Below are positions 1 to 34,255 of a stretch of DNA of 34,255 nt, one piece after another. The translations under genes were made by a program, and so were the position numbers. The DNA is from a virus, in IMG/VR virus record IMGVR_UViG_3300025151_000145, positions 1 to 34,255 of that record, one strand, 5' to 3'. How positions within the stretch are numbered: the stretch's first letter is position 1; each line of letters opens with the position of its first letter. The notes under the pieces are model-generated. The model made no database searches, was not told the DNA's origin, and was given only the letters and a program-made list of their open reading frames with translations.

Positions 1-60
1 GTTAATGAAATATGGGGAGTTCTCAATAGGTACTACTCGCTTTGCACTGATGATGAGTAG
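1..60 (+). CDS. Possible C-terminal end of an upstream gene (partial)
   Basis: Frame 1 is open from the first base and ends at the TAG at 58-60, giving a 19-residue tail with a protein-like makeup (NEIWGVLNRYY followed by CTDDE). If real, it is the end of a rightward gene that begins outside the window. A stretch this short can be open by chance, so the call is weak. No function can be suggested. Confidence 0.3.
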   Translation, partial: VNEIWGVLNRYYSLCTDDE

Positions 61-105
61 ATTACTGTGCAACCTTTGAGCCGTTTGCTCCCCAAGGTTT
101 AATTC

Positions 106-133
106 TTGATTCCTTTAGTGGGTGTGATAAAAT
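106..133 (+). promoter_or_regulatory. Possible sigma-70-type promoter, rightward
   Basis: TTGATT (106-111) and TAAAAT (128-133) are separated by 16 bases, and a TG at 125-126 gives an extended -10 element. Transcription would start near 140, immediately before the strong hairpin at 145-186, and would run antisense to the leftward gene at 198-557. Such a match can occur by chance in AT-rich DNA; the placement before a hairpin is what makes it worth listing. Confidence 0.35.
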
Positions 134-144
134 AGAGGGTCTAA

Positions 145-186
145 TCCGTGTGTGTCCGGGCAGGCTATGCCTACCCGAAGCACGGA
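145..186. other. Long imperfect hairpin, possible structured RNA or terminator
   Basis: CCGTG (146-150) pairs with CACGG (181-185), extended by T145-A186. Inside it, CGGG (157-160) pairs with CCCG (174-177) and AGGC (162-165) with GCCT (169-172) around a TAT loop, with one C/A mismatch. There is no T-run directly after it on either strand, so it is not a classical intrinsic terminator. It lies just past the stop codon of the leftward gene (198-557) and just after a possible rightward promoter, so it could be the 3' end of one transcript or the 5' fold of the other. Confidence 0.55.
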
Positions 187-197
187 GTTGAGTCTCG

Positions 198-557
198 TTA
201 GAGTGCGAGCTCGCCGAGAGGTTGACGCTCGGGTCGAAAGTACCACTGAGTAATCGGTGGTCTTTCTATCCCGTCAACCGTGGTAGACTCTTTGTCTACC
301 TTTCGGGAGAGTTCGTACTTAACACCAGTCTTGACCGAGACTGTGACGCCAGCTTTGCCAGCAAACTGAGTGAGCTTGCTCACTTGTGCGGCTGTCAACT
401 GTGCAGGCATAGTCGAGTCAGGGGTAGTGTTAACTCTGAACCGTTCGGAAGAGTAGATTACTTTTCCGTTACGGTCAGTGTCAGCCTCGTACTCTTGAGT
501 TCGAGGATTAACGCTACCACTGGTGGTGTTGGAGATTGAAATGATATTTAAGCTCAT
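198..557 (-). CDS. Hypothetical protein, 119 aa, only leftward gene
   Basis: This 119-residue protein starts MSLNIISISN and I do not recognise it. The ATG is preceded on the minus strand by AAAGGA about nine bases upstream, a good ribosome binding site, which favours this strand over the overlapping open frame on the plus strand. The sequence is polar, rich in Ser/Thr/Val and lysine/arginine, with alternating hydrophobic stretches that suggest mostly beta structure (for example AGVTVSVKTGVKYEL); it has no membrane segment or cysteine. It is more GC-rich than the rest of the window (57% by hand count over 181-260). Several perfect inverted repeats fall inside it (282-300, 369-384). It is transcribed away from the late genes, so it may belong to another expression class; a small nucleic-acid-binding protein is conceivable but unsupported. 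Confidence 0.65.
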   Translation of the reverse strand: MSLNIISISNTTSGSVNPRTQEYEADTDRNGKVIYSSERFRVNTTPDSTMPAQLTAAQVSKLTQFAGKAGVTVSVKTGVKYELSRKVDKESTTVDGIERPPITQWYFRPERQPLGELAL

Positions 558-830
558 AGGCGATAGTCCTTTGTGGTTAGATTATTATTTACATATCTTC
601 ACAACTAGCAGGGGCAATCAGCAGTAACCCTACGGTTTCACCAGTGGAGGGACGAGCGTTTAATCGCTAGAAAGCGATTCAACGGGAGTGGCACCCCACG
701 CCCGTGAAAACGGACGGGGTACGCTGAACTGTATATCACGTACTCCCATTCTACAGTAATTTTCAAAACTTTTCTCATTTGCACTTACATAGGGGTTGAG
801 AATTGAGAATTTTTTTTTGTAATTTTTTTT
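558..830. other. Divergent intergenic region with strong hairpins
   Basis: This 273-base gap separates the leftward gene from the rightward genes. Bases 641-720 are about 60% G+C by hand count, far above the surrounding DNA. It holds three strong stems: 657-684 (CGTT and AATCGCT pairing with AGCGATT and AACG around an AGAA loop, one mismatch); 683-704 (CGGG and GTGG with CCAC and CCCG around CACC); and 716-746 (an eight-pair stem including GTACG/CGTAC). CCGT-GAAA-ACGG (702-713) is an alternative to the second. The right edge (796-830) is AT-rich, with a tandem TTGAGAA, nine T (810-818) and eight T (823-830). The region could be the leader of the leftward gene, a small structured RNA or a control/packaging site; no known RNA family was recognised. 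Confidence 0.5.
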
Positions 831-1055
831 ATGATAAAAATACTGATTTTAGTCTTTTTGGCTGGGAGCGTCACGCTTAATATGGATTCCGAACACAATG
901 CGTCTGTATTTGATGATATTGTTGCAGTTAACGACTCTACTAAACATCAATATGTTAACATTAGAGAGGGTGAAAACTGGTGCTGGTTACACAATCAGTG
1001 GGAGAATGTTAGGATTGTACACTCAAGTCCTGAAGCAGAAAACAAAGAATTATAG
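831..1055 (+). CDS. Hypothetical small protein with signal-like N-terminus, 74 aa
   Basis: The 74-residue product begins with MIK and a hydrophobic run (ILILVFLAGSVTL), like a signal peptide or a short membrane anchor, followed by a polar, acidic domain with one cysteine (ENWCWLHNQWEN). I do not recognise it. There is no Shine-Dalgarno sequence: the ATG follows directly on eight T residues, so the start is uncertain. It would be the first gene of the rightward cluster, separated from the next gene by 159 bases with two inverted repeats. It may be an exported or membrane-bound phage protein, or a chance open frame; the hydrophobic start slightly favours a real gene. Confidence 0.42.
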   Translation: MIKILILVFLAGSVTLNMDSEHNASVFDDIVAVNDSTKHQYVNIREGENWCWLHNQWENVRIVHSSPEAENKEL

Positions 1056-1132
1056 CTTATTTCACTAAGTGGTTGCTGTAGAGGCACCTATAGGGTCTGG
1101 GTTAAAGAAAATACTAACTATTGCATCGCCTT

Positions 1133-1160
1133 AATATACTTATTACATTATTAGTATATT
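1133..1160. terminator. AT-rich inverted repeat, possible weak terminator
   Basis: AATATACT (1133-1140) pairs with AGTATATT (1153-1160) and is followed by TT, giving a TTTT run at 1159-1162. The stem has only one G-C pair, so it would be a weak terminator or an operator-type dyad. A second dyad, AGTTC-GTAA-GAACT (1169-1182), lies between it and the gene at 1215. Confidence 0.3.
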
Positions 1161-1214
1161 TTGTGGTTAGTTCGTAAGAACTGATTTAATAAATAAGGGG
1201 AAGTTTCGCACTAG

Positions 1215-1910
1215 ATGGGTAATAATACCGATATAACCAAATATCTGACACAAGATGGAAAGCTAAATCACACATTGGTGTGGGAAGAACTGTCTAATAT
1301 ACAGGGATTTCAAGCTGAGGTTAATAGAGGTAAAGTTTACCACAATATAATGGAGGCTTATAAGCAATATGAAGAAAATCTTACACAGAATCGTCCGAAT
1401 AGCGTACCTATATCTAAGACTAATGTGGAACATTCTAGCAATATATCTAGGAATACCCATAAAGAGGTGGCTAAAGAGGTACGTCCTACCAGTATTAAAA
1501 CGCCTATAACAGAACAAAGCGTTTGTGACTGGATAAACCTACAAACAGGTACTAAATTTACTCTTACTGGGGAGCAGTATTCTAGTTATGATGCTGAAGA
1601 ACCCAGATATATAGCAGAAATTAAGATACGTGGCAAACATTACGATGATTGTCTTATAGAATGGGATAAATATATGGCTAATAAGGGCTGTTCAGAGATA
1701 GATGGTAAGGATTTCCTTTATATAGTCGTTGTAAGTCCTAATATATACGTATTTAACATAACAAAGCTTAATAATAAGAAGTTTAACTATAAATGGGAAA
1801 GCCGTAAACTACCAAGAAATACAGCATTTGGTGGTGAAGAGGACAAGATTGACAAGAGGATAGGGTATATACACGTTAGTCAGGCTAAGGTGGTACCTTG
1901 TTCAGTGTAA
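1215..1910 (+). CDS. Putative PD-(D/E)XK nuclease-like protein, 231 aa
   Basis: The first about 100 residues are polar and probably a helical or linker region. From about residue 100 the sequence looks like a restriction-endonuclease-like core: D126, then E135-I-K137 in a strand (IAEIKIR), followed by a hydrophobic strand around 167-180 (DFLYIVVVSPNIYVF). That spacing fits the D...ExK catalytic pattern of the PD-(D/E)XK superfamily, but the family is very divergent and I cannot confirm it. The ATG is 13 bases after AGGGGA, a long spacing. The gene overlaps the next one by 13 bases and lies two genes upstream of the terminase, so a role in DNA processing or packaging is plausible. It could equally be an early nuclease or an unrelated protein. 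Confidence 0.8.
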   Translation: MGNNTDITKYLTQDGKLNHTLVWEELSNIQGFQAEVNRGKVYHNIMEAYKQYEENLTQNRPNSVPISKTNVEHSSNISRNTHKEVAKEVRPTSIKTPITEQSVCDWINLQTGTKFTLTGEQYSSYDAEEPRYIAEIKIRGKHYDDCLIEWDKYMANKGCSEIDGKDFLYIVVVSPNIYVFNITKLNNKKFNYKWESRKLPRNTAFGGEEDKIDKRIGYIHVSQAKVVPCSV

Positions 1911-2695
1911 CTATAAGACATAAGGACATTGGTCCTACTGATTATATAATATATACAGAGGAAGAGGCTAAAACAGCTAAGGTTCCTTATAAACACTGGC
2001 AGAAGACAGAACAGGGTGAGTATGCACTTACTGATGATGGATTTGTAGCACGCCTAATTAAAAGAAAAGAGTACATAGCGTCAGATGGAAGAAAGTCCTA
2101 TTACTTTAGGTTCCCTTTTGGCTATATTATGTGGGATTCAAAATATCCCAATAAGAAACTTAATTGTGGGGGCAGGGTAACTAACACCACTATGAGTGGA
2201 AAGAATTGGCTTGAGGTCAGATGTAATTCAGAAGACTATCAAGACTTAGCTTTTTGGGCGGCAGTTACAGAGAATCGTGATGTCGCTATTGACAAAGTAT
2301 ATGGTAGTGTAAGCGTAAGTAAGAGACGTAAGCTTAAACGCCATATGAGAACGGAGACATTTAAAAGTATGAAAAGAGATGAGGCACAGAAGATGCTGGC
2401 TTCCAATATGATGGATGCGGACTATTTCATTGATTTAATGAAGAAGGGAGTAGAAATAGCATTAAAAAAAGAAGATGTTAATGGAATAAGGGGTTTCGTT
2501 AACGATGGTATGGAAATACACGGAATGAAAGATAAAGAAACAGTAACGGTTACTGATAAGCTTGAAGCCGTCCAGACCAGAGCTCTTATAGATAATATCA
2601 ACCAAGAAGAGAATAAGTTGATAGCAACTAGGAAACAGGAGGTTCCGATTGAAAATGGCAATGTCCAGAGTACAAGTAATAAGACCGAAGACTAG
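1898..2695 (+). CDS. Hypothetical protein, possible small terminase subunit, 265 aa
   Basis: The TTG start at 1898 overlaps the end of the previous gene and has AAGGTGG just upstream. The first half (to about residue 120) has many aromatic and basic residues and looks globular. A very basic stretch around residues 140-165 (KRRKLKRHMR) could bind DNA. The C-terminal half is helical and charged, ending in a Glu/Gln/Asn-rich tail. The position, upstream of the large terminase with one enzyme gene between, and the basic-helix plus acidic-tail plan fit a small terminase, which recognises phage DNA for packaging. No diagnostic motif was seen, so the role is inferred from position only. Alternative: a single-strand-binding or other early protein. 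Confidence 0.8.
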   Translation: MFSVTIRHKDIGPTDYIIYTEEEAKTAKVPYKHWQKTEQGEYALTDDGFVARLIKRKEYIASDGRKSYYFRFPFGYIMWDSKYPNKKLNCGGRVTNTTMSGKNWLEVRCNSEDYQDLAFWAAVTENRDVAIDKVYGSVSVSKRRKLKRHMRTETFKSMKRDEAQKMLASNMMDADYFIDLMKKGVEIALKKEDVNGIRGFVNDGMEIHGMKDKETVTVTDKLEAVQTRALIDNINQEENKLIATRKQEVPIENGNVQSTSNKTED

Positions 2696-3239
2696 ATTTG
2701 ACCTTTGGTATATAGTAAGGAAGATGCTCCACGAAGAAGAATTGGAGCAAATAGTAGAACAAATGGAAAAACTTCCATTATCTACAGCACAAACATTAGC
2801 TGGTACAGATAGAGATTATAGAGATAGTGTAATTAAATGGGTACCTCAATATGATAAGAGTAATTGGAAATGGTTATATTATAGGATATGGAAATGGGCT
2901 AATATAGCAAACGATGATAATTGGCATTTTAATATTGAAGGATTTCAAGACGCCCCACAATATACTATGTATAATGGAACTGGTGCCAAGTATGACTGGC
3001 ATACTGATTTGGGTGGAAATGGTATAGACCATAGAAAGATTAGTATGAGCTTATTAATAGAAGACTGCACTAAGGGAGGGGCTTTAGAATTAAAGTCCGG
3101 AAAAGATAGTAGCGTAGTAGAGCTGAATGCTGGTGATGCTGTCTTTTTTCCATCTTGGGTTATGCACCGAGTAACTCCTGTTGAAGAAGGTAATAGAACA
3201 AGTTTAGTATCGTGGATATCGGGCAAACCGTTCAAGTAG
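2649..3239 (+). CDS. 2-oxoglutarate/Fe(II)-dependent dioxygenase, prolyl 4-hydroxylase type, 196 aa
   Basis: Enzymes of this superfamily use Fe(II), O2 and 2-oxoglutarate to hydroxylate protein side chains, often proline. The iron triad is visible: H118-x-D120 (in KYDWHTDLGG) and H173 (in WVMHRVTP), and R183 is placed to bind the 2-oxoglutarate carboxylate (EGNRTSLVSW). The GGALEL strand (143-148) and AGDAVFFPS turn (161-169) are typical of the jelly-roll core. Length fits phage PKHD/P4H-like enzymes. The TTG at 2649 is chosen because AGGAGG (2637-2642) ends six bases before it; ATG codons at 2655 and 2661 are alternatives. It overlaps both neighbours, so it is expressed with the packaging genes. 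The collagen-like protein at 15899-17992 is an obvious candidate substrate, but that is inference. Confidence 0.88.
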   Translation: MKMAMSRVQVIRPKTRFDLWYIVRKMLHEEELEQIVEQMEKLPLSTAQTLAGTDRDYRDSVIKWVPQYDKSNWKWLYYRIWKWANIANDDNWHFNIEGFQDAPQYTMYNGTGAKYDWHTDLGGNGIDHRKISMSLLIEDCTKGGALELKSGKDSSVVELNAGDAVFFPSWVMHRVTPVEEGNRTSLVSWISGKPFK

Positions 3240-4729
3240 ATACCTTTGAGCAGAAGTGGGCAGAAGAAAATGCCCTAAAAAAGCTTAGAAGGGACATAGG
3301 TCTTTTTGGAAGAACAATGTTCCCTACAGCTTTGAATAAAGATATACCTCCTTTTCACAATGAGATTTATAAATCCTTGGCTGATGTGTCTAAAAGGCGG
3401 GTATTGATAGCGGCTCCTCGTGGAACTGCTAAAAGTACCGTGACCTCCTTGATTCTACCCCTTCACAAGATAGCCTTTAAACCATCAGCCGAGGACCTAT
3501 TCATTGTTATTATCTCTGAGTCACAATCTCAAAGTATTAACTTCTTATCTAGGATTAAATATCACTTAGATAATTCACAAAATTTTAAACAAATGTTTGG
3601 AGACTATGGTGCAACAACGGCAAAAAGATGGACCAACAACGACATTGTACTCGCTAATGGTGCGAGGATTATTGCTGTTGGGACTGGTCAGCGTGTACGG
3701 GGGTTTATTGAAGGTGATACTCGTCCTAATCTCATTATTATAGACGATTATGAATCTGAATTAAATGCCGCTACAGCAGAAGGAAGAGCAAAAAATAGAA
3801 AGTGGGTCACTGAAGCAGTAATACCTTCTTTATCTGATGATGGTCGGGTAGTTATGATTGGTACTGTTATTTCAGAGGATTGTTTCTTATATTGGGCTAA
3901 GGAATCCCCAGCTTGGGATGTCTTATGGTATGCGATATATGGAGATGACGGTAAATCAATATGGGAAGAACGATTCCCTGAGGAACGAATCCTACAAATC
4001 AAGTCTGAATTTGAATCAGTTGGGAATCTTAATGGTTTCTATCAGGAGTATATGAATGAAGCTCAGTCGCCGGACAATGCACCTTTTAAACCACATTACA
4101 TTAAATTACATCATTATTCCTATAAGCGTATTGACGGACAAAATTTACTCGTTCGCTACATTGATGGTGAACCAACTTATAAACCTGTTGACATCTATTG
4201 TGGCATTGACCCTGCTAGTAGTCTTTCCGCTAGGAGCGATTTTTTTGTTATTGCTACTATGGCTGTCGATGGTGATGGTAATAAGTATATTGTTGATATT
4301 CTCCGTGATAAACTGGACCCTGCTGTCCAGCCAGCAGAGATTATTAAGATTTATAAGAAGTACAAACCCAGAAAAATGAAGATTGAGACAGTGGGCTACC
4401 AAGAGGCACTGAGGAGTAACGTAAGAAAACAGATGCTGGACGAGGGGTTATATATACCCGGACTCGAAAAAGGCATAAAACCAAGGCAAAAAAAATCCGA
4501 AAGATTGTTGTCCTTGGTTGCCCCGCTCGCAAGAGGTGAGTTTTTCTTTAGAAATGAAGATATACACGCCCAACAAGAGTTCTTATCTTATCCTAGAGGA
4601 AAACACGATGACATCTTAGATGCTGTATATTATGCTATAGATGGAGTTAAACCTTGTAGGAAGAAGGAGTTCATTGAAGGAGAAGTTAAAAGTAAACCAA
4701 GAAAAATACTTGACTGGATGACAATGTAG
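3212..4729 (+). CDS. Terminase large subunit (packaging ATPase/nuclease), 505 aa
   Basis: TerL pumps DNA into the procapsid and cuts it. The N-terminal ATPase has a P-loop at residues 67-76 (AAPRGTAKST), a terminase-style variant with Ala in place of the second Gly, and a Walker B at 174-181 (LIIIDDYE, with D178/D179 and E181). A GTVISED segment (217-223) follows as the likely coupling motif. The C-terminal RNase-H-type nuclease has the first acidic residue at D333 (CGIDPASS), a candidate second at E392 (KIETVG) and the typical last motif KHDDILDAVYYAID (464-477). Length is normal for the family. The GTG start at 3212 overlaps the dioxygenase gene by 28 bases, which suggests translational coupling. 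Confidence 0.96.
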   Translation: MDIGQTVQVDTFEQKWAEENALKKLRRDIGLFGRTMFPTALNKDIPPFHNEIYKSLADVSKRRVLIAAPRGTAKSTVTSLILPLHKIAFKPSAEDLFIVIISESQSQSINFLSRIKYHLDNSQNFKQMFGDYGATTAKRWTNNDIVLANGARIIAVGTGQRVRGFIEGDTRPNLIIIDDYESELNAATAEGRAKNRKWVTEAVIPSLSDDGRVVMIGTVISEDCFLYWAKESPAWDVLWYAIYGDDGKSIWEERFPEERILQIKSEFESVGNLNGFYQEYMNEAQSPDNAPFKPHYIKLHHYSYKRIDGQNLLVRYIDGEPTYKPVDIYCGIDPASSLSARSDFFVIATMAVDGDGNKYIVDILRDKLDPAVQPAEIIKIYKKYKPRKMKIETVGYQEALRSNVRKQMLDEGLYIPGLEKGIKPRQKKSERLLSLVAPLARGEFFFRNEDIHAQQEFLSYPRGKHDDILDAVYYAIDGVKPCRKKEFIEGEVKSKPRKILDWMTM

Positions 4730-4746
4730 TTCGTAAACTCGCCCCA

Positions 4747-6918
4747 ATGGCGTACGTAGAGAGAGAAGGCGAAGTCCCTGAGGACATCGTTGAAAAGACA
4801 CAACAACTATTTAAATCTTATTCTAATAAAAGAGAACTTTGGGCTGAACAAGCTCAAGAAGATGCTGAATTTCGTTTAGGAAGACAGTGGACTCAAGAAC
4901 AAGAAAGAACTTTACTTGAGAGGGGTCAAGCACCACTCGTAGTAAATCGTATCCATCCAGCAGTAGAAGCCGCAAAAGCACTTCTTACTTCAGGCAAACC
5001 ACAATTTAGAGTATCACCAAGAGAAGATTCTGACAATAAAGTTGCTCAGGTTTTCAATGGTTTACTCGAATATATGTGGTACATATCAGATGGGACTCAG
5101 GCACTCCGCAACTGCATAGATGACTACTATACAATGGGTATGGGAGCTATGATGGTTTATATTGACCCCTTAAAAGATTTTGGACGTGGAGAAGTTTGCG
5201 TTCACGATATCGACCCTCTTGATATATATGTAGACCCTAATTCTAGAGATAGGTTAGCAGAAGATGCAGAGAACATTATTATTAGCCGTATGTTTACAAA
5301 AGAACAGGCTAAGCAAATGTACCCTCAATACGAAGAAGCAATAAAGAACGCCGAATCAGATTTACACACAGATAGACCCACTACTCAAAGAGTAGATGAT
5401 AAGGGTATTGTGTTTCCAGAAGATACATCAACTAAAACAGATATTAATTTCGGTGAAAGTTCCGAATATATAAGAGGTTACGAGCGTTACTATAAGGTAT
5501 GGGTTAAGCGTTATCACGTAAAGAACAATATAGAAGGACGTGAAGAAGTTTTTATTGAAGATGAGATGGAAGAATACCTCGCAAGACCTGCTGTAAAGAT
5601 AAATGGACAGCCAATGACTGACGCTAAAAAAGCTGAAGGCATCATATCTCAACTAATGCAACAATATGAGCAAGGAGTTCAAAAAGCAGAAGCAGAAGGT
5701 GAAGACCCACCTCAACTTCCACAAATTGAACAAATCACCCACGCTGATTTAATAAACGAAGGTTTAATTGAGACCGTGTCAGTTCCAGTACAAAGGGTAA
5801 AACAGTGCGTCATTATGGGAGACAAATATCTCTACTCCCGCATTCTACCTGTGGAACATTATCCGATTGTGTTGTTTATGAACATTCACACTAGAACACC
5901 CTACCCGGTATCTGATGTCCGAATGGTTAAAGATATGCAAGAGTATATTAATAAGACACGGTCTCTTATAATTGCACACGCTACTACAAGTACAAATACA
6001 AAGATTTTAATACCAAGTGGTTCTGTAGATATGCAGGACTTTGAACAAAGATGGGCTCAACCGGGAGTTGCAATAGAAGTCGATATGGATTCTGGAGCAC
6101 CTCAACCAGTTCAACCTACACCATTACCTAATACATTATATCAGAATGAGCAAGTTGCTAAACAAGATATTGACCACGCATTAGGTCTTTATGAATTAAT
6201 GCAGGGTAATGCCTCTGCCGCTCCTCATACATATAAAGCTACTGTTAGCTTAGATGAATTTGGTCAAAGAAAGATTAAATCTAAATTACAAGATATAGAA
6301 ACTGGATTAGCAAGAATGGCTAAGGTAGCTATTCCATTAATGCAACAGTTATATCAAGCAGAAAAAGTAGTTAGAATAGTACAACCTAATAACAGTCTAA
6401 ATGAGATAGCTATTAATAAAAAGCTATATGATGATAAAACAGGCGAAGTGAGTGTAGTAAATGATATATCCAGAGGAGCTTTTGACGTTGTTGTTGTTAC
6501 AGGTTCTACGTTACCAACTAATCGTTACGCACAGCTTGAAATGTATATGGATGCTTATGAAAAAGGTATTATTGACAAGAAAGAAGTATTAAAGAAAACA
6601 GAAGTATTTGATATGGAGGGAATCTTGGAGAGAACAGATTTAGTTGGACAGTTGCAAGGACAGGTTAAACAGCAACAAGAAGAGATTAAAAAATTAAAAG
6701 GCGATATGCAGACACGTGAAAGAGAAGTATATCACGCTAAGCAAAGAGCTGAGTTAGAAAAATTTAAAGCGGACCTCGATAAAACTTCAACCCAGTCGAA
6801 ATCGGCAGGCAAGTTATTCGAGAAACGCCTTGATGACGCCCTTGGACAGGTAAAGAGCGAAGTACGGAATGCCGTAGCTCAAAGTAAAAAAGAAAGTAGC
6901 ACCTCTAGGTCCAAATAG
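4747..6918 (+). CDS. Portal protein, P22-like, 723 aa
   Basis: The portal is the dodecameric DNA gate at one capsid vertex and docks TerL and later the tail. The sequence matches the P22-type portal family in its early part: a conserved RQWTQEQ segment near residue 48, APLVVNRIHPAV, then a region with a Trp/Tyr-rich helix and DIDPLDIYVDPNSR (about 155-170). A charged insertion around 230-330 and a long coiled coil near residues 632-680 (QQQEEIKKLKGD) extend the C-terminus, like the barrel of long portals. The ATG has no Shine-Dalgarno; the 17-base gap after TerL contains TAGTTCGTAA, which also occurs upstream of the gene at 1215. It is followed at 29 bases by the scaffold gene. Confidence 0.93.
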   Translation: MAYVEREGEVPEDIVEKTQQLFKSYSNKRELWAEQAQEDAEFRLGRQWTQEQERTLLERGQAPLVVNRIHPAVEAAKALLTSGKPQFRVSPREDSDNKVAQVFNGLLEYMWYISDGTQALRNCIDDYYTMGMGAMMVYIDPLKDFGRGEVCVHDIDPLDIYVDPNSRDRLAEDAENIIISRMFTKEQAKQMYPQYEEAIKNAESDLHTDRPTTQRVDDKGIVFPEDTSTKTDINFGESSEYIRGYERYYKVWVKRYHVKNNIEGREEVFIEDEMEEYLARPAVKINGQPMTDAKKAEGIISQLMQQYEQGVQKAEAEGEDPPQLPQIEQITHADLINEGLIETVSVPVQRVKQCVIMGDKYLYSRILPVEHYPIVLFMNIHTRTPYPVSDVRMVKDMQEYINKTRSLIIAHATTSTNTKILIPSGSVDMQDFEQRWAQPGVAIEVDMDSGAPQPVQPTPLPNTLYQNEQVAKQDIDHALGLYELMQGNASAAPHTYKATVSLDEFGQRKIKSKLQDIETGLARMAKVAIPLMQQLYQAEKVVRIVQPNNSLNEIAINKKLYDDKTGEVSVVNDISRGAFDVVVVTGSTLPTNRYAQLEMYMDAYEKGIIDKKEVLKKTEVFDMEGILERTDLVGQLQGQVKQQQEEIKKLKGDMQTREREVYHAKQRAELEKFKADLDKTSTQSKSAGKLFEKRLDDALGQVKSEVRNAVAQSKKESSTSRSK

Positions 6919-6946
6919 AGCCTACAAACTGAAAAGGAGATAACTT

Positions 6947-7891
6947 ATGGAAGATGCTTTCGCTCCGGCAACGGACACCGAACAAGCGACCCCACCGGTT
7001 ACTCAAGATGAGGGATTGACTCCTGAGTCTGCATTTGACCAGACTAAGGATAAAGCGAATCTAGTAGATGAATTTTTCCGTGCAAATAAGGTCGAAGAAC
7101 CTGAAGCCCAACCTGAGCCTTCCCCAGTGGAAGTTACCCCAGAAGAGGCAACGGCAGAACCTACTGATGTTGATAACGATGTCAAGCGTTACCAATACTG
7201 GCAAAGTGAGGCTGATAAAGCAAGAAATGAAAACGCACAAATGGCAAAACGCCTTGAAGCGTTAGAAGCTCAAGCTCAAGCACCTCAGCCAGAAAACGTA
7301 GAACCAGAACCAGAACAGTTTCCTGACCCTCCTATGAAGCCTCAAAAGCCTCGTGGGTTTAGTAGACAGGATGCTATGGATGACCCTCAATCGGAGTCAG
7401 CCGCCTATCTTGACGAAGTAGATAACTGGCGTGATAGTATGGATGAGTATAATCGCTTACACACCCAATACACACAGGCAGTAGTACAAGAAGAGAGAGA
7501 GCGTTTGGTTAAAGAGAGAGAAGATATTCGTAGGCAACAAGCTGAACAAGAAAGAGTTCAACAGAATATGGCTCAAATGGGACAACACCTTGCTAAAACA
7601 TATGGAGCATCTCAAGAAGAGATTAACCAGTTTGTGCAAGTAATGGATGACCCAAAGAACATAACTGTTGACAATCTATTTCAGCTATATAGAATGCAGA
7701 ATGGTGGTGGAGAAAATGCTCCTGTCACTCAAACTGCTTCTAATGAAAGCTTTGAACAGAGGAAAAGAGCACAGCAGGTTCCAACTCCTATGGGAGTTGT
7801 TCCTTCTCAATCTAACACCTCTTCAAACAGTACTGATTCGGTAATGGACTCTATGATTAACGATTACAAAACGAAGAATCCTTTCGGTTAA
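6947..7891 (+). CDS. Scaffolding protein, 314 aa
   Basis: A 314-residue, highly acidic and proline/glutamate-rich protein between portal and capsid genes, the classic place for the capsid scaffold that directs procapsid assembly and then leaves. The first 75 residues are low-complexity (Glu, Pro, Thr), the middle is a long coiled coil (RKERL-type Glu/Arg/Gln helices, roughly residues 165-215, including VQEERERLVKERED), and the C-terminus ends in a short helix and KNPFG, where scaffolds usually touch the capsid protein. AAGGAG seven bases before the ATG gives a strong ribosome binding site. No protease motif is evident. Identification rests on composition and position. Confidence 0.85.
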   Translation: MEDAFAPATDTEQATPPVTQDEGLTPESAFDQTKDKANLVDEFFRANKVEEPEAQPEPSPVEVTPEEATAEPTDVDNDVKRYQYWQSEADKARNENAQMAKRLEALEAQAQAPQPENVEPEPEQFPDPPMKPQKPRGFSRQDAMDDPQSESAAYLDEVDNWRDSMDEYNRLHTQYTQAVVQEERERLVKEREDIRRQQAEQERVQQNMAQMGQHLAKTYGASQEEINQFVQVMDDPKNITVDNLFQLYRMQNGGGENAPVTQTASNESFEQRKRAQQVPTPMGVVPSQSNTSSNSTDSVMDSMINDYKTKNPFG

Positions 7892-7897
7892 GGATTC
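7876..7897 (+). other. Perfect hairpin upstream of the capsid gene
   Basis: GAATCCTT (7876-7883) pairs perfectly with AAGGATTC (7890-7897) around a six-base loop. It covers the last codons and stop of the scaffold gene and ends 21 bases before the capsid ATG, just ahead of the AAGGAG ribosome binding site. There is no T-run, so it is more likely an mRNA-stabilising or processing hairpin than a terminator. Confidence 0.55.
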
Positions 7898-7918
7898 CAT
7901 TAATAAGGAGAATACTAA

Positions 7919-9244
7919 ATGGCTAATGCTTTTAGTAACAGTACTGGTGTAGCACCTCAGGGTGTAAGCATCAACGACTCCCGCCGAATTTATAATTTCG
8001 GTGAGAGGGTATCTGAACTTGCTCCACAGCAATCTCCGTTTTTTGTATATCTAAGTAAAGTTGCGAAGGAGTCTACCGATGACCCCGTTTTCAAATTTCT
8101 TGAACAACGTCATCAGTGGCAACGCAGAAACTTTGTTGTACAAACAGACGGAGCCGCAGTGGCAAAAGATGCAGATACATCTTACAAGATTACTTGTGAT
8201 TATGACAAGTATGGTAACAGTGTAGCATCTGCCGCACCTCAATTCTTAATTGTTGGACAAGTTCTTAGAATAGCTGGTAAAGCTGTTAAAGTAAAGTCCA
8301 TTGAGAATGTTGGTGATGGTATTGCCGCTACATATAACGGAGGTTCATCCGATGCGAACAAACTCACAAGAACTGACATTACTGTCACTGCTTTAGAAGC
8401 TATCGCTGAAACCGATATCGAAACTGGAGCAAAAGGGCAAGTAATTGGTAGTGCTTGGGGTGAGGGAACAAACGACCCTGATGGCTGGAAAGACGAGCTA
8501 TACTCTAGGGAAGGTTACTGTCAGATTTTTAAAACTGGCATTCAGCTTTTCTCTGGTACAGCTTTAGCTACTCGCTACAGAGGTCGTCCTGATGAATATC
8601 GCAGAGTATGGGCTGACAAGTTAATGGAGCACAAAATGGACATTGAGCACGCTATGCTCTTTGGTGTTGGTGCTTCTAATGCTGAAGCGGCTGGCTCTGC
8701 ACCTATCAGGTACACCCACGGTTTAGTTCCTTACACAGAAGCTAATGGAAAAGTAATGGCTATGTCTTACTCTTCTTCAACTTATGACACTTTTATCGAC
8801 CATATGGAGTCTTTTTTCGCTCCTGAAACTGGTAACAGTGGAGATAAGTTGGTACTTGCTTCTAGAAAGGTACTAGCTTGGCTACAGAAGTTAAGCGGCG
8901 ATGGTTTCTTAAAGAACACTGTTGGAACTTCTCAATACAACCTAGATGTTCAAAACATCAAAGGTCAGTTTGGGCACGAAGTTACAAAGGTTAATACAAT
9001 CTTTGGTAACCTCCACTTTGTTGCAGAACCACTTTTCAGAAACCAAGACGAAGATATTGCTTTGGCAGTTGACTTGGCTAATGTTAAGTATCGCCCATTG
9101 GTTGGTAATGGCGTATCAAGAGATACTCACATTATGACTAATGTTCAGAATAACAACGTAGATGGAAGGAAAGATATGATTCTAACCGAAGCCGGTTTAG
9201 AGATTAGCTTACCTGAAACTCACGGTATTCTGAAGTGGTCTTAA
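7919..9244 (+). CDS. Major capsid protein, HK97-fold, 441 aa
   Basis: Placed directly after the scaffold, with a strong ribosome binding site (AAGGAG). The sequence plan fits the SU10/DUF5309-like group of HK97-fold capsid proteins: an N-terminal segment of the type ELAPQQSPFFVYLSKV (about residues 33-48), a glutamine/arginine-rich strand (QRHQWQRRNF), a spine-helix region with EHKMDIEHAMLFG (about 239-251), and a C-terminal domain with FGHEVTKVNTIFGNLHFV and EAGLEISLPETHGIL at the end. A signal of high expression is the pair of hairpins that flank the gene (7876-7897 and 9264-9289). The assignment as capsid protein is firm from order and pattern; the subfamily is my recollection. Confidence 0.88.
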   Translation: MANAFSNSTGVAPQGVSINDSRRIYNFGERVSELAPQQSPFFVYLSKVAKESTDDPVFKFLEQRHQWQRRNFVVQTDGAAVAKDADTSYKITCDYDKYGNSVASAAPQFLIVGQVLRIAGKAVKVKSIENVGDGIAATYNGGSSDANKLTRTDITVTALEAIAETDIETGAKGQVIGSAWGEGTNDPDGWKDELYSREGYCQIFKTGIQLFSGTALATRYRGRPDEYRRVWADKLMEHKMDIEHAMLFGVGASNAEAAGSAPIRYTHGLVPYTEANGKVMAMSYSSSTYDTFIDHMESFFAPETGNSGDKLVLASRKVLAWLQKLSGDGFLKNTVGTSQYNLDVQNIKGQFGHEVTKVNTIFGNLHFVAEPLFRNQDEDIALAVDLANVKYRPLVGNGVSRDTHIMTNVQNNNVDGRKDMILTEAGLEISLPETHGILKWS

Positions 9245-9263
9245 TCTGATTGATTAAGTATAT

Positions 9264-9289
9264 TATGGGGGGTCTTCGGACCCCCTATA
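9264..9289 (+). terminator. UUCG-capped GC-rich hairpin after the capsid gene
   Basis: GGGGGTC (9268-9274) pairs with GACCCCC (9279-9285) around a TTCG tetraloop, and the stem continues by four pairs (T9264-A9289, A9265-T9288, T9266-A9287, G9267-T9286). It starts 20 bases after the capsid stop. No long T-run follows (TATATGAG), so it may be a partial terminator or a 3' stabiliser; it lies 13 bases before the next ATG. It is the strongest terminator-like stem in the late cluster. Confidence 0.75.
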
Positions 9290-9301
9290 TGAGAGAGATA
9301 T

Positions 9302-10246
9302 ATGAGCTTTAGTACTAAAATACAAAACTACACTAATAGTGTATCCAGTGAAAATGTTGCAGACGCCCTTTCGAGGGCTGTTGACTATGTGTTAGGAGTA
9401 GTCAATAACTTAAACCCTGATATGTTAAGACTTTTTGCTTGTGAGTTTAATTTAAACACATCAAATGGCGAGAAGATTAAATGGGAAGACATCTATAAAC
9501 TATCATACCTTATTGATGTAAAAAGTGGCGTAAGGTTTTGCAGACCTGTAACTGATAGAATGGCATCTGATTTAACAGATAGCTCAAGTATTTATTATGC
9601 ACTAGATGATGACCCTTGTTATTACTTAGATAGTCAAGGTTATTTAACTATAAAACCTCAACCTGCTAGTGGTAAAGGTTATTTATACGGAGTTGTAAAC
9701 GCATCAGGTAGAACTATAAATGATTCTAATGAAACAATAAGCGTTACTGATATTGCAAGTCACTCTAGTAACTTTAACAAAGAACATACTTTTGAAGTTG
9801 ATGAACATTTTCCTGCTATATTTAAAGAATTAGTAGTACTTCACGCCGCAGAAATGATTTTAACAGAAAGATTAGCAGATTTTAGAGCAAGTATACCAAA
9901 TGGTTTAGATACAGAATGGGCAGATGCACTTGCTAAAGCTAAAAAACTATTTGATGATGGAGCTAATATTGAAGGCGATAATGCTGGTGCTAGTATGAGT
10001 GTTCAATACTGGTTATCTGATGAAGATGAAGATATGTCTTCAGCTACAATACAAGCAATATCTTCTGAATTACAAAGAGCAAATTCATACGCTTTAAAAT
10101 TTAAAACAGATTTAGAAAAGATAGCTACTGATTATCAGTGGACTCAAGGACAAATACAGCTTCTTTCACAAAGAAAACAAGAATTTATACAGGCTAATAT
10201 TAAAATGGGTCCTCAGGGAAGTCCAGAACAGGAGTCTAAGATATAA
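9302..10246 (+). CDS. Putative head-to-tail adaptor/neck protein, 314 aa
   Basis: A 314-residue soluble protein with no recognisable catalytic motif. The first 50 residues are helical (ENVADALSRAVDYVLGVV), the middle is beta-rich with many tyrosines, and the segment around residues 170-200 (FKELVVLHAAEMILTERLADF) is a long helix of the kind found in adaptor and neck proteins of short-tailed phages. The C-terminus is a glutamine-rich helical tail. It follows the capsid gene and precedes a likely adaptor pair, so a role in the portal-tail junction is inferred. AGAGAGA just before the ATG acts as a ribosome binding site. The stop overlaps the next start in a TAATG junction. Confidence 0.8.
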   Translation: MSFSTKIQNYTNSVSSENVADALSRAVDYVLGVVNNLNPDMLRLFACEFNLNTSNGEKIKWEDIYKLSYLIDVKSGVRFCRPVTDRMASDLTDSSSIYYALDDDPCYYLDSQGYLTIKPQPASGKGYLYGVVNASGRTINDSNETISVTDIASHSSNFNKEHTFEVDEHFPAIFKELVVLHAAEMILTERLADFRASIPNGLDTEWADALAKAKKLFDDGANIEGDNAGASMSVQYWLSDEDEDMSSATIQAISSELQRANSYALKFKTDLEKIATDYQWTQGQIQLLSQRKQEFIQANIKMGPQGSPEQESKI

Positions 10247-10536
10247 TGAAATTAAAAGAAATGATAGAAAGAGTAAGACAACATCATCCTGATATGGGTG
10301 AAGTTGAAATAATAAGGAGTTTAAACGATGCCTTAAATGATTTTGGTTCAAGAACAGAGATAATAGAATCTGTTGACCAGTTTAATATAGCTAATCCATC
10401 TGGAGGTACAAGCTTTAAAGCTGGACAGAGAGTTTATCCATTAAAAAAGCATATTATTAAAATAAAAGCCGTAGATTACGATGGTAAGGCTATTAAGAAA
10501 TTATTGAATAGACCTGTAGAGAGAGACTTAATATAA
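10246..10536 (+). CDS. Putative head-tail connector protein, N-terminal half (96 aa)
   Basis: The 96-residue product has an N-terminal helical domain (LKEMIERVRQHHPD then EIIRSLNDALNDFGSRTEII) followed by a strand pattern (GQRVYPLKKHIIKIKAVDYDG, then NRPVERDLI). This looks like the first part of connector/tail-completion proteins in which the same pattern continues into a second half. That second half appears to be the next gene, in another reading frame. The stop and the next start form TAATG. GGAG 10 bases upstream of the ATG supports initiation. Exact role unknown; a stopper or adaptor at the portal is the best inference. Confidence 0.8.
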   Translation: MKLKEMIERVRQHHPDMGEVEIIRSLNDALNDFGSRTEIIESVDQFNIANPSGGTSFKAGQRVYPLKKHIIKIKAVDYDGKAIKKLLNRPVERDLI

Positions 10537-11009
10537 TGGAAAGAAGCAACATAAATCTAAGCCAAGCAGTATGGTGGGTTGAAAGGGATTCTCTTCTTAT
10601 AGCTTATTATGATGCTGGTGCTGGTAAGTTTACTAATCTTACAGATACATCTAAAGTCGTTTCCTTATTATATATACAACGTCCCGACAAGTTTTTAATA
10701 ACAGGTGAAACACCTGAAAGAGATGGGTTTGAAGCCCAAGATACCTATTTAGGTACAACATTATCTAATGCTGAAACTCCATTAATGGAGAGCACTAAGT
10801 ATAAATTACAAGAATGTGAAATACCAGAACAATTTCACGAAACTTTAATTAACAGAGTAATAGCTAATGGTTATGAAAGAAAAGTTGAAACAATACCATT
10901 AGCAAATTACTTTCATCAAAAATACGAGGTAGGAGTAAAGAAAGGTAGAGCATACGCATACAAAGGTAGGGATGGTTCTAAAATTAGTATAACGCCGAGT
11001 GATTATTAA
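10536..11009 (+). CDS. Putative head-tail connector protein, C-terminal half (157 aa)
   Basis: A 157-residue protein that starts with the sequence expected after the previous gene: a tryptophan/tyrosine-rich strand region (AVWWVERDSLLIAYYDAG), then VSLLYIQRPDKFL, an acidic middle, and a C-terminal helix (EQFHETLINRVIANGYERK) with a basic, tyrosine-rich end (KGRAYAYKGRDGSK). Together the two genes add to about 253 residues, a usual length for a one-piece connector. The start is the TAATG overlap; the GAGAGAG upstream is a moderate ribosome binding site. Function is inferred from context. Confidence 0.8.
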   Translation: MERSNINLSQAVWWVERDSLLIAYYDAGAGKFTNLTDTSKVVSLLYIQRPDKFLITGETPERDGFEAQDTYLGTTLSNAETPLMESTKYKLQECEIPEQFHETLINRVIANGYERKVETIPLANYFHQKYEVGVKKGRAYAYKGRDGSKISITPSDY

Positions 11010-11224
11010 TGTCAGTAACATTTAATTCAATCTCAAAAGCATTTGATACTATAGCAAATCCGTTTACTAATATTATATTAGGAGCGGTATTATTTGGAAC
11101 TAAAACAACAAGAGTGACAAAGGTAGCCGCTCCAATTTTAAGAAGAGTTAAAATGCCAGTTGTTACACCAACAGTAAGGGTTGCTCAACCAGTTGCTCCA
11201 ACCTATACAAGAGTAGGAAGATAA
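11009..11224 (+). CDS. Small virion-region protein with hydrophobic segment, 71 aa
   Basis: A 71-residue protein with a hydrophobic stretch near residues 17-31 (NPFTNIILGAVLFG) followed by a basic, valine/proline-rich tail (RRVKMPVVTPTVRVAQPV). The tail looks extended and could bind another virion component or the membrane. It is joined to both neighbours by TAATG overlaps, so it is very likely translated with them. I do not recognise the family. Confidence 0.7.
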   Translation: MSVTFNSISKAFDTIANPFTNIILGAVLFGTKTTRVTKVAAPILRRVKMPVVTPTVRVAQPVAPTYTRVGR

Positions 11225-11565
11225 TGGCAGGAAGTTTATCAAGTCCTAATTTAGTTAAGGACGTTTATACAAAATTAGTATGGTATAATACATCAGATGG
11301 AAAATTCTATAGAGATAATGGAACTCAAGATGTAGAAGTACTACCTGATTTAGTTCAGGGAAATATTTTGAAACATCAGACTGGCAGTACAGTTAGTTCT
11401 GGTGATTTGTTTCAAATACTTAATAACAGCACGGAGGTGTTTTCAGTTGACCACCAAGGGGCTGTACATTTAAAACCAAGAACATCGAACCCAACAGACA
11501 ACGCTGAAGGTACTTTATATTATAACAGTTCTGAAGGCAGTCTAATTGTGTCCGTAGAAGAATAG
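11224..11565 (+). CDS. Small fibre-like or appendage protein, 113 aa
   Basis: The product has the look of a short trimeric appendage domain. It has KLVWYNTSDGKFYRDNG near the start, then a repeat-like strand pattern in the second half (EVFSVDHQGAVHLKPR, then EGTLYYNSSEGSLIVS). The phrase GTLYYNSSEG resembles the segment found at fibre N- or C-terminal modules where a label-like strand pair is repeated. It precedes the first fibre gene by 11 bases. AGGAAG before the TAATG start is a fair ribosome binding site. Function inferred: virion decoration or fibre attachment. Confidence 0.75.
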   Translation: MAGSLSSPNLVKDVYTKLVWYNTSDGKFYRDNGTQDVEVLPDLVQGNILKHQTGSTVSSGDLFQILNNSTEVFSVDHQGAVHLKPRTSNPTDNAEGTLYYNSSEGSLIVSVEE

Positions 11566-11576
11566 GAGAATAGACT

Positions 11577-13166
11577 ATGGCTAAAGTCTGGAGAAAGCTC
11601 CAACGTGCAGATGCACCTTATACAGGTAATGTAACTGGTACTGTTGGGGGAAAGAACGCAACTGATGTTGCATTAACACCGATAACCTTTAAACAAGATG
11701 GTGTACCCACCTCAAAGAATATAGGTGATATTTGGTACGATACTGATGATAATAACATTATGTATTTTGCTGAATCTGTAGGAGCTGACCAAATAACGGC
11801 TGGCGAATGGGTGCAGGTTAAACAGGAAAAAGGTGCTATATCATATGATAAAAATGATGTAGGGTTAGGTAATGTTACTAACCACGAGCAGATTCAAGCG
11901 GATGGAAGTAACGCACCAACAATATTAAAGAATGACCAAATAACTGTTAATAGTGATGGTTCATTAAACAATGCAGGTACTGGTAAACCTTCACCTGCTG
12001 GTATAGGAGCTGTCGATACTGATTTAAGTAACGCACCTAATACTATTAAGAACGCTCAGATTACAGTTAATGCTGATGGTTCTTTAAATAACGCTGGTTC
12101 AGGTTCTCCTACACCATCAGGTATTGGAGCTGTTGACACAGACTTGTCAAATGCCCCAGACGCAATTAAAAATGAGAACACCACTAAAGCAGATGTTGGA
12201 TTATCAAATGTTGTTGACACAAGGCAAACTCAAACTTTTAGGCAAGATGGAATACCTACATCTGCCGCAGTAGGTGATATGTGGATTGACACCAACGATG
12301 ATAATAAGCAATACAGAGCGGCTTCAGTAGGAGCGAATGAAATAACTTCTGGAGAGTGGGAAGCTATTACACCTGCTAAAGGAGCTGTTGGTCTATCAAA
12401 TGTTGCAAACGAAAGTCCAACTACATTGAAAACTACAATGTCACTTAACAATGTAGAAAATAAAAGTCAAGCTGACATATTAGGTGGAGAATTAACTGGT
12501 ACTATTAAAACAGATGTAACAATAGGTGGAACAACAGTTAACACAATTAAATCAAATGCTTCAGATGGAGCAACTGCTAAAGGTGTAACTGATGCCGCTT
12601 TCACTGGCAATGTTTTGAATGAAGCTAATGCCGCCGCAGGGTTAAAAAACTCAGGAATAAGCATTACAGCTTCTGGTGGTACAGTAACTCTAAACGGGGC
12701 ATCAACTACTAATAAAACCTTTAATAAAAGTTCTGTAGGTTTAGGTAATGTTGATGACCAAAGTGCCGCTACAATTCAAGCAGGTACAACTGCCGATAAC
12801 GTAGGTTTGGGGAAAGTTGTAAACCAAAAAGTAGCAGTGGTAAGTGGTAAGATTGAGTTAGATGATACTGCTCAAACTATTGACGCTGATAAAGTTGGTG
12901 GTAAAACAAGAGCAGAGACTGAAGCCGCCGCAGTATCAACAGCAGAAACAAACATTATCGGTGGAGCACCGGGTACATTAAGTACACTTGATGCAATAGC
13001 CGCCGCTCTTAACGATGATGCAAGTTTCAATAGCACAATAACTACTGAAATCGCAACAAAAGACAAAGCACCGGTAGCAATTACAAATATTTCTTCAACT
13101 CCATCAGGGGATGTTGGTGACAGAGGATTGTACCAAGGTGAGATGTATATAATAAGAGATGAGTAA
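11577..13166 (+). CDS. Tail fibre protein 1 with tandem modules, 529 aa
   Basis: The first 19 residues ([20 protein letters not shown]) are nearly identical to the start of the fibre at 14082, so this is probably the shared virion-attachment segment. Modules seen: a GDIWYDTDDNN-type block at about 38-80, repeated at about 221-263 (GDMWIDTNDDN); two adjacent 40-residue repeats at 111-150 and 151-190 (ITVNSDGSLNNAG then GIGAVDTDLSNAP); and several VGLGNV/VGLSNV units, common in trimeric phage fibres. The C-terminus is Ala/Asp-rich and ends DRGLYQGEMYIIRDE. No enzymatic or chaperone domain was seen. It would act outside the virion in host recognition. GGAGA precedes the ATG. Confidence 0.88.
   Translation: MAKVWRKLQRADAPYTGNVTGTVGGKNATDVALTPITFKQDGVPTSKNIGDIWYDTDDNNIMYFAESVGADQITAGEWVQVKQEKGAISYDKNDVGLGNVTNHEQIQADGSNAPTILKNDQITVNSDGSLNNAGTGKPSPAGIGAVDTDLSNAPNTIKNAQITVNADGSLNNAGSGSPTPSGIGAVDTDLSNAPDAIKNENTTKADVGLSNVVDTRQTQTFRQDGIPTSAAVGDMWIDTNDDNKQYRAASVGANEITSGEWEAITPAKGAVGLSNVANESPTTLKTTMSLNNVENKSQADILGGELTGTIKTDVTIGGTTVNTIKSNASDGATAKGVTDAAFTGNVLNEANAAAGLKNSGISITASGGTVTLNGASTTNKTFNKSSVGLGNVDDQSAATIQAGTTADNVGLGKVVNQKVAVVSGKIELDDTAQTIDADKVGGKTRAETEAAAVSTAETNIIGGAPGTLSTLDAIAAALNDDASFNSTITTEIATKDKAPVAITNISSTPSGDVGDRGLYQGEMYIIRDE
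11907..12146 (+). repeat. Two tandem 120-bp (40-residue) repeats in fibre 1
   Basis: Residues 111-150 and 151-190 of fibre 1 align without gaps: both run SNAPxxxKN, QITVNxDGSLNNAG, PxPxGIGAVDTDL. A third, broken copy starts at residue 191 (SNAPDAIKN). The DNA copies have diverged at many silent sites, so this is an older duplication rather than a recent one. Confidence 0.85.
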
Positions 13167-13666
13167 TGGCTAAGGAAATAAAAAACTTCAAACTAAGTGA
13201 ATTAACTTGTACTGTCCCTGAAAAGGGGCAGTATGAGAATCTTCCATATGATTATACTGACTTAAAGCAATCTTTAATAGATAAAGGTTATAAACCAGAA
13301 GACTTTGATTATATTGCTGTACAAGCAGATGGTAAAGTTTTATATGGTGGTCGTAGAGTATGGTTAATGCAAAAAGATATGTCTATGGACCAATCAACAG
13401 AAGTTGCTTGTGAAATATGGACTAGGGCTGAATTTGACGCAAGTTTAGTTGGAAGAATTTTATCAAAGAGTGCTGATTTTCACCCTACAAAAGATAGTAA
13501 AGGTAAAGTAGTACCTCCTAAATTAACTAGGGTTCCTAATTCACCTTTAGAAGGTGGATATAAAAACTTAGTAAAGTTTCATAAAAAGAAACCGAATATA
13601 GACGGATATGATTATTCAACTAAAAATTCTGTCACTGGTGAGGTGATAGATGCAGGAAAATCATAA
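13166..13666 (+). CDS. Putative ParB/sulfiredoxin-like domain protein, 166 aa
   Basis: The first half has the order seen in ParB-N-like domains: a helix-turn opening (KLSELTCTVPEKGQYE), a helix (YTDLKQSLIDKGY), a strand (YIAVQADGKVLYGGRRVWLMQK, residues about 49-70) in which YGGRRVWLMQ resembles the GxRR/GHHR-type nucleotide-binding box. The second half is basic and lysine-rich with no clear domain. ParB-N domains bind CTP or ATP and DNA, or act as nucleases or phosphotransferases. Its place between two fibre genes is unusual for this. The call is a pattern match and could be wrong. TAATG overlaps at both ends link it to its neighbours. Confidence 0.72.
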   Translation: MAKEIKNFKLSELTCTVPEKGQYENLPYDYTDLKQSLIDKGYKPEDFDYIAVQADGKVLYGGRRVWLMQKDMSMDQSTEVACEIWTRAEFDASLVGRILSKSADFHPTKDSKGKVVPPKLTRVPNSPLEGGYKNLVKFHKKKPNIDGYDYSTKNSVTGEVIDAGKS

Positions 13667-13914
13667 TGTCTTTTTGGGATAAAGCAAAACTAAAACTTGA
13701 CGCTAAGCCAAAAGAAGAGGTAGTTGATTTACAACAAAAACTATCTAAGTTAGAACTTTCGGATATTAATTACATATCTGATTTAATGAAAGAACGTACC
13801 TACAGGGGTAGGGAACTAGAACAAGCTACAACGACTTATTTAAAAATTAAGTTTATTAAAGCTACTTTAGAACAAGGAGAAAGTAATGAGCAAGAAAAAG
13901 CTAAAGATAGTTAA
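13666..13914 (+). CDS. Hypothetical helical protein, 82 aa
   Basis: An 82-residue, charged, probably all-helical protein (MSFWDKAKLKLD, then LQQKLSKLELSDINYISDLM and RELEQATTTYLKIKF). No signal peptide or membrane segment. AGGAAA precedes a TAATG start. It overlaps the next gene by 29 bases. It might be a fibre assembly helper because it lies between two fibre genes, but nothing in its sequence shows this. Confidence 0.7.
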   Translation: MSFWDKAKLKLDAKPKEEVVDLQQKLSKLELSDINYISDLMKERTYRGRELEQATTTYLKIKFIKATLEQGESNEQEKAKDS

Positions 13915-14089
13915 ATGTACTACACAAGAATTAGAAGCAGTGTGTACTTTAATATCTGGAGTAGAGGTCAAAATTAGCGAAGGCAAATGGATATTTGAAA
14001 TGCACGAAAAGTTTAAAAAAGCATTTGATGAGGCGGCAGAAGCTGACCCTGAATATGGCTTAGTAGAAGAGGCAGAACAAGTTGGCTAA
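13886..14089 (+). CDS. Hypothetical small protein, 67 aa
   Basis: A 67-residue protein with a basic start (MSKKKLKIVK), a strand-turn-strand pair (EVKISEGKWIFEMHEKF) and an acidic C-terminal tail. The ATG has AAGGAG seven bases upstream, a strong ribosome binding site inside the previous gene. Its stop overlaps the TTG start of fibre 2. The size and plan resemble small fibre-assembly chaperones, but this is only a positional guess. Confidence 0.7.
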   Translation: MSKKKLKIVKCTTQELEAVCTLISGVEVKISEGKWIFEMHEKFKKAFDEAAEADPEYGLVEEAEQVG

Positions 14090-15899
14090 AGTATGGCGAA
14101 AACTACAAAGAGCTGATGCTGATTATGCTGGTAATGTTACCGGTAAAATTAATAATACAGCAGTAGCCGATGTTTATAGTGCTGATAATAAGCCTAGTAA
14201 ATCTGATGTTGGACTTAGTAATGTTGATAATGTTCAGCAATACTCAGCAAGTAATAAGCCAACTAAAAGTGATGTAGGATTATCTAATGTAGCTAACGTA
14301 TTACAATACTCTTCTAGTAATAAACCTACTAAATCAGATGTAGGTCTTGGAAATGTAGTAAACGAAAGCCCTGCTGATTTAAAAGCTACAATGGAGTTAG
14401 ATAATGTTACTAATGAGTCTAAGGCTACTATGTTTGCTAGTCCTACATTTACAGGTACTGCAACTGGTTTAAGTAAGGCTAGCGTAGGACTGGGCAATGT
14501 AGACAACTCCTTATTTTCATCAGACGGTAAATTTAAAGGTGCTATTACTAAGTCAGATGGAACATCAGTCTTTGACCCTTCAGATGGTAACTTTACAGGT
14601 AAAATTGCTGGTGGAACAGCTTCCGATATTAAGTCCAAGGCAGAGGATGCTAAAGACGCTATTGATGGTAATAAGTCAATTACTATGGTAGGTGGTTCAC
14701 TAAGTATTGGTACACAAAGTAATGGTGTATATCCATTTAGTGTAGATAGTACTGGTAACCTTAAAATACAGGACGATGAATTTCAAGCACTAGCAGATGG
14801 TACTGTTAATTGTAAAGGTAGCTTTACTATTAATCAAGACTCTAGTAGTAACTCAAGAATTGAATTAGCAGGTTCAGGTAGTGGTACTGCTGAAGTAGCA
14901 GTAAATGGTGCTAATCCTACATTTGACCTTGGTGGAGCTACACCACTTGGTACAGCTACATTGCACTTAAGAAGAAAATTAACAAGTAATCAATCTAGAA
15001 TACAATTTAGAACAGGTAGTTCTGGTACAGAGTTTTGTATAGGTAACTCCAATAATTCTGGATTACAAACACAATATGCTATACATCACGGACCATTATG
15101 GAGTGCTGGTACAGCAGATGAAAGAGCTTTATCTTTTGATGCTGATGGTAAAATGGGTATGTATGCTAATAGTAAAACAGTAGATGGTTTTACATTTGGA
15201 AGTGATGGTACTAATAAACACGTATATATTAAAGATGGAAGTTTAGGTATAAACACTACTCCTAGTACTACTTATAAACTAAAAGTAGACAATGGTAGAT
15301 GTTATTTTAATAGAGGTAATTCAGGTGGAGAGATTGCTGAATTTAGAGGATTAAACGCAACTAAAATGAGCGTTACTACTTCAGGCATTGATGTTTATGG
15401 CAATATTGATGGAAGTGGAGATTTAGATGTAGGTGGAGATACGACTTTTGGTGGAGATGTTGATGCTTCTGGTCAACAAGTTTTAGCTGGTTGGCATACT
15501 AAAAATAAAATATGGGTTACTCCCGGTATGTTTACAATCAACGATGATAATGCTTATGGTAACTTAGGTATGGAAGGAAATGGTGGACAAGCTAAGGTTA
15601 TGTATTCATCTCTTGAAGCTTATGCACAGGTTCCAATACCTAGTGGATATAAGGTAACAAAATTTAGAATTAACGGAACTGCTAGTGTAACAATAACTTG
15701 TTCTTTTTCTGAAATAGATAGAGGAACTGTTACTAGTTGTCAGCCACCTCAACAATGTTTAACAAATACAGAATACTCAACCTACCAAACACCACCTACA
15801 GCAGATGATACCGATGGTAGGTATATTGTTTTAGGATGGCACCCTACTACAACTAGCCAATATCTGTTTGGAGCTTATTTAACAATAGAGAAGGCATAA
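14082..15899 (+). CDS. Tail fibre protein 2, paralogue of fibre 1, 605 aa
   Basis: The TTG start at 14082 is chosen because it gives [20 protein letters not shown], matching fibre 1 over the first 20 residues. Residues 35-130 hold five or more [15 protein letters not shown] units, then fibre-type beta repeats with [15 protein letters not shown] near residue 450. From about 470 the sequence changes to a globular C-terminal domain with two cysteines close together ([10 protein letters not shown]) and an aromatic end ([20 protein letters not shown]), a likely receptor-binding head. No intramolecular chaperone motif was recognised. It is followed by the collagen-like gene with a TAATG overlap. 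Confidence 0.88.
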
Positions 15900-17992
15900 T
15901 GGCAAAAGAAAAATTATCAGACGCAGATTTAATTGAATTAACGGCTAAACCATCAACTTACAAGAGTAAGACTAAATTGCCTCATATGTTTGATGGAGAT
16001 ACTCAAAGAGATTCTACAGTAGACCCTATTACAAATAACTTAATTGATGTTGTAGAAGAATTACGGGTTGATTTTAATAAGCTCTATGATGATGTACATC
16101 ACGTATATAAGATGTTATATAATGCTTTTGGTACAGCAGAGTCTGAAAATTGGGATAGCACAGGTCCTACGGGTCCCGCAGGTAAAGATGGTAGTGCAGG
16201 AGCAACTGGTCCTCAAGGTCCAAAAGGTGACACTGGATTAACAGGTGCTCAAGGTCCTCAGGGTCCTCAAGGTCCAGCAGGTCCCAAAGGTGACACAGGA
16301 GATGATGGAGCAACAGGTCCTCAAGGTGTAGCAGGTCCAGCCGGTCCTAAAGGAGATACTGGTTCAGCAGGTAAAGATGGAGATAAGGGTGATACTGGTG
16401 CACAGGGTCCTCAAGGAATTAAGGGAGATACTGGAAGTCAAGGACCAGCCGGTCCATCAGGTCCTACTGGTCCAGAAGGTCCTACAGGTCCTACGGGTCC
16501 TACCGGAGCTACTGGTCCTACAGGTGCTACTGGAAGTACAGGTCCAGAAGGTTTAAAGTGGCAGGGTGATTGGTCTAATTCTACTAATTACTCTATAGAT
16601 GATGCAGTATATCTTGCTAAAACAGGAGCTTCTTGGATAGCTGTAAAAGCAAATAAAAATTCAGAACCTAGTAGTAGTAACAATAACTGGGCAGAGCTAA
16701 GTGCTAAAGGTGATACAGGTGCAACAGGACCAACTGGTCCTACTGGACCACAAGGAATTGCCGGACCTACTGGACCTCAAGGTCCACAAGGTGCAAAAGG
16801 AGATGACGGTCCCACTGGTCCTCAAGGACCACAAGGTTTAAAGGGTGATACTGGAGACACAGGACCCACTGGTCCACAAGGAACTAAAGGTGATACTGGT
16901 CTTAAAGGTGACACTGGTAGTACTGGACCTGCCGGAGCAGATTCAACAGTGGCTGGACCAACAGGACCACAAGGTCCCCAAGGTATTGCAGGACCAACTG
17001 GTCCAAAAGGCGATAAGGGTGATGACGGACCAACCGGACCAGCAGGTGCAGATAGTACAGTAGCTGGTCCTACAGGACCAAAGGGTGACAAAGGTGACAC
17101 TGGAGCCAAAGGAAGTACTGGAGCTAAAGGAAGCCCCGGTCCTACAGGACCTACTGGTGCCACAGGTGCAGACTCAACAGTAGCAGGACCTCCCGGACCT
17201 ACCGGTCCACAAGGACCTCAAGGACCCCAAGGGGGAACAGGACCAACAGGTGCAACTGGTGCAACTGGACCAGCTTTTACATATTCAGATTTTACAACAG
17301 CACAATTAAAAGGTTTAGAAGGTCCTACGGGACCAACAGGTCCGCAAGGACCTCAAGGGATTCAAGGTGGAACGGGACCGACAGGTCCTCCGGGTTCACC
17401 AAGTACAGTTGCAGGACCTACAGGTCCAGCAGGAGCTGATAGTACGGTAGCAGGACCTCCGGGTCCACCGGGTCCAGCAGGTGCGAATAGCACTGTAGCC
17501 GGACCAACAGGACCTCCGGGTGCTGACAGCACAGTTGCAGGTCCACCGGGACCTCCGGGTTCACCCGGTGGCACTGGTCCAGCAGGGGCTGACGGTGATG
17601 ATGGTGGTACTGGACCAGCAGGTCCTCCGGGACCTCCCGGACCTCCGGGCTCAAATGGTAGTCCGGGTAGTGATGGTGATGATGGTGCTAATGGTTCACC
17701 GGGACCACCGGGTCCCGCAGGACCGAAAGGTGATAAAGGAAATACTGGAAGTACAGGAGCGGCAGGACCTAAAGGTAGTACAGGAAGTGCAGGTCCAGCA
17801 GGACCAGCCGGACCATCAGGACCAGCAGGACCAGCAGGACCGACTGGTGCAGACGGACCACCGGGACCGCCGGGACCAACTGGACCAGCAGGTAGTGGAA
17901 GCTTTACAGGAAAACAATCATTCCTTACTAGTACTAAAGGGGCTACAAAATCAGTAGAAGTAACTAATGGGTTAGTAACAGGATTTAAATAG
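15899..17992 (+). CDS. Collagen-like virion protein, 697 aa
   Basis: Residues 1-88 are a non-collagen head with a helical segment ([23 protein letters not shown]), probably for trimer start or virion attachment. From about 89 to 664 the chain is built of Gly-X-Y triplets. Two breaks occur: a globular insert at about 218-270 ([18 protein letters not shown] then [10 protein letters not shown]), which resembles a small aromatic carbohydrate-binding module, and a short one at about 458-475 ([16 protein letters not shown]). In the first half, Y positions are mostly Thr, Gln, Lys or Ala; in the second half GPP triplets become frequent. A repeated STVAGP unit breaks the triplet phase several times. 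The end (665-697) is non-collagen. It is expected to be a stiff fibre outside the virion. Confidence 0.93.
16163..17890 (+). repeat. Gly-X-Y collagen repeat tract
   Basis: The DNA is a tract of GGT/GGA-CC(T/A/C/G)-N-type codons with many near-identical 9- to 36-base units, broken by the insert near 16550-16708 and the break near 17270-17325. The tract is more GC-rich than its neighbours because of the Gly and Pro codons. It also creates long proline-rich open frames on the opposite strand, which are not genes. Such repeats are prone to length change between isolates. Confidence 0.85.
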
Positions 17993-18000
17993 GAGGTAGT

Positions 18001-18195
18001 ATGCTAAAAGCAGAACTAGAAAAGAAAGTTGAAGAGCTAGAGAAAAAAATAGAAGATAATGTTAAAAATGCTAAACAAGCTATAGACCAGCTTTACCCTA
18101 AAAGCTATGGAGACGTGCGTGTTGAACACTACAATAAGGTAATAGGATTTTGTAGAGATATTGCAGGTATACCAGAGCCTAAGGAGAATGAGTAA
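18001..18195 (+). CDS. Small coiled-coil protein, 64 aa
   Basis: The first 35 residues form a heptad-rich coiled coil ([15 protein letters not shown]), followed by a short polar part with one cysteine. AGGAGGT, three bases before the ATG, is a very strong ribosome binding site. It opens the lysis-type cluster or closes the fibre cluster. It could be a trimerisation helper for the collagen-like protein, or part of the lysis set; no domain decides this. Confidence 0.75.
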
Positions 18196-18481
18196 ATCAA
18201 ACCTTGCGAGGTCGTACAAAGTGGACCGAATTGATGATAATTTTAGCGTCCACCTTAACATTAAGTGGCTTATTCAGTTGCTTATACTTACAGGTACGCT
18301 TGTCTATACATACGTTAGTATTGAAACACAACTTACAAATATTGCAAGAGAGCTTGAGCTTTTATCAGAAAGAGTTACTAAATTAGAGGCGAAGCACGAA
18401 GCAGAAATGGAAGAGATACAGAAGTGGTATAAATCTTCACTAGAACTAAATCCATTAAATTGGGGACGTAAAAAGAAATAA
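18188..18481 (+). CDS. Single-membrane-span coiled-coil protein, possible lysis protein, 97 aa
   Basis: The sequence has a membrane helix at about residues 24-44 (IKWLIQLLILTGTLVYTYVSI) and then a coiled coil (ARELELLSERVTKLEAKHEAEMEEI) ending in a basic tail. ATG 18188 overlaps the stop of the previous gene; its AAGGAG lies only one base before it. A GTG at 18221 has a better spaced GAGGT and would still leave the membrane helix intact, so the start is not certain. The plan fits a spanin-like or holin-like protein, or a membrane-bound assembly factor. Confidence 0.75.
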   Translation: MSKSNLARSYKVDRIDDNFSVHLNIKWLIQLLILTGTLVYTYVSIETQLTNIARELELLSERVTKLEAKHEAEMEEIQKWYKSSLELNPLNWGRKKK

Positions 18482-18492
18482 ACCGAGGTATG

Positions 18493-18810
18493 ATGGACTT
18501 TTTAGCAGTATATTCAGAAGCGGGAATGATTGGCGTAGTCGGAGCTATGTTTGTCTATATGGTCTATAGTATGAACAAGAGAGCTACTGAACAAGCTGAA
18601 GCCCTAGAAAAACTGAAAATAGAAAACAGAGGTCAGAGTGAGACTCTTGAGAATATGGAAGGTATGATTATTAAACTTATTGGTCGTTGGAATCAATCAG
18701 ACGATAAGCTTGATAGGAAGTTTGACGCCATAACAAAAGAGATTAACGACCTTGATAACCAAGTATCTGAAATCAAAGGAAGTTTGAGTAGGGTTAATGG
18801 AAAACACTAA
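18493..18810 (+). CDS. Small membrane protein with coiled coil, holin-like, 105 aa
   Basis: The N-terminal membrane helix is at about residues 10-27 (GMIGVVGAMFVYMVYSM), followed by a long charged coiled coil (EQAEALEKLKIENRGQ, then DAITKEINDLDNQVSEIKGS). The plan resembles BhlA-type one-span holins. The ATG at 18493 is preferred over the adjacent ATG at 18490 because GAGGT then lies three bases upstream, the same spacing as at 18001. It overlaps the next gene by 14 bases. Membrane pore formation is inferred from the plan and the nearby endolysin. Confidence 0.75.
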   Translation: MDFLAVYSEAGMIGVVGAMFVYMVYSMNKRATEQAEALEKLKIENRGQSETLENMEGMIIKLIGRWNQSDDKLDRKFDAITKEINDLDNQVSEIKGSLSRVNGKH

Positions 18811-19081
18811 AGCAATATCAGATAATAGTTCAATGACAATAAGTCTGCCTATGATTATACAGGCAGTTACATTTGTTGTTATGTTAGTATGGGGATATAG
18901 TCAGTTAAATGCTAGAATATCTTTTTTGGAATATCAAGTAGCTATGAACGAAGAGCATATTACTAATATAGAAGAAGATGCAGAAGCTAACCAAGATGCT
19001 GAAATACCTGCTGACATTAAACAAAATGAAAGAATTAAAGTTTTAGAACAAGAAGTTGCGAGGTTAAGGGACAATGGATAG
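18797..19081 (+). CDS. Small membrane protein with coiled coil, 94 aa
   Basis: Residues about 17-36 form a membrane helix (LPMIIQAVTFVVMLVWGYSQ); the rest is a charged coiled-coil tail with an acidic stretch (NIEEDAEANQDAEIPAD) and a final heptad run (RIKVLEQEVARLRDNG). It is the third successive one-span plus coil protein. It might pair with its neighbours to form a hetero-oligomer in the membrane. The ATG is 14 bases inside the previous gene. Assigned to the lysis group only by context. Confidence 0.75.
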   Translation: MENTKAISDNSSMTISLPMIIQAVTFVVMLVWGYSQLNARISFLEYQVAMNEEHITNIEEDAEANQDAEIPADIKQNERIKVLEQEVARLRDNG

Positions 19082-19223
19082 TTTGAGAGTCACAGGAATG
19101 ACAACAGGATTAGGCTTTGTATATTGGACTGATTTATTATCTGGTATACTTATGTGCATAATGTTTGGGATACAAATTTATTACTTATACTTAAAAACAA
19201 AGAAAATAAAGGGAGAGAAATAG
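19074..19223 (+). CDS. Very small membrane protein, putative holin, 49 aa
   Basis: Translation from the ATG at 19074 gives 49 residues: MDSLRVTGMTTGLGFVYWTD, then a membrane helix (LLSGILMCIMFGIQIYYLYL) and a basic tail (KTKKIKGEK). This plan, a short polar N-terminus, one helix and a lysine-rich end, is typical of small phage holins that precede an endolysin. It starts inside the end of the previous gene, overlapping by eight bases, and its TAG is directly followed by the next ATG. No good Shine-Dalgarno is seen except AGGTTAAGGG about six bases upstream. Holin function is inferred. Confidence 0.72.
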   Translation: MDSLRVTGMTTGLGFVYWTDLLSGILMCIMFGIQIYYLYLKTKKIKGEK

Positions 19224-19448
19224 ATGGACATTAAAGGAATGATGTTAGAGTTAGCTGAAAAACAAGCTGACGCTATGAAAGATAAAATGATGGATGAGTT
19301 AGGAAGCGAAGATATGGCTTCTAAAATTGCATCTGCTATTAACAAGAAAATTGATATACCTTTCGTATCAGAAGAAAAAGAACAAATCTTCTTTGAAAAG
19401 TGTGTTGATGTAGTAACAGATATTATCGAAGGAATGTTTAAGAAGTAA
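19224..19448 (+). CDS. Hypothetical small protein, 74 aa
   Basis: A 74-residue, methionine-rich, helical protein (MMLELAEKQADAMKDKMMDE). A C-terminal helix is amphipathic (EKCVDVVTDIIEGMFKK). No signal peptide. It sits between the putative holin and the endolysin with GGGAGAG just upstream and shares a TAATG junction with the endolysin. It could be an anti-holin or a packaged structural part; nothing decisive is visible. Confidence 0.72.
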   Translation: MDIKGMMLELAEKQADAMKDKMMDELGSEDMASKIASAINKKIDIPFVSEEKEQIFFEKCVDVVTDIIEGMFKK

Positions 19449-19927
19449 TGTCAGTATTTGATGAAGCTGTTATAGAGGTTCTTAAACACGAAGGTGGTTA
19501 TGTAAATGACCCTGATGACCCCGGTGGTGAGACAAATATGGGTATCTCTAAAAAGGCATACCCTTATTTAAATATTAAGGAGTTAACAGAGAAAGACGCA
19601 AAGGACATATACTTTAAAGACTATTGGTTAAAAGGTAAATGTTCAAAGCTACCTGAAGAGTTACAGCATATCTATTTTGATATGGTTGTTAATATGGGAA
19701 AGTCTAGAGCAGTTAAAGTATTACAAGCCGCTATATGTGGTAAGGGTATGAAGATTGCTATAGATGGTGGTATAGGTCCTCAGACAATACAAGCTTCATT
19801 AAAATCAGGCGTAGAACCAGATAGGTTGCGTAGTTATAGGGTTAAGTATTATGCTGACCTTATTAATAGAAAACCGAAATTAGAAAAGTATTGGTACGGA
19901 TGGTATCGCAGGGCATTAGCGGTTTAG
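19448..19927 (+). CDS. Endolysin, GH108 N-acetylmuramidase family, 159 aa
   Basis: The N-terminus has the hallmark of glycoside hydrolase family 108: HEGGYVNDPDDPGGETNMGI at residues 14-33, in which E15 is the expected catalytic acid. A YFKDYWLKGKC segment follows, and IYFDMVVNMGKSRAVKVLQ (about 75-93) is the conserved helix. The C-terminus has the peptidoglycan-binding type 3 pattern (DGGIGPQTIQAS, about 114-125). Length is normal for this family. There is no signal peptide, so export would need a holin, in line with the small membrane proteins before it. It cuts the MurNAc-GlcNAc bonds of the wall. Confidence 0.93.
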   Translation: MSVFDEAVIEVLKHEGGYVNDPDDPGGETNMGISKKAYPYLNIKELTEKDAKDIYFKDYWLKGKCSKLPEELQHIYFDMVVNMGKSRAVKVLQAAICGKGMKIAIDGGIGPQTIQASLKSGVEPDRLRSYRVKYYADLINRKPKLEKYWYGWYRRALAV

Positions 19928-20199
19928 AAATATTTAACAATTTAAATATTAAAGGCACTAAAAGGTGGAGAAAAGAACCACCTAAAAAATGTCCTTATTG
20001 TTCAGCAGAAAATTCAGTATACGGAATAGAGGTCATTGCGGCATACACTGGAACACTTTACTGGGAATGTGATAAATGTGGCGAAAAAATGTTACGATTC
20101 ACAAAACAAACAACTGTAAAGCATTTGCATAAAACAACTGAGTTACACATTAATTTAGAGGGGTTAGAAAACATATGGGAACATCAACAACCAAATTAG
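19900..20199 (+). CDS. Zinc-ribbon protein, about 99 aa
   Basis: The product has CPYC and CDKC pairs (KKCPYCSAENSV then ECDKCGEKML), about 27 residues apart, making a one-zinc ribbon. The remainder is lysine- and threonine-rich. Start is uncertain: TTG 19891 and ATG 19900 both overlap the end of the endolysin gene, and neither has a clear ribosome binding site. The overlap with the phosphoesterase gene is 25 bases. Zinc ribbons commonly bind nucleic acid or protein; whether this one is a transcription factor or a virion part is not shown. Confidence 0.75.
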   Translation: MVSQGISGLEIFNNLNIKGTKRWRKEPPKKCPYCSAENSVYGIEVIAAYTGTLYWECDKCGEKMLRFTKQTTVKHLHKTTELHINLEGLENIWEHQQPN

Positions 20200-20966
20200 A
20201 TAAGGGAGTAGTTAAGCGTGGCATCATTACACCAGACAAGCATTTTCCACTACACGATGAAAAAGCTATCAGCGTGGTATGCCAAGCAATTCAAATTATC
20301 AAACCAGACTTTTACGTTGACCTTGGTGATAGCGGAGAGTTTAGTAGCGTCTCCCATTGGCAGTGGAAAAAGAGGAAGCGTCCTCCGTTGGAGTATCAAC
20401 TGCCGAGAGTATACGAAGACATCGGTGATGTTAATAAAGGTATGGACATTCTGGACGAAGCTTTGGATAAAGTCAATGTTAAAGAAAGACACTTCGTGGA
20501 AGGAAACCACGAACAATGGCTCAACAGCTTTTCTGAAGAAAACCCCTATCTACAAGGTCTTACAGTCAAGGACGCTTTATTATTGGAACAACGTGGTTAT
20601 GAATACCACGAGAATGGAAAGTATTTACAAATAGGTAAGTTATGGTTCTATCACGGAAATCATTATGGAGGAATCGCCCACGCAAGAAATCATCTTCTTC
20701 GTCTAGGGTGCAACATAATGTACGGACATCATCACGATTTACAAATGGCAAGCGTTACGCACATAGACGGACCAAAGTCTGCGTGGTCGATAGGTTGCTT
20801 GAAGGATATGTCGGATGAAAAAAATAAATGGCTTGGGAACAGACAAACAAATTGGCAACACGCTTTTGCTGTCGTTGATTACTTTGCTGACGGAGATTTT
20901 ACGGTGCACGTGGTCAATATTATTGACGGGAGAACTTCCTTATGGGGGAAAATCTTAAATGCCTAA
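20175..20966 (+). CDS. Calcineurin-like metallophosphoesterase, 263 aa
   Basis: All the metal-binding blocks of the superfamily are present in order: D21-x-H23 (ITPDKH), D49-x-G-D52 (VDLGDSGE), G110-N-H-E113 (VEGNHEQW), H160 (FYHGNHYGG) and G184-H-H-H187 (MYGHHHDL). It lacks a signal peptide. Such enzymes cleave phosphomono- or diesters, including nucleic acid ends and cyclic nucleotides; the substrate here is unknown. The ATG has GAGGGG upstream. It lies between lysis and tail genes and overlaps both neighbours, so it is probably made late and could be a DNA- or nucleotide-processing enzyme or packaged in the virion. Confidence 0.9.
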   Translation: MGTSTTKLDKGVVKRGIITPDKHFPLHDEKAISVVCQAIQIIKPDFYVDLGDSGEFSSVSHWQWKKRKRPPLEYQLPRVYEDIGDVNKGMDILDEALDKVNVKERHFVEGNHEQWLNSFSEENPYLQGLTVKDALLLEQRGYEYHENGKYLQIGKLWFYHGNHYGGIAHARNHLLRLGCNIMYGHHHDLQMASVTHIDGPKSAWSIGCLKDMSDEKNKWLGNRQTNWQHAFAVVDYFADGDFTVHVVNIIDGRTSLWGKILNA

Positions 20967-21231
20967 ACAAATATACGAAATTAATACTTTTTCAGCAGGT
21001 GTAATATCTGACCCAATAGATGAACTTGATATACCTATTAGTGCCGCTAGTGCGTCTTTAAATGTAGACCCTTTAAATGATGGAGAACTAAAAGGCATTC
21101 CAGAAGTACAAGTATTAAAAGAAACAGGTTTTCAGAATAATTTTTCAGCAGTACAGTATACTAGACCTAGTGCTTATAGCACACAGGAACAATCACAAAC
21201 TGCTTATAATGACGATATACAATTTAACTAA
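20959..21231 (+). CDS. Tail nozzle-like protein, N-terminal piece, 90 aa
   Basis: The 90 residues read like the first part of a short-tail nozzle or tubular protein: an opening strand (INTFSAGVISDPIDELDIP), then SAASASLNVDPLNDGELKGIPEV (about 28-50), the familiar pattern of a repeated ring protein in which each chain lists a local reference position. The remainder is disordered and Gln/Ser-rich and stops at a TAA that overlaps the ATG of the next gene (TAATG). GGGGGA before the ATG is a good ribosome binding site. The rest of the nozzle appears to be the 1321-residue protein that follows in a different frame. Confidence 0.78.
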   Translation: MPKQIYEINTFSAGVISDPIDELDIPISAASASLNVDPLNDGELKGIPEVQVLKETGFQNNFSAVQYTRPSAYSTQEQSQTAYNDDIQFN

Positions 21232-24200
21232 TGCCAGCAATAGCACCATTTAATAGAAATTACTTTGAAGTCTCAGGAACTCCTAATGTTACTGAAGCTA
21301 CTACTTTTGAAGTTAAAGTAACTGGTAGTAATAATAGTGAGACTTGGTATTATAGAAGTAAACCAGCAGATGGTTCAGGAGATTGGGGAAGTTATAATAC
21401 TGCTGTTTCTATAGTAGTTGGTACTGCTCATCAATTAGGCTCTACTGGTGTTTATGTAAAGTTTACTAGAACAAATGCTAGTTCATATACTCCCGGAGAT
21501 AAGTGGGTATTTAGTACACAAGCTGATGTTAAGTTAGATGACAGTGCTCAGTTTGACCATATAGAAACTATTGATGTAGGAGATGAAAGGCATTTAATTG
21601 CAATAAGTTCTGGAACAGGTAGAGTTGCAACTATAAATAATATTGATGGCAGTGCTCCAGAAGCAGAATCATATGAGTTAAATATAGGTGGTAGTCCAGC
21701 AGGTACAATCCTTGACCTTGAAAAAAGAAATAAGGAATTATATATAGCTAAAGGCAGAGATGTTCACCCTCAATGGTTAGGTTATTCTAAGAACAATGGG
21801 TTTGAAGGAGTTGCAGAATTAGAATTAAAAACAAATCCAGCTATGGATTTACTAGAAGGAGCTTCTAATCCACAAACAGATGCTTATGATATGTCTGTTG
21901 TTCTTCGTGGTGGTGGCGGTCAAGATTTAAAAGATGCTAAAATAGCTGTTGGTATAAACAATATTCCTACATCAGGTGCTGTAAAAGATTCTATAACGAT
22001 ACAACACCTTATTGATGATAAAGTGTATGAATATGGTTGCATTACAACTCCAATAGCAATTAAAAGATGGTATGGTAAAAGAGATAGTAATGGATACTGT
22101 GATGGCTTTGCTGTATTAAGAAAACCTGAGAAAAATCCTGATGACTATGCTGGTACAATAGACTTATGGAGCTTAAATACTGGGCTAGGAGGCACGATTG
22201 GACAACAGGCGAATATGTATCAGACTATTCAATTAAAGAAGCCTGATGGCGTATCTAATGTACAAGAATTTGGTGATTTTTATATAGTTCCAGAAACATC
22301 TCAATGGGCTAAATGGTACATAGTACTTTCAAGAGCAAGAAGTAGAACTTCGAATTACAACGCTAATGTAACAAATTGGCTATGGAGAACTCAAGATTAT
22401 ACAACATCTCAAATAGAAGCTAATGGATTAGAAGTAGATGGAGATGATTATGATGATATTACTCCACAATTAAGTTCTGAATCTGCACAACCTAGTAGTA
22501 AAAGTGGTAATGAAATGTATTATATGCAAAGATGTATACACGCAGGTGGACAGGTTACAGTGAATTATGGTGGTACTAATTATACTTCTGATATGCCAGA
22601 CTTTGTTATGGTTCATTCAAGTTTTTATGGTGGCACTAATATGAAACCTAGAATAACAGAAGATTTAAATTATGGTTGTATTTCATTTGCTGGTTTTAAT
22701 AGTGAAAATGCTAGTTATGGAACCAATCCTTATATATCTTTTACAGCAAAAGTAGGACCAGACTTTAACAGTAGAGGTGCTAAACATTGGTATGGAGCTA
22801 ATAGTTGTTTTCAAACTGACGCTCAAAGACAAATTAATACAGGTGCGGCTGTAGCTTTTTCAGCTAACACAGCACACTCTATGCCCGGTTGGCACACTGA
22901 ATGTGTTGGACCTTTTCAAGCTAATGATGCAGGTAATCATCATCAAATTAATTATAGACCAATTAAATGGGCTACTTGGTTGATTGATGTTGATTCTTCT
23001 AATTATGGTCAAGCTAAATACAAATGCTTTCCACATATGTTAGACTGGGCTGAGCAAGGCACTACTGCAAGTAAATGGAGAACTTTTAAAGCCAATCAAA
23101 CATTTACACTTCCTAATTGGGTAACTTCTATTGAGAATGAAGCTGGTGAAGGAGAACAGAATAAAACCAGTGGCACTAATCCTAATAAAGGTATAATTAA
23201 GTTATCACAAGTACCCTCAAGGAATCCTGTTTTTGGAACTAAGGGGAGGATAATATTCTCTACAAGAGGTACGAAAAGAAGAAGGCATTTATTATCTTAT
23301 GTTAGACCGGGAAACAGAGCTGTTTATACATTTAGATTTGGCTCTGAATCAAATACGCCACAAGCTTTAAACGATACAGCTAACCCAATGATGTTCCCAA
23401 ATTCTTGGTTAGTTAGTAATGGTAATATTAATGAACCTGATTATCAATCAGCAAATTCTTATGCTTCTTGGAATGCTAATGATACAGCTAGTGCTATGAG
23501 TACAAACTTTTTTGATACAGTAGCTAAAGCTAATAATCATAGAAGATATAGAAGTATACCTGTTCTAGGTGCAGGTGGTGATGATAAAATGGCTTATAGA
23601 CCTGCTGAACACGGCAATATAAAGCAACACGCCGCCTCTGGGCAAACAGTTTGGTATCCACAAGAAAATGATGAGATGCACATATTTGGAGTTAAGTATG
23701 GTGGATGTGAAACCAAAGCTTATTATAAAGCAAAATTTTCAGGTAGCACTGCATTTACGAATCAATACTCTAGCTCAACATCAGAATTTTCAATACAAAC
23801 ACCTACTGAAAGTGGAGATGCTAATAGCTGGTCTGGTGTAGCTTGTAAAAAGGTTTTTTATAAAGCGTCTCTTATATATGATGGATATCAAGAAACTCCA
23901 TTGTTAAGTGTTCCTAATTCGTTTTTTAAAACAGGTGGAATAGATGAATCTATTGACGTAGAAATAAGAATTAGAGATACATATAATATATCAGAAAGAG
24001 TTACTGCTGTAGCTTTATACAGAGCTATTTCTCAAAGCGATGCTGATTTAACAGAGCCAGAAGGCTTGTATAGATTTATTGCAGAAATACCATTATTCCA
24101 ATTTAATCATAGTGATGTTAGAGGAGACCAGAGTTATACGGTTAGAGATACTGGAGATGCAGAGGGTACTTATGAATCTATTAATGGAGTAAGTGAAAAG

Positions 24201-25196
24201 ATATATGATTTAGCTGTTAATTATACAGTAAATGCTCAACAAAATGGATATCACTTTGTATCTAATTGTTCTCATTCTCAAATAGCTGATGCAGAAAATT
24301 ACTTACTAAGGTCACAGCCCGGTAAGTTTGCAATATTTGACTGGACAAAAGATTTTGTAGAGCTACCTTTTATACCGAGTAGTTTAATAGGTTTTCAAGG
24401 CAAAGTTTATTGCTTTAGTACTAATCAAACTGCAATAGTCAATCCGGAAACCTTATTTATAGAAGACGTTATTGAAGGTGTTGGGTGTATAAATAGTAAG
24501 ACTTCTTTAATATGTGATGCAGGTTTAGTGTGGGCAGATTATAGGAATATTTATTTAGCAAACCCATCGTTAAAATCAATAGGCTCTACTATATTAAATG
24601 TTAAAAATGACGGCTGGTTAAACCTAACATTAGATGAAAAGAAAGATGTTAGATGTGGTTATGACTCTAAAAGAAAAGCTTTCTTATTCTTCTTTACAAG
24701 AGGAACAACTAATCACAGATGTTGGGGTTATAGTTTTGAAAAGAAAAGATGGGACCTATTTGAAACTCCTGATAAAGTAATGGATACAACTCTTACTAAA
24801 GACGGTTCTACTATATTACTATTAAAGGACAATAGGTTAGCAAAGTTCTTAGCACATACTGAAATAAGTAAAGATTGGAGCTGGGAATCTAAAAGAATTA
24901 GTTTAGGCAATACTATGGTTGATAAAAAGATTAGAAATTTTAAATCAGAAAACAGCCATAGAACTCTTACAAGTATGAAGTATAAACTAGATGGAGATAC
25001 TGATTGGCATAGTGGTGTAGATGTATCAAGTAGCTTTACTGGAGACCAGAATAGAGCTTATAAACTACAAACAAGTGATGCTAGTAAAAAAGTACATTGG
25101 CTAAAGTTAAAGTTAGAAGGAGATAATTCTTCAGCAGGAACTGATGCTAAAACTTTTGCTACTTCTATAATTTATAAATCAAAGAGACCAAAGTAA
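21231..25196 (+). CDS. Large tail protein, nozzle/tail-tube candidate, 1321 aa
   Basis: The longest complete gene in the window. Residues about 10-95 form a separate beta domain (TFEVKVTGSNNSETWYYR), followed by propeller-type strands (DDSAQFDHIETIDVGDERHL). Residues about 230-800 are rich in Trp, Tyr, Asn and His and I do not recognise them. From about 1040 to 1200 a pattern found in nozzle-type tail proteins returns: GKVYCFSTNQTAIVNPE, then GCINSKTSLICDAGLVWADY, then KKRWDLFETPDK. The last 80 residues are a beta domain. There is no clear enzymatic motif. Position after the phosphoesterase and before the internal proteins fits the tail nozzle. Its TAATG start lacks a Shine-Dalgarno, so it depends on reinitiation after the 90-residue piece. 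Confidence 0.85.
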   Translation: MPAIAPFNRNYFEVSGTPNVTEATTFEVKVTGSNNSETWYYRSKPADGSGDWGSYNTAVSIVVGTAHQLGSTGVYVKFTRTNASSYTPGDKWVFSTQADVKLDDSAQFDHIETIDVGDERHLIAISSGTGRVATINNIDGSAPEAESYELNIGGSPAGTILDLEKRNKELYIAKGRDVHPQWLGYSKNNGFEGVAELELKTNPAMDLLEGASNPQTDAYDMSVVLRGGGGQDLKDAKIAVGINNIPTSGAVKDSITIQHLIDDKVYEYGCITTPIAIKRWYGKRDSNGYCDGFAVLRKPEKNPDDYAGTIDLWSLNTGLGGTIGQQANMYQTIQLKKPDGVSNVQEFGDFYIVPETSQWAKWYIVLSRARSRTSNYNANVTNWLWRTQDYTTSQIEANGLEVDGDDYDDITPQLSSESAQPSSKSGNEMYYMQRCIHAGGQVTVNYGGTNYTSDMPDFVMVHSSFYGGTNMKPRITEDLNYGCISFAGFNSENASYGTNPYISFTAKVGPDFNSRGAKHWYGANSCFQTDAQRQINTGAAVAFSANTAHSMPGWHTECVGPFQANDAGNHHQINYRPIKWATWLIDVDSSNYGQAKYKCFPHMLDWAEQGTTASKWRTFKANQTFTLPNWVTSIENEAGEGEQNKTSGTNPNKGIIKLSQVPSRNPVFGTKGRIIFSTRGTKRRRHLLSYVRPGNRAVYTFRFGSESNTPQALNDTANPMMFPNSWLVSNGNINEPDYQSANSYASWNANDTASAMSTNFFDTVAKANNHRRYRSIPVLGAGGDDKMAYRPAEHGNIKQHAASGQTVWYPQENDEMHIFGVKYGGCETKAYYKAKFSGSTAFTNQYSSSTSEFSIQTPTESGDANSWSGVACKKVFYKASLIYDGYQETPLLSVPNSFFKTGGIDESIDVEIRIRDTYNISERVTAVALYRAISQSDADLTEPEGLYRFIAEIPLFQFNHSDVRGDQSYTVRDTGDAEGTYESINGVSEKIYDLAVNYTVNAQQNGYHFVSNCSHSQIADAENYLLRSQPGKFAIFDWTKDFVELPFIPSSLIGFQGKVYCFSTNQTAIVNPETLFIEDVIEGVGCINSKTSLICDAGLVWADYRNIYLANPSLKSIGSTILNVKNDGWLNLTLDEKKDVRCGYDSKRKAFLFFFTRGTTNHRCWGYSFEKKRWDLFETPDKVMDTTLTKDGSTILLLKDNRLAKFLAHTEISKDWSWESKRISLGNTMVDKKIRNFKSENSHRTLTSMKYKLDGDTDWHSGVDVSSSFTGDQNRAYKLQTSDASKKVHWLKLKLEGDNSSAGTDAKTFATSIIYKSKRPK

Positions 25197-25441
25197 TGGC
25201 AAAAACTAGAAGAAGAAATCCAAACATTAAAGCTGGTGCAGGTAGAGAAGAAAGAGACGTGCAATGGCAGAATGAAAAACAACTAGACAAATCAGCTCAA
25301 GCTAATGAATCTAAATCAGGAGCTGTGGGTACAATGAGGATAGTTGTAGATGGTGAAAAACCATATTTAGAAATAAAATCAAACGAAGGATGGGTACGTT
25401 CAGACTCTTCAAGTGCGTCTGGCTTCTCATTTAAAAAATAA
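25196..25441 (+). CDS. Small basic virion-region protein, 81 aa
   Basis: An 81-residue protein with a very basic start (MAKTRRRNPNIKAGAGREER), a polar middle and a C-terminal strand pair (GTMRIVVDGEKPYLEIKS, then GWVRSDSSS). The strand pair resembles the label-like segment of the small protein at 11224. It is joined to the tail protein by TAATG. It may be a minor tail or DNA-contact protein; the family is not recognised. Confidence 0.75.
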   Translation: MAKTRRRNPNIKAGAGREERDVQWQNEKQLDKSAQANESKSGAVGTMRIVVDGEKPYLEIKSNEGWVRSDSSSASGFSFKK

Positions 25442-25471
25442 GTATATTAATAAGAGAGATTAGGTGATATT

Positions 25472-26164
25472 ATGGGTTGGTTAAGCGATAAATGGGACGA
25501 ACTTACTGGTAAGAACCAGAAAGTTGCAGAAAGTACCGTTAATGCTGAGTATGACGCCGCTTATGGCGAAGGGAGAGAAGCATACGGTAAATTAAAAGAC
25601 CGGGGCTATGAAATGATGGACCCCGATTCTGCGTTTAATGTGGCGATAAATGCTGGATTCCAAGAATCTGCGGCAGATAGTAGTGCTGAAGCGTCAAGAT
25701 TAGCAGGAAGAAACATAGCTATGGGTGGCGGTGGAAACGCTACTGCTACTGCTTTTAATGTAGCTGACAATGCAAATAATGCGGCGGCATCTGCAAACGA
25801 TTCATATAATAAGTATTTGCAAGGTGCTATGAGCACAGGGACAGGATTAGTTAGTGGTGCTGTTAATAATCTAACAAATATGAATCAAAATCAAATGAAT
25901 GCTGTGTCTAATCAAAGATTAGCTAATGCCCAAATAGATTCAGCCGCTACAGGATTTGGTGCAAATGTGATAGGTAAAGGATTACAAATGGCTTTTGGGA
26001 TGCCACCAGTATTACAAGAAGGTGGACCAGTTGATATGTATCAAGATGGTGGCTATGTAGAAAGTGCTTATGGAAATAGCGGTGGAATGTTATCTCAGGT
26101 TATGGGTCCAGATGGTATACCGATGAATATTAAAACCCGTATTGGAGGGCAGGTAGTTGGCTAA
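25472..26164 (+). CDS. Putative internal virion protein, 230 aa
   Basis: The protein is alanine- and asparagine-rich, with a helical N-terminal half (EYDAAYGEGREAYGKLKDRG, then FQESAADSSAEASRLAG), a low-complexity middle with repeated Asn and Ala (NVADNANNAAASANDSYN), and a C-terminal part containing two short QEGGPV/QDGGYV repeats. The composition is like that of ejection proteins, which pass through the tail into the cell. It overlaps the TTG start of the next gene by eight bases. Because related proteins often carry the PGEYVLN motif in the same chain as the GGxV repeats, this gene and the next may be two parts of one ancestral protein. Confidence 0.78.
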   Translation: MGWLSDKWDELTGKNQKVAESTVNAEYDAAYGEGREAYGKLKDRGYEMMDPDSAFNVAINAGFQESAADSSAEASRLAGRNIAMGGGGNATATAFNVADNANNAAASANDSYNKYLQGAMSTGTGLVSGAVNNLTNMNQNQMNAVSNQRLANAQIDSAATGFGANVIGKGLQMAFGMPPVLQEGGPVDMYQDGGYVESAYGNSGGMLSQVMGPDGIPMNIKTRIGGQVVG

Positions 26165-28814
26165 TAAAGGAAAATACAGCCCTTATCCCGGAGATATAGT
26201 TGACGCCAAGCTAGAACCGGGCGAATATGTATTAAACAGAAATGCAGTTAATGCTATTGGTGAAGAAAACCTTAATAAATTAAATAATGTAATAGCCCCA
26301 AGGTTTAGAATGAATGAAGGTGGCTCTATAATGGATAGATTAAACGCCGCAAGACAGTTTAATCAAGACCAATACAACAATCCCTCTGTTGTGTTTAAGG
26401 ATAACTCGCTATTTGCAAGAATGGATAGAAGGGATAAAGCTGACGATATAGCATATAGACAAGCAAAGAATGAAAGAATTAAGCAATATCACGATGAAAT
26501 AAAAGCTATAGAGCACGAAGCTAAGATGAGGAAGTTTAAAAAGAATGTAATACCTCCTCTTCAATTAAGAAAGCAACAGATAACTCCTATAGATTTACAA
26601 AAAGTAGAAGTACCTGAAGATAAGCACGGTGTTTTTAATACAGATGATTTTAATAATATGATGGGTATTAAAAAGATGGCTAGGGACTTTGGTGAGAGAC
26701 ACGGTTTAAATGACTCCCAAGGTAGAGGTGTATTAGACGAAGGTTACGGAACAATAAAGGGTATAGACCCAAAAACTTGGACGCCACCAAAATCAGGTAA
26801 GTGGACTAAAGCTGACCAATTAATGGCTTTAATGAGTCAAGATAGAAACAAAAAATTTAATACTCACATTGATGAAGACAATCCTGAAATAGCACAAGTT
26901 TATAAAGATAATCCATTGATGGATTTACAGCGTGAACATAGAAAAGATAACTTACAGAGATGGAGTGATGAGCAAACTCAAAAGACTAAGGATAAGATAG
27001 CTTCAGAATATTCACCTTACGCATTACACAATGCAGATATTAGAGAAGAACTTATTGGTGACCCTAATGACCCTAGTGATGATTATGGCAGTAGTTTAGC
27101 TGATGCTATGAAAAGGTCAGACGAGAGAAGTGAGTTGTGGCGTCAAAACCAAGAAATAGCAATGATGAACCCGGGTAAGCAACCAGATTACTTTTATAAC
27201 GACAGAAAGACTGGTAAGCTAGTAAAGACAGATAGAAAAGGTTGGCTTGCACATCAAGCAGAAGGTGGAAGGCTACATAAAGAGCGTATGAAAGATGAGA
27301 TAATATCTAAAGACGGTCTTAGAATGGGTAGTAAAAGTAAAAAATTAAAAGAAGAAGCTGAATTTAGAAAACAAAGCAAAGTTAAAGTCCCTAAAATATT
27401 AGAAGGTAATAGAGATAAGCTAGGTGCAATGGACAAAGCTAGATTATGGGCTAAAGACAGAGGCGATAAATGGTCAAAGGCAAAAGCTATGAGAGGAAAA
27501 GATTACGATAAATACTTACAAGCTGGTGGAATGGTAGGTCCTGACGGCAAAAGAAGATATAATGTTGGAGCTTTTGTTAAAGGACTAGGTGAAAGTGGAA
27601 TGGCAGGTGCCAATCAAGCATACCAAGGTTTAATGGGGCTTCTAAACAAAGGTGGAGAAGGTATAAGTACAGTAGGAGGAGCTATTGGAAATAGATATGG
27701 TGGACAACAATATAAAGATTCAGTAGCCAAGCAGAAGTCTATGGGCATAGCGGCAGACCTTAATAAAGATATAGAGTGGGGAATGGAAGGAGATTCAGAA
27801 TTAGCAGAGTCTAATATAGATATGGCTAAAATGCTAAGAGATGAGTTTGGTGAAGGTGACCAGTATGTTGATAAAGAAATTGCTAGAAATGAAGCTATTA
27901 TGGGCGGTGCTAGTCAAGTTGGACAAGATGTTGTTGCAGGTGCAAAAGCATTACCCGGATTAGCCTTAGGTGCTGGAGCTGTAACTTTAGGTGCTGGTAT
28001 TGAAGGAGCTAAAGGAGCTTATGGTTTAGCTAAGAAAGGTGGAGAAGCGTTATATAAAGGTGGTAAATCTTTATTAGAACACGGCTTTGATAAAGAAAAT
28101 GAAGGTGGATTATTAGCAGACGCTTCTTATCATTTAAATAAGGGGAAAGCTGATGATTACGGAGATGTTTGGTCAGGAAAAGCAAAGGGTTCTTTGTTAC
28201 AGAGAGGTAAAAAAGGATTAGGTGGCTTAGGAATGTTGCTACAAGACGCATCACAAGCACAAGGATTTCAAGGAGCTGACTGGGCAGGTTCTGGTATAGG
28301 AAGATTTAAAAAGACTAACACTAAAACTGTTAATGATGAAGCTAAGAAAACAACAGATATTGATAACGGAAGTGGAGATGGTCAAGTATTAGATTTAGAA
28401 AATGCTGGTGATATAAAGTCAACTGAAGAGCTTGTAAACAAGGATACAATTAAAAACATACAGTTAAACACTGATTCCTCTGAACAAAGACAGGTTGGAA
28501 CAGGTGTTATATTAAATCAAGATAATATAGTACCAGCATCATCAAGTACATCAGGTGGTAATACTAATATATTTAATAAGCAAGCACCTCCTGAAATTAG
28601 TGATGATACTCCTCAGTGGTTAAAAGAAATGTCATCTGACTACGTTGACCCAAATGCGGGTTCAGGTGTTTTAGCTCCTGATTACGACCCTAGTGCACCT
28701 GCACCACAGTTTAATGTAGATGATTTAACAAAGATAAATATAGGCGGTGGGCAGACAGGTGGTCGTGTAAGCCTTGAGGGATTTATACAGCAGTCTTGGA
28801 GAAATATGAGATGA
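26157..28814 (+). CDS. Large internal virion protein, 885 aa
   Basis: The TTG at 26157 is chosen because it overlaps the previous stop and gives Met-Ala as at other TTG-GCT starts. Near the N-terminus is a motif shared by many phage tail and injection proteins: GDIVDAKLEPGEYVLNRNAV (residues 12-31) followed by IGEENLNKLNN. Residues 100-550 are highly charged and helical. A glycine/alanine-rich hydrophobic stretch is at about 593-645 (LPGLALGAGAVTLGAGIEGA), suitable for membrane contact. The C-terminal part is disordered and Ser/Asp-rich. No lytic transglycosylase motif was found. A role in the ejection channel is inferred from composition and from its place before the polymerase gene. Confidence 0.82.
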   Translation: MANKGKYSPYPGDIVDAKLEPGEYVLNRNAVNAIGEENLNKLNNVIAPRFRMNEGGSIMDRLNAARQFNQDQYNNPSVVFKDNSLFARMDRRDKADDIAYRQAKNERIKQYHDEIKAIEHEAKMRKFKKNVIPPLQLRKQQITPIDLQKVEVPEDKHGVFNTDDFNNMMGIKKMARDFGERHGLNDSQGRGVLDEGYGTIKGIDPKTWTPPKSGKWTKADQLMALMSQDRNKKFNTHIDEDNPEIAQVYKDNPLMDLQREHRKDNLQRWSDEQTQKTKDKIASEYSPYALHNADIREELIGDPNDPSDDYGSSLADAMKRSDERSELWRQNQEIAMMNPGKQPDYFYNDRKTGKLVKTDRKGWLAHQAEGGRLHKERMKDEIISKDGLRMGSKSKKLKEEAEFRKQSKVKVPKILEGNRDKLGAMDKARLWAKDRGDKWSKAKAMRGKDYDKYLQAGGMVGPDGKRRYNVGAFVKGLGESGMAGANQAYQGLMGLLNKGGEGISTVGGAIGNRYGGQQYKDSVAKQKSMGIAADLNKDIEWGMEGDSELAESNIDMAKMLRDEFGEGDQYVDKEIARNEAIMGGASQVGQDVVAGAKALPGLALGAGAVTLGAGIEGAKGAYGLAKKGGEALYKGGKSLLEHGFDKENEGGLLADASYHLNKGKADDYGDVWSGKAKGSLLQRGKKGLGGLGMLLQDASQAQGFQGADWAGSGIGRFKKTNTKTVNDEAKKTTDIDNGSGDGQVLDLENAGDIKSTEELVNKDTIKNIQLNTDSSEQRQVGTGVILNQDNIVPASSSTSGGNTNIFNKQAPPEISDDTPQWLKEMSSDYVDPNAGSGVLAPDYDPSAPAPQFNVDDLTKINIGGGQTGGRVSLEGFIQQSWRNMR

Positions 28815-30403
28815 GTGAAATTAAGCCAATGAATTTATCAGGTGTATCGCATAACCCACTAAGGGGAGATGCCGCATCTGGACAGAATAGTATAGCAGAT
28901 AAAATGCGTGCTAATGCTCAACTAAGAATGGTAGAGCAAATGAATAAGTACAAAGTTCAGCAAATGAAAAGAGCTGAAGCAGACTATCAGTTAGGTAAGA
29001 AGACTGAAAATTATGTCTTTAGTAATTATCCTAGTGGTTCAAAGTCTACTTGGGATGCTGGAATGGACGGATTAAAGTTTGGAGAAGGTAGTAGAGCGGC
29101 ACAATTAGCTAAGTGGAAAGAAAATGTTGGCGGGAATATGCAAGGCTTTGAAGCTTATTATCAAGCTGGTAAAAAAGCTGAAATGGATGGCATAAAAAAG
29201 AGCCTTATTAGAGACCCTCTAAAGTTTTCTGAAGACGGATGGAAGAAACACGTTAGTAAAACTATAGCAAGTTGGGACCCTCAAATGAGAGAGTCTTTTA
29301 TGAATAGCCTTGATACAGAAACAAGAGGCTTATTAATGCAGTACTATGACCCTGAAAGCCAAATATCTTGGGGTGAATGGGCTGATAGAAAGATTGATGA
29401 TAATTTTGGTTGGGATGATAACCCCGGTAAATCTGCATTAGCTGTTGCTGGAGCTACGGCTTTAGGAGTCGGAGGTTTATATGCTGGATATAAAGCACTT
29501 AGGAGAGGTAAACTACCCGGTGGTGGTAAAGGTGGCTCTGGTGGTATAATGGACCAAGCTAAAAGACTTACTGGTAAAGGTGACCAAAAATTATTACCCG
29601 GTGGTAATCAAAAGTTATTACCTGCTTTTTCTAGAGATTTAGATGGCTCTAAAATGAGTAAAGGTGAAATAGCTAAGATGATGAACGCTGGTGAGATTAC
29701 TGGAGCTCAAGCTAAGGTATTAGGCAAAGGTGGAAAGATAAATTTAGGCAACCCACGAAAGCAAATGATGAATATTATTAACGAAGGTATCCCTGAAAAT
29801 GCTGTTAAAGATATTCCTAAATATTTAAAACAAGCCCAATTAGATGGTAAATTAACACAGTCTTCTGCTGACCAATTACAGGGCATAATAAACACACTAC
29901 AAAAGCAAGGCAAAGTTATTAATAGTAAAAACATTTCTGACTCTATAATGAGACTAGGTCCTAGAGGTGGAGCTTTAGTTGCACAAATAGATAAAGGAGT
30001 TGACTTAGGTCCTATAAAAGGATTGGGCTTTATGAAAAGCTTAGGTCTTGGTATAGGTTTATATCAAGGTACTAGTATGATGGCTGAAAATATGGCTGAA
30101 ATGATGGGTGCTAGTGAGAATAATGCTGAGGTTTATGGAGATGTTGCAGGAATAGCAACTGCTGGAGTTGGAGTTCCGGCGGCACCTCACGTACTTGCTA
30201 AGTTAAAAGATGTTTACTCTAAAAAAGGTGGAGCTTACATTATAAAGAAATTAGGTTCAAAAATTGGTATGAAAGCGGCGGCTAGAATAGTCGGTAAAGG
30301 CTTTCTATCAGGCTTAGCTGGTCCGGGAGCTGGTGTTATTGCTCCAATGTTATTAGCGGCTGACGCCTATATGATATACGATGCCTTACAAGATATAGAA
30401 TAA
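28811..30403 (+). CDS. Internal virion protein, 530 aa
   Basis: The ATG at 28811 overlaps the TGA of the previous gene (ATGA) and has GGAGAA ten bases upstream, so it is preferred over an in-frame TTG at 28796. The first 190 residues are helical and basic. A hydrophobic segment is at about 206-230 (ALAVAGATALGVGGLYAGYK), followed by a glycine-rich linker (LPGGGKGGSGG), and another hydrophobic pair lies at the C-terminus (LSGLAGPGAGVIAPMLLAAD). The alternation of glycine-rich linkers and helices is typical of ejected phage proteins that must unfold and insert in membranes. No enzyme motif was seen. Confidence 0.82.
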   Translation: MSEIKPMNLSGVSHNPLRGDAASGQNSIADKMRANAQLRMVEQMNKYKVQQMKRAEADYQLGKKTENYVFSNYPSGSKSTWDAGMDGLKFGEGSRAAQLAKWKENVGGNMQGFEAYYQAGKKAEMDGIKKSLIRDPLKFSEDGWKKHVSKTIASWDPQMRESFMNSLDTETRGLLMQYYDPESQISWGEWADRKIDDNFGWDDNPGKSALAVAGATALGVGGLYAGYKALRRGKLPGGGKGGSGGIMDQAKRLTGKGDQKLLPGGNQKLLPAFSRDLDGSKMSKGEIAKMMNAGEITGAQAKVLGKGGKINLGNPRKQMMNIINEGIPENAVKDIPKYLKQAQLDGKLTQSSADQLQGIINTLQKQGKVINSKNISDSIMRLGPRGGALVAQIDKGVDLGPIKGLGFMKSLGLGIGLYQGTSMMAENMAEMMGASENNAEVYGDVAGIATAGVGVPAAPHVLAKLKDVYSKKGGAYIIKKLGSKIGMKAAARIVGKGFLSGLAGPGAGVIAPMLLAADAYMIYDALQDIE

Positions 30404-30413
30404 GGAGTACTAA

Positions 30414-33400
30414 TTGGCTGACCCAACTACTTGGACTCCCAAGTTTGAAGAAGAGCAGATTAGGCAACTAATAGGGGAGTATCAAATTAATCCCGGTCAA
30501 TTTGATGGCAGGGATGAGGATATAGAAATCCTCGAAAATCACGCTTACCATTACGGACTTCCATTTGCACGAAATGAAAAACATCAAGATGGTTTTATAG
30601 CTAAGACTATTAAGGCGGCTGGACGTGGCTGGTTTGAAGGTTTTACTACACTCCCTCCTGAAAAGATTGATGACTTTACTGGTACTAGTATAGGTGGTGA
30701 CCCTGAAGATACAACTGAAGCTATAGCTAGAAACCTTGGTCATTTAGCAGGTTTTATAGGTTATTTACCCGGTGCTAAAGCATTAAGATTCTTAGGTGCT
30801 TCTAAATTAGCAGGTGGTTTAATGGCTTTAAGGGGTAAAAGTGTTCCAATGGCTGTTGCTAATAAAGCACAAAAAGCTGTTGGTAAAGTAGCTCAACCTT
30901 ATTTAAGAGATTTACCTAAGTTTGCTACAGAAGGTATCTTTGCTGATATGTCTCAAGGTGCTTTCCATTTAGGTGTTGCAAGTGCGGCGTCTAGTTGGAC
31001 TCACGGAGTAGATGAGATGTTTCACGCCGCTGGTTTTGGAGCCGTTGCTGGTGGTGCGTTTAGAGGTATAGGAAATATGTCTGGTTTTGGTAAGAAACTA
31101 GAAGCTAATCAATTAAAGCCTAATGGTAGCCCTGATTTATCCAAACTCAGTCCCGGGCAAAAGGCTGATTTAGTGGCAAGAACTACAGCAGGTGCCGCTT
31201 TTCAGGGCTTACCTTCCACATTACAAGGAGCTACTACAGAAGAACAAGTATATGCTTATGCAATGGGTGCTTTCTTTGGGTTTAAAGAAATGCCTTATCA
31301 AACAAGAACTAGTAGAGAGTATTTAGCAGAAACATTTAAAAAAGATTATGGTCCTGACCCTGAAATGAATCCCAAGTGGGAAACATTAACTAAGGAAATG
31401 CAAGATATTGTAAGAAGGGATTTTGCACAAACCTTTGGTGGCGAAGATATAATGTACGCTAGGTATGACATTATGAAAGGTCGAGGTATTAAGCTTGAAG
31501 ACATTGAAAAAATGGCTGAAGAGTTTGGTGCTAATGTAAAAGAAGTAGACCCTGTAACTGGGGAAATGATTAGTAAAAGATTTACTAAAGAACAGATAAA
31601 GGAATATAAAGAGAGATATAAAAACGACCCTAGGTTTCAAGATGAACAAGACCTAGATATGCACATAGAACAATTAGCTGATATACCTATGACCCTTGCA
31701 GGTAAAGGTGCTTTTGTTGATAGGTTATTTAATAGTAGAGCCAACTTAAAAGAAAAGTCTGGTGCAGAGAGATTAGACTTTGCAGATAAAATCTTTAAAA
31801 AGTGGGAGAAACTATACGATGAAAACACCGGTAAGCCCAAGCAGGGAGCAGAGCAAGAAATCATTAAGTTTATTGAAAAGGAAGCTGGGGTTACAATTAG
31901 TGCCGAAGAAAGCAACTACTGGAGAAATTGGGCAGAAAGAACCCGAAAAATGGAAGACATTGAACAAATTGAATTGGTTGACGGAGAAGCTGGTATACTT
32001 AAAGGTCATACTAATTCAGTTGGTAACAAGAAGAATTTGGCACAAGAAAGAATGATAATTGAAGATGTTTATGAAGCTGAAGTATTTAAACATACTGGTG
32101 AGCCTATTAAACAAAACTTCTTTAGAGTCTTAGACCATATGATATGGGGTGGTAAAGAAACAGACTTAACAAGAGCAGAGCAAGTTCTTGCTAAGCAAGA
32201 GTTATTAAGAATAAGGAAATCAGAAGAGTATGCTGAATTATTACCTCACGAAAGAACTGAGTTAGCTAGAAGTAATGCTAAGAAAAAAGTACAGAAAGCA
32301 TTAAGTGAACTTATGAATAAGCAATGGTCAGATAATGTAGACATTCCTTATTATTATTATGGTGGTAAAGGCGATGCTAAAAAAATGTACTTTGTGAAAC
32401 TGCACCCAGCACTATATAAGAATAGCAAACAGGCTGTTAGGTACAGAAGGTCCCTAATGAAGGTTATGCGTAAGCAAGTAGATAGAGATGGTAAGCGTAT
32501 AACAGGTAATTTAAAGTCTTATAAAGAAGGTCTAGAAGCTTGGATAAAGAAGTATCCACAGTTTAAAAACGCTAAAAGAAGATATGAACAGATGTATATA
32601 TCTAATGTTTTCTATGAGTTAGCTAATAATGGTCTTGCTTTAGAGAAACCTATAGGCACTAGAGAAAGCTTTGTAGAGTTTGAAGCTAAGCTTAACCAAG
32701 TATTACAAGGTGGTAAGTATATTAACAATCCTAAGGCTTTTAATAAAAGAGCTCAAATATGGTTTAACTCTGGAATATCAGCTAATCCTTCAGAGATATT
32801 TAGACATATGAGAAAGACTTTAGGCGTTAAAGATAATGATTTTAAAGGACTGAATTTCCGGGTAGGGTTTTTCGGTGAAGCTAAAGGTGGAGATATGAAA
32901 CTCTCTGCCTTAGCTGAAAAGTATGCAGAGATATCCGATGGAGCCATACTAGCAAGAGAAGAGGTTGTAGATGCTTTAAATATAGATAAAGGTCTACCTA
33001 CAAGTGGAAAAGTAAATAAATCATTTATAGTTTCACCAGACCCTCAGTATGGTACATTACTAGGTAAGTATATGATACATACTGCAACTCCAGAATTAAG
33101 TAAATATATGAAAGACAATGGTATACATATGATGATACCTGAGTCTGCGGCTAAACAGCTAGGTGAAAGAAAGTTAGGTAAGCTAACTCTTAATGAAGAT
33201 TTAACAGAAATTAAATATGAAGGTGATATATACGATGTCCCAGCTAATCATTTTAGAACTGTAATGTCTGAAATAACTGCTGAAAAGTATTTAAAGAAAC
33301 AAGCTCTACCTAAACAGATGTACTCTGTATTGTCTGCATATGGCTATAAAGATATAGACCCTAAGGTTATGAAGGAAATGTATGATACTCTCTCTGACAG

Positions 33401-34255
33401 GGCAATTAGGGGCACTCCTGAAGCTAATGAAAGAATAGAGAAGTATCTTGCTGATAAATCCGAAGCTAATATTAAGCAAATAGTTAACAACATTGAAGAT
33501 ATGCCTGTAAACAGGTTGTTTGATTTAATTAGAGACCCGGCTAATGGTAGATTGGCACAGAAACTTTATGAAAAAATCTTAAAGATTAATAATGAATTTG
33601 TAGAATCACTTGGTGAAGAAGGTGAAATGAGCCGTGAAGAAGTTAGAATGCACAGAGAAAATGCAGTAGACTTTGAAAGTGTTATAGATAGAATGGCTAG
33701 AGTATTTCCAGAAGGTAGTAATAGCGTTTATTTACATAAGTTTTCTAGAGATTATCGTATGCAAGCAATGCGTAATTATGTGGTTCAAAAACTAACTAGA
33801 CCTAAAATTGACAATAGTACAGTAGCCAGAATGCGACCTTGGGAAGTAGGTATGCAGATGAAAAATAAAGAAACCCGAAGATTAAATAAGGAAGATGATA
33901 TATTTTTTCTTGATGATGGGTTTAAAGAGTTAGTTATCAAAGACTCTTTAATAGACCCTAAAAGAAATAAATTAGGTGAAGTATGGGAGGATTTTCAAGC
34001 TGGTAGGTACGACAATAATAGAGAAAGTGTAAGGGATATACTAACAGCTATAGGTATGAGAGTTCCAATGGACTCTATAAGTGGTGCTCATAACCTTAAA
34101 TTTGCCGGTTTTACGGGAGTAAAAGGCTTTGGTGCCTTACTACACCCTCGTTCTATGAAAGCTCTAGGAGGAGCCGATTTGGACGGAGATAAAGCTTTCT
34201 TTTTCTTTGGAGGTGAAGACTCTGGATTTAGAAAATCTTGGAGAGATATGTATCA
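30414..34255 (+). CDS. Giant virion protein with fused double-psi-barrel RNA polymerase domains (partial, C-terminus beyond window)
   Basis: Starts at TTG 30414 (TTG-GCT) with TAAGGAG eight bases upstream and stays open for 1280 codons to the window end. Residues 1-220 include hydrophobic stretches (109-140, 173-220), like neighbouring ejection proteins; about 220-830 is charged, helical and unrecognised. At 842-917 comes a beta-subunit-like double-psi barrel: SDGAILAR (D842-G843), candidate catalytic lysines K869 (GKVNKSF) and K885 (LLGKYM), and IPESAAKQLG (K914). At 1216-1259 comes the beta-prime-like barrel: R1216-V-P1218, LLHP ending at P1245, then GGADLDGDKAFFFF with D1255, D1257 and D1259. 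In cellular beta-prime these three Asp hold the catalytic magnesium, and RxP, LHP and ADFDGD occur in the same order and near-equal spacing. The single-chain order matches QDE-1, YonO and the crAss-like virion polymerase. Confidence 0.85.
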   Translation, partial: MADPTTWTPKFEEEQIRQLIGEYQINPGQFDGRDEDIEILENHAYHYGLPFARNEKHQDGFIAKTIKAAGRGWFEGFTTLPPEKIDDFTGTSIGGDPEDTTEAIARNLGHLAGFIGYLPGAKALRFLGASKLAGGLMALRGKSVPMAVANKAQKAVGKVAQPYLRDLPKFATEGIFADMSQGAFHLGVASAASSWTHGVDEMFHAAGFGAVAGGAFRGIGNMSGFGKKLEANQLKPNGSPDLSKLSPGQKADLVARTTAGAAFQGLPSTLQGATTEEQVYAYAMGAFFGFKEMPYQTRTSREYLAETFKKDYGPDPEMNPKWETLTKEMQDIVRRDFAQTFGGEDIMYARYDIMKGRGIKLEDIEKMAEEFGANVKEVDPVTGEMISKRFTKEQIKEYKERYKNDPRFQDEQDLDMHIEQLADIPMTLAGKGAFVDRLFNSRANLKEKSGAERLDFADKIFKKWEKLYDENTGKPKQGAEQEIIKFIEKEAGVTISAEESNYWRNWAERTRKMEDIEQIELVDGEAGILKGHTNSVGNKKNLAQERMIIEDVYEAEVFKHTGEPIKQNFFRVLDHMIWGGKETDLTRAEQVLAKQELLRIRKSEEYAELLPHERTELARSNAKKKVQKALSELMNKQWSDNVDIPYYYYGGKGDAKKMYFVKLHPALYKNSKQAVRYRRSLMKVMRKQVDRDGKRITGNLKSYKEGLEAWIKKYPQFKNAKRRYEQMYISNVFYELANNGLALEKPIGTRESFVEFEAKLNQVLQGGKYINNPKAFNKRAQIWFNSGISANPSEIFRHMRKTLGVKDNDFKGLNFRVGFFGEAKGGDMKLSALAEKYAEISDGAILAREEVVDALNIDKGLPTSGKVNKSFIVSPDPQYGTLLGKYMIHTATPELSKYMKDNGIHMMIPESAAKQLGERKLGKLTLNEDLTEIKYEGDIYDVPANHFRTVMSEITAEKYLKKQALPKQMYSVLSAYGYKDIDPKVMKEMYDTLSDRAIRGTPEANERIEKYLADKSEANIKQIVNNIEDMPVNRLFDLIRDPANGRLAQKLYEKILKINNEFVESLGEEGEMSREEVRMHRENAVDFESVIDRMARVFPEGSNSVYLHKFSRDYRMQAMRNYVVQKLTRPKIDNSTVARMRPWEVGMQMKNKETRRLNKEDDIFFLDDGFKELVIKDSLIDPKRNKLGEVWEDFQAGRYDNNRESVRDILTAIGMRVPMDSISGAHNLKFAGFTGVKGFGALLHPRSMKALGGADLDGDKAFFFFGGEDSGFRKSWRDMY

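Follow-up and report, generated by a model that had tools for sequence, protein, structure and literature searches.

A predicted two-barrel RNA polymerase, related to crAss gp66 and QDE-1, inside a giant late-block protein of a short-tailed phage, probably from an undescribed lineage

The window analysed here is the whole 34,255-nucleotide stretch of the IMG/VR record IMGVR_UViG_3300025151_000145, from an uncultured short-tailed bacterial virus. It carries, in this order, genes for a terminase, a P22-like portal, an SU10-type capsid, fibres, a spanin-like protein, an endolysin, a metallo-phosphoesterase and large structural-type proteins, and finally a giant polymerase gene; the terminase, portal, capsid, phosphoesterase, 1321-aa and polymerase genes are on the plus strand. 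The terminase large subunit (3212..4729) belongs to phrog_38. The earlier note had recognized a P22-like portal and a DUF5309-like capsid protein, and both are borne out by family matches: the portal (4747..6918) to PF16510 (E 2.8e-73) and phrog_156, and the major capsid protein (7919..9244) to PF17236 (SU10_MCP, E 1.8e-28; presumably the family formerly called DUF5309) and phrog_1328. The phosphoesterase (20175..20966) falls into phrog_221, which is also the family of phi14:2 gp75. A gene for 1321 amino acids (21231..25196) can be likened, by position alone, to phi14:2 gp71, a 1340-aa virion protein. Two further plus-strand genes precede the polymerase gene, one encoding 885 amino acids with no assigned function (26157..28814) and one encoding 535 amino acids that is conserved in relatives (28796..30403).

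The window has some further features. A 2OG-Fe(II) oxygenase gene (2649-3239) adjoins the terminase gene, and the gene at 15899-17992 encodes a tail fibre that contains collagen-like repeats; the two could possibly be linked through hydroxylation of the fibre. Between the first early gene, which is on the minus strand, and the late block lies a conserved non-coding element (558-774, with its core motif from 719). It also occurs in L111, L112, L130 and others, and a pattern search found it in 24 IMG/VR contigs. The element of this early/late junction has no Rfam match. Its long-range helix (GCACC/GGTGC type) varies in a compensatory manner, with 113 paired bases versus 94.8 for swapped partners, and none of 2000 partner swaps reached 113. 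Judged by its sequences, the element is RNA-like and covarying.

The giant polymerase gene (30414..34253, plus strand) begins with a TTG codon and is still open at the contig end, so that the window holds the first 1280 of about 2918 codons. Direct reading of the sequence places a ribosome-binding site, AAGGAG, at about 30402..30407, and a similar arrangement lies upstream of the gene in the relatives L001 and L002. Residues 1-759 (30414..32690) form a conserved N-terminal part that has Gly-rich hydrophobic stretches near residues 104-225 and no database match. They are followed by a block resembling the beta-type double-psi barrel (DPBB-B; 32931..33173), with K869, K885, M899, K914 and R919 invariant in 28 of 28 sequences; the order Lys, Lys, Met, Lys is that of crAss polymerases. 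The block resembling the beta-prime-type barrel (DPBB-A; 34026..34223) carries R1216-V-P, H1244 and GGA-D1255-L-D1257-G-D1259, and is assigned from motifs, conservation, AlphaFold and Foldseek. Here LLHP occupies residues 1242-1245 and ADLDGD residues 1254-1259; the first Asp lies 39 residues after the Arg and 11 after the His. These motifs and spacings, together with a separate lysine-bearing beta-like block, were what the earlier note had read in this gene, and re-reading the sequence gives the same residues at the same places.

The part of the gene beyond the contig end, which the earlier note had proposed to recover, is available from relatives in IMG/VR. The closest complete copy (L001:10001-18754) encodes 2918 amino acids and is 91% identical to the window protein, while other complete copies encode about 2,820-3,150 amino acids and are 30-60% identical to L001. 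In some relatives an extra domain is inserted at about one site after the DLDGD loop (L039:9044-12043, L046:8984-12028); it is phrog_464-like in L039, belongs to phrog_9995 in L046 and matches DUF4326 in one member. The core is also longer in L040 and L047. An additional scan with a divergent subfamily added no further lineage.

Searches elsewhere found little. No relative of the polymerase turned up among 50,697 phage records or, within the sensitivity of our scan, in the genomes of bacteria and archaea. Single-sequence searches of PDB, Pfam and PHROGs gave nothing above cut-off that covers the polymerase core, and the Pfam family RdRP (the QDE-1 family of eukaryotic RNA-interference polymerases) appeared as a sub-threshold match in two family members. 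In sequence, the family bears very little resemblance to known polymerases, and the empty single-sequence searches indicate divergence only.

The catalytic motifs are conserved far above chance within the family. We aligned 29 proteins that are 30-91% identical, 28 of which cover the upstream lysine block. Every one of the 29 has the R-x-P, the His and GGADLDGD with its three Asp, and three Lys and the Met of the upstream block are invariant in all 28. In L001 numbering, the residues that are invariant wherever the upstream block is present are K868, K884, M898, K913 and R918, and those of the DLDGD block are R1213, P1215, D1217, S1218, H1241, GG1249-1250, D1252, D1254 and D1256. Farther downstream, G1344, R1345, L1348, G1349, R1437, R1441 and SDPM (1448-1451) are invariant. 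The bridge-helix and trigger-loop part lies beyond the end of the window, and two segments downstream of DLDGD in the relatives are candidates for it: a conserved GR..LG inside a 37-residue predicted helix could be the bridge helix, and a conserved R...R......SDPMD could belong to the trigger-loop region.

The spacing of these residues resembles that in crAss polymerases. In an alignment of 12 crAss sequences, the corresponding residues are, in phi14:2 numbering, K1012, K1027, M1050, K1065, R1322, P1324, S1330, D1361, D1363 and D1365. The distances from the Arg to the first Asp (39) and from the Met to the third Lys (15) are the same in both families, whereas the first two lysines are 16 apart in the new family and 15 in crAss. 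When the whole core was compared to the profile of the 12 crAss sequences using HHalign, only the DxDxD catalytic loop aligned, in register; the score was 40.3, whereas the best of 50 controls reached 26.3, and the probability was just 14%.

An AlphaFold model of the core (residues 760-1650, 25 sequences) reached a pLDDT of 80.2 and a pTM of 0.80. Foldseek compared it to 350,542 PDB chains and found 12 matches at E<=1e-3, namely 6vr4 (2.1e-5) and eleven QDE-1 chains. Cellular beta-prime chains come next (E about 0.06-0.25), and neither P23-45 enzyme is a leading match, the non-virion type ranking 40th with E 0.22. No YonO structure is among the fold matches listed. The TM-scores of the 12 matches are 0.27-0.40; given that 6vr4 reaches just 0.40 of the query, the placement of domains differs from that in 6vr4. 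Among predicted viral structures, two unnamed proteins are best, followed by more unnamed ones and then by several named crAss proteins. The best two, A0A516LW39 and A0A516LAI4 (E 8.6e-51 and 5.9e-40, 25-27% identity), are probably members of the same polymerase family that have already been deposited without annotation.

The core thus has three features of the two-barrel class: DxDxD with an upstream Arg, a lysine-bearing second block in the same chain, and a match in overall fold. Because of the invariant motifs, the crAss-like spacing and the fold matches, we assign it, on the predicted model, to the single-chain two-barrel RNA polymerases of the crAss/QDE-1 branch. A relationship to crAss gp66 and QDE-1 had been anticipated before any structure was predicted, and the AlphaFold and Foldseek results favour it. 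The T7/N4-type palm family PF00940 has no match in 13 records, and control genomes are equally silent; it is the predicted fold that speaks against a T7/N4-type identity of the giant polymerase.

The core is flanked by two large modules. The roughly 760 N-terminal residues contain the conserved Gly-rich hydrophobic stretches, and a C-terminal module of about 1,170 amino acids is nearly constant in length (1,159-1,197) and has long invariant stretches. Apart from the active site, the protein is most strongly conserved in its last 500 residues. AlphaFold predicts the C-terminal 1,174 residues to be nearly all-helical, in a poor model (pLDDT 58) that matched no structure. In hydropathy analysis, L001 has no segment that qualifies as a classical transmembrane helix, and L036, L037, L048 and L051 have weak ones near the C-terminus. 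A role of the flanking modules in ejection would fit.

In every genome with context, the late structural block ends with the polymerase gene. The next gene in near-complete relatives (52.6-56.4 kb, with completeness not confirmed by end repeats) encodes about 460-560 amino acids, and some of them also have one or two small ORFs here; beyond lies a convergent early block. This block encodes an HNH protein, a Gp157-like protein, a DnaB-type helicase with a primase C-terminal domain, a Sak4-like ATPase, and ThiF-like and JAB-like proteins. In G007 and G012 the sequence leads from the late block's end across the early block and then re-enters the late block. No promoter-like motifs or repeats above chance were found upstream of early genes.

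Two observations concern the early block itself. In G004 (IMGVR_UViG_3300032006_000010) the ThiF-like (E1-like) and JAB-like genes lie close together (G004_53, G004_55), resembling a ubiquitin-type modification cassette, and the early region of crAss001 likewise carries a ThiF gene. Near the start of the early block, gaps of 1.0-1.3 kb that lack ORFs of at least 60 amino acids occur in G007 (25879-27149) and G004 (1781-2838), numbered with the polymerase on the plus strand; they are possibly an origin, a packaging site or a regulatory region.

The closest catalogued terminases and portals are less than 30% identical. Since the polymerase has no catalogued relative in the phage records searched, this short-tailed lineage is probably undescribed, as the earlier note had suggested it might be. 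The polymerase family, the architecture with its core in mid-chain and the host lineage all appear to be undescribed in the collections searched, and survey lists (e.g. that of PMC10770324) may contain members.

The gene, its motifs and their conservation, the fold relationship and the gene order are established here. We infer that the enzyme is active, that it is packaged and injected and that it transcribes the early genes, the last three from the late-block position and by analogy with crAss phages and P23-45. Residues of about 760-1650 would form the catalytic core, in which the conserved lysines would come from one barrel and DLDGD, with its three Mg-binding aspartates, from the other; next in the chain would be a long helix of the bridge type and then the R...R......SDPMD segment. 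The gene would be expressed late, together with the capsid and tail genes, and its product packed into the particle. Its entry into the cell would accompany or precede that of the DNA, and it would transcribe the convergent early block. Given the crAss-type virion polymerase build within a giant protein, the phage probably reads its own first genes without the host polymerase. We consider this whole reading, of a single-chain two-barrel DNA-dependent RNA polymerase in a protein of about 2,900 residues that is made late, packed, delivered and used on the early block, to be very likely.

The strongest competing explanation, to which we give only a small chance, is that the enzyme is a genuine two-barrel polymerase that is made and used in the infected cell, like the non-virion enzyme of P23-45. 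Packaging is what we infer for the new family, and P23-45 uses such enzymes both ways, virion and non-virion, in one phage (PMC10770324), which leaves some room for this explanation. It does not account well for a gene that ends the late block or for the roughly 760 N-terminal and 1,170 conserved C-terminal residues beyond the catalytic core, and the P23-45 non-virion enzyme is a distant entry among the fold matches.

It is quite improbable that the protein is a former polymerase that kept the fold, lost catalysis and now acts only in ejection or structure. The strong conservation of the C-terminal 500 residues suggests a major non-catalytic role, as this explanation would have it, but the Asp, Arg-x-Pro and three lysines are invariant in 28-29 sequences down to 30% identity, which would not be expected after a loss of catalysis. 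Slightly less probable still is another job for a two-barrel enzyme, as a primase or a PolD-like replicative polymerase. This role is suggested by PolA (family A), the one DNA polymerase family looked for in all 13 records, which has no match there; yet the early block already has a DnaB/primase-C-terminal protein, every significant fold match is an RNA polymerase, and the late block is an unfit place for a replication gene. A chance resemblance to DxDGD in an unrelated giant structural protein, which would explain why no curated family model scores above cut-off, is contradicted by the invariance, the spacing and the fold match, and has a negligible probability.

The preferred reading, a packaged and delivered polymerase, can be extended in a more speculative way. 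A separate, undescribed lineage of small short-tailed phages, of family level or higher, might have evolved or acquired a polymerase of the crAss/QDE-1 branch independently of Crassvirales and fused it with a membrane-active N-terminus and a helical ejection C-terminus. We think this extension somewhat doubtful, but if it is true, DNA entry and first transcription are done by one protein. No known enzyme is closer to the eukaryotic RNA-interference polymerases than the crAss type, and a further family, divergent in sequence and found in small phages outside Crassvirales, enlarges the phage pool from which the eukaryotic enzyme is thought to come. The alignment of the new family helps to locate the essential polymerase core, and the compact genome (about 55 kb) offers a test bed for host-independent early transcription.

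Structures have been solved for two-barrel single-chain virion polymerases of crAss-like phages and of P23-45. The crAss gp66 protein (phi14:2, PDB 6vr4) resembles the new family in being a single two-barrel chain with Lys-Lys-Met-Lys followed by R-x-P and DxDxD. However, the metal loop is DLDGD in the new family and DFDID or DFDVD in crAss, an invariant His precedes the first Asp by 11 residues in the new family and not in crAss, and tblastn found no sequence match between the two families. The gene order of phi14:2 is strongly alike, in that its polymerase also ends the late block and faces a convergent early block. This order suggested a small crAss phage, which we rejected on the families of terminase, portal and capsid: phrog_6681, phrog_6547 and phrog_11589 in phi14:2, as opposed to phrog_38, phrog_156 and phrog_1328 in the window. 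HHalign detected no similarity between the hallmark genes of the window phage and those of crAss, and among the genes compared with phi14:2 the phosphoesterase is the sole one that shares its best PHROG. Because of these other families and genomes of about 52-56 kb, versus about 97-103 kb in crAss-like phages (about 90-105 kb across the order), the phage is not a crAss phage.

The phi14:2 polymerase was identified by virion proteomics according to the annotation of its record. The polymerase proteins gp47, gp49 and gp50 are contained in crAss001 virions (PMC10172136), and a passage in PMC7886860 that cites a structural study states that the crAss polymerase is co-translocated with the DNA and serves to transcribe early genes.

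QDE-1 is the sole fold besides 6vr4 at E<=1e-3 in PDB. It differs in being a eukaryotic enzyme with about 900 modelled residues, which is found outside any virion or phage setting and shows 10-12% identity. The N4 virion polymerase is also a giant protein of a short-tailed phage, but it has a T7-type palm, an unrelated fold without double-psi barrels. In P23-45, gp96 is a two-barrel polymerase within a giant virion protein, fused to the tail tape measure, and its authors suggest that transcription is coupled to DNA entry (PMC10770324). The gp96 polymerase is N-terminal (active fragment 327-1124) and the phage is long-tailed, whereas the new family has its core in mid-chain, at about 760-1650, and a P22-like portal; on these grounds a tape-measure fusion of the P23-45 type was set aside. 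The type of enzyme is already known, and what appears to be new is the family, its architecture and the phage lineage that carries it.
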